The translations under genes and the position numbers were made by a program. DNA of 64,000 nt from Dimargaris cristalligena. Lineage: Eukaryota > Kickxellomycota > Dimargaritomycetes > Dimargaritales > Dimargaritaceae. Location: the NCBI GenBank assembly GCA_027576995.1, contig JANBQC010000010.1, positions 62,001 through 126,000 of the forward strand. The letters run 5' to 3'. Under the pieces are notes generated by a model. It was not told where the DNA came from and ran no database searches. It saw only the letters and a program-made list of their open reading frames with translations. Shown in pieces: positions 1 through 64,000 of the stretch. Each line of letters starts with the position of its first letter. Position 1 is the first letter of the stretch.

Positions 1-1166
1 GTGGGTGATGTGATAGGTCGGGTCAGAAGCTCCCGCAGGAGGCCACCACCACGATCCAGTGACAGCGTGCCTAGTTACTGGCTCGTCTGTCTGTCTATTC
101 GATATATATATATATATATATATCCCGGCTAAATATTTAAACGCCCCGCTACCCTACTGGTCTAAGCCCCCTCCTCTACAGCTGGAGAGGTGCGACGAAT
201 AGAGTGAGGGACGTGGCAGTGTGTGGTGGTATCATCCCTCTATCTATATTCTATCTATTACCATTGTTATTTTACGTACTAGTGAAATCCACCCAAATGG
301 CGGGGGAGTATCATCATCATCAGTAGGGGGTTTTAGTTAATCGCGTCACACACCACCCCCTCCCTTTTTTCTCCTACCCCACACATATACGCCACCCACA
401 ATATCGTCTATTTAATTCGCCGGTGCCGCCCTCCCGCCGGGATTATCGTTTATCCTTCCCCTTTTCACCCACACAACCTAAACTACTATAACCTCTATTC
501 CTAGTATATATGCCAATGCAAAGGGGAGAAAGAACTAGGTGCTTTTAAGTTACATTCCTTGTCGTACTTTCACTTGTGCGTTTACTTTGTCACACCAACT
601 ACCTCCTAATATTTTTTGGTAAAAGACCACTTACGATACTAGTCCGCCACATTCCTCGGCTATTTTGGGCTACCCGTTCTGTTTGGCCCCATTCCTTGAC
701 GCGCGGCGTTAACCCCCGAGCCAGTGTGCTTCTGCCCTAGGCCTATTTTAAAATAGAGCCTAGTCTAAGGAGGGGCTCCCTACCGCTTCACGACCTACTC
801 TGCTGGCCCCCATTGTGTGTCATCGCGACCCTCTTTCCCTGTTTCTACTCCATTCCACCCGCGCTCCTCAATAATAGGGCTTGAGCCACCTGTTTACGTC
901 AGCAGCTACCATATCTCCCCTCCTTCCTGCATATGAATCGCCCGAGGCCTTTTTATAGCTCCCACTCCTTTTAATACCCGTTCTTGTCAGTCCGTAACCC
1001 CGCCTCTACTTATACCCGCGGTTATAAATAGTGCCGTAAAGTTCCCTCCCTCTATTCGCCCAGTTTTTATTTGGCCCGAATTCCTTCGTCGCTTGGGTGC
1101 CTCCCCTATACAGTTCTCTATCTCTCACACTCTCTCCCCTCCCACCCCCACCCATCCGACCCACAA
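1..1166. other. Gene-free upstream region of the Zn2Cys6 regulator
   Basis: No supported coding region on either strand. The stretch is pyrimidine-rich on the + strand and carries a TA microsatellite near its left end. It should hold the promoter and 5' leader of the transcription factor starting at 1167. A CT-rich tract lies just before the start codon. Confidence 0.6.
102..122. repeat. (TA)n microsatellite
   Basis: Uninterrupted AT/TA dinucleotide run of about 21 bases in the upstream region of the first gene. Similar short TA runs recur in intergenic regions and introns here, for example near 5774-5793, 12121-12145 and 42499-42517. Confidence 0.9.
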
Positions 1167-4100
1167 ATGGAGATGGACGAGTCAAATCTAAAGCGGCAGC
1201 GGGTAAGTCGGGCCTGTGACGCCTGCCGCAAGAAAAAAGTCAAATGTGACGGGGTGTCGCCCATTTGTACCAATTGCCAACTGCTGGAAAACGTCTGCAC
1301 CTACAAGGATACCGCCAAAAAACGGGGCCCCCCCAAGGGCTATATTGATGCCATCGAGTCCAAACTTACCCGCATGGAAAATTTATTAGCCGAGCTTGTT
1401 GACGGGGAGGGCCAGGTTCAGCCCCAAGTCCTAACTGAGCTTCGGACCCTGAGGCTTGACAATCCAGTAAGTAGTAGTGCTCTCTCCTATACCATTTACT
1501 CCCCAGCCTAATCATCTACTGGGCCTCACCTTATTGGCCCATCACACTTCATTCGTTCCCCTCCTATTATATCTATCTATCCATCCCTTATATATTCCCC
1601 CGGGCCTGGTGCTATGCATATATAAATAACCCTTTCCCCTTCCACACACACACATTAGTGCTTCCCTTACCCGAAATGAATCATTTGAATACGAGCTAAC
1701 CTAAACCAGTAATTTCCAACCCGGGGCAAATAACCCCGGCCTGACTGCCTTGTTATTTATCTACCCTACCTCCAGATAATCAAAAACAAAAAGACCGGGC
1801 ACCCCCACACGGCCGCCGAGGGCCGGGCCCAACGGCTCGAGCCGAGGAAGCATCCAATAACCGACTCGGGATCCCCTGAGTTCGAGTCGAGGGGCACCGC
1901 TTCCCCGCACGGCCCGTACGAGCGCGAGACGGTGCTCCGCTCCAACGTGGCCATGAACCACCTGGCAGTGGACGAATTCGGCAACCAGCGGTACTGCGGG
2001 CAGTCCAGTGGCATGTGGTTGCTGCGCGAAAGCACCAAGTTCCAACGGGGCATTCTAGTGGGCAAACGGGCTACTCTGCTCAACTCGCCCCGCAAGTGCC
2101 CCTATACCGATGTCAGCCAGGTGCCCCGCGAGGTGGAGCTGGCCTTGATCCGGGGCTTTTTTGAACACATTTACCCCATATTCCCCATTGTGCTCCCCCG
2201 CCAGTTCTGGAATGCTTACCATGACCCGGCCGATCCCATTTCGCTGCTCCTGAAATACTCCATGTTCGCTTGCGTCTCCAAGTTCGTGGACTTGGACGAC
2301 ATTCTGCACGGCACCAACGACTTGCTAGCCATCCTCTACTTTGACACTCTGCGCCCCTACCTGATGCACAATCTATTCACGTCGTCCATCACCATGGTCC
2401 AATCCCTCATCCTGCTATGTATCTACCAGCACGGTTGCTTAACCATGAAGGGCTGGAAATACAACGGCATGGCCATCAATCTAGCCTATGACTTGGGCCT
2501 ACACCGGGACCCCGAGCGAATGGGGTTGGCCCGCATGAGCGAGCAGGACTGTGAGCTACGTCGGCGGATCTGGTGGAGTTGCTATACCTTGGATACCATC
2601 GGCAGTGCCTCGCTGGGCCGGCCCCCAGTTGTAAAAAGCATGGGGTTTGACACGGAATTCTGTAAATTAGACGAGGATGCTGAATTTGTGGCCGCCATCA
2701 TCGACCAGCGCATCGTGGGACCAGTAACGGACTCTACGATCATTCCTCCAGCCGACCGCCGCCGCCAGGAGTTGCCCTTTTCGATCAGTCGCCACTCCAA
2801 GTACCTGCTGACGCTAGTGCACTTGGCCAACCGCACCATGAACCAGGTGTACGGCTACCAATCGGTATTCCTCAAAGACGACCACCACCCCATTATCTTT
2901 AACATCCCCGTCGCTCAGTTGGATAAGCAGCTCCGTTCGTGGCTCATTAATTTGCCGCCCGAGCTGAAATACAGCCCCAGCGACTACCTTAAGCTACAGC
3001 CCGCCCCGCACCGGTTTATTACCATGATGCATAGCATCTACCACCATACCCTCATTCTTATCCATCGGCCGTTCCTGGCCCACCAGTGGCACATTCCGAT
3101 TCTGGCAGTTGAACCCACACCTCCATTCGATATGGCGGGCCCTTCCACGGCCGGTCGAGGCGGCGACAGTGGAAACGGCGGCGCCCTTGGTGACTTGGAT
3201 GGTCGGGGCATGCTCGATCCGAGTTCCTCCACGGGGAACGGTCTGGATGTGCATGGTCGGCAGTTTTCAACGACTCTATCCTCGGCTGAGTTTTCCTCCC
3301 TACAAATCTGTACCTCGTCGTCCGCTGCACTCACCTGCATACAGTACCTCGCCAGTCACAAGAGCCGGAATTTCGGCTCGATTTTTTCGATTTCGATGGT
3401 CATGTCGTCGGCCACCCTTCACTTGCATAACGCCCTCTCCCCCGAACCAACCTACGCGCGGGCAGCGAAATCATACCTTCGCACGTCCCTGGAAACGTTG
3501 GCCACACTGGGCCAGCGCTGGTCATCGGCCCGGAACTTGGTCGCCGTGTTGGAGGAACTCATTGACATTCGGCATATTTCCCTGACCGGTATTCCCCACT
3601 CCGTCGATCTGGACCCCGATGAAAATCTGGCCTACGCTCTTGCAGTAAATCCCATGCAGATTATGGATGATGTCTTGGCGTCGCCCCCCCACACGATGAC
3701 GACCACGGGACAGTCCACGAATGAACGTGGCTTTGCCTTGGGTGGTGGTAGTAGTAATAGTAGTAGTGGCCCATTTGTCCCGTCGTTAATTAAAGGACAT
3801 CCATCCAATGGACAAGGGCCCCAGAGCAAACATTCTTTACACCTACTCAGCCAGACGGCCACGTCCGAGGGGGGAACCCCATCATCGGGTTCGCAGTCCA
3901 ACCGAAAGAACTCGCCCGGCCCCGGCCAATCCCGGCGGTCCGCCAAGGATCGTTCCAACTCACTATCAACGGGGCCCTATCCCCCCCGGCCACGGCCCAT
4001 GCCTGCCGGACGAAACCTACTCCAGGCCCGCCCGGGCGCTACCCGTAATTTGACCCTGAACTTTCCCCCGCATTACCAGAGCCCGGAGGTGGCTGCCCGC

Positions 4101-5738
4101 CATGTCTCCTCCGCCTCGCTCGGCCACGTGGCGAGCACTTCGGGGGCAATCAAAGGGGAAATGGATGGGCGACCTTCATTGACCACCCCGATTGGTCCGG
4201 GAATGGCGGGCGGGCCCATGGTCCCGCAGACCGTTGGCTATGCCTTGGTTCGATTGGACCCGGCCACGGGTCAACGGCAAGTCGGTTCGGGCACGCAGAT
4301 GAACCCCCCGCATTACATTCCCAATGTGGGTATTACCACCCAACTGTCGCCCGGCCAACCGCCGAATATGAGATCCCTGTATCCCACCCAAATGCTGTGG
4401 ACTAATATGATGGATGATCCTAATTTCGACGTGGGGGTTCGGTCCGCCGATAACCAAGCCCATAACCGCCTGGAAGTAGTGTCCAGTATGGCCCTGGATA
4501 ATCAAAAGGGTGCCGCCGGGGGCGGGGGCGGAAATACGCTACCCTATGATATGGCTCCTAACAACCACCCGTCCATGGGTCTATCTATGGATGGTTCGCG
4601 CCTCGGTGGTGGCCCTAGTATCACTAACAGTCCGGCATTTAGTACACCTGTCTTATCCACCACAGCCAACCGGGGCTCTCCCCACCCCGGGAACTCCCAA
4701 CCCAGCGGATCGGCTGTGGGTGGTGGTGGTGGCGGCCGGTTTTCTTCCGGAGCCAGCAACTCCGGTACGCCGCCGTTGGATCCGCAACAGACGCATCCCC
4801 TTACCGTCGACTTCAAGCCGGCCTCGTTCCCCGCGGCGTACCCCACCCCCCTTCACTCATTCGACCCCTACGCCGTGTACGGTGCCGCCACTGGCAATGA
4901 TATCCACCACATCCAGTCCTTTCTGCGCCAACCCGGTCGGTTATCGACCATGGCCGGCAACATGAGCAGCCCTACCGTCACTCCTCCGACTCCCGTGAAT
5001 GGCGCCACCGCCACTCATTCACCGGGTCTTAATATCTACCAGAATTCGGCGGGCCCGGTCTCCGGTCCGTCCGCGGGAATGCTCCTTCAAGCGGGCAATG
5101 GCGGCGGGATAGCCGCTTCCGGTCAAACCGAAACGGCTGCAAGTGCTAATGGCCTCTCCGGTCTTCCCACCATGGGTGTGGCTACCGAACTAACCATTGA
5201 TTACGACGAACCGGACCCGGTTTCGGTTATCCAAGGAAACCACCCCTCCGCTCCACACTATCCTAATTCCGGACCGGGCTCACGACCGACCCACCCTCAT
5301 CATCACCACCAACACCACTCCAACCACCCTCTGTCCGGCCCGATTCGCCAGGCCCCTTTGATTATCCCCGCTCAACAAAACTATCCCCAACCGGGTGGTT
5401 CTGCCAACCCCAATAACCACCCTTCAATGACCAGTCGTAGTTTCTCCTTGGGTAATATCGGCGGGGGTAACAACGGTGGTGTAATGGCATCGAATTCTGC
5501 CATACTATCGGCCGGTGGTGATCAGGGCGGTGGCGGTGGGGGTTTAATGTTGACGGGAACGTCCCGGGGTGGACCTCCTCCTCCCCCCACCCAGCAGCAG
5601 CAGGCCCCATTTATCCCCACCAGGGGTCAGAATCAGGCCTTCTTCACCAACTTGGACAATTTCTTTTTTGACACCGAATCCATGGACCTGAATGGTTGGG
5701 AATTGGGCGGTCAGTCCCCGTCCTCATCCCAGCTGTAG
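1167..5738 (+). CDS. Zn2Cys6 fungal-specific transcription factor
   Basis: A nuclear DNA-binding regulator of 1420 aa in two exons, 1167-1466 and 1776-5738, joined in phase 0 (donor GTAAGT, acceptor AG at 1774-1775). I use the ATG at 1167, just before the zinc cluster; the longer frame upstream starts only at a TTG. The zinc cluster spans residues 17-44 with spacing C-x2-C-x6-C-x6-C-x2-C-x6-C, followed by a short basic linker and a predicted dimerisation helix (about 62-80). A fungal-specific middle domain follows, from about residue 220 to 500, with the typical RRRIWWSCYTLD and ASLGRPP signatures. From about residue 700 to the end it is low complexity, rich in Gly, Ser, Asn, Pro and His, with an acidic, Phe-rich tail (NLDNFFFDTESMDL) that may be an activation domain. 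Xylanolytic-regulator-like members share this architecture. The target genes cannot be told from sequence. The intron is 309 nt. Confidence 0.92.
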
Positions 5739-6276
5739 GGAATCGCGAGTTTATAGGTAGTGGTGAAAAGAGGTATATATATATATATATATAGCTGTAC
5801 CCTATTGTCCCGCGGCATCTTAATATATTCGGTACTAAGCATGTGAATATACAATGCGGTTGGCGGAAAATGCCATTCTTGTCTAGAACATCGATTGAAT
5901 GCTCAGTTAAAATTATCGCCACCTGCATCACCCTCTAGAGTTATATATTTCAGCGTTTATTTTTTTGGTAAAAAATTAATAAATACGATGTACAGATTAG
6001 ATATGAATATGGCTACTTAATGTATTTTTAAGGCAACAATCGTGTTTATAATGTTGATACCAATGAATGTGTATTATAGGCGTGTCTAAAAATACAATGG
6101 GGGGGATACACCAGACCAAACTCGAGTGAATTTGCCTCATCCGTTTTGGCTAAGCAGGCGAAGAGCATCACATGTGTTGGAGAGTGTCGAAATAATACTG
6201 GATGGGGGACGTGGTCTCTTCATGGGAACTACAAGACCCTTGCCGACTCTGAGTGACAACTGTAATAGCGTCCGAA
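5739..6276. other. Convergent intergenic region
   Basis: About 540 bases between two convergent genes, AT-rich, with a TA microsatellite at about 5774-5793 and several AATAAA-like signals. It should hold both 3' ends. No gene seen. Confidence 0.6.
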
Positions 6277-7740
6277 TCAGGGCCACTGCGGATCGGAGCA
6301 TTTGCCGTAATAGGAGGAGCATGATGAAAACTCGGACTGAACCGGTAGTGGGGGGTTATGAAGCACCACCAGACTCCGATCGTCATTATGATCACTACTA
6401 TTCCCCGCGGCGGTGGATCCGCTCGTCATAGTGCTGGGAACAGACGATAGGGGTGGTGGAGTGGGTTTACACTCGGGGGCTGGGTGCTCGCGGTTTCGAT
6501 GACGCAGTGATTCGCCAGGGGAAGCCGTCCGATTCGCTATCCGGGATTTACGACAATACCCGATGGCCCACAGCAGTAACCGGTCGCGTAACTTACGAAG
6601 GGATCCTTTGGGGCGTTGATACGGTTCCACACCGCCACCACCGCCAGCGGTGGCGGCGGGGTTATGATCCTGGCCCAGCCGGTATCGACGACTGCCTGGC
6701 ACACTGTGCCAAGCGAGCAGCCGGGTATCGTAAAGGGGATCTAACGAATGCGCCACGATCATTGCCCGACAGCCCTTTAAGACCGCCCGAAAAGCCGGTT
6801 CGGTCATGAAGACCAGCGCGTCGAGAATACCCTGAGCGGGGGGGAATATATAATATACCATAATAAACCCGAACCCGGTGGACTGGGTGTGGTAGGCCAC
6901 TAGATTGTGCCAGGCGGGCACCAACGTGGTGATGATTGGCACCAGGGTGTAGAACAGAATCCGAATCACTGAGTGGTGAATGGCCTTCATGGTCGCCTGC
7001 TGTTGGGAAACTATCGTCTCGTACACTACCAGGAGGACCTCCTGGGATTGCGTTGCGTGTTTAATCGAGGATTTTATCAGCGACCGACTCTGTAGTAAAT
7101 GAACAATGACGGCAATTTCGCACATGATATTGATAAAGATGGCGGCAAACGAAGGGGCCAGAAAGGTGGGCCACATCCAAGCATAAGTCTGCTCAGAAAA
7201 CAGGGGCACAAACCGATATTGCTCGTAGTAGAAGCTGAAACCGTACCGTCCCGCGGCTAATGGAACAATGGCATACACCAGCGCTAGTAGTAATGCCCCC
7301 AGGGTCAGCCACAGTCCCGCCCGACGCTGGTACGTTCGCCTCAATACAAACACGTAATAAAGATTAAGGACCATGAGGACTTGGACAAACAGGGAGAATA
7401 GTAAGAACCATAGCCAAAAGGTAAAAATAACACTGCAGCCTAACCTGCTTTTTACGGAGTCATTGACGAAGTACATGGCGCTGAGCACAATATTGGCCGT
7501 GCTTTTGATGGTCAACAGCGTTAAAGTAGATCGTCGAACGAGTTCGGGGCGTGTCAACAGACCGAGTAAATAGACACTTATGATTAGAGCGCTCCCCCCA
7601 ATAGATACTGAAGCAATGGCGGTATTGACCATCTCGGAGGCTGTGATTTCATCGAGCGTAAAATGGCCACTATCAGCGGGATGATTGTCACGGCGCTCAT
7701 GTTGGATCGATGCCGGGGAGAAACGGGTGGCGAATGACAT
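6277..7740 (-). CDS. Seven-transmembrane receptor, cAMP-receptor-like GPCR
   Basis: Single-exon protein of 487 aa starting at an ATG. Seven hydrophobic segments can be placed at about residues 38-62, 71-92, 103-132, 141-163, 187-215, 256-280 and 288-313. The third intracellular loop is about 40 residues. A hydrophilic Ser/Thr/Pro-rich cytosolic tail covers about 330-487 and could take phosphorylation. The N-terminus (about 37 aa) is hydrophilic with no signal peptide. Helix layout, Cys102 before helix 3 and an FPPAQG motif in helix 7 resemble the Dictyostelium cAMP-receptor/Git3-like class, which signals through heterotrimeric G proteins and cAMP. The ligand is unknown. Family assignment rests on topology and general resemblance, not an alignment. 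Confidence 0.75.
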   Translation of the reverse strand: MSFATRFSPASIQHERRDNHPADSGHFTLDEITASEMVNTAIASVSIGGSALIISVYLLGLLTRPELVRRSTLTLLTIKSTANIVLSAMYFVNDSVKSRLGCSVIFTFWLWFLLFSLFVQVLMVLNLYYVFVLRRTYQRRAGLWLTLGALLLALVYAIVPLAAGRYGFSFYYEQYRFVPLFSEQTYAWMWPTFLAPSFAAIFINIMCEIAVIVHLLQSRSLIKSSIKHATQSQEVLLVVYETIVSQQQATMKAIHHSVIRILFYTLVPIITTLVPAWHNLVAYHTQSTGFGFIMVYYIFPPAQGILDALVFMTEPAFRAVLKGCRAMIVAHSLDPLYDTRLLAWHSVPGSRRYRLGQDHNPAATAGGGGGVEPYQRPKGSLRKLRDRLLLWAIGYCRKSRIANRTASPGESLRHRNREHPAPECKPTPPPLSSVPSTMTSGSTAAGNSSDHNDDRSLVVLHNPPLPVQSEFSSCSSYYGKCSDPQWP

Positions 7741-8496
7741 GGACTCCCACGGATAAACATATCCGGGTCATGACTTGATAAAATGGCCCAGGCGTAAGAA
7801 CATGGTGGCTAAGCACGTTGAGTAATTTGTGGGTATTACACGAACATGGGCAGGCGTAATAACAGCCTAGAATGGTGATAGTGAATATGATAAATAATAA
7901 ACCAGGTTTGGAAACTTGGATTGGCTATAAACTATGTATTACAAATGGTATACTAAATAAGGCGTCACTTCCTTGCATTAGGGTCAGCCTCCTATGCTCT
8001 TAGTAATTCTCCGAGCAACCAGGCATGGCGATTGAATGAGGTGTCAGGTAAAGGATATTTCCCTATTCCTAAAGGCGATAATACCCTGGAACTAGAGCTA
8101 AGGTTGACAACCAGCGGATGCCAGACTAATAGAAAGGGAAACCCGGTTTCACCAAAAAGTATACGAGATTGTCTCACGCGAAACGAAGATACCTGTGCGG
8201 GTATTTTATTAACCGGTCGCCTAGGCCCATACAAAATTAGGTTCCGAATATGATTTAGTTTTGTGCTTAAAATAGCATAGAGACGACCTGAATGAGCGCT
8301 GTTATTACAATGCTAGCTGTATTCATTTTTGGATTAAAATACATTCTCGTTTATTAAGCAGCGGTGATGTTCAGTCTTGATCCTGATACAGTCACTTTAG
8401 AATAGACAATACACATTTAAAAAAATCCTTCAAATCAGCCTGACAATGTCTATGGTGCATGAGTAGGCTGAAATGGGTGGGTTAAAAATAGGTTCG
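7741..8496. other. Intergenic region, no supported gene
   Basis: Between the start of the receptor gene and the end of the INTS8-like gene, both on the minus strand. Open frames on both strands at 7992-8253 lack an ATG and have no recognisable similarity, so none is called. Confidence 0.5.
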
Positions 8497-11400
8497 CTAA
8501 TCTTTCTGCTGTACATGGGCAGTGACTGGTGGCTTGCCATGTAAAGGAGTGAGGGAGTTGTTTAGATCCGCTCGAGGTTTTGGGCGTGTCCCACCGTTGT
8601 GAAGCAGCATTGGTTTATCGCTGGGGTCCCGATTAATTAAAGCAGAAAGAGCAGTGCTCAAATAAGCCCAGAGTTTCTGGCGTAACCAGCTATCAGTTAG
8701 CCAGGGCTTTTCAATCGACCGGCTGGCAGACAGGGTGGCAATATGGGTTGTCTAAGTATGACAGTAAAGCATAGAGGAAGAAAGGGACCGAATTAGATAA
8801 GTGTTATAGTAGGGTGCCAAGACTGAGCAAGTTCGGGAGGAACTATTTAACATAAAATAAAGTATGTTCCAATATAGCCAAAGTAGGCGAACTTACCAGT
8901 TTTCGGGCCAACTCGTCGTGGCCGTTTCGGCTTGCGTAGTCTAAAATGCCCGATAGAGGGAAGAGGTGGGGACGATTGGCCAAAGTGCAGTCCAGATAGG
9001 CATGTAATACGTGTATAAAAACAGCGGGGGTTAATAAAACATTATCCGTAGTATGCATTCAATAAACGGAATTTTCCATACCGACAACAATGAGAAATGG
9101 GCTATTCATAGAAGCCATAGGTCAACAATTCCCAGGTAGTGAATTGGACTGGACCAATGTGAGACACTAGTAAGGGCAGATCACACTCCCCCCCCCTTAT
9201 TGACAAAGGCACTTACATATAACGTATTCTAGGATTCTTAGGTCCCAAATAAGTTCCCAGCGACTTTGTTCCAGTGGCCCCCCGGGAAGCGCAAAGTACC
9301 GATCGAGAAATGAAAACATGGTCGGGGCCTCGGGTACCAACGAGAGCTGACCCACGAGAACGGCCATGAAAGGGTCGCCTAACTCCATGCACGAAAGGTA
9401 GGCGGGCATAAGGTAGTAGTCCTGCCAGGCCACCATACCCAGGAGAGGGCTGGTGTGGGGAGGCGGAGGGGTTAAACCACCACCACCATTGGCAGGTTTA
9501 GGGCGCTCCCCGGCGATCAGGGAGTTGGAGGGCGGTACCTGCCAGGCCAGGTAGTTATCGAAGGCCGTGACGAAATGGCCGATGCAGGCCCGATAGTTTC
9601 GGTTGAGGTGGTGGATATGTCCTAATAAAAGTAAGATTCGACAGCGAAGAGTATTGGGTAGTGGGAAGCGGTGTGGTGGCAGCAGTTCCGTAGCGGTGGT
9701 TGTTTTCACCAAGGCCTCTCCAATCACTTCGAGCAATTCCGCAGCCGTGTCTAAAATCTGGGGCATGGTGGTGTCTGGAGTGTGTAGAGCTGCTACCCAC
9801 TGGACCCAATAGTCGTCCTTCAAAGCGGGCTGGGCCTCCTGGGGATTCGCCGTAATTAAGGGTAGACAGCCCAATTGCTCTATGGCCAGGCCTAGACACG
9901 GCCATTTGGTTAGCCCGGTGTACACGCCCATTAGCAAAAACAGGGTGAATGGGTCCTGTAGGTACCGGGACAGACTCTGGAATAGTAGGGCCCGGGTTTG
10001 GGGGCCCAGTTGCCTGACTATCTGAACAGTTTGGCAGGCTGATTTGCGAATCTCAATAAGGACCGGCGGAGGGATATTCTTCACGAGGGCCGACATTCCC
10101 TGAAAGTCCAAGCATACTGACCCGTCCGGGTTGAATAATTGTTCCTCTAAACCTGGGGCAGCTTGGCGGAATTTCTCCATAATCAGTCCGATACCCGGGA
10201 GCACACCGAGCGCTCGCATTTGGGATTCTATCGGGACATAGTAGTAGTGAGAATTCGCAGTGAATGTAGAACAACACATTGGTTAAATAATGTATGCCTT
10301 CAACATGACTGTGGGCCTTGTAGACTCTACAAATAGGGAAATGCCAGGTACCGGTAACGATAATAACACAACAACGGGGTACGAATCGTTTTCAACTTAC
10401 CATCCTGAATGAAGCTAGTTCGGTTGCCTGAAATCCATTGGATCACCTGGATAAAGCGGGAGAATTCGCGAAAGTGGAGGCAGTAGAGGGCCAGTCGGAG
10501 TACAATGGGGAACGGGGTGGTAGCATGGGATTGCAGCACCTGGGGTAGGTTTATGGTCCAAATGTCCGCTTCTTTGCCGGGAGGTACTGCCCGGATCGCG
10601 GTGCGGTTGCCCGCCAGGTCCGCCAGGGCCCACAACAGCCGGTTGAGTTTCAGGAAAAAATCTACCGACTCGGCATTAACGGTGGGCCGCCGGGGGTCGC
10701 TGGCCGGGTCCAACCCCAAGTTGGGGGAGGAGTTCAACATAGTAGATATGCGGTAATAAATACTGCCCGCCAACGGGTAACATTCCTTAACCATAAGATC
10801 CGTAGCCAGATTGAAAAGAGTGGTGCTGGCCGTCTCCAGGGGCTTGTAAGACGAGGGTGCGACAATTTCCGGGGTCAATGGAATAGCGGTGGATTGTTGG
10901 AACCGCCGGGCCCGGATTTTCTGGAATTGTTCCCGCAATACAGCATCCCCGGGCACCTCGATGATGGAAGCAGCTACCCCTTCGTTCAGAAAGGACTCAC
11001 AGCGATCAATCAGGGAGGCGAGCGCCCAGGCAAATCGGGGGTGGTTGATGACCGTCTCTCTAACAGGGGGATTCCAGGCACTGTAATTGGTAACAATGGA
11101 CATGTAGGTCTTGAGTAATAATTGCTTGTCGACGGGAAACGAATCCCGGAAGGACTCAATAGTGCAGGGCTGTAGCTTAAGGTCCAGACCTAGCGATATT
11201 TAAGAAGATTAGAAAAGGTATAGAGGCCGATGGGTTAATTATAGGCATAGCCAGTGGAGTGGCTAATGTCAGGCACTATGCCACATACAATCTAATAGAC
11301 GACGCATACATTAGTCGAACGTGTCTAGTGAATTTTCAAAAAACCCACCTAGGCAATATTAATAATAAATAAATAAACAGTCAGCGAGGGGACTTACCAA

Positions 11401-13199
11401 ACGACTCATAAAACCCCAATAGGCTATTGGTTAAATCAACCACACATCCGATGACCACAAGTTTAGCGGAAACAAGCCGCTGCACCAGATGGTACCGGTA
11501 GGCCTGCGACAAGTACTCGTGCGCATGATCATTGAGCAGCACGTAAACCATGGCCGGCATGGCCCCGATTTGGAGCTGTAGCAATGAATCCCCGAGGGGG
11601 GCCTCCTTCACCATAGCAATGGTTTGTTCCATAAACGAAATGTAGCCGGAGGGAGGGCAGGTGGCTAGGGAGGGATGCGGTAATGATTTACTTCGGTTGG
11701 TCCCCGTGCCCATTACCGCGGCCGCCGCCTGACAAGCGGCCAGGCAATCCTCAATATGTTGACGAATTGACTGGGGATCGAAGCCCGGCTCCCCCTGTTC
11801 GGGTAGGATAGCTACGCTGGCCTCGAAAAAGGGAATGGCATGGTCGAACCGAAGGGCCGCCATTAAGTACTCGGCGCACTCCAATCGGTATTGAAAGCGC
11901 AAACGTGCGAGCCCGGGCTGCCGGGCTCCATTGGTGGAGGTAGTGACGAGCGCGTCCAGGTGAACTAACGCATCGGTTACAAAGGCGAAATGGCAATCTG
12001 TCGGGGTAGTCCAGTCGACCAGGGGCAAACGATCGTTGCCGTAGCAATGGAGCACCCAGCGATGGTAGAGCACCAGTACATGGGCGAAAGGCCTTTTGGA
12101 TAGCCGGGAGTTGCTTTACATTTATATATATATATAGATATATATCAATATTGTGCGAGGTACGCGGAGTAGTAGCGGTACAGGCATAGGTGGGTATAGA
12201 GAGTTAGTTGGTTGTTTTTTTCGGTCTCTCCGAAAAGGAATGTACTGGTATTTCAGCGTATGTCTTGAAGGATTCCAGTCTTCCTGATTTGGCCACTTAC
12301 ATAAACTGACCATCCCGGGTGGCTAAAATAAAGGCAAACAGGGTCACCGTAACCTGGGGCGAGATTTCTTGGAGTAGGAAGTCGAGGGGCAGTTTGCTGC
12401 GCTCGATGAGTTCAGCGGCCAGTCCGAGGTAGCGTTTCTGTTTCGCCGTCAACTCCATGGTATCCCGGGCGCCGGTATCGCCTAATCCCCGGGCCGAATT
12501 CTTCGTCTCGGCCGAGAGATTGCGAGTCATGGGTGAGCTAGCCACGCCATTGGCGTCGCCCCCGTCTTCGGAGGGCTGTCCCCCCGCTGTTGATGGGTGG
12601 GGAGGACTACTACCACTTCCCTTGCGGGTAGCTAACAGAACCGCATTGGAACGGAAGGCAAAGGGTGATTTATCTGCCAGGGGCAAGCCACTGGCCGGGT
12701 CCCGGTACAGCCATACTTTGGAGACATGGGTAGGAATGCGGAGCATGTGGGCGGCGGGTGACAACAGTGGGGACGCCATGGGGGTAGTTGGCACGGTGGG
12801 GCCTGGATTGAGCGGATGGCGGGCATGGAAGTCCGGGAATTGGGACACCGCCAGTAAATCGGTCACCATTCGCCGGGCCTTGGACTGGAGCAGGAGACCC
12901 TTGGGGTCAGCAAGAGGCACCCATGGGTCAAGTTCCGGAAACTGGAGTGGAAGGGAATGTGGGTAAGGTATCCAAAGAGAAAGGGGTTAGTGGGGACCCC
13001 GGGGAAGTTTAGACATGGAAAAGGACAATAAACGTGGCGGAGGAGCATGTGCCGACCGCTGGCCAGGGGCAAGCCTTCAGGCTGGAAAACAATGGCCTGA
13101 ATCTCCAATACGACTGGGATCCTTTAATGGTAGTCGAGCAGTACTTACGTCTTCGTCAAGACGGTGGGGTTGAAGAAAATAGTCAATGTATTCGGACAT
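8497..13199 (-). CDS. INTS8: Integrator complex subunit 8-like protein
   Basis: Seven exons read from high to low coordinate: 13149-13199, 12301-12941, 11398-12092, 10401-11189, 9217-10227, 8897-8940 and 8497-8751. Together they give 1161 aa. All six donors are GTAAGT and frame is kept throughout. The C-terminal third matches animal INTS8: a helical TPR-like stretch (about ILLLLGHIHHLNRNYRACIG) followed by a WDLRILEYVI block that parallels the animal WDVTILEYL block. The middle has an AHVLVLYHRW motif like the animal AVLLYNRW, then more helical repeats. Exon 1 encodes only 17 residues, including EYIDYFL, which sits where the animal protein has its PP2A-binding WFEFLL motif. In animals INTS8 joins the Integrator phosphatase module, which attenuates RNA polymerase II. 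Human INTS8 is 995 aa. A 44-nt microexon encodes residues next to the conserved C-terminal block. Function in this fungus is inferred. Confidence 0.75.
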
Positions 13200-14266
13200 G
13201 GTTAACGCGAGGAAAGGAAACCCATGGGTGTTTCGAAGTATATGCGAAGAAGGTCAATAGTAAAGGGAGTGAGATAGAAAGTGGCTAGCACACAAGACGA
13301 AAGCAAAACAGCCATGGTATGGACATTTGGAAACGATTCGAAAATCCCTCTCTCATTTGGGAATGAACTAGGCGGGACAAAATGCTCTCTATACGGCTGG
13401 GAAGGCTGCCATTGCTAATGAGTAAAACCCCCCTTGGATGTATTCCTCGTATCTTCTATGATTTGGAACCGTCTCGGTGTGAAAATGCCGGCTATTATTA
13501 GCTGTAGCTAAATTAATAAACCAGTGGCAACTGATGTCGTGGCGCATCGCCTCCTTAAACACCATGTTCTAAATGATATATTGCGGGTTGAAGTCAAATG
13601 GGCCTTACCAGAAGCTGCAATAGAATCCGACTTCATTTTAGCCCACCACATTTAATTATGACTCGCGGAACACTTCCCTACAGCGGCCACCACCAAGCTT
13701 ATTTACAGGATAACATCTCCGCAAATGCGATCTATTCACCAGCATTTTACCCGTAGGCGTGTAGCCCAAAGGTGCATTGCTTTCAACTATTGAACCAACT
13801 ATCCCAAACAACGGCATCAGGACCACGATAATTGATGGCTCCCAGTATGAAAACTGCTGTGCTTAATAGTTACGGAGATTAAAGCTGACCCATTCTAGTG
13901 TTTCAGGTGCCATCATCGCTTAGTTTCGTCAATAGGGGGTGGGCCTTAAATCACCGAAGGAATCGCCCCTTCCCCATGCATATATTATATACCTCTATAT
14001 TCACCATTCCGCCCCCATTATTATGCATGTTCACCTTATATAGCGTGATATTTGGCTATATACATCCTAGACGTAGACATTCCGACACCAACCAGTATTG
14101 TATCCTGCGACAAAAATATAAACGACAATTTATAACTAAAGTATTACTACCAGGGAATGCGAATAAAAAGAATCGATATGTCTACCATGAACAAGCAATG
14201 TATGGGCTTGCTGGTTGGAAAATGCCAACCGGGTATTCATTCGCCGGTCCCTCACCCCAGCACCTA
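13200..14266. other. Intergenic region, no supported gene
   Basis: About 1.07 kb between the end of the prolyl oligopeptidase gene and the start of the INTS8-like gene, both on the minus strand. It should hold the INTS8 promoter. An open frame on the + strand at 13898-14320 begins at GTG and runs antisense into the peptidase, so it is not called. Confidence 0.55.
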
Positions 14267-16751
14267 TTAGTTATCGGGGATGACTTCCATGGGCGAAGTC
14301 TTTTGGACCGATTGCTGTAGCACCAAGGCCAAGAAACACAGGACATCCACCTCGTAGTCAATGGATTTCTGAATGGTAGTTGGCCCTCCGTGGCCACTAT
14401 TGCGGCCCACCTTCAGTAAAATCGGCTGGGCCCGCGTGCTTCCCGGGGAAGATTTGGCTACGGCGTGTTGAAGGGCGGCCGCGAATTTAAATGAGTGGAG
14501 GGGTGACACTCGATTATCGTGGTCGGCGGTCAACAGCAGAATGGCGGGGTACGGGCGACTGGTCTGGATATTATGCAGGGGGGAGTAACGCCGGATGTAG
14601 GCAAAATCGGCGGCATCGTTGGGATCGCCGTATTCCGAGGTCCAGGCGTGGCCAATGGTAAAGCGGTGGAATCGCAACATATCGTGCACCCCTACCTCAG
14701 GGATCGCGGCTCCGAATAGGTCGGGTCGCTGGTTAATGCAGGCCCCCACTAGGAGCCCGCCGTTGGATGCCCCACGGATAGCAAGCAGGCGGGGACAGGT
14801 GTAGCCCTGGGCGACTAACCACTGGGCCGCGGCCTGGAAATCGTCGAAACAGGTCTGTTTGCTGTGGCCTTTGCCGGCGTCGTGCCACGTCTGGCCGTAC
14901 TCTCCACCACCACGAATACCAGCGACGACAATCACACCGTCAAAGGCCAGCATAAACGCCAGGCGCGATATGTTGTAACCGGGGGATACAGATGAGCCGA
15001 AACCCCCGTAGGCATAGAGTATGGCGGGGTGACTGCCGTCCAGCACGAGATCCCGGCGACAGGTAACGAACAGCGGAATTAGGGTTCCGTCGTAGCTGGG
15101 GTAGAAGACCTGGCGGGTCTCATATTTCGAAGGGTCGAAATTGCATTTAGAGAGACCGGTGAAATAGACCTCTGGTGTCAGTGCAGGGGGTTCGGCTGGA
15201 GCAGCGGGGGGCAGGGGCAGTGGGGCTGGCTTCGGGGACACTTGGCTTTGGAAATTAAGACTCAGGGCAGGGTTTCGCGAGGTGAGGCTCGCCTCCTCCC
15301 AGGCACCTTCGGGGAATGTGTATTGTAACAGCTGAACCGGCCGTAAAGACGAGGCGGCCGCAAAGTAAAAGGTGGGGAATCGGCGCTTACAGAGTATACC
15401 GGAAATGCTACTGGACGGGACCCGAATGGTACCTAAACACTTGCCCGTCTCCCGGTCGTGTAAAGACAGTTGACCCACGGCATGGCGTTGGTATAATACC
15501 ACCAAATACTGGTGGTACGCAATAGCGGCCGCTTTGAGGATATCGGTCGGATGCTGAGGTATGACGTTTTGAAATCCATCCGCGGGCTGGTCCACGTCAT
15601 ACTTGACAATCCGCCAACGAGGGGCGTCTAGCTGGGTGATGAAGTATAAGCACGGGCCATGGGCGGAGATGAATTTGTAAGCGCACTTAAAATCAGATAT
15701 GATAGGTCGAAAAACGGGTGATTGAATCGTTCCATTCTCGGTACTCCGGTCCCATACCATGACCCGGTGGCTGTTGCTGGCCCCTTGGCAGCTGTACAAT
15801 AGCAGGAACCGCTGGTCATCATCGTCCGAGAGCACCACACTATGTAAAAGGTTCGGCTGATCAGGTTCCGCGTAGATCAGCTGGTCCTGAGTTTGCGGGG
15901 TGCCAACACGGTGGTAGTAAATGGTACCATGCGTGGAAGACTCCGTCGTCTGGCCATCAAGGTTGGCCTCGGCGGGGTCCATGTAACGGGTATAAAAAAA
16001 ACCTTGATTATCACGGGTCCAATAGGGAGAGTTGAATTTCAGCCCGGTTATCTCAACTGGCCCCAACTCACCGGGTCGGTCGGCCCGCATGAGTCGAACA
16101 CTGCGCCAATCGCTACCGTTTTCGGTTAAAACGACCGCCGCCACCGTGCCATCGGGGCTGAAGGGGTAGCCCGCGAGTGAGACATTGCCAGATTCGGAAA
16201 AGGTGTTGGGGTCGATAAAAACCACGGGCTCGGTATCGAACGAGGATTGTTGATAGACAATGGACTTGGGCTGAAGTCCCGAGTTGCCGGAAAAATAATA
16301 ATAGTCACCGTGACGGCTGGGGGCAGATCGATACTCGTAATCTTCTAGGGACGTGAGTCTGTTAGGGGGACAAGAGGGTGGATTATAATAATGCTGTTTA
16401 ACGATTAGAAATCAATACGAAAGCGTAAATTTCGCTGTGTTCTTTGGGCTGGAAGTGTGGTCACTGTATCGGTTGATTTGCCAGGATGACCTTGACGTCA
16501 CTAAGTATAACTTACAGATCCTTAAAGCGTGGACGCTCTTGCTGCTGGTCCAGATACTCCTGGGCGAACCTCGCCTGGGCATCGATGAATTCGGCGGTTT
16601 CGGAGGAACGGGGATCCTCCAGCCAGCGGTATGGATCCGCAACCATTTCCCCGTGATGAGTCTCGACACAGTCCTCGTCACGGCGTGCCGCCGGGGAACA
16701 TACCGGTACGGGGCACTGATTCTCTACGTCGACTAAACTTGCGACAGTCAT
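14267..16751 (-). CDS. PREP: Prolyl oligopeptidase (S9A serine peptidase)
   Basis: Two exons, 16516-16751 and 14267-16358, give 775 aa (donor GTAAGT, joined in phase 2). The enzyme cleaves short peptides after proline and is normally cytosolic; no signal peptide is seen. The N-terminus carries the family motif DPYRWLED (about residues 40-47). A seven-bladed propeller region follows, then a C-terminal alpha/beta hydrolase domain. The catalytic serine is Ser610 in GASNGG, the acidic residue lies in ADHDNRVSPLHS, and the histidine lies in SGHGG. A Pro/Ala-rich insert of about 30 residues separates propeller and hydrolase and lengthens the protein beyond the usual ~710 aa. The catalytic set looks intact. 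Confidence 0.95.
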
Positions 16752-18187
16752 GGTGGTTAACTGGGGATACTAGTACGAAGTGATGGTGAATTGTAAAAAT
16801 ACTACAGGATAATTGATAAAACGCACTGGGCAAGAGTTGGTGAGGAAGGCAGTTATAGGTAGGCTCACGGCGTCTGGTACTCCAGCGAACACGGACTTGG
16901 ACTCGACTTGACAATCGAGGATATACGAAGGTGAAAAGTACGTCAGCAGTCAATCGCATGAAATAAAAGATAACGGTAGGGTATAGAACTGATGGGGGAG
17001 GGGCCAATTGGAGCGCGGTGCAGGATTTAAATACGGTCACTGGCCAACTGACAGGGGCCAAGAAAAGAACATAGAAAATTCCACTGCAGAGTGGATTGAT
17101 GAAAGCGAAGGAAGGAGGGGGAAGGCCCAGGACTTGGCCAACTCTCGGCCGCTTCGGAATACCTCTTCCTTGATGGCGAGTACCTTCGCGTTTATTAAAC
17201 TAGTTTAGTTCGGTATGTATAATAATAGTCGCGCACATATGCAGATATGATTACAGGGGAGGCCCAGTGACCAAGGGTTAATATAATATAAAGCATTACA
17301 TTCCTAACCTTGCAAAGCCGCGTCACATTCGTGCACCAAAACAATACCGTAATGGGCCCCACCCACCATGACTAATGTGAGTGATTATAATAGAAAAAAA
17401 GGCAATATAGGACGAATAGCACGGAGTGATGGAAATGCACTATTTACTAGAAAGAAGCAACTGCGAGTGAATCAGTCAACGATGGAACCCATTCTAGTGA
17501 GTGTCGGCCAGGGGACATATACAGTGTGATATCCACTGGACTACCCGCGGACAACGGGGCCGGAGAAAGAAAGCAAGTGAATGGTATTATTTCCTGGCAC
17601 TATGGCGTTTCCATTCCAAGCTCCAAGTGATCCCCAAGAGGAGGCAGGCAATCTCCTCCTCCTCCTTCCTTAGTGCGGGGACTCCTCTCCATGGACCAAA
17701 CGGCCACCCTGACTATCCGAATCCGTTTCAGCAATCGGGGCATGGCTGTGTATAGGTGAAATCATGGCATCATTGGAATGGTATCCAGTAGACATGACTT
17801 GTTAAATATATGGGTGAAATGCGACCCAGCTGTATAAGATTTAAATGATATAGGCATGGAAAAGTGAAAAGGACTGTTGATCCATAATAGTAAGCCGGGG
17901 TAATTGGTAAGCCAGCAACCAGCGTCAATTTATCTATACTGTACGCTTAAAAGGCTTTTGGAACACCCAAATTATCCACGAATTTCCAAGCTAAATCTTC
18001 ACCATCATTAGTTGTTGTTGTTTTTGGAGAAAGGTGGTTTTATTGTTGCTGAGTAAATCTACAAAAGAAATATATTAGCCGGGAACAGTGGGAAGGGTGT
18101 GTGGGTTGTTACCCAGAAATACCCCCCCCGGGGTCGGCGGTAGTCGTCCTTCGTTGGGAAATGAAATCCCGAGATATTTGGATGTAT
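16752..18187. other. Gene-free region upstream of the prolyl oligopeptidase
   Basis: About 1.4 kb without a supported gene. The right half carries a partial copy of the 138-bp inverted-repeat element (see 17811). The minus-strand open frames are short and start at non-ATG codons. Confidence 0.5.
17811..17886 (+). repeat. Truncated copy of the 138-bp TA-flanked inverted-repeat element
   Basis: Begins TGGGTGAAAT directly after TATA and continues to a CAGCTGTATAAG block, matching the left end of the full copy at 28358-28495 for about 40 bases. Similarity then fades and no right terminal repeat is found. It reads as a decayed or 5'-half copy. Confidence 0.55.
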
Positions 18188-18382
18188 TTAGAGTGGGCGC
18201 TGGGGCAGCTGGGTCAGGAGAATGCCCAGACGCTTCTTCAGGGTCACGCGCTGGCGGGAGTATTTGTCGTCGGGGGAGAACCGGGCGGGGTGGGCCGACT
18301 TGGTGGGTTCGCCGTTGGGAGCCACCTTCTTCAGGGTGTAGACGCGGTCGCCACCTTCGTTGGTATAGAACATAAGATGCAT
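18188..18382 (-). CDS. NOP10: H/ACA ribonucleoprotein subunit NOP10
   Basis: A 64-aa single-exon protein, the same length as human NOP10. It begins [19 protein letters not shown] and contains [15 protein letters not shown] followed by a basic segment ([15 protein letters not shown]), all characteristic of the family. NOP10 binds dyskerin/Cbf5 and is a core part of H/ACA snoRNPs, which make pseudouridines in rRNA and snRNA in the nucleolus. Like other eukaryotic NOP10 it lacks the archaeal zinc cysteines. It is transcribed away from BFR2, another ribosome-biogenesis gene, 640 bases to the right. Confidence 0.97.
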
Positions 18383-19022
18383 GGTGAAGTAGACGGTGGG
18401 GTTGCGGGTATGGGGACGGGGCTATGGAAGGAAAGCAGCAGATTTTCCAAATGGTAGGAACAAGGAAAGGTGGGCAGTGCAATGCAGCGGAATCAGCAGG
18501 TCGCGTTGTCTTGGTCTTAGCGGTAACGAAGTAAACTGGACTCTTCTTCCCTGGCTAAAACCAGTACGTAAATTTTCGCTACTGGTATTTTTTTTCCAGT
18601 CTTCATCCGATGATAATCAGAGGAAGGAAATAATCGAAGCACTCACGTGATCCCGCCCCTTGGCCTATTTTTCGACTTGTATACCTTAGGTTTTATAACA
18701 CACACTTAAATTAATTGGCAGATTTAGTAGAGTCTAGCTGGAAAAAAACGAGGACGATTCCTTTAATTCAAAGTTTTCTGGCCTCCATGACATTCGGCAG
18801 GACTGCAACTCTCCTACCCTGCCTACCTATAGACCTTCTCGAAATTGGTCCTAAGCGCGATTTGCTCATTGTCGGGCCAACTTTCCTTTTACTCATTACG
18901 CCATTTGCATTGTTTGATACCCACAATAGCATAGCCCTCAGCTAGCGTGTCTAAGCCATTTCTACACTCCCGCCCGTGATTAGGTTGTCGAAAACCTAAT
19001 TTAGTACATACCGGGCGCCACC
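18383..19022. promoter_or_regulatory. Shared divergent promoter region of NOP10 and BFR2
   Basis: 640 bases between the start codons of two divergently transcribed ribosome-biogenesis genes. On the minus strand it contains GCGAAAATTTAC (about 18549-18560), which resembles the yeast rRNA-processing element core. That resemblance is only suggestive. No coding region seen. Confidence 0.5.
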
Positions 19023-21253
19023 ATGTCCAAATCCCTGAAGAAGCAACTGGCCAATTTTTTGGACCCCACCCCTGAAGGTATACATGTCCGCCATTAATAC
19101 CCATCAGAGCCTATCCCGATATCGGCTTATGTATACGGGCCCCACTTCTCTTCCTACCCCGTACGGCAATTATAGAAAACCAATTTCAATGAGCTAACAC
19201 CTCCCTGTTATTATCAATTTTGTCATTCCAGATTTTGATCCCGAGGATTTCGAACGCCTGGATAAGCCTGATTCGGATGCCACTGATATCGGCTCCGCCT
19301 CGGACGAGGATACCGGTGTTGACGCCAAACGCGACCACTACGTGAAAGTCGGGTAAGTCCCCCCTCCATGAAATGTTAATATTCAACTTCTACTGAACCA
19401 TACCCGGAACCCGTCGGGTCCCCTGCCAGCAACCCTATTCATCCTCCTAATTTGATATCTCTACCCAGTCTAATTCCATATTATACCCCTGATATTATCT
19501 ATTCCCGCCCCTACCTGTTCGCGATGGTCATAGCAAAAGTAAACTTCGGAAAGACGAGAACGTTACCCTTTCCGACCCTAAATATGTTGGCCAACGGGTT
19601 AGCCGGAAGTCGCTCTATCAACTTAACCAGTCCGATAGTGAATTGGAGAGTGGCAGTGAAGTTGAAAGTGAACTTGATATCGAGGTTGGCGGAAACGACA
19701 CTAGCGACAGCAATGACAATGATGACACCCAAAGTGATGCCGGGTCCGAAGGTTTCCAAGATAGTTCCGACGAAGTAATGGCCATGGGGGCCTCCCCCGA
19801 TGCGGAAGTGAACTGGTCTGACTCAGAGGAAGGCGCATCAGCCGACCAAGCCACAGACGACAGTGATCTGGAAGAGAGCATGGGAAGCGAGGAAGAATCC
19901 AGCGACGAGGGCGAATCCGGTGACGAATTGGAGTCGTCGAGCGCAATGGGTGACGCCGAAGAGGCCCAGCCAACCGCTACCCGCACCAAACTCCAGAAGC
20001 AACTGGCCGAGATTGAGGAACAGGAAAAGGCCATGCTGCAGCAACTCGCCCAAGGTTCCCTTGGGGAAATGACCAAAGGCCGGGCCGTTATGCGGCAAAT
20101 CAAACGCTGGAACGGGTTCCTGGATTCCCGGATCCGACTCCAAAAGGCCCTGGTCATGGCCAACTGCCTTCCCACCCCGGACCGGCTGGCCGAAGCGGAG
20201 ACTGAGTCCCTGCACCAAAATCCCCTATGGAACGAACTTAAACAGAAGACGGGCTCGGTGCTACGGGACTTGGTCGACTTGCGGATCCGGCTGTGGGAGC
20301 GGAACCAGGACGCCGGGGTGTCCACCGATCAACTGAGCCACCTCAAGCGACCCCGGTCCTCCAGCGACTCGGCATCCTCGGACAATGAGAACGAGAATGA
20401 TACTGACTCCCCCCCGACTAAACTGGCCCGCTCCGCCGATGGCCCCATGGACTGGGCGGCCCTGGACCAACTTCACCAGCGCTTTGTACCCTACCGGAAC
20501 GACGTCCTGGATAAGTGGAGTGCCAAGGTCCAAGCCGCCTCCGGTATTGCCCTGAACAAGAAACTGCGGGCCTTCAACCAGAGTGCCGTCCACCAGGCCC
20601 AGGAAACCCTCCAGGATCGGGATCGTCTCCTGCGCCGTACCCAACTGAAGCGGACCGACTATCCCCCCCTTCTGCCCGATGCTTCCCCGTCAATCACCAC
20701 CACCACTACCACTACTAGTACCACATCCGTGGGCGACGACGGCAAGGACTACCACCCCGAAATCTTCGACGACCATGATTTCTACCAAACCCTACTCCGG
20801 GAACTGATTGAGAGTCGGATGGCCACCACCGACGATCCGGTGGCCCTCGGTAAACGGTGGGTGGCCCTCAAACAACAGCAAGCCACCCAAGAACGGGAAC
20901 GGCGGTCCCGTACCGTGGATAACAAGGCCAGTAAGGGCCGTCGCCTGCGTTACCACGTTCACGAAAAATTGCAAAACTTCATGGCCCCCATGGGTACTTC
21001 GGGTTGGCACGCGGATATGGTCGATGAGCTTTATGCTACTTTATTAGGTCAGAAGATCGCGGCGATCCAGGAGGAACAGCCCGCCCAGGCGGATTCCGAT
21101 GTCGATTTGGCCCAGGCTGAAATGGACCGGTTAGAGCAGGGCCAGGCTAGCAACAGCAACCAGCGCAGCGACGACGACGACAACGAGGAGGAGGACAGTC
21201 CGGAAACGGAGGAGGCGATTACAAGTACCGATGGCCTGAAGATTTTCGGGTAA
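19023..21253 (+). CDS. BFR2: Bfr2/AATF (Che-1/TRAUB) ribosome-biogenesis protein
   Basis: Three exons, 19023-19077, 19232-19352 and 19534-21253, give 631 aa (donors GTATAC and GTAAGT). The family acts in the nucleolus in small-subunit processome assembly and early 18S pre-rRNA cleavage. The N-terminus has a DFDPEDFERLDKPDSD block and the conserved KSKLRKDE...GQRVSRKSLY segment. A long acidic stretch covers about residues 95-190. The AATF domain follows, with KLQKQLAEIEEQEKAMLQQL and RQIKRWNGFLDSRIRLQKAL. The C-terminal TRAUB domain has FDDHDFYQTLLRELIESR and KGRRLRYHVHEKLQNFMAP, then an acidic tail. The first exon is short (18 codons), and its ATG follows a CACC context. Confidence 0.96.
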
Positions 21254-21672
21254 TTAACTTCCCCCCCGCTATCTTAGACGTGTATGGTCCGCCTCTCTGG
21301 GTTTCTATTCTAAAATGATTATTTACGCACTACCTTTTTTTTATTTTTGAACACTATTACATTTCCTGTTCAACATACAATAATAATATAAGCCTGGTTT
21401 GGACCAAACGACAATGTCCGGGAAATTGCTTTAAATACCCCGCCTCATGGAGCAAGAGTATGGTTTGTGAGCTGAGCTAAGCATACCTATATTTAATACT
21501 ATGATGTATTGAATTGGCGTCCTTGCGAGGACAGTGAAAATAAGATAGCGGCCAATCTAATGTTGGTCGGATAAAAATTATATTACACAGTAGGTACAAC
21601 TATTAAAGGGATAGGTCCCAGAGTAGTGTAATTAGAACGAGGTATAGGGGCATGGTGAAAAGCGGGGCCAGT
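21254..21672. other. Convergent intergenic region
   Basis: About 420 AT-rich bases between the convergent BFR2 and YJU2B genes. It should hold both 3' ends. Nothing else seen. Confidence 0.6.
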
Positions 21673-23704
21673 CTAACTAGAATCCGATTTTTTAACCCGG
21701 ACATCCAAATAGTCCTTCTGGCTAAATGATCGGGTGGAGATACAGTTCGTTGGCGATGGTGTTCCCAATACCGCGGCTCTTAGTAATTTCACAGCCGGGC
21801 TCGTTCGGCCTTTGTTAGAGGAAGATGTCGACGACTTCTTGAATAAGGGTGTCGAATAGCGCTTATCGAGCGTCTGGCGCAACGACGTTCGGGTGCCATA
21901 CGTGATGGCCTTGGCTTGGACCTGGTCGACGGGGTTATTGGGTAGCAGGGCCAGTGATAAGGAATGCTTATCGGCCAACTGGATTGTTCGGCTCTGCTCC
22001 TCTGTCCGCACGGCTTTTTCCGCCTATAATGGATCGTACCATTACAAGGTTGGGCAAGTAATATATAAAGCGGAATAAAGTGAATATTGAGTTAGCCATC
22101 AACATACGGGTGACTTCGTAGGGCTCTGACGGGCCATTGAGGACAGTTGCATTGAAAGGTTTTCGGGGTTGAAAAGAGATTAAGAGGAGGCATACTGATG
22201 TCATAACATAGGCTGAAATACCTAAGCATGGAGGCATTATTCCATATGACTTACTCTAAATTTCTTACGCACGGCGCGAACCACATCATAGGGGTTCTTA
22301 TAGTGTTTATCACTTATCCGTTGCAGTTCCGCGATTTCGGCCTCGGCTTCCTTGCCCTTCCGCTTATCCTTTTGTTGGACCTCTAGTTTAAAGAATGGGT
22401 CGGTATTGAATTTGACCTTGTCATCGGCAGCTATTTGCAGTGTGGTATATGGGGAAGTATATATATGCCAGGGTATTTCATTAATATCGGAGCAGATAAA
22501 TATGGGAGAAGTTCATTCAGGCTGTATAATGAAAAATCCACTGGATGCGGCCAATATTACTGGTTAAAATCTATTCTCACATATATTCACCCATACACGT
22601 ATTATGAATAACATTATACAGCTGGTTTGAATTTCACCCATATATACTATCGTGTTAATAGCACGACCGGCCGCAATCTGTAGGGGGGATGAGTAAAAGG
22701 TGGGGGATACTACAGATCAATTAAAGTAAGCCAAGAAACCATGCCAAGAGCAAGGTTGCCGAAGGTGGGGGGCGGTACTTACAAATAAAATCGACAATTT
22801 CGGTCTCTTTAGGGTCCCAAGTCTCAATTTTACGGCGGCCACCTTCGGCCACTATGTAATCTTCGTTCTATAGTTAGGTGCATTATACACAGCCCAGTAC
22901 GTAATTAGTGGAATAGCGTAGACTATTAACGTGAATATTACGGTAACAGTTAGGCAACTGTATGAAGATGGTCCCCATTCTATTCCTTACGGCAATGCCA
23001 ATGCTGGGATAGAACATACCTTGGGGTCCGTGTGGATTTCAATGTAGTTCGGACAAAGGGGACATTTCATACGGAAGCTGAATATCGGAATGCCTAAGTA
23101 ATGATCAATCTTCTTTTTATCGGCATTGAAGCGAACACCTAGTTATAGAAATGCAGTAGGGGGGCGCCATATATCGCAATGAAAGTCGTTTATAGAGTTA
23201 GAGATACCTGGCTATTAAAAGGACGGTTAGCCACGGGGTGCTTCCTAAATACTATGTCGTTCAATATCTGTTACAACTTACCTTTGGCTATATGTTTTTG
23301 GCAACCCCCGCACCAAATGTTAAAGGGCATCGCAAACCGGACCACCAGGACCCCCTGGTCTAGCTTCCGTGCCCGACTACGAAGGGGGTGCTGGCCTACG
23401 TAGGTGTTGATTGAGCCCTGTAGTTGGGGAATGGTCAGGACAACGTAGATGATATAGAAGGTTTCCAAGGAAGAACATGTTTAGTACTATGGGGGTAGCC
23501 CAGGTCGCACGGTGAACGTGAGGCATGATTATCTCAGCTGGACAGCCAGGCATAAAGGTCTATCCAGGTTCCCGGTTAAAGGCAAAGTTGGGGCTATTCT
23601 TGAGGGGGCAACTGGCAGGAACAGCTAACTAACAGACGCCTACTCACCTTAGAGGGGTCCCAATCCGGCGGGTAGTACTTGTTCACATTCTTTCGGTCCG
23701 ACAT
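21673..23704 (-). CDS. YJU2B: Splicing factor YJU2B/CCDC130 (Saf4 family)
   Basis: Six exons read from high to low: 23648-23704, 23282-23417, 23020-23138, 22783-22867, 22255-22430 and 21673-22023, giving 307 aa with frame kept at each junction. It starts MSDRKNVNKYYPPDWDPSK and continues with HPLRSRARKLDQGVLVVRF, the CCDC130 signature; the paralogue YJU2/CCDC94 lacks this insert. Four cysteines in MPFNIWCGGC and FRMKCPLCPNYIE form the conserved zinc site. A QRISDKHYKNPYDVVRAVRKKFR helical segment and a Ser/Lys-rich tail follow. The family joins the catalytic spliceosome (Cwf16/Yju2-like). The fourth intron (22431-22782) holds a full 138-bp inverted-repeat element. Confidence 0.95.
22503..22640 (-). 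mobile_element. 138-bp TA-flanked inverted-repeat element (MITE), copy A
   Basis: Exactly 138 bp, flanked on both sides by TA (22501-22502 and 22641-22642). The terminal inverted repeats are about 27 bp and match at 21 of 27 positions by hand: TGGGAGAAGTTCATTCAGGC... against TGGGTGAAATTCAAACCAGC... It lies wholly within the fourth intron of YJU2B, on the opposite side of that intron from either splice site. It has no coding capacity, so any movement must have relied on a transposase elsewhere. Size, repeats and TA duplication fit a Tc1/mariner-type miniature element. Confidence 0.85.
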
Positions 23705-23934
23705 GGCTCTCTGGAGGTCGCTAAAATGGTACGTAAGAACGGGTGGGAGCTGATAAAAAGGAATAGGAATGACGTAAATAGGGTATAGCATGAGTCTATA
23801 GCCGGTTAGGGCTATTGTTTATGGCAATGAATCGGTTCAATGGAGGCATGAGAGACACTCATTAACAGGCCTAGCGGCTTAGCCTAATGAAAAGGCCAAC
23901 TTGGCGGGACAGAGAATGTACAGCTGACCAATAA

Positions 23935-23990
23935 AATTGCCTCATGACGGATTTATTACTCTATATGAGTGGAAATATATTACCCTTGCC
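23935..23990 (+). repeat. Possible decayed fragment of the 138-bp element
   Basis: GCCTCAT followed by CGGATTTATT and a short AT-rich block matches the right half of the copy at 28358-28495, with gaps. No terminal repeat or TA duplication is clear. This is a weak match. Confidence 0.3.
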
Positions 23991-24345
23991 TAGATAGGGG
24001 CCTCTGATACGATACTAAACTGGTGCATAATGGGCGTACTATATAGTAGGTGTAAAAGGATCGTAGTGATGAAGTAGCTAGTAATTAAGTAAGCCGTATT
24101 ATTACAAAACGATAGAATCCGGGATAAAAGCCAACCTCTATCGCTATTACACGGGCTACTGGTTCCATCAAATATAATATGTACCCCCAGCCATCTAATC
24201 TTTAATCGAAGGCTTCGTCTCCTAAATTGGTGGCAGTATTTAGATCTTTTGGCAGGCTACGGGGAGTATAGGGTGCGGGACTTATATACATTCTAGACAT
24301 GGTATCCAATGGAGACACTTGTATTATTGTAGTTATCTGGCGGGA

Positions 24346-24369
24346 AATTTGAGGTTAAACCCTCAAATT
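24346..24369. promoter_or_regulatory. Perfect 9-bp inverted repeat beside a GGCGGGAAA motif
   Basis: Arms AATTTGAGG and CCTCAAATT are separated by six bases, about 355 bases before the RRP45 start. TGGCGGGAAA overlaps its left edge and resembles an E2F-type site. It could be a regulator-binding palindrome. Function is not shown. Confidence 0.35.
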
Positions 24370-24723
24370 CCACCAATTTAGGGCTGAGGCGGCGGGTGGG
24401 ACTACTAGGAGGAATCCACAATATTTTCTCCAGTCTCAATACTAACTGACATTATTTTTTTTATAACCAAATTTCGGTGCGGAATGCCACCAGTGAAAAC
24501 CAAGCATATTATTGAAGCGCCACAGTTTGACGAGCCTCTTAATTTCACATTCTGCTTTTTTTCTATCTTGAATTTACCAGTTGGCAATCTCGACCCGCTA
24601 CACCTTGATTCTTCGAACGTCCGCTTTACCCTCTAAAAGCCTTGGACTTAGTCGCTGGCCATTCCTTCATTTACTCCCTCACTTTACCCTAACCCGCTTT
24701 AATATTCCCCTCGCGTAAACAAA

Positions 24724-25707
24724 ATGGTTCGTGAATTGGAGCCGTCGACCAACAACAAGGAGTTCCTACTACAGGCCCTCGAAAAGGGTCTCCGGATAGA
24801 CGGCCGGGGTTTGGAAAATGACCGATCCGCCGGCATAACCGTCAACCACCAGGACTTGGGCACTGCCACGGTAACCAAAGGATTCACGAGGGTCATGGCG
24901 AGCGTGTCATACGAGATCGCCCGTCCCCACCCCGATAAGCCTACCGACGGTCTTTTGCTGATCGCCATGGAACTAGGCACCATGGCCGCCCCCTCATTGG
25001 ACGGCATGCGGTAAGTACTGAGCGAAGAATCGACCTCTCTTTGATTTATGCTATTTTTTACCGGGTTGATTATATATATATATTCTTACTAATAATCTCC
25101 ATTATCTAACATTTAACGTTTCATTACCTCTATTTATTCTTTCACCAGGACCGAGGAGGAGGTGTTTCTCGAACGCCACTTGGAAAAAACGATCCGCCGA
25201 AGCAACGCTATTGACCTGGAGGGCCTCTGCATTGTCGCCGGCGAAAAAGTCTGGCGCCTGCGCGTGGACGTGCACTGCCTCGACCACGACGGCAATCTAC
25301 TGGACGCCGCCTGTATAGCGGTCATGGCCGCCCTGGCCCACTTCCGCCGCCCGGACGTGAGTGTTGCTGGGGAGGAGGTCACGGTACACCCCCTGGATGA
25401 ACGCAACCCGGTCCCTTTAGGGATCCACCACTACCCCATTTCCACCTCTTTCGCTTTTTTCAAAGGGGGCCAAACGTGGGTCGTGGACCCCACGCGTCTC
25501 GAGGAACAGGTGTGCGAAGGTCAGATGGCCATTAGTATCAACTCCAACCGCGAAATTTGCGCCATTTCCAAGGCGGGCGGCGTGGCCCTGGACCCCAGTG
25601 TCATCATTGGCTGCTCGGAACTGGCCCTGGCTAACTCGGCTGGACTGATGCAAATGATTAAGGAATTCCATCGTGATAGCGATGATATGGACACGGATAA
25701 GGCCTAA
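24724..25707 (+). CDS. RRP45: Exosome ring subunit Rrp45 (EXOSC9)
   Basis: Two exons, 24724-25010 and 25149-25707, give 281 aa (donor GTAAGT, phase 2). Rrp45 is an RNase PH-fold subunit of the nine-subunit RNA exosome ring, which is catalytically inert in eukaryotes and threads RNA to Rrp44/Rrp6. Recognisable blocks are LRIDGRGLENDR near the N-terminus, LCIVAGEKVWRLRVDVHCLDHDGNLLDAA, LAHFRRPDVSVAGEEVT, and GIHHYPISTSFAFFKGG, all closely parallel to human EXOSC9. It ends soon after the RNase PH fold with a short acidic tail and lacks the long C-terminal extension of the human protein (439 aa), as yeast Rrp45 does. The start ATG lies in a GTAAACAAAATGG context. Confidence 0.96.
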
Positions 25708-26329
25708 GCCCCAGCAGCGGTCTTTTGATTTAAAATTCAAATAGCCACTTGGGGGGCTAGCCCTGTCACATGTACCCGGGGCATATGGTATTTTCAATAA
25801 ACTAATGCATGCCCTATGCTTTAACGCAGTCTATTAACAACGGGTAAGCCTGTCTGATAAGCCCATACTGTGAATATTCCGGTTAATCGGTATAAACATG
25901 GCCGAAAGTATACACCGACATACCATTCCCCCCTTTCCCACTATTTAGTCGAAATGTTTTAATATAAACGGATATATGGTCAGCTACATGTGCTGTCAAT
26001 TCTGGCTGTTAAAAAGCACCCAACCATAGCGAGGTCTTAGTTATAGGCCGAGCAAAGTATAAATATCATGGCCGACGAACACACCATATATATTGTATAT
26101 ATTAATGAGTGGGCCTTTATAATGCAAGTGAAGTATAGTATGTAGAATATAGTATGGGGGTTCAAGAAAAAGAAGCCCCTCGATTTAAAAGGCCAAACCG
26201 GCTGGTCACAACCGAAAAGAGTCGCATATGGGCCGGGTTCCCATAGGGCAAGCAGGTGTCCAGAATTTTGCCTACCGAGGCCTAGACCAGGGTCCTCCTG
26301 GCTGACGACGAGGCGGTCTGCTCAACAGA
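25708..26329. other. Convergent intergenic region
   Basis: About 620 AT-rich bases between RRP45 (+) and the minus-strand gene ending at 26330. No gene or repeat recognised. Confidence 0.6.
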
Positions 26330-27508
26330 CTAGCCGTCGGACTCCGTAGAATCGCCGTACAACTGAACGAGTTCTTCGCGCGTTTTGTAACCAGCGTCGG
26401 CCATGAGCTTTTCCATGTCATGGGCCAAGTAGTACAAGTACACCTGGGGGGCCAGCATTTCCCGGCCGCTCAGGACGAGCTTAAAGTCATCCCATTGGTC
26501 GCTTAATAAGGTGTACATGCCGACGAAGTTTTGCATCATTTCATTTTGTTGGGCCTGGACATTGCTAAGTAGGGCGGACGAGACGGAAGGGGAATCGGGG
26601 TTACCGTTGGCCGCAGCCACCCGGGAGAGGCCCGTATAGGGTAAGGCCCCCCAGTAGGTCTGGCCGATGCTTTCCGTTTCCACGATCCGGTAATGCTGCT
26701 GGAGGTTCTTTAAAGCGTCGCCCATGTCCGAGGTGTTACGGATGATGTCCAAGCTTTCCGGAGTCCACAATTCGGTGAGCATGGCTTCCAGCCACATCAC
26801 CAATTGATAAAGGGACACCCCCCGGGACTTGACAAAATCCGCCCCGGCGAGAATCTCCTCCAGGGGACCCCGTAAAAACCGGAGATGCTTGGCCTTGGGG
26901 TGCCGCAGGAGATGGACCGCGTCCGAGTGCTTGGGTTTAACGGTCCCGGGATTTCCACTGTGCGCGACACTGGTGTACAGACGGATGGCGTTGGGGAGTT
27001 TGGGCTGCATGTACCCAATGTACAGGCCCAGTTCCACCATGGCCAGTTCAAACGTCTGGAAGTGCTCTTTTTGGACTTCAAATAAACGGGCCACAAGCTC
27101 CACCGCTGCCCCGACTCGGACATTATTCGAAACATCCCGGCTTTCGTCGAAAATGGCGGCGAATCGATCGGTCGGGTCCACCAGCTCCGACGGGGCCTCC
27201 TGCGAGAAATACTGGAAGGTCTGCCCAAAGTGGTACACTTCCCCCAAATCGATATAGCCGGGACCGTCGCCGTCCTCGGTTATCTTGCTTTTCACTTTGG
27301 ATTCCTCCTCGGTGGTCAAAGTGGGACGAGTGAACAGCCCATCACCTAGACCAGTAAAGTAGTCCTTGAATGCATCGAGCATAAATGGCGCCTCGGGCAC
27401 CTCGGTGGCTCCAACGGTAGGGGGGTTTAACATCATGGAGGAAAGAAGTAAATACGACGAACCAACGATATAGGCGGTGGGCCAAAGGGCCAGTCGAAGG
27501 GTTACCAT
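26330..27508 (-). CDS. Unrecognised protein with N-terminal signal or anchor
   Basis: A 392-aa single-exon protein beginning at an ATG. I do not recognise the family. The first ~35 residues are hydrophobic (LRLALWPTAYIVGSSYLLLSSMML, then Pro/Val/Gly/Ala) and read as a signal peptide or signal anchor, so it is probably secreted or faces the secretory lumen. The rest is mainly helical and evenly charged with no low complexity. It has no cysteine pattern, so it does not look like a disulfide-rich effector. There is no obvious catalytic motif. Codon use resembles that of its housekeeping neighbours, which supports a real gene. It is convergent with RRP45. It could be a lineage-specific secreted protein or a divergent member of a known family. 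Confidence 0.8.
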   Translation of the reverse strand: MVTLRLALWPTAYIVGSSYLLLSSMMLNPPTVGATEVPEAPFMLDAFKDYFTGLGDGLFTRPTLTTEEESKVKSKITEDGDGPGYIDLGEVYHFGQTFQYFSQEAPSELVDPTDRFAAIFDESRDVSNNVRVGAAVELVARLFEVQKEHFQTFELAMVELGLYIGYMQPKLPNAIRLYTSVAHSGNPGTVKPKHSDAVHLLRHPKAKHLRFLRGPLEEILAGADFVKSRGVSLYQLVMWLEAMLTELWTPESLDIIRNTSDMGDALKNLQQHYRIVETESIGQTYWGALPYTGLSRVAAANGNPDSPSVSSALLSNVQAQQNEMMQNFVGMYTLLSDQWDDFKLVLSGREMLAPQVYLYYLAHDMEKLMADAGYKTREELVQLYGDSTESDG

Positions 27509-28357
27509 ATTTATATAGGGCGTTTTATCTGTGGGAGAGCGCTCAGAAACCTCAAACCAATGTCAAATAAATGAAAATATATATTAATGGTTTTTCTTTT
27601 TGGGGGAGGGGATGGAGGCGTTCGAAATGAGTGGACGGACTGTCGGGAGCGGGAGGCACGTCTGGCAGGAATTCGAAAATGTAAAGATAAGCGGGCGAAA
27701 CCAGGGAACCGAGCCAACTTATAGGCCAAATTCAATACAAATGGTCACAAGACGGAGGACAGGGTTTTCCTATTGCTGTGTCCATAATAACCCAAATGTA
27801 TTATTGGCCCAGGCCATACACAGAGCATCGTTGCACCAGAGCCCTTATCCCCAAGTTCACTCTCGGCGGGTTGGGAAAGTTGGCTGGTCGCACCAATTGG
27901 AGGGCGGAAGAAAGGAAGCGATTTCACTGTAAAAAACGACTACGCTGTTTACCGGCAATGCCTATGTCACCCCTTAGTAGCAGCGACTTAGGCCTACTGT
28001 CTCCGGTTTGACCGAAGAAAGGAAAGGAAAGGGGAGGAGAGGAGGGCAAAGGACTGTTTACCAATTAGTATCCATGAATAACAAACCCAGCACATTGCGG
28101 AATAAAATAGGCAACTTCAATGTACGACCCTTTCCGTCTTCCCTGTGGAATCTTAGATGTTGATATTTTGAAAGCTCGCGCCATTCACTTAGGGGCTAGT
28201 CCTGTTTTACACAACTCTTCCACCCGACCTTCTCCATGGCATCTATCTAGTCGTACTATTTTAATAGGGGCGGTCCCGTCAGACATAGGGTGGTACCCCA
28301 GGCCTTACGACCGACGACCATAATGGTTTTTTGGGCCTGACTGAACAGTCCAAAATA

Positions 28358-28495
28358 TGGGTGGAATTCAATGCAGCTGTATAAGGTTTTGAATGATGCA
28401 TGTATGGGAAAATATATAGGAGGTTCATTTTTAACTAGTAGTTTTTGCCTCATCCAACGGATTTATTGTTATACAGCTTGGTTGAACTTATCCCA
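28358..28495 (+). mobile_element. 138-bp TA-flanked inverted-repeat element (MITE), copy B
   Basis: Exactly 138 bp between TA dinucleotides at 28356-28357 and 28496-28497. The left end reads TGGGTGGAATTCAATGCAGC and the right end, reversed, TGGGATAAGTTCAACCAAGC. It is in the opposite orientation to the intronic copies and more diverged from them than they are from each other. Confidence 0.8.
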
Positions 28496-28594
28496 TATCC
28501 TCGCTTATGTCAGGAGACTTTGCGCCTTTTAATCACCCACAAGCACCGCGATACATGTACACCTGCGGTGGGCGGGTCGCACTAAATCTGCAAA

Positions 28595-28876
28595 ATGTCC
28601 TCCATTAACATCAAGAATGAATACGGCGTATTTCCGCTCGCCAAAACGGCTGAAAGGAAACCATCAGAAGCTCTAGACAGGCTGACGGCCCACCATTGTG
28701 CTCTTGGATATAACCCCCCCCCTGCCGCACTTAATAGAGACATTACCAAAACCATGTCAAACGATACAATTGTGACCATAATATTGGCCATCCGATATCT
28801 CCTTAAAAATAACCCTCCCACATGTAGAGCACTATTACTGGGTAAATGCTACGGCCCACCAGATGGAAGGGGGTAA
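28595..28876 (+). CDS. Doubtful small open reading frame
   Basis: 93 codons from an ATG directly after CAAA, beginning MSSINIKNEYGVFPLAKTAE. No domain, signal or similarity is recognised, and the opposite strand is also open over the same interval. It starts 100 bases right of an inverted-repeat element. It could be an unknown small protein, an exon of one, or chance. Confidence 0.2.
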   Translation: MSSINIKNEYGVFPLAKTAERKPSEALDRLTAHHCALGYNPPPAALNRDITKTMSNDTIVTIILAIRYLLKNNPPTCRALLLGKCYGPPDGRG

Positions 28877-29254
28877 AAGAATAGGAATGGTTTTATTGAA
28901 ACAGATTGAATAGCCGACTTGTTATATTCTGGCTCCGTAGGTAAATCGTGCACGCGGGTTTTAATTGTTGATAGGATACCACCACAGAGTGTGGCCAAAA
29001 GTTGGTAGAAAGCAAAAGAGAAGGGGGGCAAGAGAGAGGAAATAAAGTAATGGAGAAGAATTACATACGACTGGGTAATAATATTAAATCAACATCGCCG
29101 AGAACCCTGCCTCTCCACACACCCTCCATTCCCTTCGCTCTGGGGGACCCACTACTAATGTATGCGAACGAGCAAGCGGACAACCCCCCGCGAAATAAGC
29201 CAATAACGGATATAACATGCCCCCAACATAATACGGGAAGACACAGCACACTCT

Positions 29255-29692
29255 CTATTTAAGGGGAATGAAACGAGAAGAGTGGGTGGCACCGATACCG
29301 GGACGACCGTGCTTGACGGGCTTGTACGAGATGGAGAATTCCCCGAGGTAGTGACCGGTCATTTCGGGCCGGACTTCGACCTGGTTGAAGGTCTTGCCGT
29401 TGTAGACACCGACGACGCTACCGATCATCTCGGGCACGATGATCATGTTACGGAGATGGGTCTTGACCACTTCGGGCTTCTCGTTGGGGAGAGTCTCCTT
29501 CTTGGCCTTGCGCAGCTTCTTAATCAGAGCCATGGGCTTGCGCTTGAGACCGCGCTTGAACTTTCTGCGGGCACGGGCGTGCAGGAGTTCAACGAAGTCC
29601 TTGCTGGGGAGGTCCAGCAGGGCATCGAGCTCGACACCGCGGTACGAGTATTTACGGAAGGTACGCTTCTTCTTGAGTTCAACGTCGGCCAT
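29255..29692 (-). CDS. RPS15: 40S ribosomal protein uS19 (RPS15)
   Basis: A 145-aa single-exon protein with the full eukaryotic uS19 sequence: [20 protein letters not shown] at the start, [37 protein letters not shown] and the C-terminal [20 protein letters not shown]. uS19 sits in the head of the small subunit near the decoding centre, and its C-terminal tail reaches towards tRNA. No intron is needed to keep the frame. It is divergent from the tRNA methyltransferase gene 1.2 kb away. Confidence 0.98.
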
Positions 29693-30905
29693 CTTGCTGG
29701 AAACGGGGAAGGTAAGGTAAGGTAGAGTCGGAAGAGAGGAGTCGGTTGGGGGAATCGAGATGGGATAGTAGGTAGAGATGAGAGGTTAGTTCAGATTCAT
29801 AGGATAAAGAGATGGGATAGTTATACCCTTGTAGGTGAACAGCGGGAAAGTTAAGGGGATAACATGGTATGGCCTAGAACGCAGCCCCGCTTGGGCAAGT
29901 GGCACGATTACGCTCCCTCCGCACGCCAACTAGCCGCATCGAACGAACCGCTGGGACAATCCCGGAAATCAACAAATGGATGGATGGGTTGGTCAGACAC
30001 GAAGGTGGCTAGTGTATATACATTTGAACTGGTAAGCCAAACGGTGGTATACCCACTTGCGAGATGTATCCATCCATCCATCCATCTACACACTGACAAG
30101 TATCGATGGTCGATCGGGCATCGGATGTGAGCGATTCGGAGGCTGTACTAGTCGGCGGCGAGAGGGCGAGTCGTTGCTATCGTTGAAATCGGCATAATGC
30201 ACCGCTAGCGGGGGTAGGATAAACCGGCGAGGTGGCGGATAGTAGGAGCAGCATAGCGGAAACTAACCTGGTGTATGAATCGACTACAGTCAAGGAAGTG
30301 AAAGAGGAAGGACAGGATGAGTGCACCTTATTACAATATCTTTATAATTAGTCGTCTCCCTAGTTTGCTCGCCCACTATAATTTCAGTGGGATGCCTCTC
30401 AAGTGGACGAGTAGCTCTAACTAATATTTCCACCATGCAAATTGGCTGCTAGACGGTTGCTCAAGGCACTAGAAGCAGAACCAAAGTCACCTGACTACAA
30501 TTCGCCAGGCTGGCCGGTTGGCTACTAATATGATGAGTGCTATATACACACAATTACCCCTAACGCCCCCACCGTGTCTCCCCCCCCCACCTATCCATCG
30601 AAATCCAATCAAACACCAATGGGTGGGAGGGAGTGCCCTGGAAACCCCCCACAAAACTAACGGATGGGTTCGTTGAGCACAGAGTACTGTAAAAGTATGG
30701 CTGTAACGAGAGGGGCGGCCCCATTCGATTGGGTGGAACGAATTCTACTATATATTTTTTTTTTGGTTTATAGCTCATAAGCATCTTCCTGTCTCTAGTT
30801 CCTTTACCCGGGAATTCCGTCCATTATTGAGTTATTTGACCCTTCTCCCCATTTGAACCTCGGTACATTACCCTTATTTACTCCCGTGTAGTCGAACCTC
30901 GAGCC
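29693..30905. promoter_or_regulatory. Divergent intergenic region between RPS15 and TRM140
   Basis: About 1.2 kb without a supported gene. It contains an ATGG repeat (29976-29987) and its complement CCAT repeat (30070-30085), which could pair with each other, and G/A-rich sequence just upstream of RPS15 that reads as a polypyrimidine tract on the gene's strand. Confidence 0.5.
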
Positions 30906-32364
30906 ATGACCGATACCCCAAAGAAGGAGACGAGTAGCGTCCTGGAGTCCCAAGCCGATCCCACGGCCTCCTCCACGTTTGGCTGCCGTATTCTGCGCGA
31001 TGAAGCCGAGGTATTTACCCAAAACGCGTGGGACCATGCCGAATGGACCGAAGAGCAAGAGGACCTTGCTCGGAACAAGGTGGAGCTGCAAAAGCAGAAT
31101 CCCGTACCCCTAGCCGACCAGGACCAATACAACGAGAACCCCGCCCAATACTGGAACGAGTTTTACACCCGCAACGAAAATCGGTTTTTCAAGGACCGTC
31201 GCTGGTTACGGGTGGAATTCCCCGAATTATTCGCCACCCCCCCTGCCGATTCAGCGGACCCCGATAGCCTGGCCGAACCACCGACTTCGGCACCAAAGAG
31301 CAACGGCGAGATCAAGGAAGGAGCGGCTACCAAGAACCCCCAAGACCGGTTTAACGTCATGGAAATCGGGTGCGGGGCGGGTAATGCCTTCTTTCCTCTA
31401 CTGGCCGAGCATACCCACCCCGACTTCTTCGGTTACGCTTGCGATTTTTCGGAAACTGCCGTCCAGGTGGTTCGGGATAGTCCCCACTATGACCCTACCC
31501 GTGGGGAGGCCTTCGTGTGGGACCTGACCAGCCCCCATTTGCCGACCCAGGTCCAGGCCGGGACCATTGATGTGATTCTCCTAGTCTTTGTAATGTCCGC
31601 GATCCATCCCGGCCACTGGGATCAGGTTATGCAGAACTTAAATAAGGTAAATTTTACTACTGCTGCTGCTATTATTATTATTTGGCGATGACCTACAATT
31701 AGATTCTATAGAACCTAGAATGGCTAACCCAAGCATGTTGATATTTTACGATTGTGTCATCCTAACCTCATATGACTGATTAGTTACTGCGACCGGGCGG
31801 CATTATCCTATTCCGAGGTAAGTATCACTTTATTATATATAGTGACTATATATATATATATATATATATACGATTTCAGTTGGAACTGCCCGCTGTACTA
31901 GAAGGGAGTGCTACCGGGATTAGACGTGGTTTGCTCATAATTATTAACTGCGTGTATTGATGCTAAATGCGATTTATAGACTACGGACGGTACGATATGG
32001 CACAACTGCGATTCAAGAGCAAGAGATTGTTGTCAGACAATTTTTATATCCGGGGTGACGGTACGCGGGTCTATTTCTTCACCAACGGTAAGTACGCCCT
32101 GCAAAAGATTGATTAGAGCATTCGATCTGATTGTGATAATATATACCAAAGTAGTCGTTTTAACCGCTGTTTCGTGTTATTGACTTACCCAAACACTATA
32201 TACATGTAACAGAACAACTAGCGGAGCTATTCGGCAAGTACCTTCTCATTGAACAAAATGCAGTTGATCGACGACTTATCGTCAACAGACATAGGCAGAT
32301 TAAGATGTTCCGAGTTTGGCTGCAGGGTAAATTCCGGAAGCCTTTAACCTCGTCCACCAAGTAG
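30906..32364 (+). CDS. TRM140: tRNA N3-methylcytidine methyltransferase (METTL2/Trm140 family)
   Basis: Four exons, 30906-31646, 31784-31817, 31980-32087 and 32213-32364, give 344 aa (donors GTAAAT, GTAAGT, GTAAGT). The enzyme transfers a methyl group from S-adenosylmethionine to C32 of the anticodon loop in Thr and Ser/Arg tRNAs. Family blocks are [38 protein letters not shown], the SAM-binding [28 protein letters not shown], and the C-terminal [14 protein letters not shown] and [10 protein letters not shown] motifs. It is a stand-alone methyltransferase without the actin-binding N-terminus of yeast Abp140. Exon 2 is only 34 nt. The second intron holds a (TA)n run (31847-31870). Confidence 0.96.
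31847..31870. repeat. (TA)n microsatellite inside a TRM140 intron
   Basis: A 24-base TA run between exons 2 and 3 of the methyltransferase gene. Confidence 0.9.
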
Positions 32365-35358
32365 TAGCCTGCTCGATGACCTGCTATTGGACCTCCGAGG
32401 CATTGCGGAACGGTGACGGTATTTTGACACTTTCAATGGCGACCATCGGATTTGTAAATATTAAATATTATTATTAGTAGTATTTGGTCAGACCGGAATA
32501 GTTAAGTCATTCACATCGCGGGACGTTTCCATTGAGCTGGGGGTCAGGAGTCTTCCAGGGTTGTCTCCAGAATTATAGCCAAAAGTCTAACAGGACGAAA
32601 ATTTTCAGCAAAAAGTTCATACCGATGGCGGAATGCCCCTCCCCCCAAGGTTTGTGATTGCGTACTTCTTGTTGACTTGGCAGAGGGGATTAGCGGCTTT
32701 CTAAGTCTAGAAGGAACACTGACCATTTTAAAAATAAATAATCTATTAGGAACAGGTCAAGATGGGCCTCTTATTTTTGGGTAATCGACTCTGATAAGCA
32801 CCGCCTAATAGGGGTATTTTAAATTAAGAAGAGGGAGGAGAGGACTTACTTATCCGTCGCCGGGCCAATTGTGGCTGGAGCGCGCCACCAACGAACCGGA
32901 TTGGTTAGCCCAGGGGGAAAACGACAATTTAGTATACCATGACAAGGAAAACCTGCCTGGTATATATTCCGACAAAGGGGGGAGGGGCGCCACCCAGTGA
33001 AAACCAGGAGGCTGGAATAGAAAGGCAGGCAGGGGTTGATGGACCAATTAGAATGGAGGGTTAGACAATATACCCCGCTGGCCTATGGAATGCATTTTAA
33101 TATACGGGAGATTAAGGACCCTAGTATAGAAAGGTGATGTAGTTTATTAATGAAGAAATGGATCCTGATCAGGTTTAATTATTTGAAAAACTACTGCGCT
33201 AGATGTACGGCGAAACTAATAAACCAAGGTTCGATTTACATGGTACGAAAAAAAACAACACCCCTAGCTACCCATGTGCGCTGGGGTAATATATATATAT
33301 ATGTACATTTGTCTACATCTCAACAACTTTTGCATTCCTCCGCTTCCCATTGGATCTCCCCACAATTCCGCTCATTCTTTAAATCATTAACTCTACCCCC
33401 TCTCTCTCTATATATACATATTCCACTGATATTATCCCTCAGCAGACCCGCACATAGTCCTGCAGCCTCTTACCAGCTATACTGGGTCGTATCCAGGCTC
33501 TTTACCCATGCCCTTCTTAATCGGCGTTGGGGACCCGCTTACGCGGCCTGTCTGTATTAAGAATCTTATTCCCTTGCATTCGTCATCCACACCCACACCC
33601 ACACAAATGGTGGTCGAGCTCCATTCAGTATGGAGTAAAGGATATTCCCTCAACCCGATTGGGAATGGGCCCGGTCTTGGCATGCCATTGAGAAAGGGGT
33701 ATCTATAGTCTTTTGGAATTCTGACAAATCATGTCGACCTTTCTATGCAGCGGACTAGTTCAAAGTCCGCCCGAAGGATTGGTAGGGTCGGTTGCGTTGA
33801 TAATTTCTGGTTAGTGGTGTGGTGGAATGCACGTATTGATTGGCTAAAGCCCAGCCAGCGGGGCTCTGATTTGATTGGGACTGGGCTATCTAATGAACAC
33901 TACCGGCATTTAAAGAGACGCTGCTGGTCATGTTGACGGCATTCGGGGTTGGTCTTCCGTCTCGAACGCGTCTTCCGAAGAACTGGTAGAGGGTATCCAT
34001 TGAGTTAGGGAAGATTCGGTGTTCTTCGGCCTAATGAATTAAACCCGGCCTGATTTCTACGACATGGCAATCGTCGCAAGTCGCTCGTTGTTAAATGCCG
34101 GGGGGATTGCCTAGCGCCTCATTATTTCAGTCGCCCCACACTCAGTAGGTCTCCTTCAATCTCCTGCCTCAAATGGCTTCATTTTCATTTTTCATTTGAC
34201 CTTCCCTTCCCCTCACCTCGCAAGGCAAACATTCTATTGAATTAATCACCCATTGCATTGCTGATGCATTCACTTGTGGCTCAGCCGGCCAACTCCTAGG
34301 ATATTAATACTCCGCCGCCTCCATTATACTACACTAATCCGCATTAGTTGGTTTGTACTTTGATGGAACAGATTATTCTGCCCGTATTTGTTGGCCCTTT
34401 ACTTTCCTCATTCATCCATACCCGCTCGCCTAGTGCCTATATCCCGTGGATTTTTCCTCCCCCTGGCCGTCACTCGCTCCTTAACTATCCCCTTGTGGCT
34501 CTACTGTAGATTCTCTTTTTTCATTCCGGCTGTCCTCATTGAGGCATTCTCTCGCAGGCCTGCTCGTTCGTCCGTGCAACCGGTTGGACCTATACCAAGC
34601 CGTTATTCTGAGGTGTCTCGCACTCTGCAACTTACCGGCGCGTGCAAGTCGGTTGAGGCGACGGCTCTACGGTTGCACCACTTGCCTTGTACCCCCCCAC
34701 CCAACCCTCCATTCGCAGCGGACCAAGTCTACCGTTGGTGCACTTACTTACCGCACGACTAGGTCGCTTGCCTCGTTGGCATATATATATATATAGTACT
34801 TCGTCTAGTATAAAAGCCCCTTGGATATGTTACCTCCCGTTTTCTTACTTTCTATAGTTGCTGCTCACTCGACTCCTCTCCACCCCTCTCAACCAACTTT
34901 TCCCCTCCTAAACCCTCATCGGTCTCGGCTACACCGCTATCCTCAGGGGCCTCCAGAGTCCAGCCGCGTATAAGTGATAAGAGTGACCCTGGTTTCGGGG
35001 TCTTATCCATCTACTATTACTCACCGCTCCTCCTGGTCTTTACCTCGCCCATTCCCTTCTGTTTTGCGCATATACGCCTGCTACTAGTTTCAAAATACCT
35101 TCCTATAGGTTACATGGGTCAGCCTTGACCTCCTAGTTATTCTTTACCACCCCCGTCTCTCCTCTATTGCATTGCTCTCCCCGTCTCTGGAATACCTATT
35201 TCGAGTCCAAAAGTCGGCCCTATACCTACCACGCCACTCCCAGCCGCCCTCTATCACCAACAAAAAAAATCTCCGAAGCTGACCCATATCTATCGGTCGC
35301 GTGTACACGCCCCCCGCATTTTCCCTTGACTTTATTATATTACTTCTTCCCGCCTTCC
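32365..35358. other. Long region without a confident gene, upstream of the flippase
   Basis: About 3 kb. The right ~1 kb (34.2-35.36 kb) is strongly pyrimidine-rich on the + strand and should be promoter and 5' leader of the P4-ATPase. The left part has minus-strand coding-like segments at 32544-32740 and 32850-33047, with acceptor- and donor-like sequences between them. The second segment hits a stop codon directly before its GTAAGT, so I could not build a gene. Confidence 0.5.
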
Positions 35359-38300
35359 ATGCGCTCCAGAGCGTCTCTGCCAAGTGAAGGCACCGCTGCC
35401 ACCCTTGGCGGTACTTCCCAACAGACCCTCTACGAAATGGCCCCTCCCATGGACGCTGACCAAACTCCAGCCGCTCGGAATCCCGTCGGCACCCCGCCCT
35501 CGGCTGCCCTCGCTCTCCCCAGCCCTAGTATGTCCCGTGTGATTCACAGCGAGGGCCGACACTCCCTGAATCTGTCTGGTGAACTTCGTCGCCGGCTCCT
35601 CGACGAGTCCCCGCTGCACCCCTTGTCCAAGGGCCCCTCCGCTGTAGCCATGGCTCTGAGTCGGTCCCTACCTTCCCCCATGCCCCTGGGAGCCGCCCCG
35701 TCGGAAGTCGCGGTGGCCTTGAATTCCAACCTAAATCGCCTACTGCGGCATAAACCTAGCTTCTCCCAGTCGTTCGTCACCAGCACCAACGGCTCCATCA
35801 GTTTGGCTGATATGTCATACGACCTACCCGACACCTACCAGGTCGACTTTAACTGCCCCGATTCGGATTTAGCCAAGCGATACAAGTATCCCACGAATTA
35901 CCAACGCACCACCAAATACACCCTACTGACTTTTCTGCCGCTCAACCTGTTTGCACAGTTCCGCCGCTTTTATAATATTTATTTCCTACTCGCCGCCATT
36001 TTCGTCTTGATCGTACCATCCCTTGATCCCGTATCCGAAGTACTTCCTCTATGTATCGTTCTCACCATCACTGCCGTCAAAGACGGAACCGAAGACTACA
36101 AGCGGTATCATCAGGATCGACGTGTCAACAGCCTGGAATACATCACTGTTAGTCACGGCGAGCGCATGCCCATTCTCTCCAAGGATATTCGACCGGGTTA
36201 TATCATTTACCTCCAAAAAGGCCAGACCGTACCCGCTGATTTGATTCTGCTGAGCACTAGTATAGAGGACGGCACCGCTTTCGTTGAAACCATGGATCTG
36301 GATGGTGAAACCAGTCTCAAGCGGAAGGCAGCCATGCGGTTTACCCAACCCTTCGCCACCGATGCCAAAGTTTCCACCTTGCGGGGTCGCATTCAGTGCG
36401 AATTCCCCAACGAAAAGCTCGACCAAATTGACGGCCGGGTCCATTTTCATCGGGCGTATGCTTCCGAAAAACCCTCCGTGCTTACTCCCGAAGGGGGGTC
36501 ATCCGACCCGCCGGACACCAGCGTCCAGCCCTTCACAGCCGACAACGTGCTGCTGCGCGGTACGCATCTGCGGAACACTGACTTCATCTACGGCGTGGTA
36601 GCGTACGCCGGGGTCGACTCCAAAATCATGCGCAACCTCAAGAATACCGGCCTCAAATTCTCCACGATGGAGGGTCGCCTCAACCGCCTGATTATCGCCA
36701 TCTTCGTATGGAACGCTATTATGCTGACCGTCAGCGTGGTCCTGTCGTTGGCCGACTCGGTAAGTACCTTCGGGATTGGTTGGAGGGGGATTGTTCATTC
36801 ATTGTTGAGCTTCGCTGGTATTTTTTTTAACGGGCGGTCCATGGTGTCCATCCCTTCCCATTCTTCCGCTCCCTCATCTTTTGCTTTTTGGCACTGGTTT
36901 TCTAAGTGGCGATCCTTGGCTGCATTAGGAAAGGATACATTGAGCCGTGTTTCGGCTCTTGGCGAAAATCTATTTAATGGCCCTCAGATATCATTTGAGA
37001 GAATGGGGAACATCGTTTGCTGGGTCAACCTTTCCCTGCCATATTCCTTCATTCCGACTACAGTGCGATTGGGCATTCTGTGTTCCTCACTGACTTCCCA
37101 CCCACATACTAAATTATTTATCTTACCATCTGTTCCCTGCTATGCATGTACACCTTTCTCCTAACCTGCCCATGCCCTAACCTATTCTTAGTCCCGCTCC
37201 AAGGCCTGGTACCTCGGCGACCAGTCGGTGGTCCCCACGGAGGTATTATCCCAGTTCATGGTGTTCTTCGTGCTGTATACCTTCCTGATTCCCATCTCCA
37301 TTTTTGTTTCGATTGAACTGGTGCATATCCTCCAGGCCCTGTTCATGCGGTGGGACCGCCGTATGGTGTCGTTCCGCCCCTCGACTAAAGGTACTGCCGT
37401 CGAAAAAAAGCACATGCATGTCCATAATACCAACCTGCACGAGGATTTAGGGGCCGTCGAATACATTTTCTCCGATAAGACGGGGACGTTGACTAAAAAT
37501 ATCATGACGCTGTCGAAATGGGGTATCGGCTGTCGGGTTTTCGATGAGGCCGAGGATCCGGGTTGTCTCGGCGAATACATCCGCACCCTCGACCCCAGTT
37601 CCCCACACTACCAGCAGTACACACGCTTTTGGCAGACCATGGCGCTGTGTCACTCAGCCATTCCCGTCCAGGAGGAAACCGGAGAGAAGGCCACGCTGGC
37701 CAGCCTAGTCTACGAGGCCCAATCCCCCGACGAATCCGCTTTACTGAGCGCCATTCGCAACAATGGGTTTATTTTCCACCAACGGAACAAGCGGTCCATG
37801 GAAGTATATCGCCAGGAGCTCGAGGGGGATGTCCCCGTAACCGATGCGAAGCATCCCCCCTATACGTGGCGGGACTCACCCGTTCGCCTGGACCGGTTCG
37901 AACTACTCTTTACTTTCCCCTTCTCCTCCGACCGCAAGCGTATGTCCGTTGTGGTACGCACCCCTGAGGGCATCCTCTTGCTCTGCAAAGGGGCCGATAA
38001 TATGATGATTCCCCGGCTTTGCTCGGAGACCACCGACCCCGCCCAGCTTGCCCATACCGAAACGTCCATCCACCAGTTTTCATTGGCCGGTCTCCGTACC
38101 TTAGTCGTTGCGGCACGCGCCCTCACCGTCAGCGAATTTGCCGAGCTCCAAAACGTGATGGAACAGGTCCAGTGCGCTCTTTCCCACCGTGAACAGCGCT
38201 TAGCGGAGGTTGCCGAATGGATCGAAACGGACCTCGAGCTGCTGGGCTGTACCGCCATTGAAGATCGTTTGCAGGACCAGGTCCCCGAAACCATTGAGTA

Positions 38301-39684
38301 TCTGCTGCGCTGCGGTATTAAGATTTGGCTCCTTACCGGGGATAAACAGGAAACGGCCGTGAAGATTGGCATGAGCTCCCACCTGATTACTTCCCAGATG
38401 AACCTGATGGTACTCAACGCGGCCAATGAATTGGAGTGCGCCGAAAAACTGGACGAGTTCATCACGATTGCCGAGGGCCGGGAAGATGGCGAAGAGAACG
38501 CCCTGGTGGTTAACGGGGCTACTCTGGAGTATGTTCTAGAGGATGTACCCCTCGCTAAGAAATTCCTCCGGTTGGGAGTGACTTGTCATTCGGTGATTTG
38601 CTGCCGAGTCACCCCGCTGCAAAAGGCCCGCGTGGTCCAGCTGGTCAAGAAACGTCTACAGAAGGTGACGCTGAGTATCGGCGACGGGGCCAACGACGTG
38701 TCCATGATCCAAGTCGCCCATGTGGGGGTGGGAATCGAAGGTATGGAGGGGGCCCAGGCCGTCCGGGCCAGCGACTACTCCTTTGTCGAATTCAAGAGCC
38801 TCCGCCCTTTGATTGCGATCCACGGCCGGTACTCGTATATCCGGATGGCCAATATTGTATTTTATTCGTTCTACAAGAACATTGTGCTAATCACGATCCA
38901 GTTTTGGTTCGGCTTTAACAACGCGTGGTCGGGCCAGACGCTCTACTTGGACTATTTCCTGACGCTGTTCAACACGGTGTTTACCTGTCTCCCACCGGTC
39001 GTGGCCGCGTGCTTTGATAAGGACGTTGACGAGCGGCTGGTCTTGCTGTATCCCGAACTCTTCCGGCAGATCCGGAATAACGTATACTGGAACTGGTGGG
39101 TGGTTGGTCACTGGGGGGCCAGTGCGTTGTGGCACTCAGGAGTCATTTACGGTTGTCTTATTTTTCTGCAACAATCCTCGGTGACGTATGCGTACGGCTC
39201 GGGCATGAGTTATCTCGTGCAGGAATACTTCGTGGGTACGGTCCTCTTTTCGGTGGTGACCGTCAAAGCCTGCCTACTGATGCGGCACTGGGTCTGGCCC
39301 TCCGTCTTCGGTATTGGCATCACCGTGGTGGTCTACATGCTGATCCAGTTCGGTTTCGAACTGTTCAATTTCGTGGACAAGGGCACTTTCGGTGATGTCC
39401 ACCGCATGCCGGGTCTGTGGCTGGTTAGTATGCTGGCCGTCGTGATGTGTCTGTTACCCGATGTTGTGGTTAAATATTGGTGCCATCAGTACCACCCCGA
39501 GGACGCGATTATTGTCCGCGAACGGGCACATCTCCTTCGAGCCCAGGCGGCCCGGAATCGCGTAGACGGCGAGGGTGGTCATTCCCCTCGTGAAGGTGGT
39601 AATGGTGGTGATCACTCGGATGATGGTGATAGTGTCTCCCAATCCCTCACTTTAATTACCCGGAATTCCGAAAGTTCCTCCTAA
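35359..39684 (+). CDS. P4-type ATPase (phospholipid flippase)
   Basis: Two exons, 35359-36759 and 37192-39684, give 1297 aa (donor GTAAGT, phase 0). The start is the first in-frame ATG; the frame further left opens only at a TTG. P4-ATPases move phospholipids from the outer or lumenal leaflet to the cytosolic leaflet of Golgi, endosomal and plasma membranes. After a disordered N-terminus (~150 aa) come the first helices with NYQRTTKYTLLTFLPLNLFAQF, then the actuator loop with DGET (from Asp315), the phosphorylation motif DKTGT (Asp562) and the hinge motif GDGANDVSMIQ. At least six C-terminal helices and a Gly/His/Ser-rich tail follow. It resembles the Drs2/ATP8 type generally, but I cannot assign the subclass. 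The 432-nt intron is the longest in the window; the reading frame stays open for most of it. Confidence 0.95.
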
Positions 39685-40715
39685 ATAAGTGGGTCTCTAC
39701 TGTCACCTTTTCACCCCCCCCCCTCCCTCACTGTCTTGTGTACTTCGCATGGCTCACTTGCTGTTTGACATTAACCAGCCCGGGTTGTTGAAGTTGGACT
39801 TTGGCTGTTCCTCCATAATTTGAATAATGCATACCTATAATTCATTATTCCCTATTTCACATTTTATACCCCCTTCTCATGTCTACTAAATTTATTTGCC
39901 CAATTTTTGATTTCTTTTAGATTTTTGCCATGTCCAAATTTTTTTATATAGTGTTTATGTGTTGTTGTTTTTTTGAACCTTTGTATTAATATGAATTGAT
40001 GTCTTGGTTTGTTCCATATATTTAAATTTGTTGTTGTTGTTGTTTTCTCGGCTTACAACTCTGTTTGAAACACCCACGTCTCCTGTTTATTTGACCATCA
40101 AGCATAGTAAATGTTTACCTAATCGCATTAATAAACTAGGTCTATTATTTACATCTAAACAGCAGCTTTCAGCCATGTGAGTACTATGTACCAGATTATT
40201 CAAAGTACTCCCCCCTATTCTCTAACCCGAAATGTGCCCCATTAGATTATTCTACTTGCTCTATCCATGATTATCATGTGTGGTTGAAATATGACAGCTT
40301 TGGCTAATGATACCGACATACACCCCTCTATACTCATATTGATCACGAAATGTTTTTTGAAATTCGGACATGAGTTCATTAATACGGACAATTGCGGGTC
40401 AAGTTAAAATCGCGGGTAGGGAGGAGAAAAGGGGAGGCGAGTATAAAAACCTCAGAGAAGGTGCAGTAGATAGAAGTAGACCAAAAAAACTAAAAGAAAT
40501 GCTGCCTAGTATTTTAAATATCCAATTGATATATAGAAATGAAAGAAAACACTAGCGGACAGATCCCCACCATAGTTTACCTATACCATCTCAGCAGTCC
40601 TCTCTCTCTCTCTCTCTCTCGTTAGCTTTACCCACCCACCAACTAAACTACATTTGACATTATGGTAACCGCAGGAAAAACGGGTAAGCGAAGGGGTGTG
40701 TGAGTGTGTGTGCGT
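39685..40715. other. Convergent intergenic region
   Basis: About 1.0 kb between the flippase and the BAR-protein gene. It is T-rich on the + strand just after the flippase stop (3' UTR-like) and carries a (CT)n run at 40600-40620. No gene seen. Confidence 0.6.
40600..40620. repeat. (TC)n microsatellite
   Basis: About 21 bases of uninterrupted TC repeat, some 95 bases beyond the stop codon of the BAR-domain gene. Confidence 0.9.
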
Positions 40716-42016
40716 TTAGTGGTGGTTATGGCTATCCCGGTAGAGAGCCTCCTGGGTCACCTGGAGTTCGTCGATTTCGGGGGCCAGTTCGGAGAGCAAG
40801 TCACTGGCTTCCTTGTAGTACCGGAGCTGCGCGGAGACCAGCTCGGAGAGGTTGCGGAGGGCTTCGGGGGATTCGACGACGGCCTTCATCAGGGACATGG
40901 CCTCTTCGACCACGGCGACGAATTCGTCTTCGGCCTTGAGGATTTCGTGCTGGGCCTGGTCGGTCTGGTCGGGGCGGGTGGGGTTGGTGCTGCGCAGGGC
41001 ATTCTTGGTGGCGTCCAAGGCTAACCGACTGGAATAGACGTTCTTGCGGGCCTTGAGGGCCAGGGCAATGCTGGTGTTCAGGTTGTTTTGGACGGGGTCG
41101 GTGAACTTGAGGAGAACTTCGTCGTCCAGGTTCAGTTTGGCTTCGCCGATTTTCTCCTGGATGGAGCCGAATTTGAACAGGGCGGCGCCGTAGGGTTCCT
41201 CGAGACCAACGGTTTCGGAGGCCTTGAGGGCGGTCCGGCCCATGCCGTGGTAGACGGTCTTGGGGATGGGTTCTTCAGTGGTTTTGGGCGATACTGGGCC
41301 AGCGGCTTCCTCCTGGCCGAGGGCGGCGTGCTGGATCTTGCCACTGACGGAGCGGGAGAAATCCCAGATGGACTCACCGATTTGGTTCATGTCCAGGGCC
41401 AGAGGGGCCGCGGTATAGGTCTTACTGAGGCGGACCAGAGCCTGCTGGATGTTTCGGACGGCATCAAAGCGCTGGGGGTGGGGAGGAATGGTAGTAATGA
41501 TGGTAACGGAGATATGGTTAGGATAGGGATGACGAGTTGACTATATTTGACCTCTAGGAATGGGATAGCTAAGTGGAACTGACCCTCGGTGAACGATATA
41601 GATTAATATCTGGGTAAAAGGTGATTGATTATGCAGACTTACGCGTTCCAGGTCGTTATATTCCTTGGGGAGTTCGGTCACTTCGGTAGCGGTACCCATC
41701 TTTTCTTGGGACCACTAGGGAGGGAGAAAAAGAAGGGTCGTTTAAATAGACATGGGGTGTATATATAGATGTATCTAAAGATATTATGAGTGAGTGAGTC
41801 GAGGGGTATCTGATAATTCAGGCCGAAAGGGGCTGCTATATGCCCCGGGGAGAAAAAACGCTGCAGTTTAGGGAGCCGTTCCCTAGGCCATGCAGGCAGA
41901 CCTGGCCTGGGGTGGAAAAGAGTTGTACAACATACCTGTTTGACCTGGGTGAAGCTCCGGTTGAGCTTCTGGGCGAAGGGGTTAATCTTCTGGCTGAAAG
42001 ACTGGAAGGAATCCAT
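40716..42016 (-). CDS. GVP36: BAR-domain protein, Gvp36-like
   Basis: Three exons read from high to low, 41936-42016, 41643-41714 and 40716-41471, give 302 aa (donors GTATGT and GTAAGT, both in phase 0). BAR proteins form curved dimers that bind and shape membranes. Yeast Gvp36 acts at Golgi and endosomes and affects endocytosis. The N-terminal helix (MDSFQSFSQKINPFAQKLNR) could insert into membranes. The segment WSQEKMGTATEVTELPKEYNDLERRFDAV closely parallels the start of yeast Gvp36. The rest is a long helical coiled region with YHGMGRTALKASETVG and NNLNTSIALALKARKNVYSSRL. There is no SH3 domain. Yeast Gvp36 is 326 aa, so the length fits. Confidence 0.93.
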
Positions 42017-42220
42017 GGCGGAATTAGACGAAAGAGGTTAAGTATGGGAGAAGAGTTTAGGCGAATCAACGAAATGGCCGATAATTATTCGAAACTAGAT
42101 AAGGAGAATGGTAAGGAAACAAGAAGTACTTGTGAATGGGGGGATTAGTTGCTAGTCAGAAAAGAAGCTGAGGAGGGCAGCAGAGCAGATGAGAGTGGCA
42201 AGCGGTATCAGAGGGCGTCG

Positions 42221-42240
42221 TGTGTGTGTGTGTGTGTGTG
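42221..42240. repeat. (TG)n microsatellite
   Basis: Twenty bases of TG repeat followed by a short TATATAT run, about 205 bases upstream of the GVP36-like start. Confidence 0.9.
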
Positions 42241-43450
42241 TATATATGCTGCTGAAATGATGATGATATATGCTTATAAGCAGCTGGCGGCTTTGTTATG
42301 GTGGTGGTTCTTAAGCTGGGCGGGGGAAGTGGGCGCCAAATATACGTCAGAGCAATAGGAGGCGGGTATATAATTTTATAATGGTACTGGTGGATTGGCG
42401 GGTTTCTCTTTAACGCCCTAGCCAGCCAATCATCGTCACTTGAGCCTTCTAATTTGATGCGGATATCAACGTCCAGAGACTATAGATATGCGGATTCTTA
42501 TATATATATATATATATTAAATAAGGGCTGGCTTATGACTTACTATATTGTATATTCTTCGGCTCGCCGTTTCCTTGCTAATAAGATGTAGCTAGAGCAG
42601 ACTATACTACCATAGAAGAGAGATGGGACCTATTTAATTTCTAAACGACTATATACCATGACTATCCAACCCATCTAACAACGGGGTGTCCAGATCAGCC
42701 TACGGAATACACATATGATGTACCCACGTACCTTGAGACCCGCTGCTAATTATAGGACCCGCCCCCCATGTATATGGGTAGCGCAGAAGGAAAGCCGGAC
42801 AGGAGGGCAGGCCAGGTCATGATGGGCTCTGGTTTACTTATACTATACTCTACACCTCTCTACAACCCATATTGCCACTGCAGTGGTAATTGGATAGATA
42901 GATGCAATACATTCCCCCCTTTATGCCCTCCCTATTCCACCGGCACGTGTGGGAGGAGATCTATAGAGTGGGCAGCTTCAGGAGGGTTATTATTACTATG
43001 AAAGTACAAATAAGCTGCAGGGACGGGATAAATGAATGGGATGATAAATAAATGGCTTAGATATGGGCTTTTTTCGGGTCACATGGTCAGCACCGGCCGA
43101 GTGGTAAGCAACGGACTGCGTCGGCCATCCGGATTGGCCCGACCGGGAATTCTATTTAAAACGGAGGAGTACCACTGGATAAGAGAAGAAGAGGTAGAGA
43201 AAGAAGGTTCGATTTTCGGCAGAGTATGTGAGAGAGACTGGTTGGGTGGTGGACAAGGCTGGCAATAAAATAGCATAGTTCTCTCCTCTCCTCTCGTTCC
43301 TCTTGGCTGCACAGATTGTGCGGGGGGCTGGTTGTGCAGCAGTGGGAATATTATAGGAGAGAGGTCTGGGCCACTATTATTATAATACTTTAGACTTTCC
43401 TCCCCCCAATGACAGCAGCCACCCTTCCTCCTCATTTGTCTATGATATCA

Positions 43451-43482
43451 CGCACACACACGCATACACACACACACACACA
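43451..43482. repeat. (CA)n microsatellite
   Basis: An imperfect CA run of about 32 bases, interrupted by CGCATA, upstream of the small membrane-protein gene. Confidence 0.9.
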
Positions 43483-43820
43483 ATTGCCGCAAACTTCTTT
43501 TCGCCTGGGATGCGTCGTCGTGATAGGAGTGCCAAGCCCTGGATAGAATGATATAGTACAGTAGAGTAGTAATCCTTCTCTATATATGCCCTTTCTTTTT
43601 ACTTATAATAATCCGACCCCTCTCCGCTCAGGCCTCTCCTGTCCGTTTTCTCTTTCCTTCGCCCCATTTCTTCCTCTTATATTCTCTCTCCTCTCCATTC
43701 CCGCTCCATTCTAGCCTCCCCGACCACCACCACCACCACCACCTTGCTGTACACTATCCGTCCGCGCCTCCCGAGCCAAACAATACATACATATCCAAAG
43801 GAAGAAAGCAAGAGAGAGCC

Positions 43821-44216
43821 ATGGTATCCCCTATCGGCCAAACGGCCCGTCGCGCCTTTCTAATCGGCGTCTTCTTCGTTCTAGCCGGCATTGGACTGTT
43901 CATCGGCAGCCGCGTCGTCCGTTACGACTACTACGACGACCGCATTTCCTACCGGTCCGCCCTGGTCCGTTACCACGCTCTTACTTGGTCCGGTGTCGTG
44001 GCCTTTATCCTGGGTTGCGGTATCGTAGGCTACGGCTTCACAGCTCGCAAACGGGAACTAGCCAAGAACCACCAGGCCGCTTACCACATGTACCCCCCGG
44101 GTCCCCACGGCCCTCCCCCCGGTGCCCCGTACTATGCCGCCCCTCCCCCCGCTTATCACCAACAAAATGCCTACCCCCCTCCCCCCGGCTATGAGCCCGC
44201 TCTACCTAAACACTAA
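43821..44216 (+). CDS. Small two-helix membrane protein with PPxY motifs
   Basis: A 131-aa single-exon protein. I do not recognise a named family. Helix 1 covers about residues 11-31 (RAFLIGVFFVLAGIGLFIGS) and helix 2 about 54-74 (TWSGVVAFILGCGIVGYGF). A charged, Tyr-rich loop (RYDYYDDRISYRS) lies between them. The C-terminal ~45 residues are Pro/Tyr/Gly-rich and contain two PPxY motifs (PPAY and PPGY), the signature bound by WW domains of Rsp5/NEDD4 ubiquitin ligases. This layout is what membrane adaptors of Rsp5 look like, but the role is an inference. No signal peptide other than helix 1 is seen. Codon bias is strong, suggesting high expression. Confidence 0.85.
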   Translation: MVSPIGQTARRAFLIGVFFVLAGIGLFIGSRVVRYDYYDDRISYRSALVRYHALTWSGVVAFILGCGIVGYGFTARKRELAKNHQAAYHMYPPGPHGPPPGAPYYAAPPPAYHQQNAYPPPPGYEPALPKH

Positions 44217-45288
44217 GCCAAATAGAAAGAGAGAGCTCCCCCCATTTATATACATATATATACTTTTATTGCTGTATCCTATATATATGTATATATATAT
44301 ATGACTTCGTGCGGGNNNNNNNNNNTATAAATACATACCCCCCCCTTGTAAACACATCCATATATCCAAAGTACATACCCCCCTCTCTCTCTTCATATAT
44401 GTACCCGAAGTTCTACCCTTTACTAACTGTTTTATTCTTATATTCTCCTACTTTATTTTGTGTTTTCGCATTAACCACCCTACCCTTCTTTGGCTTAACT
44501 ACTTCAATCCAATCCTTGTCGGGGCTACTTATTCGGGTAACCGACCCCCCCCCCCAGCTTGAGTAATTTAAAACATCCTATAAATATTGCACCCGTTTCA
44601 TTAGAAGGTACAGCCATCATTCTATGTAATTCCTTTTTCGAATAGCACGGTCTACAATAACCGAAAGGTCGTCTCATGCACAGGTATAAAGAACATAGCA
44701 GACAATAAATTTTAATGGTCAAAATAGCAGGAACTAAACAGAGTCGGCCGGTAAAAAGGAATGAAAAAGAACGTCAACGCGAAGAACCACATTCTCACAC
44801 TAGGATTCTTGAGTACCCTTTATTAATATACCAAGTCTATAAAACGAATAATTCACTTTATTGATGATTAACATAGCCTTCGGGAAGGCCCTCCGAATAT
44901 CAAAATCAATTTCGGTTTGGGATAAAAAGAACTATATAAAATGAAGGGGAGGAATACCAGTATAATATGTGTCGGAGAAATGAAAAAAAATAAAATAAAA
45001 ACAATAATATATAAATGTAAATTACAAACCACGAAGAAAACTTGAAATATCAAAAATGAAAGGAATACAAACCCAAGAAACCGTATAAAAGATATTCACA
45101 GCCGTATATATACCAAAAACGACCACCCGCCCCACTCTGAGTTCGGCATGTAGGTTACCCAGGGTACTATCTAATACATGTATGTAGGCGTAGTGGATAA
45201 ATGTATACAGTCCAACTACCAACCGATAATATGGTAAATGCCGAAGGAAAAAGTAAGATATGTGATATTAAACTAGACTCAGCCAGAC
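44217..45288. other. Convergent intergenic region with an assembly gap
   Basis: About 1.07 kb of AT-rich sequence between two convergent genes. It includes TA runs at 44257-44302, a 10-N gap and a C homopolymer near 44552. No gene seen. Confidence 0.6.
44316..44325. other. Assembly gap (10 N)
   Basis: Ten N bases beside TA microsatellite sequence. The true gap length is unknown. Confidence 0.99.
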
Positions 45289-46682
45289 TCACCAGTCATC
45301 GTCTTCATCCCAGGCCACATGCTCCGAGGACTTAAGGAACGAGACCATGTCATCGTCGAGTCCCGCTTGGGAGGCAACTGCCGACACTGGGGGCTCAGTT
45401 GGGGTAGGCTTGGTAGTCTCCTGCTCAACAATGGGGGATGGTGGGGTTGCCGGTTTGCTTGGTGCCGTTTTGGATACCGGGGGTGGGAGAGCGGGTGTGG
45501 GGGCGTTCGGATGGGACGGCGTGGTGGGTGAGTAGGGCTGCATAGTGACCGGGGTCTTTCGGGACATTGGCATCGAAGCCGACGATGTCGATGCCAACGA
45601 TGGGGCGCGTGACATCGCCTCTGGAGCAACTAGAGTACCACCGGGAGTAATCGAGGAGGCCTTAATGGGTGACAGTGGGGGCGACACAGGCACCGTCTGG
45701 CGGTGGCCGGGTTTGAAGGAACCGCGGGGACGTTGGTGGTGGGTATGGGTTTTAGGCATATCCCATTCGCGCTGGGATGCACTCTGGATTTTACGTTGTT
45801 GGTTTCGCTCACGAATACTGGTAATGTCGGGTGATTAGATGTTATACAGCGAGAGGGGGGAAGTTAATGGAACTATGATAATAGGAGAGAGTTAGCAATT
45901 AGTCAGTTTAGCGACGTAATAGGTAAGCCCCCAAAGGGTGGCTCAGTGCATGATGCGCGCAGGTTGAAGAAGAGTGGTCACTTGGCAGAGAGTAACACAA
46001 TACCTTTGGTCGTCCGCGTGACTGCCCGAGGAGTCTGGGGAATGGAGGCCCCGGTTGGCATGTCGAGGTTTACCCGGTCGGTTACGGGACTGGTTGGCGT
46101 CAGAGCGGCCGTTCTATATATCAAGTAACAAGTTATCAGATAGTGGGGATACAGTGGTTAGAAATCCTGGCTCAATCTCCCCTACTGTAGAGGACAGTTT
46201 GCAAGTTAAACCATCGAGAGTATCCAGTCACGCAATTGGGGTTCCACAGACTCTCCACAGTCCAGAGTGGGATAACTTACCTCAGGGCGGCGTCCACCTC
46301 GACGGCCCTGGACTTCAGGACGTTCGCATAAGGGAATACGGCCGGACTGGGGCAGTAGGGACGGTGAGCTGGGACCCGGTGAGGATAAGTTCGAGGAGGG
46401 GTTTTTGAGCCGTGGGGAGGGCTCCGATGACCTGTTGTTGTGGTTGTTATGGGCGGGTTTAGGTCCACGTCGCCTAGACTGTTGGGAGGGGGAGGAAGTG
46501 GTGTTGTTGTTGTTATTGCCCCTGCCGTGTCGTTGGTTTGAATTGCGGGAGCGTGACGGGGTGGCCGAGCCGACGATGGAGATGGGGGCGGGAGGGGGTT
46601 TTTTAGTCAGTGGGGCGGGGTCGGCGTAAATGGAGTCGTCGAGCGTCAAGACGCGTGCAGCAGTGGCGGTCGAGGTCGACAT
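45289..46682 (-). CDS. Unrecognised, largely disordered protein
   Basis: Three exons read from high to low, 46281-46682, 46004-46113 and 45289-45817, give 346 aa (donors GTAAGT and GTATTG). Frame is kept at both junctions, which supports a real gene. I do not recognise the family. The N-terminus (MSTSTATAARVLTLDDSIYADPAP) is followed by Asn/Ser/Pro/Arg-rich sequence. The one ordered-looking part is a basic helix, RERNQQRKIQSASQREWDMPK, about residues 172-192. The C-terminal half is Pro/Thr/Ser-rich and ends in MVSFLKSSEHVAWDEDDDW, an acidic tail with aromatic residues that looks like a short binding motif. A nuclear or RNA-linked role would fit the basic composition, but nothing shows it. Confidence 0.78.
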
Positions 46683-47544
46683 CTAGCTAGATAGGCGCTA
46701 CTTGAAAAAATAAAGTGAGATAAAGGGGGGGGTGTATTGAAAGGAGTGAAGAGGAGGGGGGAGGGCAAAGTGATACACACCAGGAGAGTAGTAGTATAAT
46801 AGTAGTAGTAGTCACTCGCCGAGCTGGTTTTAAGTGAAGAGAATAGCCGCTACCCTTATACTTCTTCCACTTGGGTATTGTTGTAGGGACAGGGCCAAAA
46901 CATATAAAAGGAAAGGAAAGGAAAGGGGAGGAGAGTACGCAAATGGACAATTGAAAACAAAGGGCTAGGTAATCGGGAACTAAGAAGGGTCCGGACCCAC
47001 TTGCTTTGGCTTTCTCTGTTGTATGGGTTACGGCGGGCTGCATTGGTGGTAGAGTGAATAATGTATGCGGCGCGCATTTAGTCAATGGGGGACGCACGCA
47101 TATATACCCTCCTCCCACCATTTAGCGTCTAACACGCAGCAGCATTGGGTCCAAGGATCCGAGGAGAGGTCACGGGAACAGTGAAAATCGGCCTGGCGGA
47201 AGCCTAGTTAATCTAATTGCGCGGTGGTCATCATAATATTATCTCGTCGTGTCATTACGATGGGCTTTTGGGATGTCCCATATATATATACGCCGCAGTC
47301 GATCACTCTTGCCGTAAGTTATTGAACGGAGAAGGCCAACTTTACTCCCCAATCCTGATCAATTTCAGTCGCACTGTTCTCCACTCGTTGGGTAAGGTGT
47401 CCACCTTTTTTCCCTTAAGCCCAGCGGCGGACAATATCAACAGTAGTATATTGGTTGGGTGCTTTGTTGTGGTTACAGTTTTATTTGGTTTTGTTTAATA
47501 TATATATATCGAGGCTTGTTCTACTTTTTCTATTATTGACCGCC
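46683..47544. promoter_or_regulatory. Divergent intergenic region before RPAIN
   Basis: About 860 bases between two divergent start codons. No coding region is supported. It contains a GGAAA tandem tract at about 46910-46928 and short TA runs near 47280 and 47500. Confidence 0.5.
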
Positions 47545-48672
47545 ATGGACTTGAAGCCCCCCCGACCCCCGCCGTCTACACCGCAGCGTACTCGCGTGAC
47601 GACGGCCTTTCCCCGTACCCCTTCCCATCAGCACCCCGCCTCCAAAGCCAGCGGTGCTTCCCCCCAATCGTCCTTGGCCCCTCTACACGAGTACCGCCAT
47701 GCCCTCCCGGCCAGCGTTTCCCCGCTCCGCCTAGGCCAATCGTGGCAGGATCGGCTCAAGCAGCAATGCCTCGACCGCGTGCGCAATGCCCGCCAGAATC
47801 GCCACGATCGTCACCGCCAGGTCCCGGGAACCGGGGAAGGCGCCGACAGCTCCGACAGTGATACCGACGCCGATATGAACCCCGGCCCTCGGTCTCTCGG
47901 CTCGTCACGCCACCCCCCTTCCTCCCCCAGCCCCGCTTTCCCCTCGGGTCACCCAGCAGCGGCGGGGACCAGTAGTGGTAGTAGTGGGCCACTGGCATTG
48001 GACGAGGCCCAATGGATCCAGTCCGTCATGTCCAGCGAATGGGAGAAACTCCAGAAACAGCTACAGGCCCAGTGGCAGGAACAATGGCAAACGGGAGCCC
48101 TGCTCGATCCCGTGTCCACCGACCCGGACTTTATCGCCCAACTGGAGGCCGAACTACGGGCCGAAGTGCAGGCGTCCTCGGCCCTACCTACTACTTCGGT
48201 GGCCCCCCAAATATCGGCCTGGGGAGGGGCTTCGCCGCACACCTTGATGGATAATAGCTCGGAGGAGGCTTACCAAATGGCCATCGAAGAGTACGAGCAG
48301 GCCGATATCGAGTCAGCGGTGGAGGCCTTCATGTCCCCACCAGCCGTTGGGGCTTGTCCTCTTCCTACTCCTACTCCTACCCTTCCTCTGCCTTGCCCGC
48401 AGTGCCAGCAAAAACAGTCCATCCCTTTGAGCCTATCCGCTGACCCGATGGGCCACAACCGCCACCAGCAGCCGTCCACGACCACCGCCACTTGTGGGCA
48501 CTGCTCGTACAGCTTACCTCCTGCGCTGGCCCATCGGGTGCTCCAAGTGCTGCATCACCATGCCGAAGTGAGCCCTGGGTGCTCCTTCGATAACGTGGGG
48601 GTATCCTTCGATCCTTTGACGGGGTACATTATTATGTGCGTACAATGCGACTACTGCCAATTTATTGCTTAG
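47545..48672 (+). CDS. RPAIN: RPA-interacting protein (RPAIN/RIP-alpha family)
   Basis: A 375-aa single-exon protein. The ATG at 47545 is used because it starts a protein-like sequence; the frame to its left lacks an earlier ATG in a good context. The family binds replication protein A and, in animals, takes it into the nucleus. Three conserved blocks appear in order: WQDRLKQQCLDRVRNARQNR (about residues 68-87, an RPAIN N-terminal hallmark), EAQWIQSVMSSEWEKLQKQL in the middle, and a C-terminal cysteine domain with CPQC, CGHCSYSL and a final MCVQCDYCQFIA. Those cysteines probably bind zinc. It is longer than human RPAIN (219 aa) because of Pro/Ser-rich spacers and a DSSDSDTDAD acidic patch. 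Confidence 0.9.
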   Translation: MDLKPPRPPPSTPQRTRVTTAFPRTPSHQHPASKASGASPQSSLAPLHEYRHALPASVSPLRLGQSWQDRLKQQCLDRVRNARQNRHDRHRQVPGTGEGADSSDSDTDADMNPGPRSLGSSRHPPSSPSPAFPSGHPAAAGTSSGSSGPLALDEAQWIQSVMSSEWEKLQKQLQAQWQEQWQTGALLDPVSTDPDFIAQLEAELRAEVQASSALPTTSVAPQISAWGGASPHTLMDNSSEEAYQMAIEEYEQADIESAVEAFMSPPAVGACPLPTPTPTLPLPCPQCQQKQSIPLSLSADPMGHNRHQQPSTTTATCGHCSYSLPPALAHRVLQVLHHHAEVSPGCSFDNVGVSFDPLTGYIIMCVQCDYCQFIA

Positions 48673-49575
48673 GCTAGGACTTATTTTATCGGGTACCCGC
48701 ATACGCTCTATTTTATACATGTTTCGTGGTGATCTTGGCAGGTAGTACAGTAGCAATAGTCACCTTTATCGAGGCTATTCTGTACGGGGGTCATTTTTTT
48801 CAAACCATTTTCAATTTCTCTGATTCACGCTGGACTATTCGAGACCAAACGTATTATTTTATATCACCATCGCATTTCCTATTTGTATACTAATTTCATT
48901 GTGGTCGAATGGATTAAATGTCGACCTACTTATTATAGCTGTACCATAGTTGAACGGGGAGGGGGTGGCATGGACTGGGTGGAAAGAGTGAATCAGCCAT
49001 GCGTCTATTAATGAAGGCGGTGTACCAATGTAGTGGTGATTTGAAAGGCCATTTTATCAAAGTGGTTAAAAGGGGGAGTACCACCCCGCCGAGGTTTGAA
49101 AAGGGCTTTTTGCCTTTAAAAAACGAGCCATTCTTCGCTGACTGTTGCTATATGAGTTATGCTTAATTATTATCTGCGTTCCCCTGGCTACAGGGATCTG
49201 CGGTGTATTATAGTATAGTGGGGTGACTCCTGGTAAAAGAGTAAGTAACTCACTCCTTGTACTTCTTCCCCTGCCATTTAGCCGGTAAGAGCAGTCGGGC
49301 ATCTGCTTCAGGAACCACCCAGCCCACCTTTTTTTCTCTGATAGCACCCAGGACACGCTTATAGGTTATTCACCCGTTGATATAGGTACTTTAACCTGCT
49401 TAACAACTGCTCCGGCGATTCTTTAGCTAAAGCCACGCCTTTACTGACCTTGCCAGCTTCTTTACTGCTCTTTTCCGGCTTGTTTTATAATCTATTTTAT
49501 TATTTGACTCCAGTCCATTCCAACCCTATTACCATATTTATAGTATTGTCGTTATTACTTCGACTACTCTACGCC
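48673..49575. other. Intergenic region with an antisense coding-like fragment
   Basis: About 900 bases between RPAIN and CDC10, both on the + strand. The right half contains minus-strand coding-like sequence (see 49068-49490). The rest shows nothing. Confidence 0.5.
49068..49490 (-). pseudogene. Coding-like minus-strand segments, possible small gene or remnant
   Basis: Three stretches read like protein. About 49490-49363 encodes a Lys/Glu-rich helix ending in SPEQLLSRLKYLYQRVNNL, then a stop. About 49358-49254 encodes REKKVGWVVPEADARLLLPA. About 49140-49068 encodes RRMARFLKAKSPFQTSAGWY. The second and third join well through a GTGAGT donor (from 49253) and a CAG acceptor. The first can join the second only if a GTCAGT...AAG intron of about 96 nt removes most of it, or if the frame is broken. 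No ATG was found for the first exon. It lies directly upstream of CDC10 on the opposite strand. It may be a small divergent gene, for example organelle-directed, or a decayed one. Confidence 0.3.
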
Positions 49576-51090
49576 ATGGCTTCAGCTACTCAGCCCAAGG
49601 TACGCCCACCATCTCCCGCTACATAAACAAGCCCTTATCTGTAAACCCCGCGGACCTGGTTCCCGAGGCGGTATTACTTTCCATCCGGTAGACTTGCTGG
49701 CCGCTAAGCGGCTGTCCAGAAGTTCACCTTCTTCATCCACACCCTGTACCCCCTAGATGACCCCCCCCGCTACTAGTGGGAAGCTCCTTTGTTTGCCAGC
49801 ACCATCTCCCCAGCGCCTTTCCTCTCTCCGGCCTTTATCTCTTCACCGCCAGAATCTAGTAGCATTTTAACCCCGCCTCGAGAAGACCATTCCGCTTAGC
49901 TCGTATTGACAATCTTCTTTGGCCCTGCCCACCTTTTCCTTCCCACTCATTCCTCCAGATGAACCTCAACAACTATGTCGGTTTCGACACCGTCACCCAT
50001 CAGATCGAACGGAAGTTCCTGAAGCGGGGCTTCAACTTCAACGTTATCCTGGTCGGTAAGTCACACCAACCCTTTCGGAGTTTTTCGCCTTCTTCAATCA
50101 ATGCGGCGTCTAGAAACTCTAGTTTAAGTCGACTTTCGCGGGGTTTGCCACTCTTGACTTGTCCTCGTATATCCCCCTGGTTTCCGTGTGATTAATTTCG
50201 TATCCGACTGCTCTATTTCTTTTTACACGGCTATGTTCACTCCTCTGTTAGGCGAAACCGGCCTGGGCAAGTCCACTATGGTCAACACCATCTTCTCTGC
50301 TCACCTGATCGATAGTAAGGGCCGCAAGACTGCCGCCGAAACCCCGCGCAAGACCGTCGAAATTACCCCCGTTTCCCATTTGGTCGAAGAGAACGGCGTC
50401 AAGATGCGCCTGACCATCGTCGATACCCCAGGCTACGCCGACCAGGTCAACAACGACCAGTGCTGGCAGCCCATCATCAAGTACATCACCGACCAGCACC
50501 GGGCCTACCTCGAACGGGAATCCTCCCCCTCCCGTGACCGCCTGATCCCCGATACCCGCGTCCACTGCTGCCTCTTCTTCATCTCCCCCAGTGGTCACTC
50601 CCTCAAACCCCTGGATATCGAAGTCCTGCGCCACCTCACCCAGGTCGTCAACGTCGTCCCCGTCATCGCCAAGGCCGACTCCTTGACCCCCGAGGAACGC
50701 ATCGGTTTCAAGCGTCGTATTAAGGAAGAACTGGCCTTCCACCGCATTAGCGTCTACCCCTACGCCAGCGAGGAAGACGACGAGTCCGATAAGACCCTGC
50801 TGCAGACCGTCAAGGACCTCACGCCGTTCTCCGTGGTCGGTTCCGAAAATACCTTCATGGTCGATGGTCAGCCCATCCGCGGCCGTCACCACCGCTGGGG
50901 TATGATCAACGTCGAAGACGAGACCCACTGTGACTTTATCCATCTCCGGAACTTCCTCACCCGCACCCATCTCCATGATCTCGTCGAGACCACCGCCCAT
51001 ATGCACTACGAGACGTTCCGTTACCAGTGTATGAGCCAGCCCGGCGGTGTGAACCACCAGGAAGGCGCTCTTACCAACGGTACCAACTAA
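49576..51090 (+). CDS. CDC10: Septin, Cdc10-type
   Basis: Three exons, 49576-49599, 49959-50055 and 50252-51090, give 319 aa (donors GTACGC and GTAAGT). Septins are GTP-binding filament proteins at the division site and cell cortex. The protein has YVGFDTVTHQIERKFLKRGFNFNVILVG followed by the P-loop GETGLGKST, the G3 motif DTPG, the G4 motif AKAD, and the septin element with RWGMINVEDETHCDF. Like yeast Cdc10 (322 aa) it is short and lacks a C-terminal coiled coil, which marks the central subunit of fungal septin octamers. Exon 1 encodes only eight residues. The P-loop glycine codon is split by the second intron. Confidence 0.96.
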
Positions 51091-52174
51091 ATCCCGATTC
51101 ATTGGACGATGGTTCAAGTGTGGGATATAGCGAAAAAGAGAAAGAGACTGGGCGAATTCCCTTCTCCCCTCCCCTCCTAGTGCCCCTTTCTCTAATAAAC
51201 GAGTCGCATTTTCGGATTCACTGAAGAGGAGGATGGTCGGAATTAGCATACCCTCGTACCATAGCGCGTATAACCGACTTATCTTTTTCTACCATAACCC
51301 GCTATTTCTATATAATGATCGCACCTTCCCCTCCCCTACATTATTGACCTGCCCTATTTAAGACTGCGTTCTTATTCTTCATGTGCGCACCTGATTTACG
51401 CACCTACCACTACTAGCACCTTGCCCTTCTTGGCCTTTATGTTCGTTTGTTTTTTAATCCACCAATTCTAATTATGCCCTATGCACACCCACCCATCCCG
51501 GTTAATGAGTTTCCAATTGACTAAGCGCGCCCCTCTCATTCCATTTCTTCATTTTATCTCTAATAATACTGTCGTTGTTTTCCCCATATGCTGTCCATAT
51601 TTGTATGGCGTGATCACCATCGAAATTACTGTTGGGATGTACTTCAGAATGGCAAAGGTACTAGTAGTCCTCGATCTGGGTTTTACTTCTTTATTCAATG
51701 TCTAAGATACGGACAAACCCCAGGTAGCACATATCAGATCAGATCGACCGGGTATAGAATTCATTTCATAATTTATAGGCGAAGAGGCGAAAACAAGAAT
51801 AAAAAAAGAGAAGTTTTGATGCATGATCAGTCTAACCACCCGGAAAGGCCATGTGGAGAAGAGTGAGGGAATCTACCATCGACAAACGGTCGAGTCAGTC
51901 GAGAATGCAAACCATAGGGCTATGTGCCATCGTTAATTTCCAATAATGAAGATAGTCCGATACAGAAACACCAGCGGAAAAATAAAACTTTAAATATATA
52001 TATGTGTGTGTGTGTAAGCGAGCGAAAAATCCGAAGTAAATGTATAAGCAAATTTGGGAAGAATCGGGTAGACGACGAAAGGAAGGAATTGCACGATGAC
52101 CGGTAAACGCCCAAGGGGGAGAGGAGGAACCCTACATATCCCACACATTTTATTTTTTTAAAGAAATCATTTCG
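51091..52174. other. Convergent intergenic region
   Basis: About 1.08 kb between CDC10 and the ER DnaJ gene. AT-rich, with a short (TG)n run at about 52003-52013. No gene seen. Confidence 0.6.
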
Positions 52175-53359
52175 CTAAAGTTCGTCATGCACATTATTCC
52201 TAGCCCGGGTATCCTGGGTCAGCACCTGCTTTAGGGCTACTTTTTGGGAGTTGGTCAGCGATTCGGGGAATTCCACATGGTAGTGTACATACAAATCGCC
52301 GAACCCCACCGCCGAGTCGGACTCCGCGTGGTAGACGGGCATACCCTTACTGGCGACCTTTTCCACGGTGGCGGGTGAGGTGATGCCGGACCGCTTCAAG
52401 GTGACCCGGGTCAGTTTATCGAGGTGCGTAAAGGACGTTTCGAAACCGTTCAAGGACTGCAGCAGACTGATGGTGTAGTTCAGGTGCAGATCATGGCCGT
52501 CCCGAGTGAAAGCCCGGTGGGGTTGGGTCTCGATTTTGAACACGACGGGGCCGGGCACGTCCCAGTCGGGACTGTGGTCCCCTTCGCGTTCAAACACAAT
52601 GGGGTGGCCCTGGGGCATTCCTGGGGTAACGTGGACGGTGAGGGACTCGCTGCTGCTGCGCTGGACTTTAGCCCCTCCGCAGACGGAACAAGCGTGGGCG
52701 ACGACCTTGCCTTTGCCGTCGCAATGGTCGCAGGGGGCGTGCATGGTTTGGTAGAAGCCCGGGGCGAGCATCTGGCGAACCACCCGCATACCCTGGCCCT
52801 GGCACTCGGGACAAGTGGTCACATCGTTGGGGTTTTCGGCCCCCGAACCGTGGCAGTGGTCGCAGAGGACTTGTTTCGAAACGTCCACTTCAATGGTATG
52901 GCCCACATACAGTTCGGCCAACGTCACTTGTAATGGTAGAATTACGGCGGGACCACGGGTCTCTGGTTTCTCAAAACCACCACCACCACCACCACCGCCG
53001 CCGAAGAATTGGGCAAAGATATCAAACGGATCCCCGCCGTGGAAACCACCGCCGCCACCGTTCTTTACCCCTTCTTCACCGAACTGGTCGTACCGCCGGC
53101 GGGAGTCCTCGTCATTCAATACTTCGTACACTTCCGCTACCTCCGCGAATCGCTCGGCGGCGGAGGCATCCCCCTGGTTCTTGTCGGGATGGTACTTCAT
53201 GGACATCTTTTTGTAGGCCCGCTTAATCTCGGCCGACGTCGCATCGCGGTCCACGCCGAGAATTTTGTAGAAATCCCGGGCGGCCTCGACCCCCCAGGCG
53301 AGACTGAGAAGGACTACAGTGGCGGCTCCGAGGAGGCTGCGCATAGAAGGGGTCTTCAT
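52175..53359 (-). CDS. SCJ1: ER-lumenal DnaJ co-chaperone with HDEL tail (Scj1-like)
   Basis: A 394-aa single-exon protein. I start at the ATG at 53357-53359 because it gives a clean signal peptide (MKTPSMRSLLGAATVVLLSL...VEA); the longer frame begins at TTG. In the ER lumen such proteins hand unfolded substrates to the Hsp70 Kar2/BiP. Domains in order: J domain (about residues 29-95, with HPD at 57-59), a Gly/Phe-rich linker with a poly-Gly run, four CxxCxGxG-type zinc repeats (CDHCHGSG, CPECQGQG, CDHCDGKG, CSVCGGAK), and the substrate-binding C-terminal beta domain. The protein ends HDEL, the ER-retrieval signal, which fixes its location. Confidence 0.97.
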   Translation of the reverse strand: MKTPSMRSLLGAATVVLLSLAWGVEAARDFYKILGVDRDATSAEIKRAYKKMSMKYHPDKNQGDASAAERFAEVAEVYEVLNDEDSRRRYDQFGEEGVKNGGGGGFHGGDPFDIFAQFFGGGGGGGGGFEKPETRGPAVILPLQVTLAELYVGHTIEVDVSKQVLCDHCHGSGAENPNDVTTCPECQGQGMRVVRQMLAPGFYQTMHAPCDHCDGKGKVVAHACSVCGGAKVQRSSSESLTVHVTPGMPQGHPIVFEREGDHSPDWDVPGPVVFKIETQPHRAFTRDGHDLHLNYTISLLQSLNGFETSFTHLDKLTRVTLKRSGITSPATVEKVASKGMPVYHAESDSAVGFGDLYVHYHVEFPESLTNSQKVALKQVLTQDTRARNNVHDEL

Positions 53360-54450
53360 TTCGGGCTCGGGGTCGTTTTGGGAAGAAAGATACGGATGGT
53401 TAATGGACAAATAAGGAGAGGGGAAGTGGTAAGACTGAACTGGGAGAAGATAGAGGAGGAGAGGTATATTTCAAATATATATATTTATATCTATAAGCAG
53501 AGTAGGCAACTGGACGGAATGCAAGATGGGGCAGCAGTTTGAGTTGAGTTGGATGGGAGATAAGGGATGGAGAAGCTATCTATCACTCGGGTACAAATAC
53601 GATATCATATAAAGCTGCCGAGGCTGAGAACAAGCTAGCCGAACACAAGAGAACGCTCATCTAGTTCACGGTAAGGAGAATGAAGCGAAAGTTACTTTTT
53701 GTATACTCCCTTCCCCGCGCTAAGTCCACATAGAATCCCGGCCCAGTTGTAGTACTTCTTTCGGCCGCTCCCTTGCGATATTTCCCCTTTGGTTTAATTC
53801 CCTGTGACCGATATGTCCCATTTTCGGCCCACTTCATAATTCCAATCGGCTCTTGACGTGTCGCAAAACACCATTCTCTAACGTCGCACCAAGATTATAA
53901 CGGGCCGTGAATACAAAAGGGACTCTACTGTACCAGTATGGGATAGGATGAGTAACGTGGAGGCGGATAGGACGCTCCTCTCCGCAAATTTAGGAGCGAA
54001 TGGACGAGTGCCAGAGTGGTGCCTTGTGATTGGTCCAATATGTCTTTTGATCGGACCTGGCATACCCGCCCCCCCCAGCTTTTAAAGCGTATCCACTGTC
54101 ATGTCGGCCCATTATAGTGGCCATCGATTAAGGCGAATGGGGGATAAACTACACCCGACGGAGAGCGCTCCACTTCAGTATTTATTGGGATAATCAAGGG
54201 ATCAGAAATGGTCAAGGGGGTTCTCTGCATGAGCACATACCAAAAAATTGAAAAGGGACAAGCACGTCGGCTTTACCAATACTAAGATATTCACCAGTAT
54301 GGGGGAGTATGAATGAAGCGAGTTTAGATATAGTTCCCAAAGACAATGCCGGATAAGATGAAGGGGAAGGAGAGAAGTAGAGAAGTCGAAGCTGTCCGTC
54401 CATCTACCCCTCTCTCTCCTTAAAAACCACAGCGAATAATGCTCCCCCGT
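53360..54450. other. Intergenic region, promoter side of SCJ1
   Basis: About 1.1 kb between two minus-strand genes. A CCAAT-containing stretch and GA-rich sequence lie within 200 bases of the SCJ1 start. No gene seen. Confidence 0.5.
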
Positions 54451-55113
54451 TTACACCTGGATGCCCATCGTTTCGTTCAAGGGTTGCGCAAAATTGCACA
54501 TGATGTAGTCCCCGATAGGCAAACAAACCGTGCCCAAGGAACACATGAAGCCCACCCACTCGCCGTGGTCGCATTTCTCAAAGTGGCGAAGTTCCGAAGC
54601 CGAGCAACGGTAGTGCCCGTTCACACAAATCGGACTGGGCCCCTCACCTCCGGTCGGTACCGGCGGACCGCCGGTCAGCGTGGGCGGGGGAGTGCAGGGC
54701 AGGGGGACCGTCAGGGTAATGGTGGTCATACCGGGGTAGGGGGTCCGCGAATGGGTGTGGGTGCCCGGACCAGGGGCGATGATGGTGAGGAGGGTAGTAG
54801 TGCTGGTGACCGAACCGGTACCGGTGCCCGTGGTCGTAGCCGACTCGCTGCCCAACGTGGTGTTCAAGGTCGCTGGGGTGCTGATCGCCGTGGGGGCCGG
54901 CTCGGTCATGGTGATCCAGGTGGTGGTATCGGTCGGGTTTTCCAAAGGGGTCACGGTGGTCGGCAGAGCCGTAGGGCCCACCGTCATGCTGGTGACCAGG
55001 GTCGTGCTGAGGGTGGTGGGCAGGTGGGTCACCAGAGTAGTGGGGGATGTCACTTGGGCAACGGCCAGTTCGGCGGCCGCTACCAAGCCGAGGGTCAAAG
55101 TAAAATAGCGCAT
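54451..55113 (-). CDS. Secreted Ser/Thr-rich protein with chitin-binding-like C-terminus
   Basis: A 220-aa single-exon protein. The start is the ATG at 55111-55113 because it begins a signal peptide (MRYFTLTLGLVAAAELAVAQ); the longer frame is not credible. Residues ~20-145 are Thr/Ser/Pro-rich with VTSPTTLVT-like repeats, a likely O-glycosylated stalk. The C-terminal ~55 residues form a cysteine module: CVNGHYRCSASELRHFEKCD, HGEWVGFMC, TVCLPIGDYIMC. Its spacing and the G-x-W core resemble the CBM19 chitin-binding module of yeast chitinase and related wall proteins. No GPI signal is seen at the C-terminus. A role at the cell wall or in host contact is plausible; family assignment is moderate. 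Confidence 0.82.
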   Translation of the reverse strand: MRYFTLTLGLVAAAELAVAQVTSPTTLVTHLPTTLSTTLVTSMTVGPTALPTTVTPLENPTDTTTWITMTEPAPTAISTPATLNTTLGSESATTTGTGTGSVTSTTTLLTIIAPGPGTHTHSRTPYPGMTTITLTVPLPCTPPPTLTGGPPVPTGGEGPSPICVNGHYRCSASELRHFEKCDHGEWVGFMCSLGTVCLPIGDYIMCNFAQPLNETMGIQV

Positions 55114-55817
55114 AGTGCAGTAATTTGGTGAAGGGTTGAGTGGGAGCACTGGATCAAGCGAGGGGTATAATGATAAAAACAGTTGAATCCGTTCGAAATT
55201 TGGATACGGATTATATGTTGTAAAATTAGTAAGTAGGTATGTGTGTAGGTAAGTAAACGATGGCAAGATACATGATCCGTCTAACCATGGGCCGGTCGAG
55301 CGGAACTTTTTATATACGCGAAGGATCGCACCAGTCATGGGTCCAATAGCCCCAATACTCTTCTCCATAAAGCACCATATCCCTCCCTCGGGAACCCCGC
55401 CCGCATCTAACTTTCATATACTTGGCGCCCAGCTTCCACCGTTATAGCTAATCGAGGTCGGAAATGGCCCATTTCACACTTATATCCAACCATTGACTAT
55501 CTAATAATATCATAGACTTCCAGAGCTTTTATCGGATAGTCGGTATACATCATAACCCCAATCGCATTCGCCAACGAATACCAGAGAAAGGCTACGCAGT
55601 CATAAAAGAGAGTCTCGTACCGAACAATATATTCGGCCATGGAGGTAAATACGTATATATATGTGTGTGGGTAGGTGGATAGCTGGGTTTACACTGAATA
55701 GTATCACCAACGACCTTCCCCCCGATAAAGGTAACGGTCGAATAAATCAAAGCAAAGCAAATTAATGTCCGAGTCTCTCTCGGGGGCGGCTATTATGCGT
55801 AAAACAAATCATCATGA
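55114..55817. other. Intergenic region, no gene seen
   Basis: About 700 bases between the end of the CSM1-like gene and the start of the secreted-protein gene, both on the minus strand. It holds the latter's promoter. Confidence 0.55.
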
Positions 55818-58351
55818 CTAGATCACGACCGTTACCTCGATATTCGCCAGTCGATCAACTTGCTCTCCCCCACTCTCCTCCTCCTCCTCTTCTTCTTCTT
55901 CTTCTTCCTCCTCCTCCTCCTCCTCCTCCTCTATCTCATCACCATCCCCATTCTCCTCCAATACCTCAATAGGTTCTGCCTCCCGTTCATCGGCATCAGC
56001 ATCAACATCGACCTCGACTTCGGCGTCGTCATCGTCATGGTCCGGTTCGGGATCATCCTGCAACAACGAACACATGGTTTGGAAAAACATGGGCGTATCC
56101 TGCCGCGCAAACTCGATACTCTCCAGGAGCATGGCAGGCACCTCAGAACGACCATCGTCCAGTTTTTCATCCGCCACCACCAGCGGACAGTACTGCAGCT
56201 TATCGGGTTCAGAGTGCAGGACAGACAGGCAGTAGTGGTGAACTCGGGATGGCCCACGCTGCCGGCATTCGTATTCGATGCCCTCGGCGGCGGTCCGAAC
56301 CCGAACAATATCGACATTGGTCAACAGACCGTACAACTCGAGCTGGTGCGCCACGGACGACGAGGTAGACTTGGTGGGGTTCCGTGCGGGGGAGAGTATA
56401 ATCGAGGTAGCTGGAGGAGGAGGGGGTTTCTGCGCTAGCCGCTCTTCGAGACTTCGGATCGTATCTAGGTAGTCGTCTTGTTGGGTCCGCTGCTCAGTCC
56501 GCAGGGCCTGGATTTGACCTTGGAGCTCCTCGATGGTCTGGTCACGCATGTGACCCTCGTCCGTCATCTTCATTAACAGTTGGGTGTGGTCGAAGAGATC
56601 CTTGTTGGTGCGCTTGTATTCTTCCACCATCTTCTCGGCCTCGGTGACCCGTAGGGAGCGCAGTTGGGTGTATTGCTGCTCAGCCTGGGCTAGTTGGGAT
56701 TTCGCCTAGCGTAGTATGTAAATATAATCGAGCAGGAATTAAGCTCCGGTCAGTAAATAGTGGCTGGTATTTGGAATGAAATCAATATGGGAGAAGTTCA
56801 TTCAGGCTGTATAATGAAAAATCCGTTGGATGAGGCCAATATTACTGGTTAAAAGCTATTCTCACATATGTTCGCCCATACACGTATTATGAAAAGCCTT
56901 ATACAGCTGGTTTGAATTTCATCCATATGATAGATCCTAGCCGGATACGAAAGATAAGTTACGAACTCCACCAATATAATTTGAGCTTTTATAAAGGGAA
57001 CCGGAGTATTGTCCTCACCTCCTCGAGTTCAATTCTAGTTTCATTGAGCCGTTTATGCGCTTTGCTATCACTTCCTGAAATCGCCGAAACGGATAATCCG
57101 TCAAAATAAAAGCATACAGTAAAAAATATAATTGTCAATGGACCAATCTACTGACGGGAATATCGACATAATTTAAGTACAATTCCTTGTAACAGTTCTC
57201 ATAATAGTAATGGTAGTCAGCTAATGGGTAATTGACTTACCGAAGGGTGATTCAATGATCTTCTTGAGAGGAGTTTGGCCTGTCCGGGGGCTGGGCTTGG
57301 CAAAATTGTAAAAGTCCGGCCGCATCGGGCGCACCGGTGTAGCCGCCGCCTTGATCTTAGCCGCCAAACCCGTTAACGGCGGGTTATCCGCCGCCGACAG
57401 GGGTACAATCAAATCAGAAGAGCGGGGATTTTTGACCACCGGTGTCACGGGACAATTTCGAGCGGAGGATGCCGAGGCCGGAGCCAGGGTTTCTTGCAGC
57501 GGGGACTCTCGCTTCACCTTGGGCGATTTCGAAGTCCGACCCCTCCTTTCGTCGTTACTGGCCGGATCCATGGAGTCGGAGGAGGTCTGTCGGGATAATT
57601 TGGACCGTTTCTTCGACCGGCGCTCGGTGGAAGGTTCGGCGGCCGCATAACCGGAACCGGCGGAGGGCAGCGGTAGTTTACCGTGGCCCAATGGATTAGC
57701 CCTGCGCGGGGTGGGGGTTGGCGTACCGGGTATGCCATCTTCCAAGTGGTTGAAATGAGTGCCGGGACCAACGGAGTCGGGGGTTGAAGAGGCGTGGAGT
57801 TCTCTGCTTCTCTTCTTTTTCTTTTTCTTCACTAGGTATCGGATAGAGCCGGTTACATAGGTTGGGCATAATAGATCATTAGATAAAGATATATTTCGGA
57901 CCAAAAACTATATATAAGTGCTATGGTGCCCTATTTGTGACCAGTTTTGCTGATTCTAAGACGCCAACGCGGAGCACATTTTAAGTAGTTAAGAATGTCT
58001 TAGACAGGCGCACTTACTTATAGTACTGGTGATGAGATCGGGTGTGATAACTTTGGGGATTTCACCCCGGTTCTTAGCTCTTGAAACATTCTAAGGACAT
58101 CACACATAAATAATAAACAGCCCCGATTATTAGCAGCATTAGCACAATTAATTCACTACATAGCAAATGGAAACTAAACCAGGGTAGGCTGCAGTCGGAG
58201 TTTTAAGGCGGCCCGTGGTTCCGTCTGGGGTGGTAATGCGTAGCAACATCGTGCGATTACTTACAGATGTCATCAGCTGGCTGCCATCCCTCTCGGAGGA
58301 GGGTGAATCAGTCGCCTTGCGTTTTTTACTCTTTTTCTCTTTGCTGGACAT
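55818..58351 (-). CDS. CSM1: Monopolin subunit Csm1/Pcs1-like
   Basis: Five exons read from high to low, 58265-58351, 58018-58090, 57241-57831, 57019-57074 and 55818-56705, give 564 aa with frame kept throughout (donors GTAAGT three times and GTGAGG). The N-terminal half is basic and disordered (KKSKKRKATDSPSSE, KKKKKKRSRELH). A coiled coil of about 100 residues follows. Then comes a compact domain of about 100 residues (LYGLLTNVDIVRVRTAAEGIEYECRQ and, separately, SEVPAMLLESIEFAR) that fits the Csm1/Pcs1 C-terminal fold. The C-terminus is a long acidic tract with a Glu run from GAG/GAA triplets. Csm1 clamps kinetochores in meiosis I in budding yeast; Pcs1 prevents merotelic attachment in fission yeast. 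The intron between exons 4 and 5 (56706-57018) holds a 138-bp inverted-repeat element. Confidence 0.78.
55880..55932. repeat. In-frame GAG/GAA triplet tract encoding poly-Glu
   Basis: CTC/TTC triplets on the + strand give about 18 glutamates in the CSM1-like protein. The tract is prone to length change. Confidence 0.8.
56788..56925 (-). mobile_element. 138-bp TA-flanked inverted-repeat element (MITE), copy C
   Basis: Exactly 138 bp between TA dinucleotides at 56786-56787 and 56926-56927, within the CSM1 intron. It differs from copy A in the YJU2B intron at about 10 positions by hand count (about 93% identical) and has the same orientation on the window. The terminal inverted repeats are preserved. 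Confidence 0.87.
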
Positions 58352-61300
58352 GACGGGAATGTATGAATGCACGGTAGCTGGGTTGGCGTTCAATGCAATC
58401 AATTCGCAAGATTCAACTTTTTGAAAATCAGCAGGAGTATTAATAGCTATGGCGGGAATGAGGTTATTATACAATGTATAATAAAAAAGAATAGGCGTGG
58501 AATGTAGTTTTTTCCTGGACCAGTTTCCAAAGCCGTGTTTCTTGTGTAAGGAGGAGCATAGTCAGACAATACGTTGAAATTAGAACCGCCTGGGACTATT
58601 ATTAGGTGGAAAGTAAAGCGACCGCCATCATCATTCCAACTGTCCAATCAGTAGTGATTGGCCGTTAGAATGGTAAATACTTAGGGCAGTTCTAGTAGTA
58701 GTAATAAGCCACCACCCCCTCTAAAGAAACAAGGGCACGTGCCCTAAATGGGCTGTACACTGTACCTTGGCCCCTTGGTTCACTAGAGATTACTGTTCTA
58801 TACTCGACGCATTAGCTTGCAAATTAGCACAGTAGATAGGTTTGGTTAATTGGGGACATCTATCCGTTTCCAAACAGTTTGGCGAAGTCTCGCTGACCCG
58901 ACTTACTCCAAGATGTCGGGACTCCAGTAATCTATGCCCGATTCCTAGGGGGTATAGCACCAGCCGTATGTTAGCGGATTTTTGCTCATGGGGTGGGTTA
59001 GGGTTGATCTGGGGACATGCTGATAAATCCCAAATTAAGGCTCTGGCTGGTGCGTCTATTCACAAACTGTGGAGTTTTTACCGCCAATGGGTGTATCGGC
59101 TCTGTTCTTCGCCTCGAAAATTTCAACTCGGCCAGTCTCTAGATCGGGCGGCCTTCTTTCGCAAGGTTCGAGATAGTCTTCAAGGATATTAAAATCATTT
59201 TCAAATCTTCGCTAGCTCTCCATCATTTCCTTCAAAGCGGGCCCGTACGAAATACGAAATAGTCGGGACAAACACAGTATACTTGGCCCCCGACTTAATA
59301 CGGAGGGCATCAGCCAATGTACCTTGAAATTTAAGGTGCCCTAGTAAGTGATAACATGATTTACGTAGACTCCCCCTATTATTATTTTTATTGATTTTTT
59401 TGTTATAACCCTGTCGCCCAGTAGTCTACAATGTGATCATATTTGGGCACTGACTACTTGACTAGTGTGAGTGATACCCCCCCCCTCTTCTATCTTCAGA
59501 GTAAGCTTTTCGAAAAGGATCTTGCCCCCATATACCATAAGGATTGCCCAACGGAAATGTCACTATTATGGGGCTAGAGCCGACCAAGGTATTTGTTGTT
59601 TCATTCACTCAACCAAGGCCCTCCACTCTAAGTATCGCCGAACAGTACCTGCCAAAGAGGGTCAAGTATACATATATATGCCATAGAGCCAAGATCCTAT
59701 AAAGAGATCAGCCAGTTGGGTCAAAGGTACCCTGGTATTTTCTAGGAGCTCAACCTACGCAGTTCACATGTAGAGGGGGATGAACAACTAAAGCTCGCAT
59801 TATATTGTTTTTATACAAAAAAATGAACAGCGCAATGCTCTAGGCTGCGGGCACTAGCAGTATGTTGAACGTTTCCCAATCAAGTGTAGAGACCGTATGC
59901 ATCTAGGAAATGCCTGCTTTGGCAGTCGACGAAAGCAGCGATGGGGTATGGTCAACAATGGCTCAATTCTCACCGCGTAAGATACTATTGTTTCGAAAAC
60001 ACAGGCTCATCCTTCGACCCACTTTGACAATTAGGTATACATTGAGTGTTCTAACTTACGCCCATCCGGTTATTCATTTACTATTTTCGGGCACAATCAA
60101 TGTATGGGGATGCTATATTCTCTCTGGGATGGGCCAGCTAATGTACCCTGAGAAACTCACCTGCCAGCCGTATCTGATAAACTGGGCAACTGATATACCT
60201 TTTAAGCACCCTGTACCCTTTTACTCACCCACCCACCTGAGCTACATTCACCAGATGCTTTTGGGCGGCTTTAGCCGTCAATCTGTAGAGATTCGCGGCC
60301 AAATTCGGTCTTGGCAGTAGATTTAGGCCCACCCTGTGAACCAACTGGGGCGCTAAGTTGGGTTTTGTTAGGGGAAAGGGGGATTGTAGCTATGACTTGA
60401 TTAACCGTGGGCTGAGAAATACTCATATACCTCTCCCTCCCTTCCCCTCACACTACTTTTCCAAAAAAAAAAAAACCTCTCAGTCTTGCCATTCTAGGAA
60501 TACTACAAAACGTAGGGTGACCTTGACATCCCTATATCAGATTATAGAACTGACTAGCCCCACCCCCGTTTACGCCAAATTCAGCGTCAATACATCCGGA
60601 AAGACGTGTCTTTCACTAATCCTGTTGAGTTGTCCACAAATTTATGGTCAAGTGTGGCGTATGATCGGCGTGGGAGAAAACCCTGTTGCCACAAATGGTA
60701 GGTAGGTGGGTGGTATTCACATTGGTGGTCCATACAGTGTGACCTGGCCCATGCACACTGAGGATGTGGATAAACTAAGTGAGTAGCCACTATTATTAAA
60801 TATTGACGCTCGTCCATGGGCACTGAACAACTGATACAGCAGAAGCCTCAGTGCTAAGCTTGGACTATCGAATTGGGATAGGAACATATCTGATGGCCAG
60901 ATCATTGCCGAGGGCCAAAAAGAGGGCAGGGTTTATTTTATGGCTTTTTGGGTTCCCTTGACCACTAGGGCATGTATGTAACCGAATTGATAAAAAGGGG
61001 GGGTGTAAGGTGAAAATATAAATGGGGTATCGTTCATTCTCAACTGGGCCGTCCCTATCAAGTCACTCAAGCCCAACCTTGCCACACACCCCTTCCTCTC
61101 CGATGTAGTCATGGTGCTTGGTTGGAGGTCCATAGTCCATCACTCGTGGCTTCATTTGACAAAGAAACGTAGACACGCTGGTTATCTACCAATGTAATTC
61201 TTACTGATACACTGTACTAGATACACCATGCCTTGGAGTTTAAAAACCTGAGGGTCTACGGTGGTTAATAGGTAGTGGATGTGTAATTATCGACTTCTTT

Positions 61301-64000
61301 TCGAGGAGATCCCGCCTCATCCGGCCGACGGAGGCAATCTGTGGCCATGTTGAGTAAAGGATGGCGTTCCCTGACCATCCCCACCTTTAAAAACAATACT
61401 TGGGGAGAGGGAAGGGTGGGTAATTTTATTGACAATCCCTAATTGTATAGTCACCCCTCCTACACCTTGATGTCCCCGTTTAAGTGAACCAGGGCATACC
61501 GGAATAAACCTAATCACTCGCAACGAGGGAAGGAACCCCCGGACTTTAGGAAAATTGCCTATAATATCGATGATGATATAATGAGCACCTAGCTGCCAAA
61601 AGGGGGGAGAGGGTAGGTGGATGAATGAGGGATAGGGAGAGTGGGCTGGTCGGTTATCAGTTAGATTTTTCCTTTCGTTCGCCCCTCCCCTCCCTCCACG
61701 TCATTCTTCATTTCAGCCCAACGACTAATCGGAAACGAAGCCGGTGGCACTGTGGGTTTCCCAGTGTTCGGGATTCCACAGACCCGTGCGCGCCCATGCA
61801 TCCCTCCTCCCTTTATTTCTCTTCGCTCGCTCGGAGAAGATACCAATTAGGCAAGCAGGGGTTGGTCTGATTTTCCTATTCCCAAAGCTTGTCACATTTC
61901 CTAACCCGACCGCCACCAGGGGCCTTAATTTCCATACTTCTACCGCATCTCACCTCCCCTTCTCTCTCTCTCTCTCTTCAATTCACACTTTCCTCACCCT
62001 ATACTTCCGCTCGGGCGGGCTATAGCTCCCATACCAAGCTTCGACAGATCTCATTAAGCACCTTTCCTGGGATGACTGAGCTCTCTCATTCCCTGAACTG
62101 TAAAAACTTACCAACCAACGTACATCCGCCCCCCAACTAATATGCCCTCCCCTCTCCCCAATTAATACACTCAGTCATCTATGCTCTTTGCGAGCCATCT
62201 CAGCTCCACCCCATGTGCTCTAAAGGGGTGTAAGAAACCACCCCCTCTATTAAAAGATTGTAAGCAAGTGTTTCAAACTACCGGCGATTCGCCTCCAATT
62301 GGTTAACCACAACACAATATAAGCGAGTAGCACACTTCCCCCCCCCCACACGCACACACTAGCCGACCAGACCCAACTGCAGCGTCTAGATTAGACCCGG
62401 TCAAATTTGTAGCATCTCATTATGCCGTCTCTTCCTCCCACCCCCCTTGACCACTAACCGGAATACCACATCGGGTGATTCACTAAAAAAACCACTATAG
62501 CTGCGACACCAGTGGGAAACGCGGTTCGAAATAACAATAGATTTTCCGCACATTAGGATAAAGCAGTCGGTGGTCGCATTGGCTGTATCTTCCCCTCCCA
62601 CCTCTCCCTTTCAGACATTCCCTAACAAACCGGTTTGAGTGCGATGGGTATCTCGAGGTTGAGGGCCCCGGTATCCTAGTCATCGGACTCTGACTAGTGG
62701 TCTTTTGATCTCTACCTAGCCAAACACCATCCATGACCAAATCCAACCTAACGTATTCCTTTATGGTTTACTTATTGGTTTATTGGGGGGTTTCATACTC
62801 CAACCCCCATAAAGAACCGTTATAGTAGACGTTACTCACCCGTGCTTACTTTCGGAAGGCCATTTCGGCTTCCCACTCCAGCTAGGTTGAAACTATCTAG
62901 TCACTCTTAAACACACCACCCCATTTGAAAACATACATCACAATAAGTCGCAGTGAGGCTACCAGTTTTATATCCCAGCATGATCAATTAGAGTCAGTGA
63001 ATATATCCGGCGGGATACTGTCCCAAATTGTTACCCACCCCATTACCTTGTAAAGTGATGTGTTTATGGCTGTTCATTCATCAGCGAGGGGGGGGGGGGA
63101 GGGTGTGGGTGTGTTGGGGAGTGTTGGGTGTTTGTTGTGTCATCTATATGGGGTTTTGGGGGCGTTATTCACCCCACATTTATATGCCCAAAGTGTTTGG
63201 CCGACTGGACCTATGGCCTTTACGTACCCCTTACCTCTATAGTCTCTAATATCATCACCATATTTAAGTAGAATGCATGCAAAAAAATTGGTAGGTTAAT
63301 TATGTGTTTAGATTAAATTGGCAAGACTAAATAAACGTCCAACCTAGCAGGAGTTGGTGAGCGATATAGTATATTTCGGGGATAAATTTAATATAGACGC
63401 GAATTCTGATTCTAGTCTAGCCAGATGTTTCAAAAATAAAATAAAAACAATCTGCGGACGCTTTGATATGCGCGATGCTCGGTCGACCATTCGCCCGAGC
63501 AATGCTGCTCTTATCTACTACCAGAAGCGCGCGCGCGGCAGTATCTGTAATTTACTTGATTACCTCCTTTCTTGGCATCGAAGTGGTCCGTGATTCCCCC
63601 GAGTACGAGGTCGCCTATTTTAATGTATTGAAACTAGGCGGACATTGGCCAGGTAGGTGATGCAAATAATATGGGTTTTCTCCGGTCAACTACGTAATCT
63701 TTAGCCGATGCTTCTATACACCCTATCACCCTCCTCCGCTCCGAAATCTACGGCTCCACAACCTAGCTTACTGGCTAGTTATAGTATCGAACGGGACTAA
63801 TCTGCCTGTACATCAGTTACTTGATAAGGCCACCTTCCAGTGGGTTATCAACCCTCCCTCCTCTGGAAAGTTCTTGGGTTACGGCTACGGGTTAATGGGC
63901 TAGATTCAAAGATCCCCCAACCGTATGGGAGGGGGGGATCGCATCTCCTCACAATATAGGGATATAAATCGAGCAGTTCTTATTATTTATTTACATTTGA
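58352..64000. other. Right-end region without an assignable gene
   Basis: About 5.6 kb upstream of CSM1 with no gene I can support. Coding-like pieces occur: + strand 58842-59192 (117 codons, Trp/Arg-rich, no strong start), 59500-59575, 59910-60320 (ATG-started, 136 aa, no recognised domain), and 63354-63660 where two frames read like protein in turn and then meet a possible donor (CAG|GTAGGT at about 63652). None shows a motif I can name, and none can be joined with confidence. An A homopolymer lies near 60463-60475 and a G homopolymer near 63089-63100. The end at 64000 may cut a gene. Confidence 0.5.

Follow-up and report, generated by a model that had tools for sequence, protein, structure and literature searches.

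Does an early-branching fungus carry a gene for INTS8, and if so, in what kind of Integrator assembly would the protein serve? According to an excerpt of a 2022 review (PMC9006982), Integrator is restricted to metazoans. Dimargaris cristalligena (Kickxellomycotina) nevertheless has a gene on the reverse strand, at positions 8497-13199 of the 64,000-nucleotide stretch of DNA analyzed here (the window), whose product had been read from the sequence alone as a probable INTS8. We therefore examined the gene model, its resemblance to animal INTS8, and the presence of other Integrator subunits in the same genome.

Gene model and genomic surroundings

The sequence-only reading proposed a seven-exon gene for a protein of 1161 aa, and this was borne out: the exons translate letter for letter to the 1161-aa NCBI/UniRef record BJ085DRAFT_34710, an NCBI "hypothetical protein" of D. 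cristalligena. Exon 1 (13149..13199) provides the start codon and the N-terminal MSEYIDYFLQPHRLDED. Exon 2 (12301..12941) contains a Pro/Ser/Thr/Gly-rich stretch (residues 57-181, window positions 12450-12824) that is of low complexity by eye. Exons 3 (11398..12092 in the NCBI model) and 4 (10401..11189) are followed by exon 5 (9217..10227), with predicted helices that are tentatively TPR-like and the bulk of the C-terminal block. The short exon 6 (8897..8940) precedes exon 7 (8497..8751), which ends in the stop codon and extends beyond the point where most of the aligned animal INTS8 proteins end. All exons lie on the reverse strand. Two candidate acceptors for exon 3, 21 bases apart, were found at 12092-12113; the downstream acceptor agrees with the NCBI protein. 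An independent splice model using the upstream acceptor, with exon 3 starting at 12113, gave 1168 aa (seven residues different), and its six introns were GT-AG.

Pfam assigned neighboring frames in the window to a Fungal_trans factor (1734-5738, forward), a prolyl oligopeptidase (14267-16411, reverse), an AATF/Che1 protein (19493-21253, forward), a phospholipid-translocating ATPase in two frames (35137-39684, forward) and a DnaJ protein (52175-53470, reverse). The species record and neighbors such as the Fungal_trans factor fit the fungal host that had been supposed. A 496-aa open frame at 6277-7767 on the reverse strand has several strongly hydrophobic stretches and by eye resembles a receptor with seven helices; it matched no Pfam family at E ≤0.001.

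Direct sequence and profile comparisons

An INTS8 profile search had been suggested as a check on the assignment. It returned TPR_INTS8 (PF25756) as the sole Pfam family at E ≤10, but at 11.9 bits (E 0.094), under the curated gathering cut-off of 27 bits. The match pairs the C-terminal part of the profile with the C-terminal part of the candidate. None of the four separate exon frames matched a Pfam family at E ≤1, and a phmmer search of PDB with the 1161-aa protein gave no match. Neither the Pfam INTS8 family nor a nucleotide-level pattern of the C-terminal motif matched anywhere when run against the genome assembly, this gene included in the case of the family.

Identity to the aligned animal INTS8 proteins was 16-20%. 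When human INTS8 was compared with the candidate by BLASTP, the C-terminal block ranked first (10 of 26 residues identical, 27.7 bits, E 0.004 for a single comparison), and the LYxRW block came third and in order, but by itself did not reach significance (18.5 bits, E 3.1). By hhalign against 11 animal INTS8 proteins the candidate scored 35.7, compared to a maximum of 28.4 in 60 shuffles and 18.2 for the reversed sequence, and was aligned at the right end; the HH-suite probability was only 8.55%. An animal INTS8 profile run with hmmsearch placed the candidate first at 4.9 bits, with the best unrelated frame 2.1 bits below (2.8 bits), and the Smith-Waterman score against human INTS8 was equalled in 4 of 200 shuffles. 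In a very large protein database the candidate matched only itself, whether the query was the whole length (7995 candidates scored) or 99 C-terminal residues (30 candidates). As this search requires shared five-residue words, a self-only match fits fast evolution. No fungal relative was found.

Ordered conserved blocks

As the direct searches were weak, we scored the protein with blocks chosen a priori. The 12 best-conserved, nearly gap-free blocks of 24 columns were taken from animal INTS8 alone, and the best ordered placement was scored. The 1161-aa protein reached 62.6, compared to maxima of 38.1 in 1500 full shuffles and 39.6 in 1500 local shuffles. Five rotations of the sequence scored 33.6-57.7, values that stay high because rotation leaves several blocks in order. 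Open frames ≥300 aa taken from the window and from the fetched loci, 28 in all, reached at most 27.7, 300 chimeras of these at most 33.1, and seven frames from the same genome (INTS2, INTS4, INTS7, parts of INTS3 and INTS6, CPSF73 and part of CPSF100) at most 24.7. The candidate exceeded every shuffle whether 6, 8, 10, 12, 16 or 20 blocks were used; with 20 blocks its score was 86.4, and the best of 500 shuffles reached 43.5.

Clear collinear matches were limited to four of the 12 blocks, starting at residues 188, 234, 414 and 1043. Human INTS8 scored 746.6 with the same 12 blocks, and the candidate is therefore a very distant relative. With blocks from vertebrates and lamprey only, the candidate scored 53.9 (maximum of 44.8 in 1000 shuffles), whereas held-out mussel and insect INTS8 scored 234-347; it is thus far more diverged than these.

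Animal INTS8 (human, PDB 7cun chain H) and the candidate share the order LxLDxLL, LYxRW, [IL][EN]D[NH]..YR..L and IWDxxILEY. The candidate alone has a Pro/Ser/Gly-rich stretch of ~125 residues and a C-terminal extension. The conserved block YLGLAAELIERSKLPLDFLLQEIS (12360..12431; animal LKLLALKVAAHLKWDLDILEKSLS) was found by the a-priori scan, and PFAHVLVLYHRWVLHCYGN (12035..12091; human TAMAVLLYNRWAIRTIV) by both BLASTP and the block scans. A further block recovered by the a-priori scan, YVLLNDHAHEYLSQAYRYHLVQRL (11474..11545; KIFIEDNLTFSLPVQFRQSVLREL in row P0002 of alignment A1), had escaped the sequence-only reading. The C-terminal block, PLEQSRWELIWDLRILEYVI (9218..9277; animal DAMDSYYDYIWDVTILEYLT), was detected by BLASTP, hhalign and the block scans. 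All four are on the reverse strand. The motifs WDLRILEYVI and AHVLVLYHRW, said earlier to follow the animal order, are both present and do so.

The best-scoring a-priori block was the C-terminal one, IWDxxILEY, which lies close to the protein's end. When N-terminal, middle and C-terminal blocks were picked post hoc, their scores were reached by 3094, 470 and 0 of 20000 shuffles, respectively; as these three were chosen after the match had been seen, weight was put on the a-priori blocks. The best match to the WFEF-type motif in the whole protein was YIDYFL at residue 4, which the same 3094 of 20000 shuffles equalled somewhere. YIDYFL stands opposite animal WFEFLL in alignment A3, with the W and F of WFEF replaced, and is unpaired in alignment A2. 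The a-priori block adjoining WFEF had no match at the candidate's N-terminus in the 12-block scan. In INTS8, the N-terminal WFEF-type motif is a PP2A contact.

Structure models

AlphaFold2 models of the candidate were of low confidence (pLDDT 38 and 47). They suggest that the protein is helical and, tentatively, that exon 5 includes a TPR-like stretch; LGN and sNASP are among the generic TPR proteins that the exon 5 model resembles. For the TPR-like helices of the sequence-only reading, it is these low-confidence models that give helical character and generic TPR matches. Comparison with human INTS8 did not help: no INTS8 chain was among the best 50 matches listed by either structure search with these models, which do not discriminate. 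The protein may tentatively be called helical and TPR-like.

Other Integrator subunits in the genome

The assembly searched comprised 27.1 Mb in 779 contigs. For the backbone and the scaffold of the nuclease, INTS2 (PF14750, 315.9 bits), INTS4 (266.8 bits to human INTS4; INTS4_C domain, PF25458, 73.9 bits) and INTS7 (PF24436, 216.1 bits) were each found and each had a PDB match to the same subunit; INTS3 was identified by PF10189 (153.7 bits) and PF24566 (30.7 bits). INTS6 was present: five pieces matched human INTS6 in collinear order across its residues 3-642, weakly so for the outermost. Of four INTS6 frames scanned, one matched PF25462 (122.8 bits) and three had no Pfam match; INTS6 was the only PDB match of another INTS6 frame (86.7 bits). 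INTS2, INTS3, INTS4, INTS6 and INTS7 are clearly present in this genome.

One domain of INTS1, the C-terminal family of INTS5 and the INTS13 family had no match in the genome, nor did they match in control genomes, and a human INTS14 query found no match in the genome. Such misses of divergent subunits mean little, because the genome search with the Pfam INTS8 family also missed this INTS8 gene; for that reason only the absence of INTS9 and INTS11 carries weight. The human INTS11 query recovered only CPSF73 and CPSF100, and the human INTS9 query (557 residues) only CPSF73. The beta-CASP family likewise matched only CPSF73 (locus L009) and CPSF100 (locus L010). The CPSF73 frame scored 466.7 bits to CPSF73 versus 222.9 to INTS11. 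Thus, a proposed search for INTS5, INTS6, INTS9 and INTS11 succeeded for INTS6, but not for the INTS5 C-terminal family, INTS9 or INTS11. INTS9 and INTS11 have apparently been lost or replaced in this fungus.

Taken with the sole Pfam signal and the ordered a-priori blocks, the five other subunits support the INTS8 assignment. By its sequence, the gene at 8497-13199 is very probably a fast-evolving, highly diverged INTS8 orthologue.

Alternative explanations

Another helical-repeat scaffold of TPR or HEAT type might look like INTS8 through repeat composition and chance motifs only. The single-profile scores lie close to noise, and the generic TPR matches of the exon 5 model, with the INTS8 chains missing from the best 50 listed per search, would suit such a protein. 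However, the INTS2, INTS4 and INTS7 frames of the same genome, about equal in length to the candidate, reached only 8.5-24.7 in the 12-block chain. The reversed candidate scored just 15.7, and Pfam offered no family other than TPR_INTS8. We consider this explanation very unlikely. It is harder still to credit that INTS6 and INTS3 serve only the SOSS DNA-repair complex, with INTS8 a relic lacking an Integrator. In an excerpt of one study, human INTS6 joins SOSS1 (INTS3, INIP, hSSB1) and favors the recruitment of PP2A to breaks (PMC11602137), and the fungus shares INTS3 and INTS6 with that complex; it additionally has INTS8 and has kept INTS2, INTS4 and INTS7, the last three being superfluous to such a role.

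More weight, short of probability, belongs to a complete Integrator with INTS8 as one member, the INTS9 and INTS11 genes lying in assembly gaps or having been missed by the six-frame search. INTS4 is kept, INTS4_C domain included, and in animals it brings INTS9/INTS11 to INTS7, as stated in an excerpt of the 2022 review (PMC9006982). The assembly is split into 779 contigs, and the genome search tool scores its best candidates only. On the other side, both genes are absent together, and the INTS11 query was sensitive enough to pick up even a 32-residue piece of CPSF73, as well as CPSF100. A co-assembly of the species was 99.34% complete by CEGMA according to an extract of its description (PMC6784888), a figure for what may be a different assembly from the one searched. 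We regard a complete Integrator as unlikely.

Discussion

In excerpts of two publications, animal INTS2, INTS5, INTS6 and INTS8 are described as binding and positioning PP2A (PMC11062913; PMC9006982). The best reading of the fungal gene set is an Integrator-type assembly that would act through PP2A, whose presence we assume. As INTS2, INTS6, INTS7 and INTS8 are kept, the most likely job of the assembly would be docking PP2A on the polymerase. Fungal INTS8 may form the shoulder, as in animals, and, together with INTS6 and INTS2, would anchor both the scaffold and the catalytic subunit of PP2A to the Integrator backbone. The docked phosphatase would then dephosphorylate the Pol II C-terminal domain, and early transcription would be attenuated. 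Since the searches recovered neither INTS9 nor INTS11, the assembly is probably mainly phosphatase-based, or cutting may proceed via CPSF73/CPSF100 on INTS4. INTS4, kept without its usual partners, may hold CPSF73/CPSF100 in their place; alternatively, the assembly may have no cutting function. It is evenly balanced whether this is the full picture: an Integrator that has lost its own endonuclease pair, INTS9/INTS11, but retains INTS2, INTS4 and INTS7 along with INTS3 (linked to SOSS) and the two PP2A-docking subunits INTS6 and INTS8, and that is either a phosphatase-only Pol II attenuator or a hybrid with CPSF73/CPSF100 on INTS4.

Compared to the Integrator-PP2A complex (INTAC), the fungus has genes for INTS2, INTS3, INTS4, INTS6, INTS7 and INTS8 in common; INTS9 and INTS11 were not found, and INTS1, INTS5, INTS13 and INTS14 went undetected in insensitive searches. 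In the plant DSP1 complex, Integrator-like subunits are said to partner CPSF73-I rather than INTS11, which may parallel the proposed placement of CPSF73/CPSF100 on INTS4 in the fungus.

Some zygomycete records bear automatic Integrator-subunit names, and single subunits in early fungi may therefore not surprise a curator. The newer part is the set of subunits found here together with the missing nuclease pair. Among the matches listed from the open-licence PMC literature, judged by titles and the starts of abstracts, there was no paper on a fungal Integrator. Six Integrator subunits in an early-branching fungus would place the origin of the complex before the animal-fungal split, unless the genes were transferred. 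An Integrator without INTS9 and INTS11, if true, would be a natural separation-of-function case, in which the contributions of phosphatase and cut to Pol II attenuation could be tested.
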